Assembly: GCA_018417955.1 (NCBI GenBank)
Contig: JACTVC010000029.1
Coordinates: 682,001 to 746,000 of the forward strand
Length of the DNA: 64,000 nt
Reading direction: 5' to 3'
Source of the DNA: Laccaria trichodermophora
Taxonomy: Eukaryota; Basidiomycota; Agaricomycetes; Agaricales; Hydnangiaceae
The number at the start of each line of letters is the position of its first letter. The first letter of the stretch is position 1. A program made the position numbers and the translations under genes. Below are positions 1 through 64,000 of the stretch, in pieces. The notes beneath the pieces were generated by a model. That model saw only the letters and a list, made by a program, of their open reading frames with translations, was not told the DNA's origin and did no database searches.

Positions 1-13
1 CAGGACAGGAAAA

Positions 14-1410
14 ATGACAAGACGGCTGATTTGGCAAGCATTTGTCCAAGAATCAATACGTTCACTTGGAGCAGCTTTACAAAAAGACTTGCAGCTTCCA
101 GATGGCCTTCCCATTGATGATGTTACCAAATCAGCTTTTGAAATACTAGGAGATAATGGATATATTCGAGCTGCTCATGCTCATGAATGTACTGAATGTA
201 CTCAACCCTATAAGGCTATTGCAGATAGTTTGCTAACTGGTGAAGATCCAGCTGCTTTAGTTGGTGAGGATGAAAACAGACATGTACCTCCACTTGTTGG
301 AGAAGGGGCTGATCTAGCAGCTGCAGATGCTGCTCAAGCTCGACTTAATGCTCAACAACATAATCAGGGTGCTTCAGACACAAATGTTGATGAAAATGCT
401 GCACCTGTGAAATGATTGTGATGGATGGCATTGTTATGGGGCCAACACATTGTGCATATGACAATTGTACTTCTGAGTTGGCAAATGCACGTGGTGGATC
501 ATTTTGTCACTTTCATGAGTCACAATATGGGGCAAAATGCCGTGTACATGGTTGTACATCAACAAAGAAATCTGGAACACAGGCCTGTAGTGAACATCAA
601 GGTGAATGGAAAAAGCATTTAAATAGCAGAAGCAAACAGAGTTTAGCTGGAGTAAAAAGAATGCTTCAGCGACCTGCAGAAAATATGCCTTGGCAACCTT
701 CTAATGAAAGACCTGTACAGCCTCATGACCAACCAGCATCTGAACCACAAATCAAACATTATTTTAGCCCTTCTCGATTTTATTGTGTAGAAACCATAAC
801 TGCTCCATGTGGTGTTGTTATTGCATGGACTAAATTTGACAAGGCAGAATCACCAACAAATATTTTAAATTGGTTGGAATCTATCTTTCCAACAGAGGAA
901 TCCAGACCAGATTATATTTGCATTGATAAAGCATGCCTAGTGCTTCGAACTGCGATAGCCAATGGGAGCTGGGAGCGGATATGGAAAAAGACCACTCAAT
1001 TCATTGTGGATAGCTACCATTACATTAATCATTGCACAACTGACTATATCTGTCGTAAATGGTGTAATCCTGCACCTCTGAATAGTTCTGCACCTAATCT
1101 GGTTATATCTGCTGTTGATAAAAATGGTCGACCATATTTGAAAAGAGCCTTCAATACTCAGGTATAGTTCTTATTTTTATAATATATATTTTATAACTTA
1201 TTGCTTTTGCAGGCTTGTGAACAATTAAATTCATGGCTTGGTGGATTTGATTCCATCTTGAAAAGAATGACACAAGGAAACTTTAACTGGTTTCTTCATA
1301 CTATGCTTTTCTATCACACAAGGTATGTGATTAGAAAGCAGGAATTAAGTAAAGATTCTACTGAAGAAGAAGAAGAAGAAGAAGAGGGAACAGTAGATGA
1401 CTCACTTTAG
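14..1410 (+). CDS. CxC6-type cysteine-cluster gene associated with KDZ transposons, 5' end possibly outside the window, one frameshift
   Basis: The protein has the cysteine and histidine spacing of the CxC5/CxC6 clusters that accompany KDZ transposases in basidiomycetes: HECTECTQ early, then CAYDNC, FCHFHESQYGAKC and CRVHGC, and near the C-terminus NSWLGGFDSILKRMTQGNFN. A 51-base intron at 1162-1212 (GTATAG to TTGCAG) joins two in-phase exons. The reading frame breaks at about 411: the upstream frame stops at 413-415, while the downstream frame begins at 412. Adding one A to the A run restores an uninterrupted V-K-M join, so this is a one-base deletion or a sequencing error. The C-terminus is acidic (Glu repeats). 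The open frame runs off the left edge, so the true start may lie outside. Its role in transposition is inferred from family association, and the catalytic subunit is not in this element's visible part. Confidence 0.75.
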
Positions 1411-1479
1411 AATTACAATAACTAAATGTATATACAATATCAATCAAGTCTGCTGATCTATCAATGCCATCTGACAATC

Positions 1480-1728
1480 TATATTTAAAATCCATCCATA
1501 AAATTAGTAAGTGCATGGGAATTTCATTTAGAGTCCAGCAGAATCCAATGGAATCCACTGGAATTCCATTCAGAATCCGGTGGAATCCATTGGAATTCCA
1601 TTCAGAATCTGGCGGAATCTGGCGGAATCCACTGGAATTTGAGATTCCTACCATTCCGGCGGACTCCGGATGGAATTCCAACATTCTATGGGAGTCCGCC
1701 GGAACTCATGGGGGAAGGTAAAGTACAG
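1480..1728 (+). mobile_element. Right end (E0) of the element carrying the CxC6 gene
   Basis: From 1500 the sequence is a degenerate array of TGGAATCC, GGAATTCC and TCCGGCGGA palindromes. It ends in GGGGGAAGGTAAAGTACAG at about 1728. The reverse complement of that end, CTGTACTTTAC, matches one terminus of the elements at 2020, 18580 and 25119. This places the CxC6 gene inside a transposon of the same family. The left end is outside the window, so no target duplication can be tested. Confidence 0.65.
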
Positions 1729-2019
1729 GCAGACACTGACCTCTAACCTCAGATAAACTGAATTACAGTAACTGAAAGAGTATTCGTAAGTAAAAAGCGC
1801 CCCTTGAATGAAATACCAGCACACCTTTTTGTACAGAACCGTTGTTCATCGTCAAGAGTAGGGTCGAAGATTTACCTGGCCATATTCAACACACATCAGC
1901 ATTCAACGACGGGAACAACAGCAATGTACAAGACAGAGGTAGTGAGGGATGTGAAGGGGAGCAGAGGGTGGAGGAGAGGAGAAGTGGAGGAAGGGAATGC
2001 AGATTGGACGTTCAGTCCC
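1729..2019. other. Unclassified segment between E0 and E1, with part of a dispersed repeat
   Basis: No gene is supported here. Positions 1757-1845 are similar to 43312-43395: both contain ACTGAAAGAGTATTC, then TAAGTAAA, then ACCTTTTTGT and AGAAC at comparable spacing. The rest is a purine-rich stretch (GGAGAGGAGAAGTGGAGG). Confidence 0.4.
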
Positions 2020-3633
2020 TGTACTTTTTGATGCCCTACATATTCCTGCAGGAATGGGTCCATTCCACCGGATTCCACAGGAATGGACTGGAATCCTCTG
2101 GAATGGGCCTGGATTCCACCAGATTCTGTGTGTATATAAACTGACTTTTGTAGTCTATCAGTGTTATTATCCCTTTTAGGGTATACACCTTCCTTTTTGG
2201 GTCAAATTTCCCACGATACAATAGTTGTAGCCCTTTCTCTTAGCTTTGTAAATGTGTTGAAATCATATTATTTGGTGTTGTTTTCATGGAGAAAAGTACA
2301 AAATACAAAAAAAAACGCAACACTTTTGAAAATCTTTTACCTCATATATCCACAATGGGAGTACTTCAGAACACAATTCAACCAGATTTGGGAAGCTACA
2401 GTGCAGGGCTACAACTTTTGTTTTTTGACCATTTTTGGTAATTGGTCATGTGACCATCATCCTGACATCCCATTGAATGAACCCTGACAAGCAGAATCCT
2501 CATTATCTTGAATTTCTTGACTTTTTGGTCATACAAGATCATCTTTCCTTTCATAGATATATATAAATAACCCTGACATGGACCCTGAAGGCAGTGCCTC
2601 ATGTTGTATACACTGCATATACCAACTCTATTTTTTTGTGAGTGTTCTGCTATTCTTTTACTAGAAATACTTAAATTTCCTTTTTTGGATATGTACCCTG
2701 AACCTGACAAAAGCTATTTGGAAATGTGCACAGACCATGTAAACAGTACCCCAACATTGTCAACAATGGTTAACATCATGTCTCTGCTGTTTTTCTGTTT
2801 TTCTGGTTATATTTGCACTAATTACCATATTTGGAAATGTGCACAGACCATGTAAACATTACTCCAACATTGTCAATAACAGTTAACACCATGTGTATAC
2901 CTTTTCCCCTTCTTTTCTGATCTTCTGGCTATATTTGCATTAAGTACCATATTTGGAAATGTGCACAGACCATGTGAACACTACTTCACCATTGTCAAGA
3001 ACAGTCTACATCATGTTCATTCTTTTTTCTCTTTTTTTCCTGATTTTCTGGCTATATTTGCATTAATTACCATATTTGGAAATGTGCACAGACCATGTAA
3101 ACACTACTCCAACATTGTCAACAAGAGTCTACATCATATTTATTCTTTTTTCCTGATTTTCTGGCTATAGTTGCATAAATTACCATATTTGGAAATGCGC
3201 ACAGACCATCTAAGCAATACCCCAACAACATCACCAATAGTGAGCACCATCCCTATATTTTTTCTGTCTTTTTTTCCCTGATTTTCTGGTTATATTTGCA
3301 TTAATTACCATATTAGGAAATGCGCACAGACCATGTAAACAGTACCCCAACATCATTACCACCATCCCTATTTTTTTTCTGATTTTATTGTTAATTTTTA
3401 TCTGAAAATATAGAACTTGCCATATTTGGCAATTTTTAGTGCTCATTCCGGTCACTGGATTCCAGTGCCATTCCGTTCCGGTGCATTCCGGGGACTGTTC
3501 TGGTGAAAATCCCGGAATATCAATATTCCGTGGCTGGAGTGAAATTTTGGCTGGTAAATTCCACTGGAATGGCACCGGAATCCACCGGAATGACCGGAAT
3601 CCGGCAGGAATATGTAGGGCATCACTAAGACCT
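2020..3633. mobile_element. Non-autonomous TIR element E1 (KDZ-associated family)
   Basis: The left terminus CTGTACTTTTTGATGCCC and the right terminus (reverse complement AGGTCTTAGTGATGCCC) continue into near-identical inverted sequence, CTACATATTCCTGC. The element is flanked by an 11-base direct repeat CGTTCAGTCCC (2009-2019 and 3634-3644; position 2019 may belong to either the repeat or the element end). Just inside both ends are ATTCC/GGAAT palindromes (2040-2125 and 3445-3615). The interior carries a tandem repeat and no transposase, so the element must be mobilised in trans. Confidence 0.75.
2700..3400 (+). repeat. Tandem repeat of about 120 bases inside E1
   Basis: About six diverged copies begin with ATTTGGAAATGTGCACAGAC near 2714, 2829, 2950, 3074, 3187 and 3315. 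Each is followed by a CATTGTCAACA-like segment and a T-rich stretch ending in TTTTCTGGTTATATTTGCA. Short open frames through it are by-products. Confidence 0.8.
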
Positions 3634-3644
3634 CGTTCAGTCCC

Positions 3645-5269
3645 CCAGCATTTATAGACTTTTGAAGGGACTGTAGGAGCGTATTCGAAATAGCATGTAC
3701 CTATTGGGGGAAAAAAAGCCCAATGAGGGTGTGTCGAAGTAGAAGGGGTGAGGAGGAAGTCTGTGTATTTGTGTTTGGCTACAGCTGTGTTTGCTCAATC
3801 ATAATGGTGACATCACACAAGTGTGACACTGATTTTCTCCTCCCATCATGGTGGGAATGATATCAAAATGAGAATACGACTGTATTCTTGTTGCCTAAGC
3901 TAACCAGCTCACTCTCAGTGTGAAATTGCAAGCAATACGAGATGTGAGAACATGGCAAATCAAAATTTCATGCCTGCTTCACCTATGCACGTGGTGGTTC
4001 ATGATCAGATGCGACTCCAGGCCTCCCAGAAGTGTATTTCATGAACATAGGAACCAGTCACCAATCTGAAAATTACAGACATGTCACTCCTGTTGGCCGC
4101 TTTCAAGGCCAAAGCTGGGCAGCATTGTGTGACTATGGTAGTGAATAATAATAGTAAGGGGTCCCAATGCGGAACAACCATGTGCACTGCCAACCAGCAC
4201 TGTATGTCTTGCACGCCCAGATTTAAAAGCAATGCTGAAATCTTCCTTTTACCAACACCTTGGAACGTGTTGCACACCTCCTGCAGCATTACAAACCCAC
4301 CACCCCTTTACGCTTATCGGAAATTACATCGAGGGTACATATGTGAAGCAAGTTCTCGCTCAACGGATTGCCTGCAGACTGCGTTTTTCAATTGGGTCAT
4401 GGTCTCTGTTCTGGATCGCGAATCCATCGACATGAAATACATGCTCATCCTGCGTGCATGCGGCGGTGAAAGCTATCTCCTACACTTGACCGTCACTCAT
4501 TGCTCTCGCTCCTCTCAAGATCGATCGATCTCCCGAATTTGATTCCTTATCACGGACTCCTCTTCCTGTGGAGATCGATTTGCAGGGGCATGCAGCCATT
4601 AGGTCCTTTATCGTCCTCATGTCTCCTCTGGCTTCATTTCCCATCGACTTTGGAGATCCTGAAGTGATCCGAAATGCCTTCGGTTACAAGGAATCACCAG
4701 TGCCACCATTGGTGATGCCTTCTTTAATTAATCTCCCTGAATTCCCACCAGCCTTGTTCCAATCACTTCACAGTCATGTTGCTGCTTGCAATTTATGTAA
4801 ATGTCTTTCTTATCTGGGAGCCTTTGCGAAATCCTATCACCAAATGTTCTATGATTTTGCTTCTCTTACGATTCTGGGGGCGACTTTCATTTGCATATAA
4901 GTAATGGTATGTGTCAAACTCTCGTCAGGTCGCTACCCTGACTACCGGCCATGAACGCATTCCCTGTCAGCAATTTTTACCGTGCTTTTTTACTCCTGTA
5001 CTCACTTCATACAGGCTGGCACCCGTGTATTCTACTGGTGTTCTACTGGCCTGATTATCTACGCTACGGTGCAATCCTCTGGCTGCTTGCTGGATGTAAG
5101 TTTACTTGTTGCCTTAATTTTTTTTCTAATCTGAACAAACCCCTTATCTCAGGGAACACAACTCTTGGTCATCAAAGATGACAACGGTGAGACCATTACT
5201 CTCCTGTATGGTTCCACATTAAATTGAAGATTTCATTGTCTGACATTCATGATAGTGCTGCTGGAGTCA
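3645..5269. other. Host-like segment without a recognisable gene
   Basis: Several short plus-strand frames exist (4081-4542, 4568-4900, 4951-5181) separated by plausible splice signals, and a further frame reaches a stop near 5224. I recognise no domain. It may be a decayed spliced gene that continues after the 5278-7283 insertion, because the target duplication lies in it. Confidence 0.3.
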
Positions 5270-5277
5270 CCCTGGTG

Positions 5278-7283
5278 TAGTGTTGCCGCAGCTTCGACTT
5301 TTAGCTGGTTCAAGCCACAGCTGAGCTGAAATTAAAGCCGAGCCGATTGATCTGGCTTGGCTACTGCTTGAGCCGGCTATAGCTGGGATTTTCGGTGCCT
5401 CATCAACCACACATGCTAGCTCATTCAAAACAAATAAAATTGGCTTTTGACTGTACATATTATTCAACTAGTAATAGAATATACTTTAAATGAATCTAAG
5501 ATCATAGAAAACAGCTAAGAATTGCCTGAGACGGTGTGACAGAGTCACACCCCCCAAAACAGAAAATGTAATATATCTCTGGAACACGGACACGTGAACC
5601 TCTCGCCTTTTTGGGACGTTCAAATGACACTAGAATATGTTTTGAATGAGCCATAGATCATAAGAAATGATGAAGATTTGACCGACCTAGGATGCTTGCT
5701 CCCCAAAACAGAAAATGGAATATATCTCCAGAACACGGACATGCGAACCTCTTGTCTCTTCAGGACGTTCAAACTACACTAGAATACGTTTTAAACGAGC
5801 TATAGATTATAAGAAATGATGAAGATTTGACTGACATAGGATACTTGCTCCCCAAAACAGAAAATGGAATATATCTCCAGAACGCGGACACGCGGGCCTC
5901 TCGTCTCTTTGGGACGTTCAAACTACACTAGAATACGTTTTAAACGAGCCATAGATCATAAGAAACAATGAAAATTTGACTGACCTAGGGTACTTGCTCC
6001 CTAAAATAGAAAATGGAACATATCTCCATAATGCGGACACGCGAGCCTCTCGTCTCTTCAGGCCCTGAAATTGACATCAAATAGCTGGTAATCAACGCTT
6101 ATTTGGTAAAAAATGGTACAGAACTGACCAAGATACAAAATAGCCTCATGGTGTCTATCCAGCACATATTACACATTTTTTAGGGCTATGATTGGGCTAT
6201 TCTTAAGCCTGCCATAAATCTCAACCCACCCTAAAGTGCCTCCAATATATAGAGCACGTCAGCATCTCTTTTGCTTTCCTTCTCCTCTTCTCCCCCAATT
6301 TATGTTTAACCGTAAACTTGAGTAGTGTACTATATCAATTGTAAATGAAATTCACATAGTATAACGTAAGAATGGGTACCAGAATAGCCCAATCATAGCC
6401 CTAAAAAATGTGTAATATGTGCTGGATAGACACCATGAGGCTATTTTGTATCTTGGTCAGTTCTGTACCATTTTTTACCAAATAAGCGTTGATTACCAGC
6501 TATTTGATGTCAATTTCAGGGCCTGAAGAGACGAGAGGCTCGCGTGTCCGCGTTATGGAGATATGTTCCATTTTCTATTTTAGGGAGCAAGTACCCTAGG
6601 TCAGTCAAATTTTCATTGTTTCTTATGATCTATGGCTCGTTTAAAACGTATTCTAGTGTAGTTTGAACATCCCGAAGAGATGAGAGGCCCGCATGTCCGC
6701 GTTCTGGAGATATATTCCATTTTCTGTTTTGGGGAGCAAGTATCCTAGGTCAATCAAATCTTCATCATTTCTTATGATCTATGGCTTGTTCAAAATGTAT
6801 TCTAGTGTCATTTGAACGTCCCAAAAAGGCGAGAGGTTCGCGTGTCCGCGTTCCAGAGATATGTTACATTTTCTCTTTTTGGGGGGAATTGAGCTGTATC
6901 TCAGTCAGCTTTCCACCATTTTTCTTCACTGAAGGCTCGTTTACATCGTATTCTAATCGTATTTGATGGAGCTGAAGAGATGACATCCATACATGCTCCT
7001 ATTTCCATGCTATCTCACATCCTCCCTATTTTTTTGTGAATTTTTATTTATTTTCATAATCATTTGGTTTCTATTATAGTTCTATGCTCGAAATATACAT
7101 TACACTGTGTATCTATCAGGTAGACAGCATCTAATTTACCCAGATTTATAGTCACATCACTTTGAGAATTATGTGCTGGCTTGAGCCGGCTTTGGGTCAG
7201 CTAAAAGCCGAGCTGAGCCACTTAAGGAAATTTAGCTGGCTTACATAAGCCGGCTCTCGGCTAGCTGAGCCACAGCAACACTA
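5278..7283. mobile_element. hAT-like non-autonomous fold-back element, 2006 bases
   Basis: The termini TAGTGTTGC and GCAACACTA are inverted and flanked by a perfect 8-base direct repeat CCCTGGTG (5270-5277 and 7284-7291), the length expected for hAT transposition. Next to both ends are AGCCGGCT-type palindromes. The interior is a giant inverted repeat: the left arm ends at 6203 and the right arm begins at 6381, with a 177-base spacer. Each arm contains about four tandem copies of a 149-base unit (AGAAAATG at 5561, 5710, 5859 and 6008). There is no transposase. Confidence 0.85.
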
Positions 7284-7347
7284 CCCTGGTGTCCTGATTT
7301 GCAGGTGCCTTTTCTTCTTTTTGCTTAGAGTTTTTTTTTGGCAGACT

Positions 7348-8505
7348 TTATGTGGTTAAACTGTAGTACAACAGCATCGTAGATTCATCCCGAAGTGCCT
7401 TTTTGGACACTTTCACCTCAGCATCTGTCGCAAGCAGATGGTGGTAAATAGTGGGGTGCTCTTCGCTCTCCAACGTCGTAAGCTCAACCTCCACCCTTGC
7501 TCCACCCAAAAATTTCATCCTAACAAGACACGTTTCATGATGTGAGCGCCCAATACAAAATGTCAGTTCAAAAATGACCCACAGGTGCGAATATACTCCT
7601 GGGACATGTGCGTTCATTACGGATGAAGGAAGAGGAGAAAGTGACCTCTCCAGGATCCATTGAAGCGAATGGTCATAGCCCCATATTTCTGGGTTCTGAT
7701 TGGTAGCGATTATTGATATAATGATGTTTGTGTTGTTCGGGACCTGAATTTCCTGCACGCCCTCTCTGTTGAGACCTCTTGAAGGTACTGAAAGAGGCAT
7801 AATGACATCTTCAAGTTCGCGTGTCCTATTTTACATGAAGCGCCAGTAGAGAAGTTCAACAACTGATTTTAGATAAAAGGAGGGAGAGGACATATGTTCT
7901 GGAGAGATAGGATACCAGAGGATGAAGGTGAAGAGTTTCCATACATACAGCATCGAAAGGGAGTAAAACTACCAGCAGTTCGTCATAAGCAAGACTCCCA
8001 GTCCAATAGTACGGGCTTCTGTGATTTCATGACGCAACTTCTCTTGAATGTGTTGGTGTTGTGCTAGTAAATGCAGCGCGTGAGATATTGCGTTTGACAT
8101 CGCATCTACTGCACCAGATGTCAAACCTCCTGTCAGACAGAGTGGGGTCAGGTCATTCAAATGGGGGGCAAAGATGAGGGATATGCACGCGACTTGCACA
8201 ACAAGTTCAGACCCATCAAGTTTATTCTCCTCTGATGCATCCATATTGGCTCTCACTACCGTGGAATCAGTCAAAGGATTTCGCAGGTGGAAAAAATTTA
8301 GTGTACTTAGAATGCTCAATATATCCTTTCTTTCCCCGACCTGATTTGCAACAGCTTCATCCCCATCCAACAATGCCCTTTCCTTTGACTTGAAAATATT
8401 CAAGGAGGTATTGTAAATCGTATCAACGATGTCGTGCACTGCATGCAAGCTCTCCCATGAAAGGAGATCGATGATGAAGCGGCGTAATTTTGAGGATTCC
8501 AACAT
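7348..8505 (-). pseudogene. Cytochrome P450 pseudogene (C-terminal half)
   Basis: The minus strand encodes P450 pieces in the correct order. First come a J-helix and upstream region (DIVDTIYNTSLNIFKSKERA, KDILSIL, ANMDASEENKL, HLLAQHQHIQEKLRHEITEAR). Then comes the beta and meander region (GLNREGVQEIQVPNNTNIIISI, PEIWGYD, NAHVPGVYSHL). The haem loop is damaged: the usual FGGGxRxCIG is replaced by a frame-disturbed stretch that keeps only CIG near 7550. The I-helix oxygen-binding motif is not recognisable, and the two parts are in separate frames. It lies downstream of the chitin synthase pseudogene in the same orientation. Confidence 0.75.
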
Positions 8506-8772
8506 TGGCTAACTGCCACAAATACGAACAGATGGTGGATTGCAGAAGAATGGGACCATAGCAATCATACATTTAATGAGTCACTGGAAAAGAACATGTA
8601 GGTAACTTACACCACTGTCCACCAAGGACCAATTTACTGCCAAGTCTTCCTGCTGCTGCCCCTGTGGACATATTGGTTCCTCATTGGAAGGACACACTAG
8701 GACAATGGGAACAAGTGCTTGACTTAGTTCAACCTTGCCTTGCGCTTCGTCACAGAATTGAGGTCCGCAGAT

Positions 8773-9410
8773 TAGTGTTCGCAGGTCCAGTCTACAGGAC
8801 TGAAAATATACATAGGACTGAACTGGACTGAACCACAGTCCGGTCTTTTCCAGTTGCCAGTTGCCCACATTTGTGATCAGTCCAGTTGCCAGTTGCCATG
8901 TTTTTGTAAATAGATAAAAACAGAAAAAGACCGGTTTAGACCGGTTGCAACCAGTCTTTCATCTCATCACATATTGTACCTTACTCGTGCACATTTTACT
9001 TAATTTTCGGTCCCTGAATCATCAAAAACAGTCAAGAATTGGTTGAGATATGGCCAAAAACATTTTTATATGCAATTTGAATGTATGTTCTCTCCGTTTT
9101 CACCATATCTCAATCAAATCTTGACCGAATCACTTCAAATCTTGGCCAGCGTACGGAGAATTAAATTATCTATCTACGCATGCTATATACATGAGGTAAC
9201 ATTTAATATATCTGGCACAATAAATTTTTCAACAAAAGACCGGTCGCAACCGGTCTGGACTGGTTTTTTTTGCGTTGTGGACCGATTAGAACCGGTCCAA
9301 AGCGGTCCAGTTGCAGTCCCTCAATATTTGGATTGGTCTAGACCGGTTGCGGTTGCCAGTCGCGTCGTTTTGAGGTAAAAAACTGGACTTAACTGGACCT
9401 GCGAACACTA
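8773..9410. mobile_element. hAT-like MITE, 638 bases
   Basis: The inverted termini TAGTGTTCGCAGGTCC and GGACCTGCGAACACTA are exact over 16 bases. The flanks CCGCAGAT (8765-8772) and CTGCAGAT (9411-9418) are an 8-base target duplication with one mismatch. Zones next to the ends are dense in GGACTGG, GACCGGTC and CCAGTTGC palindromic words; the middle is AT-rich. It interrupts the chitin synthase pseudogene. Confidence 0.85.
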
Positions 9411-11593
9411 CTGCAGATCGCATGATCTCTTGGACGGACCACTTGAGCTTGAAGTCACTTGGTGCGCCACTGGCAGCAGGTGCACCACCACCGCCCAGGT
9501 TGGGTAACAGATATCTGGGGTGTGCATTGTGGGTATTGGCATATCTAGGCAGTTGGTGGCAGGGCGTGGCAGGGCAGGCTGGTGGAAGTGCCCTATGTTG
9601 TCCATTGGTTGGAACTGGGACTGTGGGGTATTGCGACCTGACTGGTATCCTGGAGGTGGGCACATGCTGAGCTGGGATGGGGCTGGAAGCTGCATCTTTG
9701 AGGCTTGTAGTAGGTTTCTCAGCCGTATAATGAAGCAGTGTGCAAATCTGCGTAAGCTTCCTTTGGTTTGGTTTGAGGGACCCAGGATCCAATACTGTGA
9801 TTCGATTCCTTGTCCCAGGATTTATTCTCCTGATGAAGGGTGTTAGTGAACAAAGGAAGAAGATTGCAGCCAAAACTCATGCAGTCATTCCGCAATTTGA
9901 GAGGAATAGACCGAGGATCGAACTTCCCTTCGTCCTAGTTGATAACAGAGTTGGCATCGTGTACTCTCAAAAAGAGAGATGAAAGCCCACATGAGTGATT
10001 GTCTTCTTGCCAAATTCACCAAGGACAGCGCGTGTTTGACCCCAAGAGAAATCACCCATCCTCCAGAGCGAGTATAGAGGCAAGAAGGAGGAGAAGGCAG
10101 GAATGGCAGGCGTGTAGAGCAACATCCATCCAATCATGTCCCACTTCCATCACATGGTGAAAGCCAGGGCTTGAATGCCGTATATCGCAGCGATCATGAT
10201 GAACGATAGAGTGGGGATGGATTTGCCCCCACTGGCCACCAGTCCAATCAAGTGCACGATCTTGGGAGGTAATAAGATGCCTGATCAAATGAAAGGGCAA
10301 AACTTACATATGCGACAGAGACAGGCTGCATGAGCATCGAAACCAAATCAATCATAGCAATGAAACACATCGGGAAGCAGCAGAAACCACAAAGCTGCTC
10401 CAAGAAGATGAGTTCCCTGAGGTTGTGAGCGGTCGAGTTGATCCAGCAGCGACGTTAAGACAGCAAAACCTTCCAGTCATCAGGAGCCACGGTGTACGCA
10501 TGGGCATCCCAGATAAACTGGGTTTTGAAGAGCAGGAAGTGCCTGAAGAGCAACGTGGTGAGGCATCAATCTTCGCCAAGATGCAGGAGGTAGGGTGAAG
10601 CAACTGGGCAAACAGGTGACGGATCCGAAAAGACTCTTGAAGGCCTTTGCCATGTGATGGGAGATAAAACACTCATACACTTTTAAAGTGGTTGTAAGGA
10701 GGCTCGATGATCAACTAGAAGCTTCAAACTTACCTGCATCATCATAATGAGAGATTGCTTTCTGTTGGTCAGTTCAGTTTCGCTGAAAACACCAAGCAGC
10801 TTCTTGTCACGAATCATCCCACTGTGGTAGCTTAAGCTGACGAAGATATCGACAAAGGAAATGGACATATGCAGAGATGTGGCAATTGACAGAGAGCGGG
10901 TCCACAGTCGCATCATCGTCCACCATGAACAAGTGTTCATAGAAAGACGGGCTGACGCCAATGAAGTTCTTGATCTGGTGGTACATTTCGAGCTTGAGCG
11001 GATTCACCAGAGTTGAAATGGACCTGTTGATTTGGCGTCAGCGAAAGAAAGCAGCGTGAAAGAAACCACGAACCTTGTTCAAGGAATGCATTCAAAGCAT
11101 CTGAGAGTCTCGTTTACCACGACTGCCAGGACGGCTGCGCTCAGTCCACTTGCCAACCTTCGCAACGACCAAGCATGGCACGACATGGCCTGCACACTCA
11201 TAGAAGCCAGAGTAGACCTTGCCCATGTTGTGCTGCTTGACTCCTTCACCGAGGGACATGAAACTGAGAGGCTTGGGATCCAAATTCGGATCAGCTCCCA
11301 GAATATTGAGGACAATGCGCAGGGTTGGGCAATCGTTACCGGAAACAGCAATCATTCAATGGCAAATGATGAGGGGTAACTTGCGCCTGTCGTCATACTT
11401 CATCTCATCTGAGCGAGGGAGTCGAAGGTCTTGTACAGGGAAGTATCACCTTCGGTGTGGCGCAGCACCCCCAGGTCTTGAAGGAGCAGATTGCAGAGCT
11501 AACAGGTAAAGGGGGCACTGTCAGCTTGATACACCAACAAGAGTTCTGATCGATCACTTACAGCTTGACTGACCGCTGCCCAGGGAGCGACAG

Positions 11594-12186
11594 GCCCACT
11601 TGAAAGTCCAGTCCAGTCCGGTTTTTTGGCCCAAAACGAAAAGACTGAGACCCAGACTGGTCCACACAGTTCCTAAAACCTCAAAAGACCAGACCAGGAC
11701 CAGTCTTTTGCAAGACTGCGGTCTTTTTCGGTCTTTGGACCAGTCTTGGTCCAAACTGGTTACAACCGGTTCAAGACTGGTCTTTCAACTAAATATGCAA
11801 TAATATTTGCAATTGTGAGTTGGTAAATTTATTGAGATTCTTCGTAGCTTCAAAATGAGTGCAATAACGTTAAATCCCATTGAGAATTGATGTATCTACA
11901 AAAATACCAAGGTACATCTACTATTTTCATGGAATATTTTACTATTTTATATGTATCTTTGTCAGTTTTTGGCCTAAAAATATGATCTTAGGTGCGTTTT
12001 GAAGGGTTATTATGTAGGTACAAAAGACCGGTCTTAACCAACCAGACTGGTCCACGTTAACCGGTCTTTTTGCGGTCTTTTAATCTCAAATCTGCAAGAC
12101 CAAGACTGCAGGTCCAGTCTTTTGCAGTCTTGGTCCAGTCCAGTTGCAGTCTTTTTGCAGTCTTGAGACTGGACTTCCAAGCACTA
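11594..12186. mobile_element. Related hAT-like MITE with a worn left end
   Basis: The right end, reverse complemented, reads TAGTGCTTGGAAGTCCAGTC, and the left end reads CTTGAAAGTCCAGTCC with its first five bases changed. Both end zones are packed with AAGACTGG, CCAGTCTT and GACCGGTC words like those of the 8773-9410 element. No clear 8-base target duplication is visible, which fits an older or damaged insertion. It lies in the same chitin synthase pseudogene. Confidence 0.65.
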
Positions 12187-12310
12187 CTGCTGCATGCTTT
12201 TGCTTGGTGGAGGGTTGAGAGACCGGGTCGTGTAAGCTACTGGCTGTTGGTAAGAATGCAGGGAAAGCTTCAACGCGATAAACTCACCCATAGGAGTTCA
12301 TCAAGCAGGA

Positions 12311-13107
12311 CAGCCACCTAGTGGTCTCTGGACATTGCCCTGCCCCTCAACTGCATTACTTTAGGGCGCCAGGTGAACTCAGGTCAGAGCTCTCAGAGGG
12401 CAGGCGTCAGCCGGGTTGCTCAGCAGATCTCCACTCGGAGAGCCACACCAAAGCCTGGCTACTGAGGCCTGAGGGTTGTTCAACCATGGTGGGAAAAATC
12501 ACGCTATTACAAACTCAAGAACGGTCACGTGCCTTCACTCAGAAGTTACTAACAATAACATTGAGCACAGCATTTCCCCCCTACGATGCATTAGAAAATC
12601 TTTGCCAACTCTATACCCCTCGACGGCCGGTTGACGGCCCCAGAGTGCCTCTGCATTGAGCTTTCGATCTGTCGCAGTGTCTCCTGAGAATTTTCCGTAG
12701 TTGAACAAGTTTCTCAACAGAACTACGAAGTATACCCCCCATTCAACGCTTTGTAAAATGAATGATTCCTGTTCAGGCTGAGAAACCGACTTTGGCCTGG
12801 CTGTATTTCGCTTTTGACCTTTGGAGCCCTGCCATCAGCCTGTGGCTTAGGTTTAGGCCAGTGATTGGCCAGTGAAGTGACCACCTTCCAAATCACCTCT
12901 GGCACGTCATCCTCGCACTTGAAGGAGAGCTCCTATAGGCATACGCCTATTCCTACTGGTGTGATGCTTACAAGCCACCACTCAGACATCTGGTCCTTCC
13001 GTTAACAAAAGAAAACACATTTTCTGAGCAACTTGAAGTTGCGATTTTGCCTCCTCAGGCAGGAACAATCTTTCCGCCTAGTCACAATGCTGATCAAGGG
13101 GGTGTTG
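12311..13107. other. Segment without a supported gene
   Basis: Only short open frames occur. A minus-strand frame at 12723-12905 (PEVIWKVVTSLANHWPKPKP) could be an exon remnant, but I recognise no family. Confidence 0.3.
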
Positions 13108-13545
13108 CACTTCAGTCACCCATTTTTGGGTACCTATGAGGTTATCCAATTCTTTGAATTAGGGAACCTTAGTGGTACCCCATTCCAGAGTGGTATGACC
13201 CTCATACCAATTCCATCATACCATGGTATGGATACCACATACCATTCCATACCATACCATACCATACCATACCATACCATTCCATTCCATACCATACCAT
13301 ACCATACCATACCATTCCATACCATACCATACCATACCATACCATTCCATACCATACCATTCCATACCAAACCATTCCGTACCATACCATCATTCCATAG
13401 CTGTCACAGGGTGTCTGGGGTCCTTTCTACAAAATTTGAAAATTATTTCTCCAGGCTGCAATACTGATCCATTGGGCTCCATTTTTTGTGGATTGGTTCT
13501 TCAGATTTCTTCAGACATTTTAAGCTACCAGTGGAGGCTATAGGA
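13108..13545 (+). repeat. Terminal repeat copy A with an ATACCATTCC array
   Basis: It begins CACTTCAGTCACCCATTTTT, followed by GGGTACCTATGAGG. A CATACCATTCCATACC array follows (13195-13395), then TGTCACAGGGTGTCTGGGGT and about 150 bases more. The same order is found in inverted orientation at 37777 down to about 37400, roughly 80 percent identical by eye. Long open frames through the array are repeat artefacts. Confidence 0.75.
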
Positions 13546-14169
13546 TGAACTTGATCCTTTGAAAATTCACTTGAAAATTAGCTTGATTGGGCTTTATCCC
13601 AGGGTTTGGCCATTTTCACTGTGGATAATCTATCACAAGCCACTTAAAAGTGTATATCTTGCCAGGCCATTTATATTCATGACAAATAAATCAATGTTGT
13701 ATCCATCACAATGGCATGGGCTCTGAAGGAAAACAAGAATTTTGCAAGACTTTATTTATTGCAAAGGCATGAACTTTAGCCAAATTACTACCCAAGGCAA
13801 GGATGCCTTCTTCAGATTGAATATGTTCAAAATTTGCCATTTATGAAAAAGTATGGGGTCATTCCATAGGAATGGGATCATCAAAAAACTTGGATTTGGA
13901 ATCTCCTCATATCTGCCACTCAGCAGAGCTGGGATTGTGGGGAATTTGGATTTGAACATTTGAACACAAGCAGGCCAAGACTTCTAATTACAAGCTTCAA
14001 GATATCATTATTAAATATAGCTATTCTAATTTAAATAAAAATTCTGTCTTTCATACAATTAATCAGGGATGGTGAAGAGGTCCATAACATTGACAGCAAT
14101 ATGAACAAATGCTATGGACATTCACCTATGAGGGAGCAACTTGGGAGATGCTCTTGGAACAGATTGCCA

Positions 14170-15720
14170 ATTCCTTATCCCACATATCTTCAGAATCATA
14201 CAATAGAGATGGAATCATACCATAGGGGTGGAATCATACCATACCATGGGAATGGGATCATACCATAAGAATGGAATCATTCCATTGAGATCATACCATG
14301 GAGATGGAATCATACCAACATCAGTATTTCTACACTCCGCTTGTCACGACTTGTTTGGACTTTTTTCAGCTTGTACGAGCCCAAACGAGTCCAAACGAGC
14401 CACAAGTCACAAGTTGACAAGTAGATCCAAAAATCTGACAAGTTGAGTTGCAAGATTGCTCAACGAGCTCTAACAAGCTGACAAGTTCAGAAAAGCTGTA
14501 ATCTTATTTTTGGTATTTAATAGCAGAAAAGTGGTCACACAATATTATGAGAGTACAATAATACAGTATCAAATTATCCTTCGCTATCCACACCAGCGAC
14601 ACCGGGAGGGACGCAGCCCTACCCCCACTGGGTCCCTTCCACAAACTCTGTATATCCCCTTCTCAAACCCCCCTCGTGCTCCTGCAAGTGCATACTAGTA
14701 CATATGCCGTCAAAACGGCATGCACGGTGGGGTGACATGGCAATGGTCGGTGTGTGGTGTGGGCAACGGCGACTGGCTGGGGACTTGTCAGTTCAAAGGG
14801 GATATCGGGGGATGCTGACCTTTGGCAGCACTCGTTCCTCCATCATCGTTTCTCGTTGTTGTTGTTGCTGCTGCGAACTTCATGGCACGTCTGGAAGGTA
14901 CCGTTGACGTGTGGCTGGTGCTTGGCTGGTTACTGTGGCTGGTGGTGGCATTGAGCGGGTGGCAGGCGGCGTTGACATACAACCTGCTGGCGGAATTTTG
15001 TTGATAGTGTTCCCGTTGACAGCAATGGAGGAAATGTGACAAACATGATAGGGGACCTATCAAAAACATTATTGTGTCATTCAAAAAACGGAGCAAGAGA
15101 GATGGAGAAAAGAACTCACCATGAACCATCGCCAGATTTCCTCGAAAAATTGAGATGTCGAGGATAATGTGCTGATGACGCCATTCCACAGATGACAAGG
15201 GAGAATGGTGCGAAAATCTCTTGTTGACATGACGTTCAAATCAAGAATAAGAGGTGCTCGTGGTTGTGTCTAGTGACGTGGCGTCACAACGTCGTTCTCT
15301 CGGAGTGGTGTGGTTGGTGTGCACCGTGGTGGTTGCGGGAGGTCAAACGATGTTTCCGAAAGATGGTGGTCATTATTGGTGGCGGTGGTGACGCATCGGA
15401 GGTGAGGTGGGTTGTCGCTGTGAACGATGGTGTGGTCTTGAAGATGAGAGGAAACCAAGAGGGAATGGACGTGGTTACCAAGTGTTACATAAGCAAGTCG
15501 AACCACTTTTTTTCGCCAAGTCCCCACATTGTCAGGCACCTCGTCAGCTTGTGAGCTTGTTTCAACTTGTAACTTGGCGACAAGCTGTCAGTGACAAAAA
15601 GTCCCGACAAGCTGACAAGTAAAATGTAGATTTGCTGATGAAGAACATGGAATCATTCCATTGGGATCATACCATGAAGATGGAATCATACCAAGAACAT
15701 GGAATCATACCAAGGACATG
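14170..15720 (+). repeat. TGGAATCATACC array, split by an insertion
   Basis: Units of about 20 bases (GGAATCATACCATGG and variants) run from 14188 to 14318 and resume at 15641-15720. The right half abuts, and supplies the stop codon for, the KDZ transposase gene. The two halves were one array before the 14319-15640 element inserted. Confidence 0.7.
14319..15640. mobile_element. TIR element inside the ATACC array, 1322 bases
   Basis: The left end CATCAGTATTTCTACA and the right end TGTAGATTTGCTGATG are inverted copies. Removing the element together with one AA rebuilds ATACCAAGAACATGGAATC, a sequence present intact at about 15690, so the 2-base AA duplication is supported by an inferred empty site. 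Zones next to the ends (14340-14490 and 15540-15620) are saturated with ACTTGT/ACAAGT words. The interior is rich in GTGGTGG and has no transposase. Confidence 0.7.
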
Positions 15721-18700
15721 GATTCTGTCTCTTCAATAACATTGTTGTTGTCTGCTTCTTCAACATTATATGTGCAATTCAACTGTTCATCATCACTTTC
15801 CTCTTCATCAACATTTTCTTGTGACAACTCCTTCAATGCAGTCTCCAAATCTTTGACATCAGGTCCCCATCCTTTCAACATTGGATATGTGCCAGGAATC
15901 AGAGACACCTGTTGCCTCCACTGTGCACACAAACTCAGATGTCTTGACTTTCTGATAACCAGCTGATGCTCAATGTCTTCATCCTCTGTAATAAAGAACA
16001 GTACTGTTAGATACACTCAAATAGCAATTCAAACAAGCTTACCACACATAAGAATGGCCATATTGATAGCTTCCCACTCTTCCCTTGACCACTCCTGCAG
16101 GGCTGTTCGCTCTTGTTTGATTCTAGCCATCTCTTCTGCACATCTCTTGGTTGTCAGCATTCCTTTGATTCCTTCACGAATCTTCTCATCCCCAAGCCAG
16201 CCAGGTATAACCTCACTTTCATTCTCATCTAATCCAACATCCTGCCAGATGTCATCATCCACATCTAGAGCAAATAAATGCTCCCGATTGATTGGCACAG
16301 GGGCTATAGAATTGCCAGGGGCCTTTCCCTGCTGGATTTGCTTTGTCATATCATAGCACATGTCATTGTACTTCTTTGCCAATCTAGCAATTGTTGGTTG
16401 CTGCCTATTGACTTGTTTCTGGACATGTGAATGTAATTTAGTCTCTATTAAAATAGAAGTCAACAAAGAGTGAGTGGTCTGTGTTAGATAAACTCCTTAC
16501 CATTGGAAGTTGTTTGTCGATATGCTCTCTCTAACCTTTCCAATTCAAATTTCCGATTTCTTAAACGATCTCTGAGTCTTTGTTTAAGAGCCCTGGCATT
16601 AAGTTTCAATTGAAGAAACTTATTGCCCATCAAACTTTTCAAATCTTCCTTATCTTTAACCCCCAGCCTTTTCTTCTTTGTCTTTATATTTGCCTCAATC
16701 ACACCTTGCTTCTTCATGATTGCTTTACATGCAGCCAAAACATCCTCCACTGACATATCATCCCCATAGACCCCAGAAATTAGCTGGTCATCAAGCCCTC
16801 CCAACTCTGTTGCAAAACTTTTCTTTGCAGTATATAAAGCCAAAATTTCCTTAATTGCAACATTTGCAATATTCTTTGATTGTCGTGCCAAGGGCTTGGT
16901 CTGTGCCACCACTTGCTGCTTCCATTCATTTTCAAGCAAAGAAATTTCCAACCCCAGTTCATTGAGAATCAATTCAGCCTCAATTTTTCTTTCCATGCAA
17001 GACAACCATTTGCGTTGAAGCCATTTACCCATCATATCAAAAGACTTTTTATCCAGATGCTTGACCTGAGTATCAATGGTAAACAGCCGATGATAAAACT
17101 ATTTGGCTCAGTTATCAGCTTAATTTCACATATACATGAGATAGACACTTACCCCTGCCACACGCATTGAAGGAATTAATAACTTGATAGCACTCCAGAA
17201 ACGTTCACAACCCTCACCATCAGAGAGGCCAAAACCTTCACATTTACGAGGGTGATAAACAAGTTGGCAGGGCCACTGGTGTCCATATGCATGGAAAACT
17301 GCAAGTGCAAAAAGGATTCTTGCCATGAATTCCTCCAGAAACCCCCAAATTTGGCAACTTCTCTCCAACTGGCATCCAATGTCATACAAAATTCCAACTG
17401 TCATTGATAAAGGCAAATTCATAAACAGCATTTTTATCAATACCAGAGCATAGTATTGGCGTTCTCCAGCAGTAGTCATGTTTACTAGCCAGAGAACATG
17501 GTCATGACGACACAGCATGGCCACAAGACCTGTATCTGCAAAGAACTGTGTGCTGGCTTTAGTTCTTCTCTCATCTGCTGCAATAAAGGAAGCCAGGCAT
17601 CCCTCCAAAGCTGAGACAGGGACCTTCATGCCAGGTTCATATGAGTCTTCAGCAGGTTGTTCATCAGATGATAAATTAGCCTTTTCTTTTCCTTTGGACT
17701 TCTCTGGTCGAACTGTTTCAACTAAAGCCTTCATCTCCATTACATATTTCTCAGGCACAAATACTGTATCAGGATGCAGATTTTCAGGTCCCTTTGCCCC
17801 ACCTTTTGCAGGGTTTCTTCTTTTGTGAGTAAAACAAGCATCAATGCATACAATGACATCCACCCTTGAAATGTACCAGTCATCAGAATCTATTTTTGAC
17901 CCAATTTAAAAAATCACTTACATAAAATTTGGGTCATGTGGATTATCCCCACCAAAACAGAGAGGGCATCGCTTCCACAAGTACTCACTTGGACGAGGAA
18001 TATCAGAATCAGAGTTTGTAGTATTCTGACTCTCATGAGAATCATCACTAGCATTATCTGCCACTGAAGTAGGACTAGAAGAAGGTGGAGGTTCATAGTT
18101 TTGGTCTACTGTGTCTATATTATCTGATTCAAGTGGAGACCCAGCCTCCTTGAGCCAATTTAGACGACCCTCATTTATAACCCCAGATATCAAAAGATCT
18201 TTCTGGGAAATGAGATTTCCATACCACTGTAGTGCATTTCCAAAGCGACGCCTTATGGCATCTTTACTCTCAAGCTTATAAGTGCGAGAACCCAGAAATG
18301 CCTCAACTGAGTCACACCATGCAGTAGTGTTCGGAGGTGAACGAACAAAAAGCTCATTTACAAAGTCAAGCATATTCAAATCCACAGCTAACGTTGGTCG
18401 AAGGGGTGAGGCTGGAAACAAACCCATGGCCAAGAGCTGAAAAGCTGCAGAGCAAGAACAGACTTCCACAGAAACAAGTTCTTAGATGGATGTAAATTAT
18501 TACAAGTTGATATTTTAACAATAAAGCAACTCACTTTCAAAGAACACAGCAATAACATTCATTTTATGCCCAGTCCCATCAGTACTTTACAGTGCCCCAC
18601 CTATTCCTGCAGGAATCCTGCAGGAATCTAGTCATTCCTGTGGAATTCCTGTGTATTCCACTGGAATTCCTGTGTATTCCAGGGGAATTCCACTAGAATG

Positions 18701-20577
18701 GGACAGGATATGAGAAGAATAAGGTATAAAACCTATATTTAAATGCAAGTATATGTTAATTTACACTTCTGCACACCTCTTTCTCTTCACTACTATTTAA
18801 CCAACTTATTATTCAAAATTCCTTATAAAATTTGAACTCAATAAATCAATTATAATGTATTTAAAATGACATAAAACATATTTTATTATATATTACTACA
18901 TACAGACTATATTAAAGTACTGGGAAAGGGGGTGGGGACAAGGGGACCAGGCTGTGGAGAAGGAAAGGGACAGGGACAAAAGGGGTAGGGAGGGGTGGAG
19001 AGTTATGGAGGGAGAAGGGGGGAGTAATGGGGAGGGGAAGAAGTGGTGGAGGGGGGATGGAGAGGGAGTAAGGGAGGGGTGGTATTGTCGCCTCGTTTTT
19101 GTGGACGTGGTCGCGTTGACGTGGTCGTGGACACGCCAGGGGGAGGGAGGAAAGGGGGGAGGGAATGGTGGAGCAAGGGGGAAGGGAGCAAGGGGGAGGG
19201 ACATCGTGGGCGTTGTTGTCGCCGTCGTCGTGGGCGCTGGTTGCCGTTGGGGGCATCGTTGTGGGTGGCGTTGGTGTGGACGTGGTGGTTTTGGTAGGCG
19301 GCATGGTGCTGTCGTGTGTCGTGTGGGCGGTGCGTGTTTTTCGGCGGGCGGCGCGTGTTTTTCGGTGGGCGCTCGTGTTTTTCGGTGGGTGGTGGGATGT
19401 TTTCGTGGGCGGGGTATGGTTTTCGTGGGCGCTGGCGGTGTACGTGGGCGGTGGGCGTCGTTTTGTGCCCGTCGGGTGTCGTTTTGTGTCCGGGGGCGTT
19501 GTTTTCGTGGGCGTTGGGTGTTTTCGTGGGTTACGGCGCTCGTTGTTTCGTGACGTGGCGTCGCCGCGTTGTTGTTGAAGGGTGTCGTGGTCGATGTTGG
19601 TGGTCGTGGTGGCCATGGGTGATCGAGGAGCGACGTTGGCGGTGGTGGCTATGGGTGACGGTGATGGCGTGGCGTTGGCGGCGGTGACAAGCATGGTGGT
19701 GGTGGTGGAGGAAGAGAGTGGCCATGTTTGGTGAGCATGTTCACCAAACAAACATTGTTTGTGATCCATTAAAAATAAATAAACTATAATACAGTAACAA
19801 ATAAATAAAATAAACAGATTGGACTGGAATCCACTCCGGGGAACACCATTCCTGCCCATTCCGGGGAAGACCATTCCGGGGAACATTCCGGTGTACATTC
19901 CAGAATCCACAGGAATTCCACCGGAATGGAAAACACCGGAATAAACAATTTAGCAGGGCCTTCTGCTAAATTCCATTCCACTGGAATCCACCGGAATTCC
20001 ACCGGAATGACCGGATTCCACCGGAATGACCGGATTCCTGCAGGAATAGGGGGGGCACTGCTAAGACCTCAGTCCCATTGCAAGAACAATGAGGTAATCT
20101 CCTATCTATGTTCCTCAAATTCTCAGACTCCCTCAACAAGCCCAGATAAGGATCCAAAAGTTCAGGGATCAGTTTCAAAGCCCAGTTCCTCCACAAGGCC
20201 AACTTTTTGTCTAATCTCTTCTTTGGGGAAACTTGCTCTGCAGGAAACACCAAAGGGTGAAGGACATCACTAGCAGAATCTTCAACAGAATATTCAGAGT
20301 CACCACCTGAGGAGTCAGATAAATCATCCTCAGCAGCAGCAGCAGCAGCATCATGCAAATCAGCCCCAGTGGGCATTGAAATCTGATTAAATGACCCCAG
20401 AGGAGTGGTCAAGTCTTGCCTAGGTAAGATCTGAATGCCTGGCAACCCATAAGGACGACGGGACACAGTAGAGTCACTAGTAGAAGCCCAAGTATGACTT
20501 GAGGACTTCTTCTTCAATGACGGAGATCCAATAGCAATCCCAGCCTTGCCCAAGTAACGGCTCTTGTTGAAAGCCAT
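15705..20577 (-). CDS. KDZ-family transposase gene, interrupted by element E2
   Basis: Joining 20577-20070, 18570-18535, 18480-17922, 17864-17153, 17098-16501, 16444-16043 and 15985-15705 gives 3096 bases, an open frame of 1031 residues, the usual size for the family. All five introns are 54-57 bases with GT-AG ends. Residues about 160-190 contain two CSC motifs (LPHCSCNG and VEVCSCSA), the CxC cluster. The core begins near residue 365 with VDVIVCIDACFTHKRR. It continues with DTGLVAMLCRHDHVLWLVNM, GILYDIGCQLE, FHAYGHQWPCQLVYHPRKC and GFGLSDGEGCERFW, the KDZ signature with its acidic residues. A basic, coiled-coil-like region follows (RLRDRLRNRKFELERLERAY), and the tail is acidic. The start ATG at 20577 opens MAFNKSRYLG. 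As it stands the gene is knocked out by E2. Confidence 0.88.
18580..20069. mobile_element. Non-autonomous TIR element E2 inserted in the KDZ gene
   Basis: The left terminus is CAGTACTTTACAGTGCCCC and the right terminus, reverse complemented, is AGGTCTTAGCAGTGCCCC. Both continue into CCTATTCCTGCAGGAAT. The 9-base direct repeat CAGTCCCAT flanks it (18571-18579 and 20070-20078). Both end zones carry ATTCC/GGAAT palindromes (18605-18700 and 19825-20050). The interior has an AT-rich stretch and an 800-base G-rich, GTGGGCG-rich stretch (18930-19730). Its long open frames are low-complexity artefacts. Confidence 0.88.
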
Positions 20578-20779
20578 AGAATTCACAAGCACAACAAGCA
20601 AGGATGTGAGGGAAAAAAGGAAAGAAAGTCTTACCCACGTACACAACTAACCCCTCAAAGAACCGGGTGCAACCGCAAACACGAGGAAGATCAAATTATG
20701 GGTCATGTGGCGATGGCAAGAACAATAATGAGGCCGACATGACAAAAAAGTCCGAGAAACATGGTATGACTGTACAAAA

Positions 20780-23700
20780 TTACGAAGAGGGCAGGGCGGA
20801 CGTCACTGAATCTGCAAAGCTAACTGGCTCTGGGCGTGCAAGAGAACGACGAGGAAGGCGACAAGGGATGATGGGTGCACGACCAAAGTTGTCAAAGAAA
20901 GACTGGCAGTAGAAGCTCGTACACGCTTCTTCCAGTGCCTGAACATGCGCCTCTATCGGTAGGTGGCTAGCATCCTTAATTGAATCCAGGCAACCCTTCC
21001 ATGGACACATCAACCTCCCAAGCTCCACAAGATGACGGTTCCGTTCTTCCAGATCAAACGATGTCAAACCCAAGTCGCGATTGGGGATTTCGTTGATCAT
21101 AAAAGATCCGAGCACATCACCCGACAAGGGAAATACCCTGAGAAGTTGCTCTGAGCGAGACCTCGCCGCTTCTGCATCTGTAACACCCCACCGGCCATGG
21201 TACAATGTGTCGGCAAGGAGAGCATCTAGGCTCAAGAGTTCAATCCGGAAACTCATGTGGCAGAGTTCCCAGAGAATCTCCTGAATGACCTCTGGCGTCA
21301 ACGCCCGCTCAAGCTCCTGTGTTGTGCCCAACTGGATGGTTGTATCATAGAAGACCACCCAATCGATCAAGGTGTTTCCCAAGGGGATCTCCTCCAGGTA
21401 CGAGTTCGATTTCTTGACATGTTTCTTTCGGGACGAGGCACCAACTTTTTTCTGTTTCCCTTTCGTGGCAGGCTGCGGAGGCAACGGTACGGCGGTGGTA
21501 TCTTCAACATCCGCTGTATAATCGATGTCATCAGCATCCAAGAAGGGTATGATTCGCAAGAGGAAATTCCGCCATTGCTGGGCAGTGATAGGTGGCGGTA
21601 GCTCGGTTGCCATTGCCAGTGTGTAAGCATGATGAGCCCGGATAGCAAGCCAAGTAGCAGTGTACAAAGCCCGATTCTTGGAGTTCAAGAAAATCTCTGG
21701 TTTCGGGTATTTGTACCCGATGTTCACATCCCCTGGCTGACGTCTCAAACGACGACGATCGGTATCCAAGTTTCGTAAAGCGTTGGCCCACGTGGGAACG
21801 GGGACAGGCATGAAAGGAGAGTTGACATCAGCCGCGTTCGCCTCAGCTATGCGAGGGTGCTTCGAAGGTCCTGGACCACCATGACGTGTTGGGTTGGGCA
21901 TGACCGGTGGGATGGATGGTACCGAGGAGCGTCGGGACAGCTGCTGAGAGGCCACAGAAAGCAGAACTGCCAGAATTCTCAATTACTACATATGTTAAGC
22001 TTAGAATGGTGAGACCCACCTTTCGAGGATGGTGCGGGTTGTTGTCCGACACTTCTGGAAGCTGAGGGTTGTTGTCCGACACTGCTGGATGGTAACAGGT
22101 AAGCTGAGAGAAAGGCAGAAATTAGTCTCCAAGGTTACATAGAAAGAAATACGAAAGAACCAACCAGATGGGCCAACTTTCCCCGCGGACGACAACGCGG
22201 ATGCGGACGGCACAGGAATAGAATCTTCATTGAGGTATGTGAAGTGGGTTGCATCATTACAAGCTGAAAACTTACATTCGTCTCGAACTGCCCCAATACT
22301 AGCTTTCCCCTCAATAAAGTCTTGTCGACCGATTGCAGTGACATTTTGAAGGTCCATGATTGCGCAGCCTATACGTTGGGTCCACCTGTAAAGTTCGGAC
22401 GAGGGCGGACCAGTTGCCAGAACAGGGTATGGGTCTAAAGTGCCCTCATGATCCTTGAAATGCTCAAGAACGATCATCTTGCAATGTTGCTGGAAAGAAG
22501 GGATGTTGACATTCATGGTGGGGAGGATTCGAAATGAGGGGCGGATCAGCCATACAGGGATCCCCATCGCCTGCAGTTGTTGAGCAACCTGAACCTTTTC
22601 CGTGAAAGCCCCCATCAGAGCCTGATTGGCATCGTACTTCACCACGCCATTGGGTCCAGGAAACAGACGAGGTTGATAGACGTCTACGAAATCGATCCAC
22701 GCGTGGATGTCAAGGACAGCCCTCTGGAATTCTGCTACGCCGAGTAGGATTTCTTTGTAAGTCATCCCAAACGATTGAAGCCTATCAAGGGCTTGACACA
22801 TTGTGGTAACCAAAAGACCCGCAAGAGGGGAGCGGTCGCGTCCCTCTCGTTTTGCGATTAAACCAACATACTTGTCACGAAGATCCTTGTACCCCTTCAG
22901 GAGTTCTGGCTTGAGTACGCGAATGGTGATGGAGAACAGTGAATTGGGAATCATGGGGCAATCAGCGAGGGTGGGTGTCCACCACAACATGTGGCGAGAC
23001 TGATCGCGTTGGGGGATGCAGCAGATGTACTCGAAACCTTGGACGTACATCTGGGGGTGGAGGGTGCAATCGTCTAATCCAAAGCGAGGTCTTTACCTTC
23101 CCTGGGTTATTCCATATGGAATCCATGGATAATTCCATATGGAATCCATGGAATCAATGTTGGCTGAGGACCCAGCCATTTCCTTATTCCATAGATCTCA
23201 TGGATTCCATATGGAATGACCATGGAATGGTCATGGAATGATTAATTCCATATGGATTCCAACACCACTCCATATGGATTCCATTGGATTCCACATGGAA
23301 TGCAGGCATATCCACCTCGGATTCCATGGAGCAGTCCACATGGATTCCATGGATGACCATTATACCATTAGAATACAGTATTTATAGTGTCCTTACTATA
23401 TTTAAGTAAAAATAGAAATTTTACATCTACAGGAATTGAACTCTCGGCCTCGTCAATATTAGCAGTGCTCAAACCAACTGAGCCACAAAGGCATTATTAT
23501 AGGATAAAGTAAAGGTATGTATATACCGCCTTTTGTCACGTGGCGTCTCAAACGTGACACGACGCGTTGCCAATGCCACGTCGTTTCTTCCTTCCACCAC
23601 CACCATCACCATCCACCCCACCGTTTCAAGCCACGACGACCGCCCGCGACATCGACGTCGACCACGACCACGACCACGACCACGCTGACGACGACGACGA

Positions 23701-25404
23701 TGCTGACAACGCACGACGACACGCAACGTCGTCAACAACGACCCCGCCATTGCAAGAGCCACACGACGTGGCAACGCCACGTCACATGGATGGGAGGCGA
23801 CGACGACGACGACGCGGAACGTCAATGGACGTTCCGCCTCGACTGCAGCCCAGGTAAGTGGACTGGGTAACCCCTCCCAGTCCACCTTTTGACAACAACA
23901 AACCAGGTACCACGACGCGCGGATGGGAGGCAACGACGACGACGCGGGGACGTTCCGACACGACAACCGAGGAGCCCGCCCACCCACAAACAACGCACAC
24001 GGCCCCACGCGACCCCCACTGCCCACGAGCGCCCACGAAAAGAAACGAGCGCGCAGACACGACAACAACGGCACGACACCGAGGACGGTGCCACGTCACG
24101 CCACAACCACCAACGCCCACCAACGTCAACGCCCGCCCACGACACGACAATGACGAAATCCGCCCACCCACGAACGACGCCCACTGCCCCACACGACCCC
24201 ACCGCCCACGAACGCCCGCCCACGACAACGACTGCTCACGAGCGCCCACGACGCGACAACGAACGCCCATGCACGACAATGAAAACCCACGAGCGCGATG
24301 CCAACGCCAACGCGAAGTCGAACGAAACGGCAACCCACCCCCACAGATGCCAATACAGCCCACCACCCATGACCGACGACGACGCACGCGTGCCTACGCA
24401 CGGAGGATTTCGCTCGCGTCAACGGAAATGGGCAACGACGAGCCCAGGTGAGCTCCCCCTCCCTCCATCATTCCTCACCACCACCCTTCCATCATCCCCC
24501 CTCCCTCCCTCTGTTGCTCCCCTCCTCATTTCTCCCCCTCCCTCCATTGCTCCCCCTCCCATTGCTCCCCCCTCCATCCATTCCCACCTCACCCTTCACC
24601 ACTCCCTCCCTTCACCACTCCCTCTCTCCTCCATCACTCCTTCCCCCTCCCTCCCCCCTCACTCTCTACTACATTATCCCCCCTCCATCACTTCCCCCTG
24701 TCTTCCCCCCTCCCTTAAATATTGAGAATAGTAAAAATAAATTGTGTAGTCTATTTAATACATTTCAATTTTTCCTGCTCAACTTAGAATCATTTCATAA
24801 AGTCATTCCATGTGGATTCCATATGGATTCCACCCTTAAAATGGTATAGAACATATAGAATAGAGTATGGATTCCATCTGAAAAAGTATGGATTCCATGT
24901 GGAAAAAGTATGGAATCCATGTGAAAAAGTATGGAATCCATCTGGGGGAAGTATGGAATCCATCAGCCATTCCATGGAATTCATCCCCCAAAGTCATGGA
25001 ATCCATTCCCCCTTCCATGGAATCCATCCCCCCTTCCATGGAATCCATCTGGAATTTCTGCAGTCCACCCTCCATTCCATGGATTCCACATGGAATAACC
25101 CGGGGAGGGTAAAGTATTGTCCAAAGCGGCCATCTGCCTTTGCTTGGATACGTCGAATGCCAATTGGAGCTGTCGGGATGTAACCCGCGTTCGGAGTAGT
25201 GATAACCCACCAGGAGGCAGGGTCGAGCTTGTCCGGATGTTCGATAAAAGTGTTGATCCCCGCCTCACTCCCAACCTCCCTCGTCCGAACCTTGTGATCG
25301 ATAACATCCCAACAGTAGGCATCCGTCGCGAGGAAATCCCGGTCCAAATCATGCGTGTATTCTTTGTAATAAGGTTTCGAATCTTGAATTGGAGTATCGG
25401 CCAT
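20780..25404 (-). CDS. Gene A: large gene of unrecognised family, interrupted by element E3
   Basis: The segments 25404-25120, 23077-22276, 22224-22165, 22103-22020 and 21966-20780 total 2418 bases, 805 residues without a stop once E3 and one target copy are removed. The introns (51, 61 and 53 bases) have GT-AG ends. I recognise no domain. Visible features are a globular N-terminal half with many aromatic residues (DPASWWVITTPNAGYIPT, YVQGFEYICCIPQRDQSRHM), a short SVGQQP repeat and Ser/Pro linker, a basic stretch KGKQKK...RKKHVKK, and a helical C-terminal region. The ATG at 25404 follows an AG, so further 5' exons are possible (see 26469-27046). It is divergent from gene B and shares with it a hairpin motif in non-coding DNA. 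Apart from E3 it shows no decay. Confidence 0.7.
23087..25119. mobile_element. Non-autonomous TIR element E3 inserted in gene A
   Basis: The left terminus is AGGTCTTTACCTTCCC and the right, reverse complemented, is CAATACTTTACCCTCCC. Both continue GGGTTATTCCAT. The 9-base target duplication TCCAAAGCG occupies 23078-23086 and 25120-25128. End zones are ATTCCATATGGAAT palindromes (23105-23350 and 24800-25100). The interior is C-rich (CCCACGA, CTCCCTCC) and is the reverse complement in style and order of the E2 interior, so E3 is an inverted copy of the same subfamily. Confidence 0.88.
23424..23492 (-). other. tRNA-like RNA polymerase III unit inside E3
   Basis: Read on the minus strand, the segment starts GCCTTTGTGGCTCAGTTGG, with an A-box-like TGGCTCAGTTGG and a D-arm GCTC/GAGC. 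About 35 bases later comes the B-box-like GAGTTCAATTCC. A TTTTT run follows about 20 bases downstream. The anticodon stem and the 3' acceptor strand do not pair properly, so it is not a working tRNA. It resembles the head of a tRNA-derived SINE. Confidence 0.5.
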
Positions 25405-25453
25405 GGCTAGTAATACAGTCAGAATTGAATCATAGTCAGAATTGTTGAAAGAA

Positions 25454-25549
25454 CCTCGTGCGACAAAGAGTCAAACACGAGGAGAGGACATATATCGACA
25501 AGGAGTCAAGATATATATCCTCCAACGGAACGACAAGGAGTCCAATTCC
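25454..25549 (-). repeat. Hairpin cluster 1 (three copies)
   Basis: Three loops CGACAARGAGTCNAR (25461-25475, 25496-25510, 25531-25545) are each enclosed by their own stem: CCTCGTG/CACGAGG, GGACATATAT/ATATATATCC (one mismatch) and GGAA/TTCC. On the gene A sense strand the loop reads YTTGACTCYTTGTCG. They lie just upstream of the exon that starts at 25404. Confidence 0.8.
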
Positions 25550-25862
25550 ACAATCGAACAGGGCCGAATCCAGTGGACGACCACTCACCAATCAGAAACC
25601 AGTCGATAGAGCACTAGAGTAGGTAGCCAGAAGCGAGAGAGAGGCGGTAGAAGCCCCAGAGACGTGCGGCTCAGAAGATTCAAGCAATGAGAAATGAGGC
25701 TGCAGTTTGAGGGAACGGCTGATCAGTAAGAGAATACATGCCAACAAGAAATACTCACCAATCAACGAAGTATTGTTCGGCAAAGGGCAAACAATGAAGG
25801 ATGCTCGCGAACGCCTACGAACGACGGATCAGTATGTAGGTCTGGGGCCAAGCGAAACGAAA

Positions 25863-25925
25863 CTGAGCAACAAGGAGTCTAACCCAGGAAGGAGGGAAGG
25901 TGGATCGACAAGGAGTCGAGTTCCG
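25863..25925 (-). repeat. Hairpin cluster 2 (two copies)
   Basis: The loops CAACAAGGAGTCTAA (25868-25882, stem CTGAG/CCCAG with one mismatch) and CGACAAGGAGTCGAG (25906-25920, weak GGAT/TTCC-like stem) belong to the same family and orientation as cluster 1. Confidence 0.6.
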
Positions 25926-26468
25926 GAAAGAGAGGGAAAGATAATGGGGCGAAACGCAATACTCACTGTTTGAGTCCCGCTGGGCGCCAGTTATCGTGGA
26001 GTTCGAGGAACAATGAGGAGACTTGAGAAGGAACGGGTAAGTAGGACCGCCGTTGATCATTGATCAACACCCAAAAATCCAATTACGTGGATCAGCGGTA
26101 TCACGTGAACATCAGACGCGTCAATATTTGGACTTGATAGTAATATGCACCATGAGGACAAACTGACCACAACGCATTCTTGCGCTTCGTTGTAATGTAG
26201 GAAAGTGCGCATTGTTATGTTTACCTACCACCTGAGCGATCCTGTTGTCTCCGAAACACGGTCACCCCCAAATTCGCCAGTGTCCTCCATTTAACTTCGC
26301 GTGCCACCCTCTAAATAACCGTCCTCCGATGTTCACTCCGATGTTCGAGCCCTCATTGCTACTATTTTGAATTGGAGTCGTTTTTCACTATCTGCCGCGA
26401 GTTTCTGAGTAGAAGGCAGAGGCAGGGATGTTAGCTGTGAAGAAGCCAACATATTTGAGCAACAGCAC

Positions 26469-27046
26469 CTGATATGAGCCGCCAGCTCTTCACGACGCTC
26501 TTCAGGACACCGCGTAGGTGTTAGCCCACACGATCCATTTTTCCCTACAAGATAATCCCTCTCCGCACTTCCTTTGGCGTCTATGGTCTCGCAGCGCCTA
26601 AGAAGATAATGGGTAAGAATTAGTCCAAATTAAACCTACGAATCGGCACCTCCAGCTGAGAGGTTGGCTGGCTGGAAGTCGTCGTCCTCTTCATCACTGT
26701 CGTCGTTTGTCCTGCTTGATCTCCGTTTGTGTGCCCTAACACTGGCCCGAGATGTGGGTGCGACGATCGGGTTGAAGCGATGCGACCTGGGAACGGGCGC
26801 GGGATAGGGAATGGTGGGTGGTGGTGAGTGCGATCCGCTCCCACGGCTATGTCTGCCAGAGGCCATGCCATCGGAGGACAGCTCACCAGTGCTCAAGGGG
26901 TGAGCGAGCGACGGAGGGGAAATGGCAGCACCATCAACTAAATAGCAATTTCAGGAAGCCTAGTACGCGGATAGTTAGCCAGGGAACTATACCGTTTTTA
27001 AAAACTCACCTATCGCGAAGTCCACCGTCATCCAAAGGTCACCCAT
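26469..27046 (-). other. Candidate 5' exons of gene A, or a small separate gene
   Basis: Three segments on the minus strand join in phase: 27046-27010 (MGDLWMTVDFAI), 26937-26640 (Ser/Pro/Arg-rich, ending in the acidic SDEEDDDFQPANLSAGGAD) and 26597-26469 (RCETIDAKGSAERDYL, then RCPEERREELAAHIR). Splice ends are GT-AG. I could not find an in-phase join from 26469 to the exon at 25404, so the link is not proven. Confidence 0.4.
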
Positions 27047-27228
27047 CGGACTACAGGAATTGAAGCGACCTAGCGAGGTTCAAAAGAGGCGATTACGTCG
27101 TCAAATCCGAGGCCAACGTGAGCCAGAGCCTTGGTTCGCGGGATGTAACCTTGGCGCAAGGAGCGGACCACCCTACCAAAATTAACATGTCAGCGCCAGT
27201 ACCCTACGCGAATAAGCTAACCAACGAT

Positions 27229-27327
27229 GCGAGCGACAAAGAGTCCAACTTGATCGAACTCAGACCGACAAGGAGTCAAGGTCTGTCAAGGTCTGCCTAC
27301 ACGGGACGACAAAGAGTCCAATCCCGG
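27229..27327 (-). repeat. Hairpin cluster 3 (three copies)
   Basis: The loops are at 27234-27248, 27266-27280 and 27307-27321. Their stems are CGAG/CTTG (one G-T pair), CAGAC/GTCTG and CGGGA/TCCCG. The orientation matches gene A. Confidence 0.75.
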
Positions 27328-27670
27328 CCCTTCATGGCCACAGAGATGTATTGGGCATTACTCACCGTATAGTTCGTCTGCGAGGCAGTGGACGACGAGA
27401 GTAACTTGAAAGAGCACAGGTAAGGTTTCTTACATGTACAGTATTATCTTATCAAACTCTGATCTTGATCTCCGAACTTTTGATCACCGTTGACAGCCAC
27501 TCTCCCGCCCTCTTTCTCCGACGCATCCCGCTTCCCTTGTTCCCTGTTTGTCCGACGCTTCTCTTGTATCCTTCAAGGTCCTTTATTCACCGCGTCCTTT
27601 CTTCTGGGTGGATGGTTTTTTCTTGAAATGTGAGTACTCCCATTCGCTCACTTTGTCTCCCTTCTAGCGC

Positions 27671-27761
27671 ACAAGGATTTGACTCATTGTCGTCCTTGTT
27701 GCGAAGGCCTTGACTCATTGTCGGCCTTTCACTCTGGCGGTTTGACTCTTTGTCGCCGCTT
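27671..27761 (+). repeat. Hairpin cluster 4 (three copies)
   Basis: The loops YTTGACTCWTTGTCG are at 27678-27692, 27709-27723 and 27741-27755. Their stems are ACAAGGA/TCCTTGT, AAGGC/GCCTT and GCGG/CCGC. The orientation is now that of gene B. Confidence 0.8.
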
Positions 27762-28092
27762 TTCTCTCAAAGCGCCGGATTGAAGATGATGCTCATTGTT
27801 TTCAATTAGATCGGTGTTTCTGTGCTAGGCCATTCTAACTTGTCGGGCCAATTTTTGCCCGCCGTTCACGCTCCTTACATCGCCGCCTCTTTCAAATGTG
27901 ATTGATCGCTGTTGAAAGCCACTCTCCCACCTTCTTTCTCCGACACATCCCCCTTCCCTTGTTCCCTGTTTGTCCGACGTTTCTCTTGTTTCCTTCAAGG
28001 TCCTTTCTTCACCACGTCCTTTCTTCTGGGCGGATGGTTTCACTTTCTTGAAATGTGAGTACTTCGATTGACTTGCTTTGTCCCCTTCTGGC

Positions 28093-28185
28093 GCACATGG
28101 ATTTGACTCTTTGTCGTCCTCGTGGCCAAGGCTTTGACTCCTTGTCGGCTTTTCATTCTGGCGGTTTGACTCGTTGTCGCTGCTA
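28093..28185 (+). repeat. Hairpin cluster 5 (three copies, duplicate of cluster 4)
   Basis: The loops TTTGACTCNTTGTCG are at 28102-28116, 28133-28147 and 28165-28179. The stems match those of cluster 4 copy by copy: CACATGGA/TCCTCGTG with an internal mismatch, AAGGC/GCTTT and GCGG/CTGC. The changed bases in the last two turn G-C pairs into G-T pairs. Confidence 0.75.
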
Positions 28186-28943
28186 TTTTCTCAAAGGGCC
28201 AGCTTGAAGTCAATGCTAATTGTTTTCACACAGATCGGAGGCAGTTCTCGCGCTATATCTTTCAGACCAGTGCTGCCTGCCGTTCGAGCTGGTTATCATG
28301 GGACCTCTATCGCTTGCGCACACTCCGATCCACCTTCTTGATCACAACACGTATGAAACCTGCCGACTTTACCTAGTGCTATAGAAGCTCGCCCGGCAAT
28401 GCTATTGTCAACCCTGCACCCACTCGTGGCTGGCCGTCTAATTCAACCCAACAATAGCCTGGACGCTATGCAGCGATGTTGTTCCTTGGCCTTGTTTAGG
28501 CACCTCCGTCCCTCTCTCTTTTGGCAGGGTAAGTTGGCCTCGACGACCTACGTAGATGCGCTCATCGCGGATATATCTATTTCAGAATTTGAATGCCAAT
28601 GCCTAATTTAAGGCACCAGCTAAGTTCTTCATTATGGCTAGTCAGTTATACAGATCCGTCGTGTAAGCTATTGTCTATGTCCAATCCGCCCGATTATTGC
28701 TATGAGCTGACCCCGAGATTAGGGACTTGCGCCTCGTCATTACAATGAATTCCAACTGTAGTGCAACATTACATGCATAACATGCAACAACAAATCCCTT
28801 CGGGTTAGCTTGGTTTTGTCCTGACATAAGTAAAAAGATGATTATATATTAGAAACCCCGTGGACGCCTCTCTGACCTTTCCCATTCACAAAAAAGCCCT
28901 CGAATTTCGAACAAAAAAGCCAATACCAAAACTAACAACTATA

Positions 28944-31900
28944 ATGTCAGAACCTCGTCAACTTCGCTCTCGTAAGCCTGTTGTCGTTCCACCCCTTGTG
29001 GTGGGTAGAGGCAATGCTTCCCCCAAGGTTAGAGACTCCTCTGCCACCGTTTGCCACGTCGTTAAAATATTTTTGCAGAAGGGAGCGGTGAAGGCGGCAC
29101 AAAGTACACACGACGATAGGTATGGTCTTACCCTTGGTAGCGATAACTTCCACCTCAACGTATTTCAGTGTAACAGATGCTGAGACTGGCAGCGACGTTG
29201 TCGGGAAGACCGCGCCCACTCAGGCCACAGGCCCTCGTACTCGAGTCAGGAAGGTCGCTGCTGCTGTAGTCAACACCACCGTTGACGAGGCTCCTACACC
29301 GGCTGCTGCTCAACGTGGTCGGGCCAAAAAGTAGGTTTGCGGCTTAAGGGAAAACAACGAACTAATGTTTTATTGCAGAAATAAAGCCAAGCCTGTAGAG
29401 AAGAATCTACAGAGTCAGTCAGAACCCGAAAAGTCGGAGGCTGTAGTCAACACCGCCGTTGACGACGCTCCTACTCCGGCGGCTTCCAGGCCCAGTCGGG
29501 CCAAAAAGTATGTGTTTGCCTCTCAAGGGAAATCAACGAAGTAATGTTTGGGTGCAGAAACAAATCCAAGGCAGAAACAAAAATTCTACCAAGTGATTCT
29601 GAACCCGAAAAGTCTACCCCAATGGCGGACAACATCAGGTGAGGTCTTGTTAGCGATTCATCCGGGGTGGTGCGAGTCTGATCGTGAACTTTAGGTTCAT
29701 GGACAACCAAGATGGGAACGACGCCATTGTCGACACTGAACCCTGTGAGACTCTGGGACGTTCAATGGAGGTGGTGCCCATCTCCGCCTTCAAACTGAGG
29801 GCTAATCAGCTGCTGGATTCCGATCCACTGAAGCTGAACGTTGGTGACGGGTCAAACCCCATCGTCGACAATGTCTTCACCGATGCGGTCCCTGGAGGGA
29901 GTGGTGCGGCGTCTGGGACTGGCTCCCACTCGGCTCACGTCAAGCTCAGTCTGACAAAGTCTTTCCGCATGTACGGCCTCAAGCAAGTGTGCGTACGTCT
30001 GCCTTTTTCAGGGCTCTCCGTTTGACTCCTTGTCGCGGCGAGTCCTCACCTGAGTGAAATTTGACTCCATGTCATTTCACTCGGGTTTCACCAGCGTTAA
30101 CTCCTTGTTCGCTGCTTCCCCTTGTTCAAAATTTCTCTAACAACTTTACAGGGTGCATAATATTGCTGATCCAGACGCAACTCCCACCCAGGAACTTATA
30201 TCCCACACCAATCGGTTGGTTGCCTAGACATCTACATTGATTGGGTGTACGACTGACTGTAACTCTGCAGAGTCATGGACAATTTGACCGTAGCTGCTGA
30301 TGACTTGTACTTTAACAAAGATCCGAAGAACCGCCCATCATACTTGGAGAACTCCCCGCCTGCACGTCGCGCAGACAATACGGGGGGCAGGTAAGTGCTG
30401 AAAAGGAGCTCTGACGAAGACCGTATTGATCTTATGCCTCAGGGGAATGTCTGGTTTGATTGGGTTCGGCCTTCCGTTGTCTGTCCAGGCCAGGTTGACG
30501 TGAGTCGCTTATCATGATTGTTCCTATCTGGCTTACCAGACTTGTAGTGCTGCTTCTGCCAGAGTTTCTCCGCCAGTGGAGGCCACATTTTCCATCAGAT
30601 CAACTCTCATTCCAACGTACGTATCTTGGATTATTTAGAGTAAGAGTGGTTTTTGACTACGCTACAGAAATGAATCATCTGGTGTCTTTCCCTCTTCACC
30701 CATTCCCGGCCCCACTCAGGCTGAGCCTCGTTCGCGTGGCCTCTACACGTTACGCAATAGGCCCAACATACCTTCCTTACTTCTTATTGATCCTACATTG
30801 GCCTATCGTGAACCCAAGACTAGTGATGTGCCGGCCTGGCCTGAAAGCCGCAAGCCAGCCCAAGCCGAGCCTTCTGAGGCCAAGCTCTGTGAAGCCGTCG
30901 CAGGGCTTGGTGTGGCCTGCGGCTCAGGCTTCACTTCTTCAAAGCCCTGAGCCGTGGCTCAGGCCACGGCTTTGTGCAGCTGATAATTAGGTGTGTAAAC
31001 AACCTCTAAGGTGAAAAAAAAAGACTGAGCTCACATCATTGCTTGACCTTGAGAATCAACATGAGAATTGACAGGTAACACCGCCAACAAAAGTCAATTG
31101 ATGATTGATTTACCTGCTTGAATTGCACCACGTGAGCACTTTGCACTATCCCGCGAATCCAATCTCACCAGTTCTTGCATATTGACTCATTTCAAGCTAA
31201 GTTGCAAAATTCAATGATATAAAATGTTTATTAACCCATGTACCAGCTTTTCTTCTTACTCCTTGCTTACAGGCCGCGGCCTAAGCCCAAGCCACAGACG
31301 GCTTTGGCTGGCTTGGGCCCAGGGCTCGGGCTCGAGAAATCTCAAGCCCGAGCTCTCAAAAGCCAGGCCAAAGCCACGGCTTCCAGGCCAAGCCGGGCCG
31401 TCACATCACTACCCAAGACCCCTGACCCAGCATCCAGTGATGAAGATTTCGATTCGACGATGCCATCAGATGATGGGCTGCCCCTCCCTTCCCCGTCATC
31501 TCTTCCGCATCCAGTAACCGTTTACTTCTGCCGTATTGGCAGAGTCATGGAAGGGATGGGTTACATTGGACATCGTTCGAGAATTTGGATAGCCACAGAT
31601 GCTCGCCCTGCCCACCCGTATACCCGGTTTACTTCCTGGCACAATCGGGCGAGTGAACGATGGGAGTCTCTCCCGGAAGGCTACACCACTGATCCCCCTC
31701 CTGCGACGAACCATCTTGGAGAGGTGGAGGTATGGTGGGAGGAAGCGGAGATAATCGCCAGGCATCGGGCTAAACGCTTGGCGGCAAAACGCTTGGCAGC
31801 AAAGTATGCAGAGTCTAAGGACCAACCACAGTCAGGGTGCGATGCAGCATCAGTAGACGAAGCAGAGTTGGGTGATGAAGCAGGGTCAGGCAACGAAGCA

Positions 31901-34900
31901 GAGTTTGGCAAGTTGGGCGACGAAGCAGAGACAGCCGACGAAGCACCCGAAACAGAGGCAGGGCTCGAAGTAGAAGACCAGGTTACAGAGTCGAGCCAGC
32001 GGAGAGGCCTGCCTCCCTGCATCATCCATGGCAATCAACACCCTCAGGCGCAGTGCATACCAGACGAAGAACCAGACTCAGAGGCCGACTTGCAGACGGA
32101 CCACCATCGTTCGGGGTACAGGACAGCATCTACATTGACGCCCAGTGACTATAGTCAGACCACGAAGGCAAAATTAGAGCTACGTGAACATGCACAAAAG
32201 AATCAGGGACTTGGACACGACGAGATGAACACTGAGGAGGAGGAGGCTGATGACGAAAGGATAATGAAGGAAGCCGATAAGCAGGATGACCGTCGTCGAA
32301 TCAAGAGCAAAAAGGCTTCGAAAAAGGTTTCACCACCGGGTGACGGATCCAGGGAGTAGAGGATTCATCAGGTTCGACGTCGTTTGGTGAAGGGCACACG
32401 TCCTGCACAAAGACCTTCAGCAGGCAATGACAAGTCAGGCGATCCCGGCACGGAGTTTACGCGAATTTTACGTCGTTTGGTGGAAAGTAAGCCACCTCCA
32501 CAGAGGCCTTTGGGAGACAGTGACGGATCAGACGAGGATGGAGGAAGCCAAAGTCCCCATGCACGACCTGTTGCTAGTACCAAAGCACTGGGGAAAAAAC
32601 GTGCAGATCCCGCTGGGAAAGAAAAGTGCGGCCGTTACTCAGCTCGCGAATTAGATCAAGTCAAGGAGCTGTCAGACACCATCGTGGCGTACTGCAAGGA
32701 CATGGGCCGTACACCTGAGTCCGTCCTACGCAAAGGGGGCTTCAATGTTTCCCTTGCTCGTCAGCCATCTTGGTGGGACGTATGGCAGATGTACTTGCGT
32801 ATTCAGACATACAATCCACAATCAAGTAGGTCTATTATGTTTGGTCTAGGGTAATCAGGCCTCATTGATTGGTTTCAGGTGCCAGTCTAGGCTCGTGGTC
32901 AGCCCAGGCTGCGGTGATGTACAAGCAGCTCAACGAGTCGTTGTCAGGGGATGAGCTGGAGGAGTTCCAGCAGAATATGCTCATCGAGTTGGCACAGAGC
33001 AAGTCGGAGACGGGGGGGCAGCAATTCAAGATGACGAAAACGGCGCTGAAGCAAGTGCAAGATCTTGTGAGTTTCCTGCCTTCAAGCTTCATGGGGGGCA
33101 ACTTATCAAATATTGTTGTTTGTAGGCTATAGCGTTGGGAAGGGCAGACGTGGACTTGATTGGGGTCATCATCCCTCGTGATCCTGTGGCAAACCAGGCC
33201 GCTACCGTTGTCACTGGCAATGACAAGCTGCAACGCGTCATCGAGCATTGTCAAGCGGACGTTAAGAAGATGCTTCACGTTTTGACGACTCTTCTTCGGT
33301 AAGTTATACAACTATCATCAAATCAAATTTGGTGTTGACCTTCGACTATAAAGGGGAATGGATTCTAATCTCATTGTACCCGAATCTGTGGACTTCTCGC
33401 AACTCCTGGGGGTTGATATCTCGAACTTGGATGCAGAAGCCAAAAGCTCAAGTGCAGGGCCGGAGCCTCAGATTGTGAATCCCGCGACGCACAGGAAGGC
33501 ATCGAAAACTCTGACAAAAAAAGGGAAGTCCTCCAAAGCTGTGGCAAGCTCTGCCGACCCCAATTTTAACCTCCCCATTATGGCCGTTCCTGCCGCTTAT
33601 TGGCTTTGCCGTCCCATGGAAACAGCGAGAGATCGCTCGCGAAGATGTGTACCTAATCTACTGAGGTTTGACATTGGTACGTGGCATTGTTGTTGTTGAT
33701 GTGCATTATGTGCTGATGGGTTTGCAGCGGATTGCGCAGGTCCTGAGATAGTGTCGGCATCAGCGTTGTGGGCCAACTTTTTCACCCACTGCCGCGATGC
33801 TAAGATGGTTCTCCAACGTTGGCCTTGCAATGAACCCATCCCTGGGGCAAAGAGATGGTCAATTACCGACATCACTTCAAATGGTATCAATTTGATTTTT
33901 ACGTACATGATGAGCAAGGACGAGACGAACAAGCTGGCCCCTCAAATTGTCTCGTGGTCAGATGGTAAGTTTGACTTGTGTTGTTCACGAGGCATATTCT
34001 AAATGATTGGGCTTTAGATTACACGGACTTGGTGGAGGGGAGTGAGGAGTGGTTGAACATACCGATTGTTACAGGCGAATCCGAATCAGGGGAGCTCGTG
34101 GTCCTCGCCCGTGTCAAAAATTGTGCGCCTGAGGTGGAGAATGCTGCTCGTCAAAACGATGGAGGCGCTGACTGCCCTCCACTACTCCGTGCCAGAGTGC
34201 GTAGCCAGATTATGGAAGATAATACCTTGAAGGTCATCAAGAAGAAGAAGACAGCAACAACCTCAACACAAGTTGGCCGGCAGAAGCACAAGTTACGGGA
34301 GGAGCCTAAGCCTTCAGGAGCTGGTGTCAAGGCGGAAAAACTAATGTCTTCGGATGGGGATACTCAGGATGATGCTCGTGCTCCTGCAATCTCCCCCATT
34401 CATTCCCCTCCAGCCAAACGTGTCCGTCGCCAGGAGTTGGTAGGCCAAGGGGTTGTTTTGGGTTCACGCCCAGTGCGCGAGATCCAAGGCGGACCCAGAG
34501 ACAGCGGTTGGGAGAGTCAAGATGGGCTGCATCCCCGGACCATGTCCCAGGGCCCAGACAATGAGCGCGGGCTGGACAAAGGGCATGATTCACGGGGGAT
34601 GTCCCAGCAGCGGAATACTCATAACGAAGCTGTTGCAGACCGTGCTGGTGGCTCCCGTCTGAGGGCATGGAACGAAGCTGAAGGCCGCAATCACAATAAC
34701 TTCGACACCGATGTGAATATGTATGACAAAGAAGGGTGCGACAATGCTTTCATGGAGGATTATCAGGCGACTAGGTTCGAACCCTCTTTTTCCATGCAGG
34801 ATAACTATCACCGACCGCCGCCCCAGTTCTCAAATCTCCAACATTATGGCCACCATCAACGACAGTATGCACCATCTGACTTTGGTGGAAGAGGCTGTGG

Positions 34901-35093
34901 TCTCCGCCCCCAATATCGAGGACATGGTCGTCCGTATGACTCTAATGGCTACTTTGGCCGAGGAAACGAAGGGTTCACTGGGCATGGCCCTCGCAGGGTT
35001 GGATGCGGGCATTCAGAGAATGGCGATGAAGAGCGATTCACAGATGGTGGCATGTTACGTCGACGACACCCTAGTGAGGGCCATGGATTCTGA
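28944..35093 (+). CDS. Gene B: large multi-exon gene of unrecognised family, with one hAT insertion and one in-frame TAG
   Basis: Ten 5' exons (28944-29119, 29169-29330, 29379-29507, 29558-29638, 29695-29988, 30152-30214, 30271-30390, 30443-30499, 30548-30616, 30668-30820) and 31420-32359 give 747 codons up to a TAG at 32357. The same frame continues through 32360-32825, 32879-33066, 33126-33298, 33354-33676, 33728-33964 and 34018-35093 for 820 more. Every junction is in phase with GT-AG introns. The N-terminal part has Arg/Lys and Ala-Pro linkers with repeated SEPEKS motifs and short RAKK exons. The middle is acidic and Glu-rich. Then come a helical domain (SARELDQVKELSDTIVAYC, RQPSWWDVWQMYLR), a compact domain around FNLPIMAVPAAYWLCRPMET, and a Gly/Arg/Tyr-rich tail. 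The composition suggests a nuclear, possibly nucleic-acid-binding protein, but that is inference only. It could also be two genes, but no ATG follows the TAG closely. Confidence 0.7.
30014..30116 (+). repeat. Hairpin cluster 6 (three copies) inside a gene B intron
   Basis: The loops are at 30021-30035, 30060-30074 and 30096-30110. Their stems are CTCTCCG/CGGCGAG (one mismatch), ACCTGAGTGAAA/TTTCACTCGGGT (12 pairs, one of them G-T) and CAGC/GCTG. All three sit in the 163-base intron 29989-30151, which is about three times longer than the other introns of the gene. Confidence 0.8.
30821..31411. mobile_element. hAT-like MITE inserted in an exon of gene B, 591 bases
   Basis: The inverted termini TAGTGATGTG and CACATCACTA are flanked by a perfect 8-base direct repeat CCCAAGAC (30813-30820 and 31412-31419). 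End zones are packed with GGCTTGGCC, AAGCCGGC and GGCCTGGCC words; the centre is AT-rich. Removing it with one target copy joins REPKT to PDPASSDED in frame at about codon 434. Confidence 0.9.
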
Positions 35094-35395
35094 AGGGTCT
35101 TCAACAGAGGGGGAGTTTTGAGTGACTGGTATGAGGTGGGGGTGTTTGTTGGGCTTCTCATTGGGACGTTCTACTACTTACTGGTAATGATATATCTACA
35201 GACTTTGTAGTGGATGTTTCTGGGGTGCAGTGGGGTCGGTGGGGGCCTCAGGTTTGCTCTGTCTAGTAGATAGAGTTTCATGGTACTGATTACTCTCCTT
35301 GGCTGGACACTGGAGGCACTTTGTAGTTAGTATGATGTCCTGTAGTTCGGACACTTGTGGATCAATACAAGTCGGATTTGGGTATGAGAGCTCTA
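35094..35395. other. 3' flank of gene B
   Basis: No gene is seen here. A second frame that overlaps the gene B tail ends at 35121. Confidence 0.3.
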
Positions 35396-36028
35396 ACTTG
35401 GCCATACCATGGTATGTTGGTATGGTATAACTTGGCCATACCTTGGTATATTGGTATGGTATACCTTGGCAATACCATGGTATGTTGGTATGGTATGACT
35501 TGGCAATACCATGGTATGGTATACCTTGGCCATACCATGGTATGGTATACCTTGGCCATACCATGGTATGGTATAACTTGGCCATACCTTGGTATGTTGG
35601 TATGGTATGACTTGGCAATACCATGGTATGGTATACCTTGGCCATACCTTGGTATGTTGGTATGGTATGACTTGGCAATAACATGGTATGGTATACCTTG
35701 GCTATACCTTGGCCATACCATGGTATGGTATGACTTGGCAATACCATGGTATGGTATACCTTGGCCATACCATGGTATGGTATACCTTGGCCATACCATG
35801 GTATGGTATAACTTGGCCATACCTTGGTATGTTGGTATGGTATGGTATGACTTGGCAATACCATGGTATGGTATAATGTGGTATGGTATACCTTGGCCAT
35901 ACCTTGGTATGTTGGTATGGTATACCTTGGCCATACCATGGTATGGTATGACTGGGCCATACCTTGGTATGGTATAAGTTGGCCATACCATGGTATGGTA
36001 TGGTATAACTTGGCCATATACCATAGTA
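35396..36028 (+). repeat. ATACCATGGTAT / CTTGGCCATACC array
   Basis: About 630 bases consist only of variants of GGTATGGTATACCTTGGCC and ATACCATGGTATGTTGG, giving near-perfect dyad symmetry at many scales. Open frames of up to 273 codons on both strands follow from the lack of stop codons in the unit and are not genes. Confidence 0.9.
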
Positions 36029-36397
36029 CTGTACTATTACGACCAACTCTTCACGCCCTTTGGGGTGTGATACCTTTTAACCATCTCTTTGTCACTTCAA
36101 TGTCCCATGTGATGCGTGACGAAGAGTTTTTGCTCTTCATTTACTGGTGGATTGGCCCTGTAATCTGTCAATTTTTTGACACAAAGGCTAGGATGTATTC
36201 CTTAAGTAGAAAACAGTTCAAAATATGCCAAATATGATGTATAAAGTACATGGCACCGCAGGTCCGAAAAAAAATGACGATTTTAGTCTGGAAATTTTCT
36301 CTTCAAAACTTGGTGTGATGCGTGACATCACGCCCACTTCTCTTCATTCAAACCCCTTTGTGATGCGTGACATGAAGACATGGTCGTAATAGTACAG
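36029..36397. mobile_element. TA-flanked MITE, 369 bases
   Basis: The termini CTGTACTATTACGACCA and TGGTCGTAATAGTACAG are exact inverted repeats of 17 bases, flanked by TA on both sides (36027-36028 and 36398-36399). This fits a Tc1/mariner-type non-autonomous element. Inside, GTGATGCGTGAC occurs three times. It sits at the edge of the 35396-36028 array. Confidence 0.85.
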
Positions 36398-37400
36398 TAT
36401 AGCTTTAGTATAATTATGGTATAGTATGACCTTGGGATGGCTCTTTACCTTAGGCATGGTGAGCTATAGATACCATACTTGATGTCACCATGTTTAAAGT
36501 TCATTGTTTTTGGTTTTGCTTATATAGAGTGCAATTTTACATTCTTGGATTCTACAGATAGATAGGATGTAGGTAGCATTGAAGTGAAAGTATTAATTTC
36601 TCATTGAGTTGTTCATGTTTAGCAGGTGGCCAAGTCATGACTTAGTTGAGCCAGGGTTTTGCTTAGCTGGTCAAATATCTCATTCAAACCTTAGTATTCC
36701 TTTGTAATCTTTTGGCTAACAAAATTTAGATCTGCTTGTCATCTACCTGCCAAACCCAAGAACATAACATCTGGGTGAAGCTTGAGCTTTGTGTAAACCA
36801 AATCCAAAAAATGAGATATAAAACATGAAAAGACTATATGGTAACCATGTAGGGTGATTGTTCAGTGGGTAGTATGACCCATGAAATGAAATGTGAGGTG
36901 ATCTCTTTCCTATAAGATATTCCTGTTGGTTACCTTTGTTAAAGTAGCTATTAACACTTAGTTCTAGTATGTAAGTCTTCAATGCATGAAGTCTGGAGTG
37001 GTTGATATATGTGCAACACTTCTGTTTATGTTTCAGAATTCAGAGTGAATTCTTACTTGTCTGGTTCCAAATGAACACTGGGTAAATATATACACATACT
37101 TCTTTGACAGCAACAACATGGCACTTTTTGAAATCAAATTGCATGTTTTCAAAATGATTTATATGTGGAGTTAAATTAGTTGATTAGTTGAAGTGCATAT
37201 TTCAGTCTAGGCTGTTTAATAATGATTTAGCTCAAGTCCCTGCCTTTTCAATGGGTGGTATCATGCATTGTTCAGGACTGATAGTACACAAAATGTCTTC
37301 TTTTCTTTTCTTGTAAATGACCACTTCATCACAATGGGTGCAGTATTGTTTTATTTGGGCTGAATATTGTTTCAATTCAAAGGACTGGGAATGATATGCA
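36398..37400. other. AT-rich segment without a supported gene
   Basis: Only short frames occur. It may be the inner part of the element whose end lies at 37777. Confidence 0.3.
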
Positions 37401-37777
37401 CAAAGCTGCCATTTGTAGCCTAATATCTCAGGAAAAACCTGGAGAACCACCCCACAAAATATGGCACCCAATGGACCACTATTGCAGCCTACAGAAATAA
37501 TTTATATATTTTGAAAAAAGGACCCCAGACACCCTGTGACAGCTTTGGTATGATGGTATGAAGTGACATCATACCATATGGTATGGTATAACATGACATG
37601 GTATGGTATGGTAACTTGGTATTGGTATGAGTGGGATATGGTATGGGTTTTCCATTCCATGGTACCATGGTATTGGTATGGTGCTCACATACCACCCTGG
37701 AATGGGTACCATTGAGGTACCCTTAAATCAAAGAATTCATATACCTCATAGGTACCCTAAAATGGGTGACTGAAGTG
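37400..37777 (-). repeat. Terminal repeat copy B with an ATACCATGG array
   Basis: On the minus strand it begins CACTTCAGTCACCCATTTTA, followed by GGGTACCTATGAGG. A short ATACCAT array follows (37690-37545), then TGTCACAGGGTGTCTGGGGTCC. It is the inverted counterpart of copy A at 13108. It directly cuts the copia reverse transcriptase frame. Confidence 0.75.
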
Positions 37778-40700
37778 TCAAATTTTTGGCTGAATTCCTT
37801 CTTGAATTCTACCATGGCTTCGTTGTCTGAAGCTAAAATGATCATGTCATCAACGTGAACTCCGATGATGACAACGTCGTTCCTGATGTGCCTAATATAG
37901 ACACATTGATCTGAGAATAGCCGCGTGAAACCGAGTTGAATGAAAGTTTTGTTTAATTTTTCATTCCACACGCGTCCAGACTGTCGTAGTCCATAGAGTG
38001 TTCTCTGTAATAATAATACTGAGTCTGTGCCATCCTCATATCCGGGGATTTGCCTCATGTATATTTGTTCTTTGAGTTCACCATTTAGGTAAGCTCCCAC
38101 GACATCAACAATGTGGGCAACTAATCCATAAGTGGCGGCGATGGCTAATAATAGCTGTAAAGTATCAAGGCGCATCACTGGCGCGAAAGTCTCAAAGAAA
38201 TCGATTCCGGGGATCTGTGAAAATCCTTTGGCAACTAATCTTGCTTTGTGCCGTACGATTTTGCCTTCTGCATCGCGTTTTAGGTGGAATACCCATTTAC
38301 AGTTGATAGCCACTCTATCTTTAGGGATTTTAACTTTGATGTATGTCCCTAGATTTTCCAATTGATGGATTTCTGCATCCATTGCCTTTTTCCATTCAGG
38401 CCAATCTGGACGGGATCTGGCTTCTTCAGCGTCTTTTGGATCATCATCCATTTTCAGCACTTTTTCTGTAAGCATGGCATAATCATAAGTTGTCTCCATG
38501 TCTTGCAAAAAATTAGTTTCCTCTTCTGTGAGAACTGGTACCTGATGCTGCCATTCTCGAGGACCTCTTGCTGCAGGATTATTTAAAAATCTGTAATGGA
38601 ATGGTGATTTTTTGGCAACACGTGTAGATTTTTCTCGAGTTGGAATTGGAATCTTCGACGTTTTCGACGTTTTTGGCGTGTCCGTGATCACAGTATTATT
38701 AGTACTGATGTTCTCAGGGTTATCGTCTGATGGGAGATTGTCCGATTGACTATTCTCCCCCTCAATCTCCATAGGACGATTGATTGGGACTTCAACGTCA
38801 TCATAGTCATGTATTTCTGTGTCGTTGTTTGAGAAGACAACATTGCGCGAGGTTAAAATTTGGTTGCCGTTCCAATAACGGTAACCTTTGGTGCTGTCGT
38901 CAATGCCAACAAAAATGAATGGACGTGATCTAGGGTCAAGTTTTCTATTTTTCTTGTCTTGTTGTAAAACCCAGCATTTGCAACCGAATTCTTGCAAATG
39001 CGCAATATTAGGTTTCTTGTTCCAGAATGCTTCATCAGGGGTTTTATCATCCCTTAAGGCACGTGTGGGAGAACGATTTCGGAGATAAGTAGCATATTTG
39101 ACCGCTTCTGGCCAAAGATAGTAAGTGAGATGTGGATCTTGTGAATGTAACATAGCACGCGCCTCCGACACCACAGTGCGGTTGCCGCGTTCTGCAATTC
39201 CATTCTGTGAGGATGAATATGCTGCTGTGACCTCGAGGAATATCCCATTGTCTAATAGATATTCCCTAAATTCATCTCCAATATATTCCCCTCCACCATC
39301 AACTCTAAGTTTCTTAAGTTTCCGGCCTGTTTGTGTTTCCACAAATGCCTTGTACTGTTTAAACTTAGATAGCGCCTCCGATTTCTTCTTAAGGAAATAG
39401 CGCATTGATCGGCGGGATTTCCCATCAGTGAATGTGATAAAATACTTTTCTCCCCCTATTCCGGTAGTTTGTGCAGGTCCCCAGATGTCAGATACTGTTA
39501 AATCACCGATTTCGGCAATTTCTGTCTTTGATTCTTGTGGATACGGCGTGACATGCTGTTTTGCAAGAATGCATGCTGGACATTGTTCTGTTGCTGGAAC
39601 ACTTTCATCAACTTCCATACCAGTAACCATCCCTTTTGACTTCAATTGTTTAATCGAAGCCATATTCAAATGTCCCATAATTTTATGCCATTCATCCCAT
39701 GTGTGCGTGTTTACTTTTGTTGAGTAAGCGTGGTCTTGTTTGGTTGAGACCTTGACATTCATAAGGTACAGATTCGAGATCTTGATACCTTTTGCCATAA
39801 TTGTTTGATTTGGTGCCCTGAATCTCACATCCTTGTCCGTAAATAGAACTTGTATGTTGGCGCTTGTAACGTGCCCAAGTGAAATGAGATTGTGCGGCGC
39901 TTTCGGGATATATAGCACATTTTTGAGAGTGATAGGATAGGCTTTCCCATCAACATTAGAGATTAGCCTTATTGTTCCCATCCCTTCTACTGGTTGATTT
40001 CCTAGTCCCTTAACAAAATGGTTTGATGTTGGAGTATATTCACTAAAATAACTCCTTTCCGTTGAGATATGGGAAGTACACGCTGAGTCTGCTAACCATG
40101 AGTTAGCCATAAGTGAAGCAAATGCCATTTCGGGTGCGCCATCAATTCCTGCAAAAGCGAAATCATCAATGATTTCATTTGCACGTGCTCCCCCGAACTT
40201 TGGCTTCTTGTGATGCTTCTCGTTTGATTGATCATTAGATTTAGATCGGCAATCTGCCTGTATATGGCTGCGTTTGCCACATCCATAGCAAATTATTTTC
40301 GAATTGTATTTCTTCTTGCCCCATTTGGCAGCTAGGGCAGTATCATCAGTGCCCTGAATTTTGAGCCGTCTATCGTGCTCAAGGATTCTGGCAATCAGTT
40401 GCGGCGCATTGTTAAGCGCAGATGTATCAATAGATGAAATGTAATTATTCCAACTATCTGGTAACGATGTAAGTAGAATAATAGAGAATTCTGAGTCCTC
40501 TATTTTCTGTCCAAGATTTTGCAATTCTTCCTGATAGACTCTCAGGGTCCTGATGTGATCTTCGATGCCAGTGCCATCATCGCACTTGGCCCGAAATAGC
40601 TTCCGGCGGGCAAGGACAATTCCTAACGGCCCTTGAGCTTCCAATAAGCTCTTCAATGTATCCCAAGCTTCTTTCGATGATTTTGAGCTAGCTATGTAAA

Positions 40701-40929
40701 CCAGTAGTTTATCTGCTACCCGTAATCTTATCGTCGATAAAGCTGTCCTGTCCTTCTTATCCCATGCTGGTTTCTGGTTGGCATCTGATGGTGCCGTTCC
40801 GGGATCGACATATTCCCACAGACCTTGATCTGTCAAGATGTCTGTCATCTTGATTTTCCATACCGCGTAATTGTCCGCGCCTTTAAGCTGCTCAATCCAG
40901 TAAACATTTGATGATCCATTGGTCTCCAT
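37723..40929 (-). CDS. Ty1/copia Gag-Pol, truncated in the reverse transcriptase
   Basis: A single open frame starts METNGSSNVY at 40929. In order it shows a UBN2-type Gag (ADNYAVWKIKMTDILTDQGL), a zinc knuckle CYGCGKRSHIQADC, an aspartic protease core WLADSACTSHIS, and a gag-pre-integrase HKIMGHLNMASI. The integrase shows DLTVSDIWGP, LRVDGGGEYIG and SSSQNGIAERGN. The reverse transcriptase shows KWVFHLKRDAEGKIVRHKAR, ARLVAKGFSQIPGIDF, DVVGAYLNGEL, LYGLRQSGRVW, and HVDD in place of YVDD. Copia homology ends at KEFSQKFD near 37778, and the last codons are read from repeat copy B. The end of the reverse transcriptase, RNase H and the 3' LTR are missing, so the element cannot move by itself. Confidence 0.92.
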   Translation of the reverse strand: METNGSSNVYWIEQLKGADNYAVWKIKMTDILTDQGLWEYVDPGTAPSDANQKPAWDKKDRTALSTIRLRVADKLLVYIASSKSSKEAWDTLKSLLEAQGPLGIVLARRKLFRAKCDDGTGIEDHIRTLRVYQEELQNLGQKIEDSEFSIILLTSLPDSWNNYISSIDTSALNNAPQLIARILEHDRRLKIQGTDDTALAAKWGKKKYNSKIICYGCGKRSHIQADCRSKSNDQSNEKHHKKPKFGGARANEIIDDFAFAGIDGAPEMAFASLMANSWLADSACTSHISTERSYFSEYTPTSNHFVKGLGNQPVEGMGTIRLISNVDGKAYPITLKNVLYIPKAPHNLISLGHVTSANIQVLFTDKDVRFRAPNQTIMAKGIKISNLYLMNVKVSTKQDHAYSTKVNTHTWDEWHKIMGHLNMASIKQLKSKGMVTGMEVDESVPATEQCPACILAKQHVTPYPQESKTEIAEIGDLTVSDIWGPAQTTGIGGEKYFITFTDGKSRRSMRYFLKKKSEALSKFKQYKAFVETQTGRKLKKLRVDGGGEYIGDEFREYLLDNGIFLEVTAAYSSSQNGIAERGNRTVVSEARAMLHSQDPHLTYYLWPEAVKYATYLRNRSPTRALRDDKTPDEAFWNKKPNIAHLQEFGCKCWVLQQDKKNRKLDPRSRPFIFVGIDDSTKGYRYWNGNQILTSRNVVFSNNDTEIHDYDDVEVPINRPMEIEGENSQSDNLPSDDNPENISTNNTVITDTPKTSKTSKIPIPTREKSTRVAKKSPFHYRFLNNPAARGPREWQHQVPVLTEEETNFLQDMETTYDYAMLTEKVLKMDDDPKDAEEARSRPDWPEWKKAMDAEIHQLENLGTYIKVKIPKDRVAINCKWVFHLKRDAEGKIVRHKARLVAKGFSQIPGIDFFETFAPVMRLDTLQLLLAIAATYGLVAHIVDVVGAYLNGELKEQIYMRQIPGYEDGTDSVLLLQRTLYGLRQSGRVWNEKLNKTFIQLGFTRLFSDQCVYIRHIRNDVVIIGVHVDDMIILASDNEAMVEFKKEFSQKFDTSVTHFRVPMRYMNSLI

Positions 40930-41010
40930 GTGCTGCTACGTAATTGATAAGATAAAAGCTGATGAGAGCGAGGTAAGATGTATAGTAGTATGTATGTATG
41001 TTTAGGGCTC

Positions 41011-41150
41011 GGGGCCCATAACCTGTTGGAGCAGCAAGTACGAGGGAGTGTAAAAGTGAGAAGGTAATGAATTTGGGGACTCTCAGTCCCCCTTATATAC
41101 TACAAAGATATGTAACTAGAATGTACTACAAACTACTATAACTATCTACA
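41011..41150 (-). promoter_or_regulatory. Probable 5' LTR (41024-41150) and primer binding site of the copia element
   Basis: On the minus strand the segment runs from TGTAGATAG to CTCCAACA, with matching TGT and ACA ends. It contains a TATATAAGG box at about 41093 and is followed at once by GGTTATGGGCCCC (41023-41011), a primer-binding-site-like sequence. With no 3' LTR for comparison the outer boundary is provisional. Confidence 0.55.
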
Positions 41151-41329
41151 GTGTCCTATATGAGACTAGTATGTGCGCGTGTGCGCGGTATCGGCATACC
41201 GGAGTTGCCGGTCCGGTCCGCCTCGACTATTCAACATCCGAGTCAAGTTGAACAATGCAAATCGGAATGGGTACTGTCTTGTATCCTACATTTTTCGGAC
41301 GCTGACGGATTGCTCAGAGAAACGACAAG

Positions 41330-41590
41330 AATGGTTCTCAAACCTCTCTGCCAAAAATCCCCAAGAGGACACCTATGGCTTGTCAGTTCTGCAGAGGTCT
41401 TGCTCTTTCCACTCATAGTGACTCCTGACGCTACACAACTAATTGTCATAAAGGGCGGAAACTAAAATGCGATGGAAGTCGGCCATCGTGCTCCAACTGC
41501 AACCGCCGTTCCCTCGCTTGCGAATACTTTGCAGTGTATTTCATTTCATTTTTTTACAGTTGTCCAAAACCAACCTACGATTTTCAGTTC
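41330..41590 (+). pseudogene. Zn(II)2Cys6 transcription factor, N-terminal fragment
   Basis: Exon reading frames joined over the intron 41388-41458 give PMACQFCRGRKLKCDG followed by SCSNCNRRSLACEY, the six-cysteine binuclear cluster of fungal regulators with its usual basic residues. A second intron appears to follow (GTGTAT to TTACAG near 41535-41560). No downstream regulatory domain is visible, and the copia LTR lies less than 200 bases upstream, so this looks like a truncated gene. Confidence 0.65.
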
Positions 41591-41599
41591 TACTCAGCG

Positions 41600-44480
41600 T
41601 TAGATTCTACGGAGTGAGATTTCGTATGACTTGGCTTGCAGAAATTTTTCAATTTTTATTGCCTATATGTGACCCATATGTTTCTATGCATAGATTTTCG
41701 TTACTAGTAGTATTATAATTGCGACTCAGAAAACTGCCATGCTTGGATTTATATACCCCGCCCGTTTTGTGCTCCCTCCAGTCCCTCAATGTTCTCGGGC
41801 TTATTTTGTAGCCCCCATTCGTGTCGTTCCAACGAACCCCTTTTTGTCCAAATCCATCAAGAATTGGTAGAACTAATAATAAAATACTGTAAAATAGTAT
41901 AGGAGAATCCAAAAGACAGGCCGACTATCGATGAAGTCATGGAGCGTTTCGAGGATATATGTGTTCGCTTGAGCGATAGGAAATTACGTTCTCGTGTTGC
42001 GAGCAAGAAGGAACCGTGGATTGTTACACTCTTCCTATCGTACCCCCACCGACGCACGCAAAATGAACTGGCTCGGAAAGGTATTGCCGCGATACCCAAC
42101 TGTCCTCCAGAACTCGCCTGCCGTCCTCCCAGTATTTTTCAAAGGATTTTCACAAACATCAGGAAACGTTCACGTGTCTGGGTTACCTGGTAACAGACCA
42201 AATCAGGTGATTCAGATCAATAAGGCAGCCAGAAATAATCCCTGGATACATGAGGTGTCGTTTCTGGATCCAGATGGCCTGTTCTGGATCCAGGTCAAAT
42301 ACAGACCAGCCAGTCACCTTTCCAGGTAGGTTTTAGTGGGGTGCCAGCAATTTCAGATTGCTTTCCAGTCCTTGGTACAATTGCAATCACGTTAGAAATC
42401 GATATATTGCAGTCCCAATCCTACAATGTCCGACGATGTACACTAACTAATTCCTGTGGTATCAGAAACTTCCCAGTCCATTATACCGCCTCAAGAACCA
42501 ACACTCTCCTCCATTTTCGAGATCAGTGCCCTCCGAGAAGATGACCCTGACGTGGGGCATCGTTCTACACAAAAGCATTGAGGTCAATTATACCGAATTG
42601 TGAGCAATTGAGGACTTACCCCCGACAATCCAACGATGCTCAGTGCTCCACTTGTTGGCAGGCGGAGGAAGGCGAGGTCGCGAGATGGCTCCCACATCTT
42701 GATGAGCTTGTTGGGAAAATATCCCCCCACGGAGTGCGTAAGGCTCTTCGTCATATGCATTGACCGTTTCCGCAGACTCGAGCTATCATCGAGGTCAACA
42801 AACACCTAACCAAACGAAGGACTCACAGAACGCTGCGGCTACTCCCCTTCTTGATGAAGGTCTCATACCCACTACCAGGTCTTGCGCCCCCTCGATCAAC
42901 GCCAGCAGGCTAGATGGCTGATCGCCCCCTGTGGAAAACGAACGGCCGCGCGAAGCCAATGATCCCTGCGGTCCAACCTTAAAGACGTGCACCATGTCGT
43001 GGGCTTAACTCACAGTCAGTGGGGCTATCTGAGTGTGCATCACGTCGTAGTGGTAGTCGACGATGAGAAGCATTCTACGACTGAAGAGGTAAGTCCACGA
43101 AATGGAGTTCATTTGACGCTTACCGATGGATGAGACGTCTAGGGATGTTATGCGACATCGGGAACGCATCCCCTGGATCTGTTTACGAACCCCTTAGTGT
43201 TTATCGAGAAAGCGGTGGTCCACTCGTCTAGGCAAAAACAACGGTCAATACCTGTGTATTGTCGCGGGATAAGCAAGTACTAACGTCTAATCTCGGATAG
43301 ACTTTCTTCAAAGTCACTGAAAGAGTATTCCTAAGTAAACGGCTTGCGTTGGATAAGAAACTGAGTACCTTTTTGTCTAGAACTCTCTGCAAGCGACGAT
43401 ATTTGCACGGCATCCGTTGTCGATGTCAAAGGCTACGCAGAGGAAGGCGCAGGCAGAGATGTTGAACAAGGCAACGTGTTCACGCACTAGGTGGGTTTGA
43501 AAGCGCAGGATGTTGCTTCCGCTCGCATATCCAATGGGGGCAACTAGAAGGAGGAATATAATGTTGACGAAGGGCTTCAGAGGAGAATAAGGGGGTTTGG
43601 CAAACAGTCCTGGGGTTTTGGAGTTTGAAAAGGTTCGGTGTTTGAGCGTATTGAGTCTTCCGTTGAAGTATTGGGAGTCCAAGGGGGTTCTGTGTTTAAG
43701 TTCGAGGTTTCGAGCATCCAACGACATGACATGGAAATTTATCGACACACCTGCCTCGTTCTGTGCCTAAACTGATATAGCCACAAGTTCTTCGCGTTGA
43801 TAATGCTCCATACATGAATGACGGTGCTCAGCACTAAGCGATGGGGCTGGTTGAAGCTGGTTGAAAAGGAAGAGTTGTTGGGAGATGTTTGGCAGATGTT
43901 GAGATTCATCACGCTGTTGCCTCTTCTGGAAGCGGGGTTCAAACTGACTTGTCGAAATTTCACGATCCATGGTTGCCAAGTCGTTGCTGATCTGGGTTTC
44001 CTGGAAAACGTCTGGGAATCAAAAGCCGCCAGGTGATCAGGCACATCCAGGTAATCCAGCGCGCCCAGGAGCTTGTAGGTTTCCTGATGAAGAGGACGCC
44101 CACGAAAAGTTAGGATGGAGGTCAACACGTTGTGCTTGTGGGAATACTATACCCCGTTGTCCGGTAGGGTATAGCCGACCTTTAGTCCCCCGTGTCGCAT
44201 GTCTCTTGGCAGAGTCCCTACATCGCTATAATAGCATGGCAACGATTTTTCTTGTCGAAAGATCATGGGACTCTGGCAGATTTCCGAAGATTTATATATC
44301 CCGTCACTTTGAAGCTAATATGCCTTAAGTACCAGCACCTAGGCGCGGTTTGGGCGCGGTAATGAACCATGTGCGGTGTCATACTTAGATCCAAATCCAA
44401 ATAAAAAGCTGTTCACCAAACAACTCAAATGAAATTCGTTCTATTCGATTGAGGGTCACCGCCTTCCACCTCTGAACTCA
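41600..44480. other. Decayed host segment, no gene assigned
   Basis: The plus strand at 42170-42320 is enriched in CCTGG/CCAGG and CTGGATCCAG words and may be another small palindromic element, without clear ends. Two adjoining minus-strand frames (44128-43739 and 43748-43377) look like exons of one unrecognised gene; the second has a hydrophobic segment (FVNIIFLLLVAPIGYA). Positions 43312-43395 match the dispersed repeat at 1757. Confidence 0.3.
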
Positions 44481-45341
44481 TCAACCACTCAAACCCCTCC
44501 TTCCCGACAATGCTCTTGACCACCTTCCCCACTGCAACCGAATCCCCCTCCTCATCCACCTTTCTCGTCCAGTGCTAATTTGTGCATCCCGCCACCATAC
44601 ACTTGCCCCTCCAAAATCAACCACGACAACCCTCTTGGGCGCAATCAAAAGATTATGCGAGAACACCTTTTCATGCATAACTCCCACCTTATTTATCCCC
44701 TTGAACACGTCTTCAAACGCCTTGACGTGCCATGCTTTCAGGAAACCTAGGTCCCTGCCAAGTTGGAGGTCATGCAAGGACACTGCATCCTCAATATACT
44801 CAACCACCAAAGCCCAACGCACGATTGCCCGTCTTTCTTCCTCCAGATCCAAATCTCCCGCTCCATGAAAACGGGGTACATCCACACCCGCAAGGCTTGT
44901 CTTGTTCAAAACTTGATACGCATCAATTTCTCTCTCCCAAGCCCACTTGGCCAGTCGATAATATCTCAACTCTCAAACCACCTCCGGCTCCAAATCGTCT
45001 GAATAATCGAGCAGGGGGTCGCCTTCCCAGAATATCACGCCGAGGGAATGGCGGTACACAACGGCTTTGAGCTCAGATCCTAACGACCACGGCCGCTTTT
45101 CCCGGAGTGTCTGCCGTCGTGTGGGCAGTAGCAGCGTTCCCACAAGGCTGAGACATACCGCGAGTTATATCTTTCAAGATGTACCGGGAGTCGAAGGAGA
45201 GAGGTGGGGATAGGCCTGGTGGTATGTTGTGAGGACGGACGACGAGTACTGGGCTTGAAGAGATGGGCGCCGTTACAACTTTTTCAGACATGAATGTAGT
45301 GGTGTGCGATGGCAGCGATGTAAGTAACATCGGTAAAAAGG
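44481..45341 (-). pseudogene. Kinase-like (phosphotransferase fold) pseudogene
   Basis: The minus strand starts MSEKVVTAPISSSPVLVVRP at about 45309. It later encodes YRLAKWAWEREIDAYQVL, ALVVEYIEDAVSLHDLQL and KVGVMHEKVFSHNLLIAP, ending in VVDFGGA. These resemble the catalytic loop (H...N) and metal-binding D-F-G of protein-kinase-like fungal proteins. A frame change lies near 45085, and an in-frame TGA follows DLEPEVV near 44980. Confidence 0.5.
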
Positions 45342-45355
45342 AAGGAAAAACGAAC

Positions 45356-45957
45356 CTCGCCAGCAACGTACTTCTGCTTGCTCAAGATCTGGTCGTATAC
45401 ACCGAGCCTCTTGTCCAAGTTCCCGATGAGTTCGTCGACAAGCTCTTGGTTGGTTGTAAGCCCATGCTTACTACACGTCACAAGCTCAGAATGTATCAAA
45501 AAAAGAACAAAGGGAGCCTGCTTACGGCTTGAACACCTTCTCGAAAACCGCCTTAGCCGCCAAAGCATCAAAGTTGTCCTTCTCAACCGACGCAGCCTGC
45601 TCAAAGATGACCTTGGCCTTGAGTTCCGTAGGGATCAGAGCCGTGCCCTGACCCGCGTATCTCTCCGCGGTGTATCGGCAGATAGCCCTACTCTCATACA
45701 AGACGAACCCGTCGTCGTCCTACAACAGCGTTGTCACGCCATGATCAAAAGATCGATAACGATGATTGAGATAGAAAACTCACGATATAGGGAACTTGGC
45801 CGAATGGCTGGTGCTTCAGAAACTTGGGTGACTTATGCTGACCAGTCGCGAAGTCAATGGGGTGGAATTCGAAGGGCACGTTCTTCTCGTGTAGGACGAT
45901 GGCAACGCGTTTAGTGTGGCAGGTGGAGAAGGAGACGTCGTAGAGTTTGAAGACCAT
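45356..45957 (-). pseudogene. Glutathione S-transferase gene, lacking its C-terminal end
   Basis: Exons 45957-45784, 45719-45526 and 45470-45356 join in phase into 161 codons. The thioredoxin-like N-terminal domain is complete (MVFKLYDVSFSTCHTKRVA, FLKHQPFGQVPYI, DGFVLYESRAICRY, with the E-S-R-A-I glutathione-binding signature). The helical domain follows as far as ILSKQKYVAGE. The expected next part (helices after the AGE motif) is absent: no usable acceptor follows, and the kinase-like sequence begins within 50 bases. Either a deletion fused the two, or the last exons are lost. Confidence 0.75.
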
Positions 45958-45959
45958 TG

Positions 45960-46700
45960 TAGCAAAAGTAGGTTGTTTTGTTAAGGGTAAAACTTCAGAG
46001 CGGTAAGGAATGATTAATGGACCTCCGTGCGGCCTTTTATAATGAGCCCAAGCCCAAGCTTCTATGACGAAGTATTAGACAAATTCGGTGTACATTATAT
46101 CGATATGCCTGAGTAAGCAGAAGTAAGCAGGATCAATTTCCAGGAACAAGCTCAAGAAGAAGTTTGACCGACAAAAGATCATCATTCCATTGGGTGCCCT
46201 TCCAATAATCTCATCCAAAGGACGTGGGCCAGGTTTGACATGACCGCAGTAAGCGCTGACGAAGAATCTCAGCATGTGACCGGTGTGACCTGGCGCGTCG
46301 GGCTGTGAACAATGTGGATGAATTTTTATTTTGCAAATCGAGATCAATGGATCCATTTGGAATTTCCTTGAAGAATTGAGGGAGATCTTTGTAGAGGCAT
46401 ATGGAACTTTCGTCGCGATGATGACTCAGTAACGGTGCAAAACGGTGCTCACTGACTTGATAAAAAGTTAAAACCACAAGGACCTACAAGTAATAACAAC
46501 ACTGTTATATAAAACAGCGCACTAGGCATAAGATTATCTGTAAAGCCACAACATAAGCACGAGAATGGCGATAAATAAGGTTTCCGGAAAGTTCTGCGCG
46601 CCACTAAACACCGTTCGGATTTCCTAGCAAGATAAATGTGAGTAACACATTGAATTTAACTTCGTCGTCCCTCATTCCTCAAAAGTTCCTCAAAACGCGT
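45960..46700. other. Segment without a recognised gene
   Basis: A minus-strand frame at 46477-46211 (EHRFAPLLSHHRDESSICLY) may be an exon remnant. I recognise no family. Confidence 0.25.
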
Positions 46701-48048
46701 CGTTAATCCTGCCACCTCTGTATCCAACATATCTCCCACCTCATTCCCATGATCCATCTGGAAAATCTCATGAACTGTTCCAAATCTTTCGTTCGAGCAA
46801 TTGATAGTTCAGCAATTCCGGATTGCAACATGCGCGCTCCAACCTCGAGCCTCCCTTGATCGGAGCAGCCTGATGCGCCCCAGACAACCCAAACCGACCC
46901 AACTGCGTTCTCCAAGCCTATCCAAACCCATTCAATCAACCAATGATCACAACCCACTACCACCAACAGAAAGGACGCACCATATTATCCTTCTCACGAA
47001 ACTTCTGGCTAAACAATTCCCGGAAATACTCAATCGGACACAAGACATAGGGAATGTTGCGAGTACTTTGCCAATTTCAAGGCTGCGTCCTTGGAGATGG
47101 TGTCTTCGTAGGGTTGGAGGACGCTTGTGATGAGGTGAGGGGAGCGGATTTGCCTGTTCCGCTGGGATCCATGCTGTGGAGGGTATAATTAGGTTTGAGT
47201 CTGCCAGCGCAGGGAAGAGAAATGGGGAAATGACGGAGGAGTCAAGGAAGGAGGAGTATAAATAGACGGGGGTTGCGAGGAAGCGAGGCTCCGATGAAGA
47301 GGACAAATGTGTGAGACTGGAGCCGGCGTTAGTTTCAAATATGGCTTGGTCCATCTCTTCAGGCTTTTCATATGCGAGGCTAAGAGTGGCTTCATCAACG
47401 GAGTCCGGATAGTTCCTTGGTGTAGGCTTCCAGGCGGGCGGCTTTAGCACAGGCGGAGGCGACGATAAAGACCACGGCATTGACGTCTCATGGTTCGGCT
47501 TGCCCTTGGACGATGTAGACGTCAATTTGTTTTGAGATTTCGATGTCTCGCTCCGAAACAAATTGCAGAAATGTAAACTGGAGATTTTGAGTAAATAGGT
47601 GACTTAGATGGAAGCAGAACATACCTTTCCGAAACCGTTGTCGCCCAACAAGCCATACCGCTGGCCGTAGTTCAGCGGAATTTCCGTAACTTCAATAAGG
47701 AGCCTGCCATGGAATGACAGTGTGTACGCGTATCGTGCCCCTTCATATTCAACTGGAGGGGTTCTGGTAAGAAATACTGAACAAGACACTGGATCGCAAT
47801 CAGCTCGGAGCTGATGCTCACTCTTCACGACGACGACGACGTACCTATCAGTAGCCAAATTGAACTTGGCCATGCTCGTCAGATCCTCCCGGCTCCCCGC
47901 TTTGCTGCAGACTCGTCAAGGGTGTGATGGTTCCCCATTCATTTGAGCCCGTCAGCGTCGAGGTCGACGTTGAAGCGTCGGTGGCTGCTGCTCCGTTTTT
48001 CCTTGCGGCTTTTTCTGCGAAGCGCTTTGTTTTGACGCTGAGTGGCAT
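46700..48048 (-). pseudogene. ARB1: ABC-F ATPase (ARB1/ABCF2-like) pseudogene
   Basis: The minus strand begins MPLSVKTKRFAEKAARKNGA at 48048. After a frame change it continues TSMAKFNLATDR, SFHGRLLIEVTEIPLNYGQR and GLLGDNGFGK, where the family has a GENGSGKST Walker A: the Ser is replaced by Phe, and the motif is then split by an intron at about 47623-47575. FVSERDIEISKQIDVYIVQG follows, then a stop. Further ABC-F pieces (SVDEATLSLAYEKPEEMDQA) lie near 47400. The signature, Walker B and second cassette are not recognisable. The normal protein is a cytosolic ribosome-biogenesis factor, so an intact copy is expected elsewhere. Confidence 0.75.
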
Positions 48049-48049
48049 G

Positions 48050-50456
48050 GTGGTTTGGGAATGAGCGCTGAGCGCTGAGCCCCAGTGAAAATGACGGAAA
48101 ACCAAACCGAACCACACTGAGCTAATTATAAACAACCCAACGTCATCGATCCAAATCGAGCTGCGCTTGACACCTTGCTTGACACGATTGAAGGCAAATT
48201 GAAGGAAATCCATCCCACCACTCGTCCAATTCCTCTGCAACAGTCTGAAACCCCATGAGTTCTGCTGCGTCGACGCACTCCTGAGAAATTTGCCCGGCGA
48301 ATGTGCTCCGTTGCGCAAACCGACTCCCCAACCCCACACCAAATCACAACACGTGCACGCCTCAGCACTTTTTCTTTATTTACATTACTCCCCTCTCGCT
48401 CCCACAGCCTCTCCGTCGCCCTCCTCCTCCTCACCACATTACTATCTCGCGCCGTCTCCACGATACTTCCACCAAACGATCTCCCGGCCAGCCGCCGTTG
48501 CGTCACCTCTCTGGCTCCAGTCGCTCTACGATGCAGATGAGTCTTGTTAAGGGAGAAGACCAGAGGTCGTCGATGGGTATTTCGACCGTTGTATGCGGTT
48601 TTCCATGTGACGGCATTTGTGCTAGGAACTAGTAAGAATCCCCTTTGCTTTGGTGAAGAATCTAAGTTGATTTGTATGCGGCGTACGTAACAGAGGCGGG
48701 TTGGTGGCGGGACAAAAAAATAAACGGTACGTTCCATCATTTCGAACAATACTCTCTCATAACTCCCGTTTACGTAGCGGCACGCAACGTACTTGGTCCT
48801 CAAGCAAGCTCCGTTTCCTCATCAACACTCCTCGCTCTCTGATCGCCTCGCTCAGGCCAGTGACTGTTTTAGTAGGTCACTTCAACTGCTTGCGCTTAAA
48901 TTTCTCACTGACTCTGTTTTTCAAGTACCTGACATGGCGTAGAACCCAAGTAGAACCCGCGTGGTGTGGTAAGTCGTCTTTCCTTCGCCTTTTCCGTTCT
49001 TTTCTGACTTGGAGATTTCGGTTGCACCTTTCAATTTGGCTCGCTTAGGTCTCCGGCGCACTCTATGCCGCTCCTTGCCATTCTCAGTCACTTTTGCTCA
49101 ACGGCCAAGTCTTGGAATGGATTTTGAAAGTCTCGATTTCACTCTATTCCATTCGATATGCTCAGACACTTAGTTTCTGTCTGGATTGATGTGGTTTGGT
49201 CGTACTGTCCACCTGCAATTCACTCTCGTTAGTTAGGACTCTTAGATTAGATTCGGTTAGACGGCTATAGATGGGGCTGGGTTTAAAATCCAGCCAAACT
49301 TGTAAATGTCTCTATCGTCGAGCCAAATCTAATTTTTTAGATTTGGCTCGACCTAGCCCTCATTTTCACTGCTGAGCATCGATCAATACACAAGCCAAAA
49401 CAAGTTGTGCCTTCGCACTTAACGGGTTTACATAACGCTTTACTGACGGATTGGGCCAAATCGTGCCGCTGTATCGTCTCAACGAATTTTTACACACCGA
49501 TGGTTATAATCCTATAACGGTTAAGAGAGAAACATAAGGAACTCAAGGACATTTGCTGACCTGTCCGAGGTAGGTCGAGTTGAGATCAAGGGGAAATAGA
49601 AAATGCAGACGCAATAATGAGCGTGGAATGGTGTACTACGATAGCATTCAAGGCCAAATCGATCGCACCAGAATTGACAGTGGTAGGTTGGTGGTACTTA
49701 GGCTGCAGGCTCCGAATGATAAAGGGACAACCTGCAAGAGCCACGCGTTTGTATATAGACTCCTTCGGGGCATAGACAACTTCTGAAGTGTGGGTCAATC
49801 TGAATGATGGCCATGAGTCGATTGTTGGAAAATGTAGAGTGGCTTGAGACTGAGTCAACGGGAGCGAAACCTGTGAACATAAGTAAACCCCCTAGGGGAG
49901 AGATGGCCTCTTCAAAATTCTCGGTAATTCCGAATGGCGATGAGTCGACACCGTAGATTTTGACGTCGTCGTACGGGCCGCCCGCGGGAGTTTGCGGTAA
50001 TGCGAATGAGGTAAGGGAAGAAGGGAATGAATCCCTTGGAGGCGCTGGTGGTATGAACAGATCCTGGTCAATACTCTCTAGTCGACTGAAGTCTCGTCAG
50101 GATACATGAAAAGGGTTGACACCAAAGCCGACGGGTACGTAGGGTAATGTTCTTTCCGTTCACAAAAGTCGCGCTTCACGGCGTAAGTACGCCATTTGAG
50201 TCGTCAGCTGCACAATGTTACGGAAGATGAGCTTGCTGACCTCGGCTGATGGCCCGAAGTTCGCACTGCTCCCAAGCACGAGAAAACACTGCTGGCTTGC
50301 GTACAAAAACAGCCTAAAGTTCACTTCAGTTGCCCAGGTTTCTGCCGAGTGAAGCATCTAGCAGCTAATCGCCTTCTACAACTCTCTAACCCACTAAACC
50401 GTGAGCTCTCCCCATATCTTTGCGCATTGTGCATGGACTTACAATCGTTGTAGATC
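48050..50456. other. Intergenic region without a supported gene
   Basis: No protein domain is recognised. A minus-strand frame at 48337-48143 (QECVDAAELMGFQTVAEELD) could be an exon. A perfect 16-pair hairpin occupies 49317-49352. Confidence 0.3.
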
Positions 50457-50930
50457 ATGGTTTTAGTCGCGATTCAGTCCGTTCAGTTCCCCAACCACTA
50501 CGTCCGTCTCGACGGGCATGGTGTCACTAGTTTCACCGGCTCTGGCGGTGGCACAATCAACGCCCAAACCTTCATCGGTACCTACGAAACCTACACTCTT
50601 GTGGTAAACGATGATGGGACTGTCTCATTCAAGTCCACCGTCTTCGACAACGTTTTGCTCCGCCTCGATGCAAGCGGAGTCACCGCGGGCCAGAACCTCG
50701 CCTCTGGCGGTGGCACTGTCAACGCTCAGTACACCGCTCCTTCTTTGGAGCGATTCAAAATTCACAAGAAGGATGACCCTGCTGGAACGTACCAGGGAAT
50801 TGTTGGCATTGAGTCGGCCGCATCCCCAGGGAGGTACTTGAGGTTGGATGGCACTGCGAATAAGGTCAGTGTACAGGGCGTGTTTAAGACCTACGAGTCC
50901 TTCAAGCTTTTGGTTGTATCCAGTAGATAA
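50457..50930 (+). CDS. Small beta-trefoil protein (fascin-like or lectin-like)
   Basis: An intronless frame encodes 157 residues with no signal peptide. Three internal repeats of about 50 residues are evident from their recurring cores: FPNHYVRLDGHGV...GGGTINAQ, FDNVLLRLDASGV...GGGTVNAQ and SPGRYLRLDGTANKV. Each ends in an aromatic-hydrophobic strand (YETYTLVV, LERFKIHK, YESFKLLV). This threefold pattern is typical of single-domain beta-trefoils such as fungal cytosolic lectins and fascin or actin-crosslinking-like folds. The absence of a signal sequence fits the cytoplasmic lectins of mushrooms. The frame is intact and lies in unique DNA. Ligand and function cannot be told from the sequence. 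Confidence 0.8.
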   Translation: MVLVAIQSVQFPNHYVRLDGHGVTSFTGSGGGTINAQTFIGTYETYTLVVNDDGTVSFKSTVFDNVLLRLDASGVTAGQNLASGGGTVNAQYTAPSLERFKIHKKDDPAGTYQGIVGIESAASPGRYLRLDGTANKVSVQGVFKTYESFKLLVVSSR

Positions 50931-52091
50931 TTCGCCATAGGGGGCAGGACTCAGTGTCTGCACGGACTTGATACCTGAAGTACAGTAAATCTTGCATGTG
51001 CCACAACCAGAATACAACGTTTGCGTGTCTGCCATTATCTTGATGACGACTAACATCTACAAGCTTTTTCCGAGTCAGCTCGAGATTCTTAAGAAAAGAA
51101 TTAATATGTTGAATAATTGAACATGTCGCTAGCTGCAACCTTCACAATTCTCAATCGAGCACCCGTAGAACATGTCCGCTTCTGCCTCAGTTTGCTTCCC
51201 GCCCTCCTGGGGGTTTTTGTTTACGAAAGAAATTACGCGATAATATGCTTGCTGCTTACCTTTTTGAATTCAAATCCTCGTCGGTATTTAACTCGATTAC
51301 GTGCTTCGGGACTCTCAAAGATTCTTGCCTTACACCATCTTTATCCAGCTGCTCAAACATCGACTTGTGTTTCCTGTAGCAATGGTAATCAGAGGCGTCA
51401 ATATATAGAACGCTAAAATTCCCAACTAAAAAATACCTACATTTTCCCAATCCAGAACGATTACCCATTTACCGTCCTTAAGGATAGTGGTTGTTAGGTG
51501 TTGACCTCCATCTAGGATAACATTCCATCATTCAGGTGCACATCAGGAGGGGAGGGCGAATTTGAGAATTCCGTTAGGGCCGAAGACGATTACGCCGAGG
51601 CGTGGCAAGAGGAGAGTCAAATGAGTTGAAGGGGGCAAGACGGGAGTAGAAGTTGGGAACGGCGGTAAGAGGACGGCTTGGTGTAAGAAGTGGGAGGCAA
51701 AGACGAGGGGAGAGTGTATGCGGAATATGGTGTAAGAGGAATAGTCGTGACGAGAGACGAGAGACGGAAAAGTTGAGGAGCGGTGGAGGTGAGAGTAGCG
51801 TGAAGAATCGGCGTGGGGAAATTGAAATGACGCAACCGCTGACACGTGACTCTTTTTCTTCCGAACTAACTAAAGTCCATGGAATTCGCGATGAAAGGCA
51901 ATGTTTAGATGGCAATGGCTGAGCTAACACCTAGGAAAGTGTTGCTCGGAAATTGGTTCGGACAAAATCATTCTTCACCACGTGGAGCGGCACGGTCCAT
52001 GCCAAGTTTAGCAGTGCACCTTCGACTCCGAACTTCATGTTTGCCTTTTCAACCCGAGCCCCCTTCTTCCTCGTGCCCCGTTCTCTTCTCC
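50931..52091. other. Intergenic region without a supported gene
   Basis: Short frames overlap on both strands at 51543-51930 in a purine/pyrimidine-biased stretch. None shows a domain. Confidence 0.3.
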
Positions 52092-53482
52092 ATGGCCGGC
52101 TTTGGGAGATTCGATACCTTGTGCAGAAGTACACCAAGTTACCCATGGTGTAACCTCTTCTACAGACAGGTGCGTCGAGGCCACTTTGAGTCCTCCTACG
52201 TTGCGTTCAAAATACTTTTCACAGCTCCAACGAGTCGACCCAAAAGCACTCACAGGAGTATAGAAAGATCCAAACACTGCTCCTACTGGCATCAATCCAA
52301 AATGCGGTATTCCACGCACGGGGCCTGGCTCCAGATCTCTTGGCAACATTGCGAACATCGTTGTGTGTGCCCTCAGCTTCTGGATCGTTGTTGGGTTACT
52401 CTTCCGGCGTAACAGGCGGAAAACGGCCGTCAGTACATTTCCTCCCATCTCACGTCTTTTTTGGCTCCCTAATCCTTGCTTAATTCCTTCCATTTTGCAG
52501 GTCGTTTGGAATTTAGGACTTTCCTAATCTTATACCTTATCCCACTCGCACTTCAACTTTTTACGACGGGATCTTTTTTGAAGCAAGGGTCGATGGCGTT
52601 GGTCGTTTTTACTGCTTTTCATGCCGGCGTCGTCGTAGCATTCTTTTGGGGTCTGCTCGCCAACGCCATTGTCGCTACGCAGGTCGTCGCTGATGGAACT
52701 TTGGTGACAACGATTGTGAGTTCATTTGCGCCATCATATTTTACTACTTCATTTTCAAACTTCCAAGCTGTTAATGCCTTCTCCGTCATTTTATTTGGTG
52801 GTACGGTATACATCTCACTGGACGTCGTGTTAGGTGTCACCACAACTATCAGCGGTGCATCCACTCCACCTTCGACAATCAAGAGTATGCCTCTATTCGT
52901 CAAGACGCCAGCACTGTGAGTTCTACTCTTCTCCCTTCACACCGTGACTTAGACATGTAGTTCCGCCCTCATCTTTATGGTCATCATGTCACAGATCACT
53001 GTCAATGTCCTGAACGAACACAGACCCATGGTCCTTTATGTATTTATGACTATCTCCTTTATTTTCGCACAACTCGTATGGTTTCTTTTGGGTCCAGTGA
53101 TATGTTTTGTACGTTTTTCAGATAAACCAAGCACACTTTTGGTGCTCACAATATGGCGGAACAGGGATCTGCAAGAAAGGTAGATGGTTCGTTCATTGCC
53201 ACCCTCCTGGAAACTCTCTGCGTTTGGCTACTTTACCTGGCGTGGAAAAGCATCATCACGGAAGGCATGTTCCTCGCCTCTCTTGTTTTGCTCATTATTC
53301 ATACGCTGCTAGATGCCTGGGACAACGTCTATCCAGGGTTATTAAGTTTTATAGGTGGTTATATCACCCCTCTTGTTCATGTTAATTATCCAAATTACAC
53401 CATTTCTCTCATTCACAATGGATCATACGAACATCAACGGTTGCTCCACACAATGCTCACAGCCCAAAAAAAGCAGTCTTGA
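52092..53482 (+). pseudogene. CHS7: Chitin synthase export chaperone Chs7-like gene with a premature stop
   Basis: The start MAGFGRFDTLCRSTPSYPWC leads through the intron 52170-52224 into an exon where TAG (52261-52263) interrupts LTGV and KDPNTAPTGINPKCGIPR. The family continues with GPGSRSLGNIANIVVCALSF. After the intron 52433-52500 it reads LEFRTFLILYLIPLALQLFTT, GSFLKQGSMALVVFTAFHAG, LLANAIVATQVVADGTL and GGTVYISLDVVLG. Near 53163 comes KVDGSFIATLLETLCVWLLY. Several hydrophobic helices match the polytopic ER chaperone that lets chitin synthase leave the ER. One exon join near 52716-52768 is out of phase by one base, and the C-terminal end may need a GC-AG intron near 53270. Decay is therefore probably more than a single stop. 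Confidence 0.8.
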
Positions 53483-54081
53483 TAGAAAAGGAGTTTCGAC
53501 AAGATGAAATGGGAGGGTCCTCCATTTTCTGATGACAACTGTTACATAGGAAAATTTGGAGGGAATACCTTAACCGTTCCGGGTCAGTTCTATGAGACAT
53601 TCCCAGATTCTTCAGTATATTCTTCGTCAGTTCCTCCTCGTAGACAAAGGACTATGACCGAAGGATGTCTCGGAAGAGGGTTCGATGTTTCCTGGTCTAG
53701 AAGAGTATCTGCGCGCGAGTGAAAGGCTATACCAAGGACATCATACAGGGAAGAAAGAAGCCGAGTAAGGGACGTACCAGTAACCAATCTGAAAGAACCC
53801 TTGTTTATGTCCTCAGTGCTGTCCGTTTTGATGATATGTGTAGCAGTACTTGGATATAGAACGTGAGCAAAGGTGGCATCGTAAAAAACCTTGATCTAAA
53901 TCAAAAGAAAACGATGACAGAAAGACAACGGGTGAGGGAAATATCATGTGGCCGTGCCGCTTTTGAAAATTTGTCGGTCAATTAGTTGAATTAATAGGGA
54001 AAAAATAAATAGTCTAAGTACAAAGTTGAAAGCACAAGTGACAGCGAAAAGCGATGGTGATTCGTGAAATAAGAAAAACTG
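53483..54081. other. Intergenic region between converging genes
   Basis: No gene is supported. It holds the 3' flanks of the Chs7-like sequence and of adenylate cyclase. Confidence 0.35.
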
Positions 54082-57000
54082 CTAAAGACCTTGTAGGACA
54101 GAGGCGATGTGTTGCAACGTCCCTTCTTCAAGCACGCCACCTTCCAATAGCGCGGAGAGGAATTTGTTCTTGTCAACACTGGTTGGGCGGAATTTGTTAA
54201 CCAATGTCGAGAGGGCATTCTCGATTCGAACGGACAGCGAATCAAGAACCAGCATGAGATCCATGTCAGAGGACTGATCGTTCATCGGAGGTAAGAGAAG
54301 GTCGGGATCGGCGTTGAAGATTCCAGAGGGTGTCTGACTCTCAGATTCATTCTCAAGGCTGATAGTCTCAAGACTAGCTTTGCGGTCAGATGGCGCTTGG
54401 AAGACACGTCCAGATGCAAGGGCTTCGATTCTAAGGCACAATATTCCCAATTCACGTGTCTGTGGGGCACTAAATTGAACGCGTGAGCCAGATGCACTGG
54501 GATTAGAGGGACCGTCTTTCAACTCCTGCCGTCCTTCCAGGCCCAAAGGATATATGAGCGTCAAGAGCTCTGGCAGTTCAAGGCCCTTGAGCTTGACTTC
54601 ACCAACAGTAATGACCTCGACACCCATGCGCTTGATTGCGTCGATTGCTTGCTGCGGTTGAAGTTTGGAGTAATCTGTTTCCGACTCACTCTCCAGAATC
54701 TTTGCATTGATCTCGCGGATGATCTCTGTGCTGCACATGATCTGACCACCTCCAGCACTGCTGTTGATCCGAGCAGAACGATTCACCATGGGCCCAAAGT
54801 AATCCATCCGATGGGTGATAGGATCTGGCTCACACACGGGCGAACCGCAGTGTATCCCCATCCGAACGGACAATCCACGAGCAACAAGCCGACCTTGAGA
54901 ATCCTCGAGGGGTTTCCCATCCTCGCACTCCAAAAGCTCCAAGGGCCAGGCCTCATGCAATAGCTGAACTTGCACCGTGAGAGCCCACCATACGGCAGCC
55001 AGCGCTGTGGGGAACGAACACATAAAGGCGTCACCCTCCGTTTTCACTTCGTATCCACCACAGAACCGGAGTTGGCGACGTAGAAGGTTGTTATGCAACC
55101 GCATCGCCGAAGGCATACCCGGATTTGCTTCCCAAAGGTGTGTAGAATTTCGGATATCAGTAAACACAAGCGCGAGATGGCCAACCGGCGCAGGTACTTC
55201 GATATCGAGCCTAGCAATGCTGCGATCAAGAATCTCGTCCTTCTTCCGTGTTCGGTACATCTGGGGGTCAACAACATTATCCAAAGTAGGCTGTCGAGAT
55301 CTTGACGACTTGAATAGGTCCGCCACCCAAATCACCATGATCATCGTACTCCCGTCCGCCCCATAGCTAATCGCGAAATCACGAAGTTTCTGAGCAGCAA
55401 TCATAGGATCAGGGCGTTCCGTTCTCGCCACAGTGCGAGCAATGTCCACCGCAGTTTGGTATGAGATGTAATCCCACAGCCCACAGTTGGCCACGATGAC
55501 GAACTCGTCGAGATCTGCCAGGTCCCATACGCAGATATCAGGGCGCGCGTTAACGATGGGGAGGAGCGAATAGTACCCGAACGACCTAGACACGTCCACT
55601 TCGTCGTTGACAAGTCCAGGTGGTGACACCCATCCCTCAGCTGCACGGATACGAGAAGTCTCATTCCTATCAAACGGATCGTGCTTCTTGGAGACACCCT
55701 GAGCCACACCCTGCCTCGACACAACGGCCAGTGCATTCCCAGCATTGGCCACGTACATCGTCTTCTTCACAAAATAAAGCACAATGCCAGACGCCCCGCT
55801 TCTCAAAGTAGCAGGATCCACAAACGTGCTGCTGCTGGTCCCCGTCGTCCCACTCGACTGCGACATCTTGCAATTACTCGAAAACAGCATGTCGTGCAAG
55901 TCCTGGTTCAGCTTTAAAAAAGTACGACGGAGCGCATCCGGGATGACCTCTCCCCGATGAGGGTCCAATGCATCCAACTGCAACAAGAACTGGCTGACAA
56001 AACGATCATGAAGGAACTTTGAGAGTCGATTTGCGCTTGAACCTGGGAGGAGGCTCGAAGGCGGCCGCGATCGACCGAACATCGCGAATATAGCCTCTCC
56101 CTTCCGCCCAGGGAACTCATGAACAAGATCGAGCATGTTGAGGGAATCATGTCGCCCAAGAGCGTCAGCTATGCCATAAGCCATGCCGCAGACGGTAGAC
56201 GAAGAGGTTCGCACGCGACGGTCATCGCTCTCGTCTGGAATGTCGACTGTTGCATCTGCACTTGTAGTGGTAATGGTGACGTCCATCAAGCCAAGTACGC
56301 GGAGCTGTGTGAGGTCTGTAAACCCGGAAAGCGTTCGATGGCCTATTGCTGTTGGATCCCTACTCGAAAGACGGTGATTTGAATATAACCTCGTAGGCTC
56401 AGCTTTAATTTGTAGACGTTTGTTTCCAGACAAGTTGAGGTACTTTAGGTTCTTGTTAAAGTTCCTGCAAAAAAAAATCAGAGAGGGATCCACAGCTCCA
56501 ACGAAAGAAAAAAGCAGGGCTCACCAATTCCAATCAAACTCCCAATTATTAATATTATACTTCAACAAATTACTCCCCACATCCAAATTCGTCAAATTCT
56601 TAACCTTGCACAGCTCCTGCGGCAACGTCTGCAACTTGTTCCCATTCAAGAAAAGCGTAGACAGGCACTTCAGCCTCGGCAGATCCTCTGTCGGTATACT
56701 TGCCAACCTATTCCCACTAAGATACAACTCTTCAAGCTGCGTCATATTCCGGAAGAACGAAGGCGGAAGTTCTTGAATCTCGTTGAAAGACAGATTCAAA
56801 ACCTTCAGCTCCTTGAATATCATCAACGGCTGGAGGACGTCGTCCGTTAACCTATTCTCTCCCAAATAGAGCTTTTCAAGCGAATACACAAGAGGTGGGA
56901 GGTTCCCGCCCACGGTTAACGACGTCGTCGACGTCTTCCTCTCAATAGTTGGCACGCAAAGGTTGTTCTCAACTGAAGGAGGAGGAGAAGAAGCTTCTTG

Positions 57001-59791
57001 TACGACGCCCACATTTACCGGAGGATCATGCCACGACCCCAAAAAGTTCGACGTCACATTGATCTTCGTAAGATTCGCGCAATTCCAGAGAGTCTGCGGA
57101 AGATCTGTCAAGCTGTTATTATGCGCATCGAGGACTTCCAGCTTCTGCAGCCGACCAATCGACGAAGGAAGTGCGTCGAGCTTGTTGTCCGAAACAGAGA
57201 GCGTCTCCAGCCAGCTAAGATCGCCCAGTGTATCAGGGAGAGAGCGAAACGAGTTGTGCGCGAGGTTCAAGGTCAAAAGAGTCGACAGACACCCGAGAGC
57301 GATGTCCTCCAATGACGATAGCTTGGCGTAGGAGAGGTCGAGGGAAGTCAACGCGTACGCCATCATCGGCCCTCCCACCGGGATAAGCGAGACCTGGGTG
57401 ATATCATTATGTGACACGTCAAGCCTAGTAAGGTGTATCCCAAGCGCCAGATCCAGACCATGCATAGAATTATGATCTGCGCTGAGCTGATTCAACTGGG
57501 GCAGCGCACAGATGATGGTAAGGTCCGAAATTTGATTTCTTCTGCAATCCAAAATGCGCAACCTCTTCAAATCAGCACACCTCCTGGGGAATCTAACGAC
57601 TTGGTTCCCAACAATGATGAGCCGCTCGAGGTTCTGCAGCTGGCCAATCTCCTCCGGTATATCCGAGATCATGTTAAACGAAATATCGAGGTCGCGCAGG
57701 TTTTTGAGCTGGGTGATGAGGATGGGAAGTGTCTGGAATTTATTGTTGGATATGTTGAGCGTGGTGAGGGAGCGGAGGCGGGGGAAATGCCATGGAAGTT
57801 TTTCTATCTGGTTGTTCTGGATATATAGTGTTATAAGGCCCGGAATGTGGTCTAGATAAGCATCCTCAAGGTCTCCAAGACGATTTGAAGAGAGGTCCAG
57901 ACGATGAAGCGTTGTTGAATGTTGTACACTCTGAGGAACTTTCTTCATTGCCATGTTCGATAGGCGGAGTTCCCGCAGGACGGAACATGATTGGATAAAG
58001 TCTAGAGGGATTTCAAGCATGGGGTTTCGCGAGAGCTTGAGTGATACAATAGTATGCGCATGCTGATGAAGAATGACAGGGATCGTCCGCAAACTTCGAC
58101 CTGTCAGGTCAATAAAGTCGAAATTGTCATTAAAGTTGAGTTCTTCCTCCTGGTGAATGAATAAGGCACATTGTTGAGGTTTGTTTGAAAAGATGGTACA
58201 TACCGCAGGACCAAGAAGCTGGCTTTGATAGACAAACTTCAAGAGGAAAGATAGTCCTTCACCGCCCAACAGCTCCAATCCATCAACAGGGTCATATCCA
58301 GCTTGTTCCAACCGCCGCCTAACTATATCCGCTGGCTTTTCTGTTTGAGCGAGTATTCGCTCTACATATGCGGTGAGCAGGGGCAGAAGCAAGAAGAAGA
58401 AAGAGAACATACCTCTTCCTCGTTCCTTCAAATACAAACGATGTTGTACTCGATCATCCCCAAGCAGTAATTTCTTGTTAAGAGCTGGCGTCAATGCCGC
58501 GACCGTCACATTAAAGGGTATCGAGACGACATGGTAGGTATTGTTAGCACGATAGATCTGAATCCGATATGCGCGTTCCGATGATATCGACAACCTCTGC
58601 TGCGGCTGCTTGATAGGTTGTTTTCGTTTCCGGTGCTGCTTCGGCCCTCTGTCTCCGTTCATCGCACATCCCTTCCCTTTCCCTCCAACAACAGTATCAT
58701 CCGAGCTCGACTCCCCCGCATCCGGATCCCCTCCCTCCTCCTCTTTCTCCACTGCCCAACTCTCTGGCGGAGTCCACGTTGGGCCCGGCCCATCCCCGTT
58801 AAGATTTGACGTTGATGATGGGTTCGGTATCTGGTTGAATCTGGGGGGTATCACGGTCTTTGGCGAGACTTTACGGTAATCCATGGGTATTATTGCTTTA
58901 CACTTGTCGGAGGCGGAGGTTGGTACAAATGGGTTGGTGAAGACCGGAGGGCCCAAATCCGACGGGAGGTGGCCATTCGCGCTTGACTCGCCACTACTTG
59001 GTAAACCGACCTTGCCAAAGTTGACAATGCCGTCCATTTTGTCGATATCCGTGTCGAGCATGTGTCGGTGCTCGTCGTCTTTTGGTGGCGGTGATGGGGA
59101 CTCGAGAGTCTGAGACGGTTTCTTCTTCTTCTTATCGCGTTTTTCCCGTTTCTGGGATGAAGCGACGGAGGCGAGGGAGAGGATGGAAGGGGCTGGGCTG
59201 ACATTGGGAAAGGAGACATATGCATCTGGGAGAGGTGGTGCAGGGGGACGGAGTGAAGGATGTTCTGACCCGGAGGAACCATTATCATGCTCAACCACCA
59301 GTTGAGGCTTGCTCGACTTGCTCCTCAGCCTCGAAAATACATTTGTCAACGATGACTTTTTGCCAGAGTCAGTTGAGGAGGAGCCGCTGTTGAATGTTAT
59401 GCAGGAGTCATCGTCTGCTGAATGTAGACTGGATGTGTCGGTTATGCTAAGATTACTCTGGAACGATTCTGAAGGTCGATTTCCGCGAGGAAGGCTAGAC
59501 GTGCTGCCTTGCCGTAGTAATATGAGGGAGGCCAGGGATGTCTTTGAGGTTAGTGCAAAGGGGCGGGGTGGTGGTTTTGGTGGAGGTGTTGGCTGTAGAA
59601 AAAAGAGGTTAATAAAAAAGCTTCTTGTATGTATGAAGACGGACTGGGACATCCAACCAAGGAGCTATCGTCGAATCCCCGTTCACTGGCGCTGATGATA
59701 CCAGAGCCAACCGGGCCACGCCATTGCCGTTGACGTCGTCCTCCGTAAGCCTGACGCTAATATCGCTCATCGTGGACTCTCGCCGTGGCAT
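54082..59791 (-). CDS. CYR1: Adenylate cyclase
   Basis: Exons 59791-59645, 59592-58413, 58361-58204, 58149-56525 and 56464-54082 sum to 5493 bases, 1830 residues. The order is that of fungal membrane-associated adenylate cyclase. A Ser/Pro-rich N-terminus comes first, then a Ras-association domain (about 380-500, YRIQIYRANNTYHVV), then some 20 leucine-rich repeats (about 505-1060). A PP2C-like domain follows (about 1110-1430; VSPPGLVNDEVDVSRSFG). The class III catalytic domain (about 1465-1650) has LVFTDIRNST with the metal aspartate, KTEGDAFMCSF with the adenine-selecting Lys and second Asp, and MGIHCGSP. It converts ATP to cAMP downstream of Ras and G-alpha, feeding protein kinase A. The start at 59791 (MPRREST) has a second ATG seven codons on. 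The first intron uses a GTCCGT donor, which is weak. No disabling change was seen; it is the best-preserved large gene here. Confidence 0.93.
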
Positions 59792-60179
59792 TTTTGTGTA
59801 TTTATGGAAGGCGGAGGGCAGTGACGGGACAGGACGTCAAAAGCTAAATCTGAAAGAAGAAAGGTCACGACCTAAGCCCGGTGTTCAAACTAAACACCGC
59901 AACATTGTGAAATCGATCATTATTTCTAGTGAGGAATGACTCGGAGAAGGAACGCAAACAAGTCCTGCGACTTCCGGGCCGAGTTGTTTGCTCCAACTTC
60001 TTCGATTGTTCGACACCTCAAGCGTCGACGCCCTCTCCTTCTCCAGCACCGATCTCTCCAACCAGGATCGCAAAGTCGAGGACCCCAACATTGAGAGATC
60101 GCAAAGGGTGTCATTGCCTAGTCCATGGGATCGGCCTTGATAATGTTGTTACAAAGGCGAAGAATGTTGATGGGACGAG

Positions 60180-60270
60180 TGAGACGATGATCACTCTCGA
60201 CGATGGTAGAGGTCGAATCGTCCGACACTATCGACAACGTCAAGGCCAAGATCCAATAAAAAGAAGGGTG
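60180..60270 (+). pseudogene. Ubiquitin fragment
   Basis: The plus strand reads ITL, then after a short insertion and frame change EVESSDTIDNVKAKIQ, a stop, and KEG. This corresponds to residues about 13-35 of ubiquitin. Only this piece is seen, with a TAA inside it. Confidence 0.6.
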
Positions 60271-60328
60271 AGTGCGGCTCTAGTAGTGGCACACTTGCTT
60301 GCGCCGAACCCACACTCTTTCCCTCAGC

Positions 60329-62225
60329 ATGAAGTCGTTCGGGGCTCCTGCCCTCGTTTCCCTCGTCTTAACCCCCCTCCTGGCATACAAGATACACGCC
60401 AATTCACAAGTCTCTCGCACAGGTCAATACCTACCTCTATACGGCGAACGGATCTAGGTTTTATATCAAGTACCAGCAACAAGGTCACTTCATCTTCATC
60501 ACTGTCTCGCTTATTGCTCACTTGCCTTAGGCCTTGTCGCTGATACCTCTGCTGATAACCGTTTGGCGAGCCTTCGACTTACATTGAACCTCTCGCGGAT
60601 GCATCCAGATGCGCTCGTGACCCTCTATACCTACAACAACTGGGCGTGAACACCGTTCGTGTGTACAGCGTCGATTCAACGAAGAACCACGATTTGTGCA
60701 TGAGCGCCTTCAGCGGTGCAAGCATCTATACCATGTAGGTTCGTGCCGTCCGTCATACCCTACCCCTTACCTGACAAAGCACGCCAGCATCAACCTCACC
60801 CTTTCCTTGAATGGCTCAATTGACCGCAGTTCGCCTGCGTGGTCTACTAAACTTTTGGATCAATACCTCGCTACCATCGACGCTTTCAGCAAGCACCATA
60901 ACCTCCTGGCAACAACGTCGGAAACGGGTTCATCAACAGCTCATCCAACACACCAACGTCGCTCCTTTCGTAAAAGCAGCTTCTCGAGACCTCAAGGCAT
61001 AGCTGTAATCCATTCCGTTCTTTTCACTGGCGTCCCTCTCACATTCTCCCCCATCAGCACTGCCAAAAAGTCCAATCTTCTCATCGGCTACGCAGCCATC
61101 GACGGCGCGGACAACTTCCCAGACCGGGTAATTCCTCAAACACCAACTCTGGGTCAACCGGGATCGACCGGGATCGACCTCTCTAACCTCAACAACTAGT
61201 TAGTATTCCACCTCTTCCCCATCCTCCGCTCTCCATTGACACGTCACACGTCACAGCGAGTGGTGCGGCAATTCCACCTTCGCAGGCTCCTACCCCGACA
61301 CCAAAAACAACTTCGCTGGGTACAACGTCGCAGCCTACTTTTCTGAGTATGGCTGTGTCCCTCCCTCCGGTGCCCGCCCCTGCTCAGAAGTAGGCGCCCT
61401 TTTGTCATCCAACATGTCTCCCGTCTGGTATGGGGGCATCACCTTCTCCCATTTCCCAGCAGCCAGCGCAGCAGGTCGATTGAGCATAATCACACTGTCA
61501 TCTGACAACAAGACCGTCTACACCTCCACGGACTTTACCAACCTCGCCACTCAATACGGCGCTGCTGCTGCTCACAACTCTCCTGCTCAAGCTTCGGTTG
61601 CGGATGCCTTTCCCGCGTGCCCAACGCAAAGCACCACGTTCTTGGGATCGACTACTTTACCTGCCACCCCCAATTTGGTGGCTTGCAGTACTTGCAGAAT
61701 ACCTTGAGTTGTCCGTTCACCCCTGTCGTTAGCGACTATATGGTTGTTGCTGGGCAGTTGATCAATGCCGCTTGTGAGCTGCTCGAGTGGAACGTGCTCC
61801 GATTTTCCCGCGAATGGTGCTGATGGCATGTACGGTCTTGTCTCGGGGTATGATCCGAGTGAGTTTCATCGCCTGATTTCATCGTCTTTCCCTCTAACCA
61901 CCCCTCTTCGCAGCCGTCAAACTCTGCCACGTCATTTCCAAATACGAGTCCCAAAACCGTAATGCAGTTTCGCAGGCAACGGAACCGTCAACTCTCATGC
62001 GTCCACCTCCATCTCCGCCACTAGCGTCGCGTCTTCGTGTATAGCCAGCCCCAGCGCGACGTTTGCGCCGACTGCACCTGCTAATGCATCTGGAAGTAGC
62101 TCGACTGGGACCACGTCAAGGGTGAGACGAAGAACAACGGTGCGAGCACGTTGGTTGGGGGTGGATTTGTAGGGATGGTGGCGGTGGGTCTTGCGGTCAT
62201 GGTTAGTGGGATGTGGATGGTGTAA
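60329..62225 (+). pseudogene. GH72 beta-1,3-glucanosyltransferase (GAS/Gel family) pseudogene
   Basis: A secretion signal begins MKSFGAPALVSLVLTPLLAY at 60329. Family pieces then follow in order but in changing frames: RTGQYL, LGVNTVRVYSVDSTKNHDLC, LNGSIDRSSPAWSTKLLDQY, GYNVAAYFSEYGC (with the nucleophile region), VWYGGITFSHFPAAS and STDFTNLATQYGA. A Cys/Ser X8-like remnant and a Ser/Thr-rich GPI-type tail end the gene (about 61990-62220). Several frameshifts and stops lie between the pieces, including in the segment that should hold the acid/base N-E pair near 60905. The normal enzyme remodels cell-wall glucan at the plasma membrane. Confidence 0.75.
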
Positions 62226-64000
62226 GGCATGATACGGTGGACGATGTTGATGCTGTTCTTGAGGAGTGGGTGGAGCTTGAGATGTGTTCGGACTTTCAAC
62301 TACCTGTACATGACATTCCCTCTAGATCGGATAATCTGATCCTTGACGGATGTTTGTTTCTTGCTTATGTACTGTATATCTCATTCTCATTGCTCAATGA
62401 TGCCTAATTGTTGTTCACTACAACTCAGGCATTCCAGGCTAACTGATCTACAAGCTTTGCCAAAACGCAAGTGATGGGGGAGGAGCAGCAGCGCGTAGAT
62501 ATTACAAGAGTGGAAGGGTTGCAAAAGAAGAGAGGACTCGTTAAAGCGCCCATCTGCTGAATTGTAGATCCATCACAAAGGCGACGTCGACATTCGAAAC
62601 AGCGGCCTGGTTTGCAAAGAAGACAATTCATGGCAGTAGTACATAGACTAAGCTTCACCGCTAGTTTGGGTGGATTGCAGTCAAGCACAGAGAGTTGGTG
62701 GGTTAATGCATAAAAAAAGGGAAAGCTCCTTGAATCAAATCGTGTGTAGTTTCCCTTTCTGGCGAGATGCCATGTTGTCTGGCAGCCAAATATCATACCG
62801 ATGGTCAACTGCCTTGGATGTTTTGACCTGAGCCCTATTTGTTTGACGGTTGGTTTCTTACGGTGGGATCCACCGCTCGTAAGACCTCTGTTGATGCCCA
62901 GCCATTTTCGGATGAGGGGAGGGATTTCGTGGGAGGTGAATATGAGGAGAATGACGAGGGCAGGAGGAGGATTCTGGTGCAAACGCCGAATGAGTGAGAA
63001 ATTTTTGGAAGATATGCTGGGAGCTTATTACCAGGTTGATTAGGAATCGTACCACCTCTTTGGCGAACATCCTCTGCACTCCCTTTAGAGTCAGTTACTG
63101 GCTCTGTGCACAAATGGGATGGAAGAGACATACCTTCTGTATCATCTTCATCCTCGTCATCTTCTGAGTCTTCGGTTTCCCCGCTCTCAGTATCCGACTC
63201 CTCTCCACCACTATCCTCCTGCTCACTGTCGCCACTCTCGTCTGCGTCCTCATGGTCGTTCCCCCTCATACCTGCGACGCCACGACGCCAAACCCCGCGT
63301 CTTACTATCGGCCTCGGGCAACTGGCCCTGGCACCTATATTAGACGGTTGGACGAGTCGTCGGCCGCGTTCGTCAAAAAGATTTCGTCGATCCCTGCATT
63401 CGTTGTAGTAGGCGTCACGAGTGACGCGCCTACGCTCTAAGAGAGACATCACGATAAGAGAACTGGAAGGCAATTGCAGCAGTAGAGAAAGAAGAGGGAG
63501 TCCGTGCCGGAGTATGTTGGTGAGGGAATGTGCAAGTACGCAAGCAGTTACTGAGCCCGAATCGTGTAACGTGTTCTACCGGCCCGACAGTCTCTCCAGA
63601 GCGTCATGAACCATCGAAACACACTGTGATGATCGACGAGAAAATAGAAGTTGAGTAGGGTCAGGCTGTTGATAAATACCATCGAGAACGAATAATTTTC
63701 TTCCTTTCGATGAACGTTTCCCTGGGGCCATACGTATGGTGGTTGGTGGTGTCCACTAGTATAGTGTGGCAGTTCCAGAGCTGCGAAACGACGAGTGTGA
63801 GGCGGAAGTTGAATGCGTTGAATGTTATCATGATCTTTCTCGGATTGCCATCACCGGTTTGAGAATGGCTCTGAGATGGAATCGCAATAAACTTCGAGGA
63901 GGTCCGCTGGGTTCAAGTCTCAAGACGTAGATAGCGATACGTTGTCTCACAGCTGGGAATGAAACAAAATAATGTGAAGGGCTAAGAGAGTGTCAACGAG
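62226..64000. other. Right end of the window, otherwise without a supported gene
   Basis: Apart from the acidic frame at 63128-63449, only short frames occur. One minus-strand frame near 62630-62430 is Cys-rich (MNCLLCKPGRCFECRRRLC), but its ends are undefined. Confidence 0.25.
63128..63449 (-). CDS. Hypothetical acidic protein, first exon only
   Basis: The minus-strand frame from ATG 63449 reads MSLLERRRVTRDAYYNECRD, then an Arg-rich part, and then a long Asp/Glu/Ser run (ESDTESGETEDSEDDEDEDD). A GTATGT donor lies at its end. The remainder is unclear, and no family is recognised. The low complexity lowers confidence that it is real. Confidence 0.3.

Follow-up and report, generated by a model that had tools for sequence, protein, structure and literature searches.

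Hairpin arrays with a conserved tip in inferred introns of a KDZ-type DNA transposon of Laccaria trichodermophora

What purpose could be served by a short sequence that recurs around two genes with the same core in each copy and a different stem on either side of it? A stretch of 64,000 nucleotides from Laccaria trichodermophora, called the window below, raises this question. The initial annotation described 17 copies of a 15-base loop around genes A and B and offered two explanations, a selected structure or a tiny mobile unit that acquires or generates palindromic flanks. The sequence comparisons support the RNA structure and the placement of the hairpins well. To our knowledge, they form an RNA family not described before, with strong covariation, and conserved structure is seldom found in nuclear introns.

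The hairpin set and its host element

A covariance model applied to the 64,000-nt window with filters off shows 17 matches with E values of at most 0.051, all at 25453-30118, while the next-best match in the window beyond these hairpins has an E of only 1.2. This agrees with the annotated 17 copies in six clusters and nowhere else in the window, 30088-30118 having been among them, and the stems quoted at that time are all present. A pattern search allowing up to two mismatches also gives 17 matches in the window, compared with 0.81 expected and a count of 17 reached in 0 of 100 shuffles. Its match at 22792 is without a stem, and it misses the 17th hairpin of the covariance model, 30088-30118, which is too diverged. 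The whole genome contains 209 exact cores. As claimed before, the left hairpins read in the sense of gene A and the right ones in the sense of gene B. The hairpins are as follows (E, covariance model).

25453..25483, minus strand: hairpin A3c, stem CCTCGTG/CACGAGG, E 1.9e-8
25488..25518, minus strand: hairpin A3b, long A/T-alternating stem, folded, E 9.4e-8
25523..25553, minus strand: hairpin A3a, E 7.6e-8
25860..25890, minus strand: hairpin A2c, E 6.1e-6
25898..25928, minus strand: hairpin A2a, E 1.3e-5, outer arm mutated in the window copy (GGAA/ATCC, against GGAA/TTCC in loci L028, L029 and L031)
27226..27256, minus strand: hairpin A1c, weakest stem, E 0.0022, absent from the minimum-energy fold of its array
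27258..27288, minus strand: hairpin A1b, CAGAC/GTCTG, E 1.3e-8
27299..27329, minus strand: hairpin A1a, CGGGA/TCCCG, E 2.4e-7
27670..27700, plus strand: hairpin B1a, ACAAGGA/TCCTTGT, E 2.6e-8
27701..27731, plus strand: hairpin B1b, AAGGC/GCCTT, E 2e-7
27733..27763, plus strand: hairpin B1c, GCGG/CCGC, E 2.2e-7
28094..28124, plus strand: hairpin B2a, E 1.3e-7, shifted form in the minimum-energy fold
28125..28155, plus strand: hairpin B2b, E 1.8e-7
28157..28187, plus strand: hairpin B2c, E 2.2e-6
30013..30043, plus strand: hairpin B3a, E 8.6e-7
30052..30082, plus strand: hairpin B3b, 12-bp stem, folded, E 2.4e-7
30088..30118, plus strand: hairpin B3c, E 0.051, folds in the same shape as the others, with AAC/GUU in place of GAC/GUC in the inner stem and G-C in place of U.G as the closing pair

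Across the whole window, not one match attains the gathering threshold of an Rfam family. Among open-licence papers, no title or opening of an abstract describes such hairpins.

The hairpins sit within DNA transposons of one family, which has terminal inverted repeats (TIRs) and a KDZ transposase; the window copy occupies 13108-37777. Its ends, its transposase and the two genes flanking the hairpins are located as follows.

13108..13126, plus strand: left TIR end, identical to the right end at 19 of 19 positions
37759..37777, minus strand: right TIR end; other hairpin-bearing copies are bracketed by this same end
15717..18481, minus strand: KDZ transposase gene, main exons as far as visible, with a cysteine-cluster region followed by the KDZ domain
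20780..25404, minus strand: gene A, orphan protein with its likely ATG at 25404-25402, from ORFs and homologues, exon limits approximate
28944..35093, plus strand: gene B, orphan and charged with many exons, from ORFs and homologues, limits approximate

The likeness of the TIRs extends over about 200 bp (82% over 208 alignment columns). The KDZ domain PF18758 is found in ORF 17126-17905 (E 4.4e-56) and CxC1 in ORF 17918-18481 (E 1.5e-6); a TET/JBP domain is absent from the 13 window ORFs scanned. Target duplications of 7 bp flank 8 of 11 copies checked, including five of the six hairpin-bearing ones; copy C18, which has no hairpins, shows 8 bp, and none is visible in C8 or the window copy. The KDZ transposase with a cysteine cluster, the CA..TG termini and the 7-bp target duplications are shared with the Kyakuja (KDZ) transposons of Agaricomycetes, e.g., Kyakuja-1_LB, whereas Kyakuja-1_LB and -2_LB are described there as lacking TIRs (PMC12730594). 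Because of its long TIRs, the present element is filed as KDZ and not under these two families. The words "hairpin" and "stem-loop" do not occur in the main text of that paper (PMC12730594).

Both genes are split by insertions in the window copy, gene A at 23087-25119 and gene B at about 30820-31411, and the homologues of both are uncharacterised or unnamed proteins. Gene A shows no recognisable domain or fold. For its homologue P0001, whose 418 amino acids correspond to the N-terminal portion of gene A, nothing in the PDB matches the AlphaFold model (mean pLDDT 66.5) at E <= 0.001. Gene B contains an RG-rich stretch in ORF 33975-35093.

Fold, covariation and conservation

The type I hairpin is built from a variable stem, a closing pair (U.G, C-G or U-A), a U-N bulge of 2 nt, an inner stem GAC/GUC and the pentaloop UCNUU. 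The 15-base element first taken for a loop is thus a conserved core as described, though not an open one: bases 1 and 15 form the closing pair, and the bulge, the inner stem of 3 bp and the pentaloop follow inside it. The stem sequence varies far more freely than tip and bulge do; most stems are short and the longest has about 12 bp.

For the 16 pattern hairpins, the mean Watson-Crick run is 3.94 bp, compared with 0.61 when the 3' arms are re-dealt, and 0 of 10,000 re-dealings reach 3.94. The 137 distinct arm pairs of the retrieved copies show 3.60 compared with 0.58 (maximum of 0.97 in 2,000). Pairing, which the initial annotation proposed to compare with shuffled flanks, therefore clearly exceeds that of re-dealt arms. 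A chance origin of the set is ruled out by the pattern shuffles, the stem re-dealing and the covariance-model matches.

Covariation was analysed in 73 of the 137 hairpins after near-duplicates (up to three differences in 31 nt) had been dropped, a set that includes three doubtful hairpins (rows L015, L026 and L027). Here, 81.5% of cells are paired compared with 64.1% in shuffles, 201 cells show double changes compared with 82, and the covariation score is 0.541, compared with 0.215 in shuffles and no more than 0.142 when the partners are slid. L026 and L027 are isolated core matches whose arms do not pair; their model E values of 5.5e-4 and 0.0034 stem from the core, and both were rows of the model's own training set. 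Folding covered five of the six window arrays, the sixth being 25860-25928; array 27226-27330 folds barely better than its shuffles (z -0.72).

The wobble pairs bear on the strand at which the structure acts. Among the 137 distinct hairpins, the closing pair is U.G in 83, C-G in 36, U-A in 13, C.A in 3 and another combination in 2, and the first inner pair is G-C in 125, G.U in 12 and A.C in 0. Outer-stem arms with one non-Watson-Crick pair show 15 G.U compared with 5 A.C (P 0.04 against 1:1), an excess that is weak once composition is considered (P 0.49 against 2:1, close to the 131 to 65 of distal positions 8-12). The complement of one array folds well too, with -33.8 compared with -40.1 kcal/mol and z values of -4.9 and -5.9. 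The hairpins could alternatively be DNA-level sites, bound by the transposase or a regulator or forming cruciforms, that are merely located in introns. Subterminal transposase sites can likewise lie in opposite orientation on the two sides of an element's centre, as the hairpins do, and the core is partly palindromic. This explanation is nevertheless improbable: the ratio of 83 U.G to 3 C.A is not required of a double-stranded site, the spacing to donor-like sites described below speaks against it as well, and the first and last hairpins are 12.3 kb from the left and 7.7 kb from the right end and so not subterminal. Subterminal transposase-binding repeats as such are ruled out by the position of the 17 hairpins within the element.

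A miRNA-like precursor has a long stem of about 20 bp, and this identity is ruled out by stems of at most about 12 bp and an unconserved arm. Small-RNA precursors more generally, miRNA-like or intron-derived, are very improbable. The hairpins do lie in introns of a fungal transposon, and fungal hairpin small RNAs exist, but the stems are mostly short (mean Watson-Crick run of 3.6-3.9 bp), the conserved part is the tip and not the arm, and fungal mi/milRNA loci wholly within introns are described as very rare (PMC9757828).

Identity of aligned positions is higher in the hairpins than in the coding exons in all seven loci compared, with exon and intron limits approximate and set manually; it reaches 91% and 83%, respectively, in L028, 87% and 83% in L029, and 85% and 76% in L031. 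L010, a locus with only part of an element, has a matched share of all positions of 0.46 in the hairpins, below the 0.58 of its coding exons. As the hairpins are among the best-conserved parts of a large transposon, they offer an entry to the self-control of such elements. Across subfamilies, 202 of 243 pair comparisons between orthologous hairpins are unchanged and 15 of the 41 changed ones are broken (15 of the 17 window hairpins, counterparts assigned by order). The small mobile unit is not supported, since the hairpins are constant components of a TIR transposon and orthologous stems are kept. The other explanation offered at the outset, a selected RNA structure, is supported by covariation, sense-strand wobble, high conservation and the placement after donor-like sites.

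Placement in inferred introns

The arrays, mostly of two or three hairpins, stand downstream of a predicted 5' splice site and are oriented as the gene is read. Judged from the sequence, gene A hosts them in leader introns and gene B in leader introns plus a single coding intron, all of which probably have the following limits.

27173..27365, minus strand: gene A, hairpin-bearing leader intron 1, array preceded by GTGAGT
25815..25966, minus strand: gene A, hairpin-bearing leader intron 2, array preceded by GTGAGT
25407..25588, minus strand: gene A, hairpin-bearing leader intron 3, GTGAGT upstream, 3' splice site just before the ATG
27630..27809, plus strand: gene B, hairpin-bearing leader intron 1, GTGAGT ... 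TTTTCAATTAG
28055..28233, plus strand: gene B, hairpin-bearing leader intron 2, a tandem duplicate of leader intron 1
29989..30151, plus strand: hairpin-bearing intron inside the gene B coding region, in-frame reading on both sides

In the near-identical copy L023, the GTGAGT of the third gene A leader intron precedes the first core by 43 nt, and the gene B leader-intron duplicate shows 86-88% identity in cross-matches with this copy. The coding intron of gene B has similar flanks in other copies, and ORF 29654-30025, which reads into it, ends at a TGA within the first hairpin core.

Donor-like sites were counted at 41 non-redundant clusters out of 98 with at least two hairpins, nine single-hairpin clusters being set apart. 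GTRRGT occurs 35-51 nt upstream of 27 of the 41 type I clusters and is absent at 14, compared with 1 downstream, 2 in antisense and a background of 7.4%. The looser GTRNGY occurs at -55..-25 in 33 of 41 (1 downstream, 5 antisense, 8.3% background); of the eight clusters without it in this interval, three have a GTAAGC or GTGCGT close beyond its limits. In the type II arrays, which carry the second tip type, GTRNGT lies 32-33 nt upstream in six of seven. The copies had been annotated as lying in introns or upstream DNA, and this assignment now narrows to probable leader and coding introns, with the arrays just downstream of donor-like sites.

Proposed function and tip types

With modest confidence, the hairpins are regarded as intronic RNA sites for a sequence-specific, probably element-encoded protein that would regulate how the transcripts of the transposon itself are spliced; the binding of a protein and its effect on splicing are what we infer from sequence. 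The array hairpins would fold in the sense transcript inside introns that are presumably spliced. An element protein, with the product of gene A or of the RG-rich gene B as candidates, would read tip and bulge, and the rows of hairpins may allow cooperative binding. Binding could then shift 5' splice-site use or intron retention, through which the transposon would tune expression of its own genes.

A purely structural splicing aid, shortening the distance between donor and branch point or hiding cryptic sites with no reader protein, is unlikely. The arrays do lie between donor and acceptor of fairly long inferred introns of about 150-195 nt, and a "zipper stem" in a yeast intron is described as a splicing enhancer (PMC12311795). 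Any stem should suffice for such an aid, yet the constraint on tip and bulge greatly exceeds that on the stem, and the tip changes from one element group to another. Less likely still is an RNA signal acting after or apart from splicing, in retention or export of unspliced transcripts, in stability or in protein recruitment to the nascent locus. The same structural evidence applies to it, and several sense hairpins in intronic RNA suit recruitment to a nascent transcript, but the fairly fixed spacing to a donor-like site is more directly explained by splicing control.

Regulation of splicing by a sequence-specific protein has partial parallels. RPL30 is an autoregulated structured intron of a yeast ribosomal protein gene. 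In RPL30, and reportedly in RPL22 and RPL7B, the structure likewise lies inside a pre-mRNA intron; the conserved intronic structure is matched here, and control by a protein probably is. The present system differs in its arrays of bulged hairpins, its sequence-fixed tip and its spread over several introns of two divergent transposon genes. The third intron of the Drosophila P element is regulated via pseudo-5'-splice sites and the host proteins PSI and hrp48 in an exon. This is likewise a DNA transposon under regulated splicing of its own intron, though it is not known to use intronic hairpin arrays. The iron-responsive element (IRE), HIV TAR and phage boxB are protein-read bulged hairpins in which, as here, tip and bulge are conserved and the stem chiefly has to pair. 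Their tip, bulge and inner-stem sequences differ, and here the hairpins form intronic arrays in DNA transposons. The IRE has a CAGUGN hexaloop with a C bulge; identity with it is ruled out by tips of UCNUU, mostly UUYGY or a 3-5 nt loop and by bulges of U-N or A/U.

A lack of recurrence near homologues of genes A and B had been named as a refuting outcome; beside diverged homologues of gene A, arrays do recur, with altered tips. The more diverged gene-A genes carry arrays of the same kind with another tip, mostly UUYGY, and a third hairpin group combines a bulge of 1 nt with GACU-NNN-AGUC. For type I, 46 of the 47 pairs whose first core is TTGACTCCTTGTCG are located at most 8 kb upstream of a gene-A homologue; the same holds for 37 of the 47 type II cores and for 5 of the 7 type III pairs. 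These counts use 50 of 53 gene-A matches, the other three being further pieces of listed copies. No listed homologue is near the remaining 10 type II cores and 2 type III pairs, and no type I array pair was found in viral contigs.

With its three tip types, the genome offers a natural set for tests of RNA-protein recognition, and a reader protein, if found, would be a possible source of independent RNA tags for fungi. Tentatively, a gene-A module on elements with unrelated transposases may carry the arrays together with a matching reader, tip and reader having co-diversified into at least three specificities (UCNUU, UUYGY and GACU-NNN-AGUC); each transposon group would therefore act on its own transcripts alone, sparing those of other groups that share the genome. 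The module is seen in KDZ elements and, by one neighbouring gene, in a Plavaka setting, where a diverged gene-A gene with an array adjoins an unrelated Plavaka transposase.

Hairpin arrays in the window and the genome

The orphan genes A (minus strand, 20780..25404) and B (plus strand, 28944..35093) of a transposon are accompanied by 17 hairpins within six arrays. A covariance model finds all 17 at E <= 0.051 inside 25453-30118 and nothing further in the window below E 1.2. The model comprises 73 hairpins, two of them from the window and others from near-identical copies, which makes the lack of hits elsewhere the informative part of this search. This agrees with the initial annotation, which placed 17 copies near genes A and B and none elsewhere in the window. 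Its count stands, but membership differs: the core pattern also gives 17 matches (0.81 expected), of which the one at 22792 forms no hairpin, while hairpin 30088-30118 is missed by the pattern and added by the model. The hairpins are sense throughout the window, on the minus strand for gene A and on the plus strand for gene B, as had been claimed. Rfam gives no match in the window, consistent with the earlier statement that no named family was known to match, and searches of open-licence papers found no description of such hairpins. Across the 59-Mb assembly, the core has 209 exact matches (106 + 103) compared to 0 + 2 for the control; those listed group into at least 20 clustered places.

Structure and conservation of the hairpins

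Covariation was assessed in 73 non-redundant 31-nt hairpins, three of them doubtful, aligned without gaps over 12 pairs. Paired cells amount to 81.5%, compared to 64.1% in shuffles, and 201 cells are altered on both sides, compared to 82; because the hairpins are paralogous, both inside an array and from one array to another, these cells represent a smaller number of events. The covariation score is 0.541, against 0.215 for shuffles and no more than 0.142 with partners offset by 1 to 3 columns. The unaided consensus fold (8 pairs) has the same form, with a stem, a closing pair, a 2-nt bulge, GAC/GUC and a 5-nt loop. The proposed conserved tip on a covarying stem is thereby borne out, but not the single 15-base loop.

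Closing pairs in 137 distinct hairpins are U.G (83), C-G (36), U-A (13), C.A (3) and other (2); for the next pair inward, the counts are 125 G-C and 12 G.U. Hairpin 30088-30118 (plus strand) retains the fold with a G-C closing pair and the inner stem AAC/GUU. The sense-strand wobbles, with C.A almost missing, favor an RNA hairpin. Outer-stem positions 1 to 4 alone show 52 G.U against 8 A.C in 181 distinct hairpins, an excess given little weight because distal positions 8 to 12 also show 131 to 65. Fold z-scores for five of the six window arrays are -7.2, -0.7, -5.9, -2.2 and -7.1; for one array the complementary strand, too, has a good score (-4.9, compared to -5.9 for sense).

Fifteen of the 17 hairpins were paired by order with those of three diverged copies. 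Of 243 orthologous pair comparisons, 202 are unchanged, 21 keep their pairing despite a change on one side, 5 keep it with both sides changed, and 15 are broken; the stems are thus old and position-specific, not constantly renewed. Hairpin positions exceed coding exons in identity at all seven loci compared, although these are aligned positions and the alignment may favor hairpins, which resemble one another. At L010, a locus with only part of an element, hairpins have a share of 0.46 of all their positions matched, lower than the 0.58 of coding exons.

Identity of the window to three diverged copies (L028, L029, L031), aligned positions
Hairpins: 91, 87, 85%
Coding exons: 83, 83, 76%
Non-hairpin intron: 80, 79, 69%

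The host transposon

Hairpin-bearing copies align with each other as a repeated element, which in the window runs from 13108 to 37777. Its ends, CACTTCAGTCACCCATTTT, are identical in 19 of 19 bases and 82% similar over 208 alignment columns. The same end flanks other hairpin-bearing copies with spans of about 22-25 kb; one 29-kb span encloses a second end pair. Among 11 copies checked at both ends, the target duplication is 7 bp in eight, 8 bp in one and not visible in two (the window copy and C8). Hairpins are present in six of these 11 copies, five of them having a 7-bp duplication. One side of the window copy may be rearranged, given its lack of a visible duplication.

Features of the window copy
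Same strand as gene A: KDZ transposase (PF18758, E 4.4e-56); gene B is divergent from both
18580-20069: later insertion, missing from near-identical copies
23087-25119: later insertion, likewise missing
About 30820-31411: later insertion, likewise missing

The first two insertions have inverted repeats close to their ends. According to a 2025 study of TET/JBP transposons in fungi (PMC12730594), the Kyakuja elements of Laccaria have 7-bp duplications and CA..TG ends and lack terminal inverted repeats (TIRs), in contrast to the similar inverted ends found here; the words "hairpin" and "stem-loop" are absent from the main text of that study.

A Copia-like polyprotein ORF, recognized by eye at 37723-40935 (minus), overlaps the right transposon end (37777), a layout such as insertion of the transposon into this ORF would produce. 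Near this end, 35404-36076 holds palindromic units resembling CATACCATGGTATG in a tandem array, and similar arrays match in five other loci (L010, L016, L018, L023 and L028). Copies that carry the same series of hairpins are found right where two contigs begin (C1:1-10000 and C6:1-9000) and are possibly subtelomeric or cut by the assembly. Genome-wide, the 16-bp TIR end has 186 matches; several of these face each other at distances of ∼6 kb or ∼30 kb, which suggests related elements of smaller and of larger size.

Examples of facing TIR pairs
C1:1666536-1672753
C2:1348283-1354232
C7:588209-618345

Placement near predicted splice sites, tip types and a putative reader

By pattern, 76 of 107 clusters contain three hairpins, 22 two and 9 one, spaced ∼30-40 nt apart. 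In 41 non-redundant clusters of the 98 with at least two hairpins, a donor-like GTRRGT precedes the first core by 35-51 nt in 27 (downstream 1, antisense 2, background 7.4%), and GTRNGY lies at -55..-25 in 33 (downstream 1, antisense 5, background 8.3%). The last hairpin-bearing predicted intron of gene A ends directly before the ATG. One in gene B interrupts coding sequence whose reading frame continues on either side; if this intron were retained, translation would end within the first hairpin core, at a TGA. An exon and hairpin-intron unit upstream of gene B is present three times in tandem in L028 (6600-7400) and twice in the window, so the number of hairpin introns differs between copies.

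The genome contains 53 matches to gene A, and those homologues of genes A and B with a named source come from agarics (Laccaria bicolor, L. amethystina, Hypsizygus and Coprinellus). The initial annotation had tied its reading to recurrence near such homologues; arrays do recur near those of gene A, with altered tips in diverged groups. Besides type I (tip UCNUU), type II hairpins near gene A homologues of ∼29% identity read YUN-GAC-(mostly UUYGY)-GUC-G and share the type I bulge and inner stem; the type I model matches them at E 2e-4 to 0.65. Six of seven type II arrays have GTRNGT 32-33 nt upstream, the exception being L055. Type III (L058), near a homologue of ∼24% identity, has a 1-nt bulge and mostly GACU-NNN-AGUC; one array there follows GTAAGC. 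The descriptions of types II and III come from five loci (L054-L058), and how far these types extend is gauged mainly by pattern searches. By exact pattern, 46/47 type I pairs, 37/47 type II cores and 5/7 type III pairs lie <=8 kb upstream of a gene A homologue on the hairpin strand or divergent. Judging by one neighboring gene, the gene A of L054 may belong to a Plavaka element: a transposase of that type (PF18759, E 6.5e-9) is encoded downstream of it in the same direction.

These comparisons support structured, conserved, sense-oriented hairpins in predicted introns with group-specific tips. Proteins read hairpins through a constant tip and bulge carried on a stem that is free to vary, which suggests a protein that would recognize both here. 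The placement beyond the donor suggests that binding may affect U1 access or intron retention, the arrays suggest cooperative binding, and hairpins on both divergent transcripts suggest that the element's genes could be under joint control. Reading by a host protein is possible, but different tips within one genome fit putative element-encoded readers better. RG-rich stretches are frequent in RNA-binding proteins, and gene B contains one (ORF 33975-35093). For gene A, domain searches gave no recognized domain and a modeled homologue no structural match. Protein-read structures within introns are already known; to our knowledge, arrays that repeat a bulged hairpin inside DNA transposons, and whose tips differ between groups, represent a new form of them.

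Type III and type II pairs also lie away from the listed gene A homologues (C1:5297956, C11:493768 and C13:42877) and may mark further or decayed elements.
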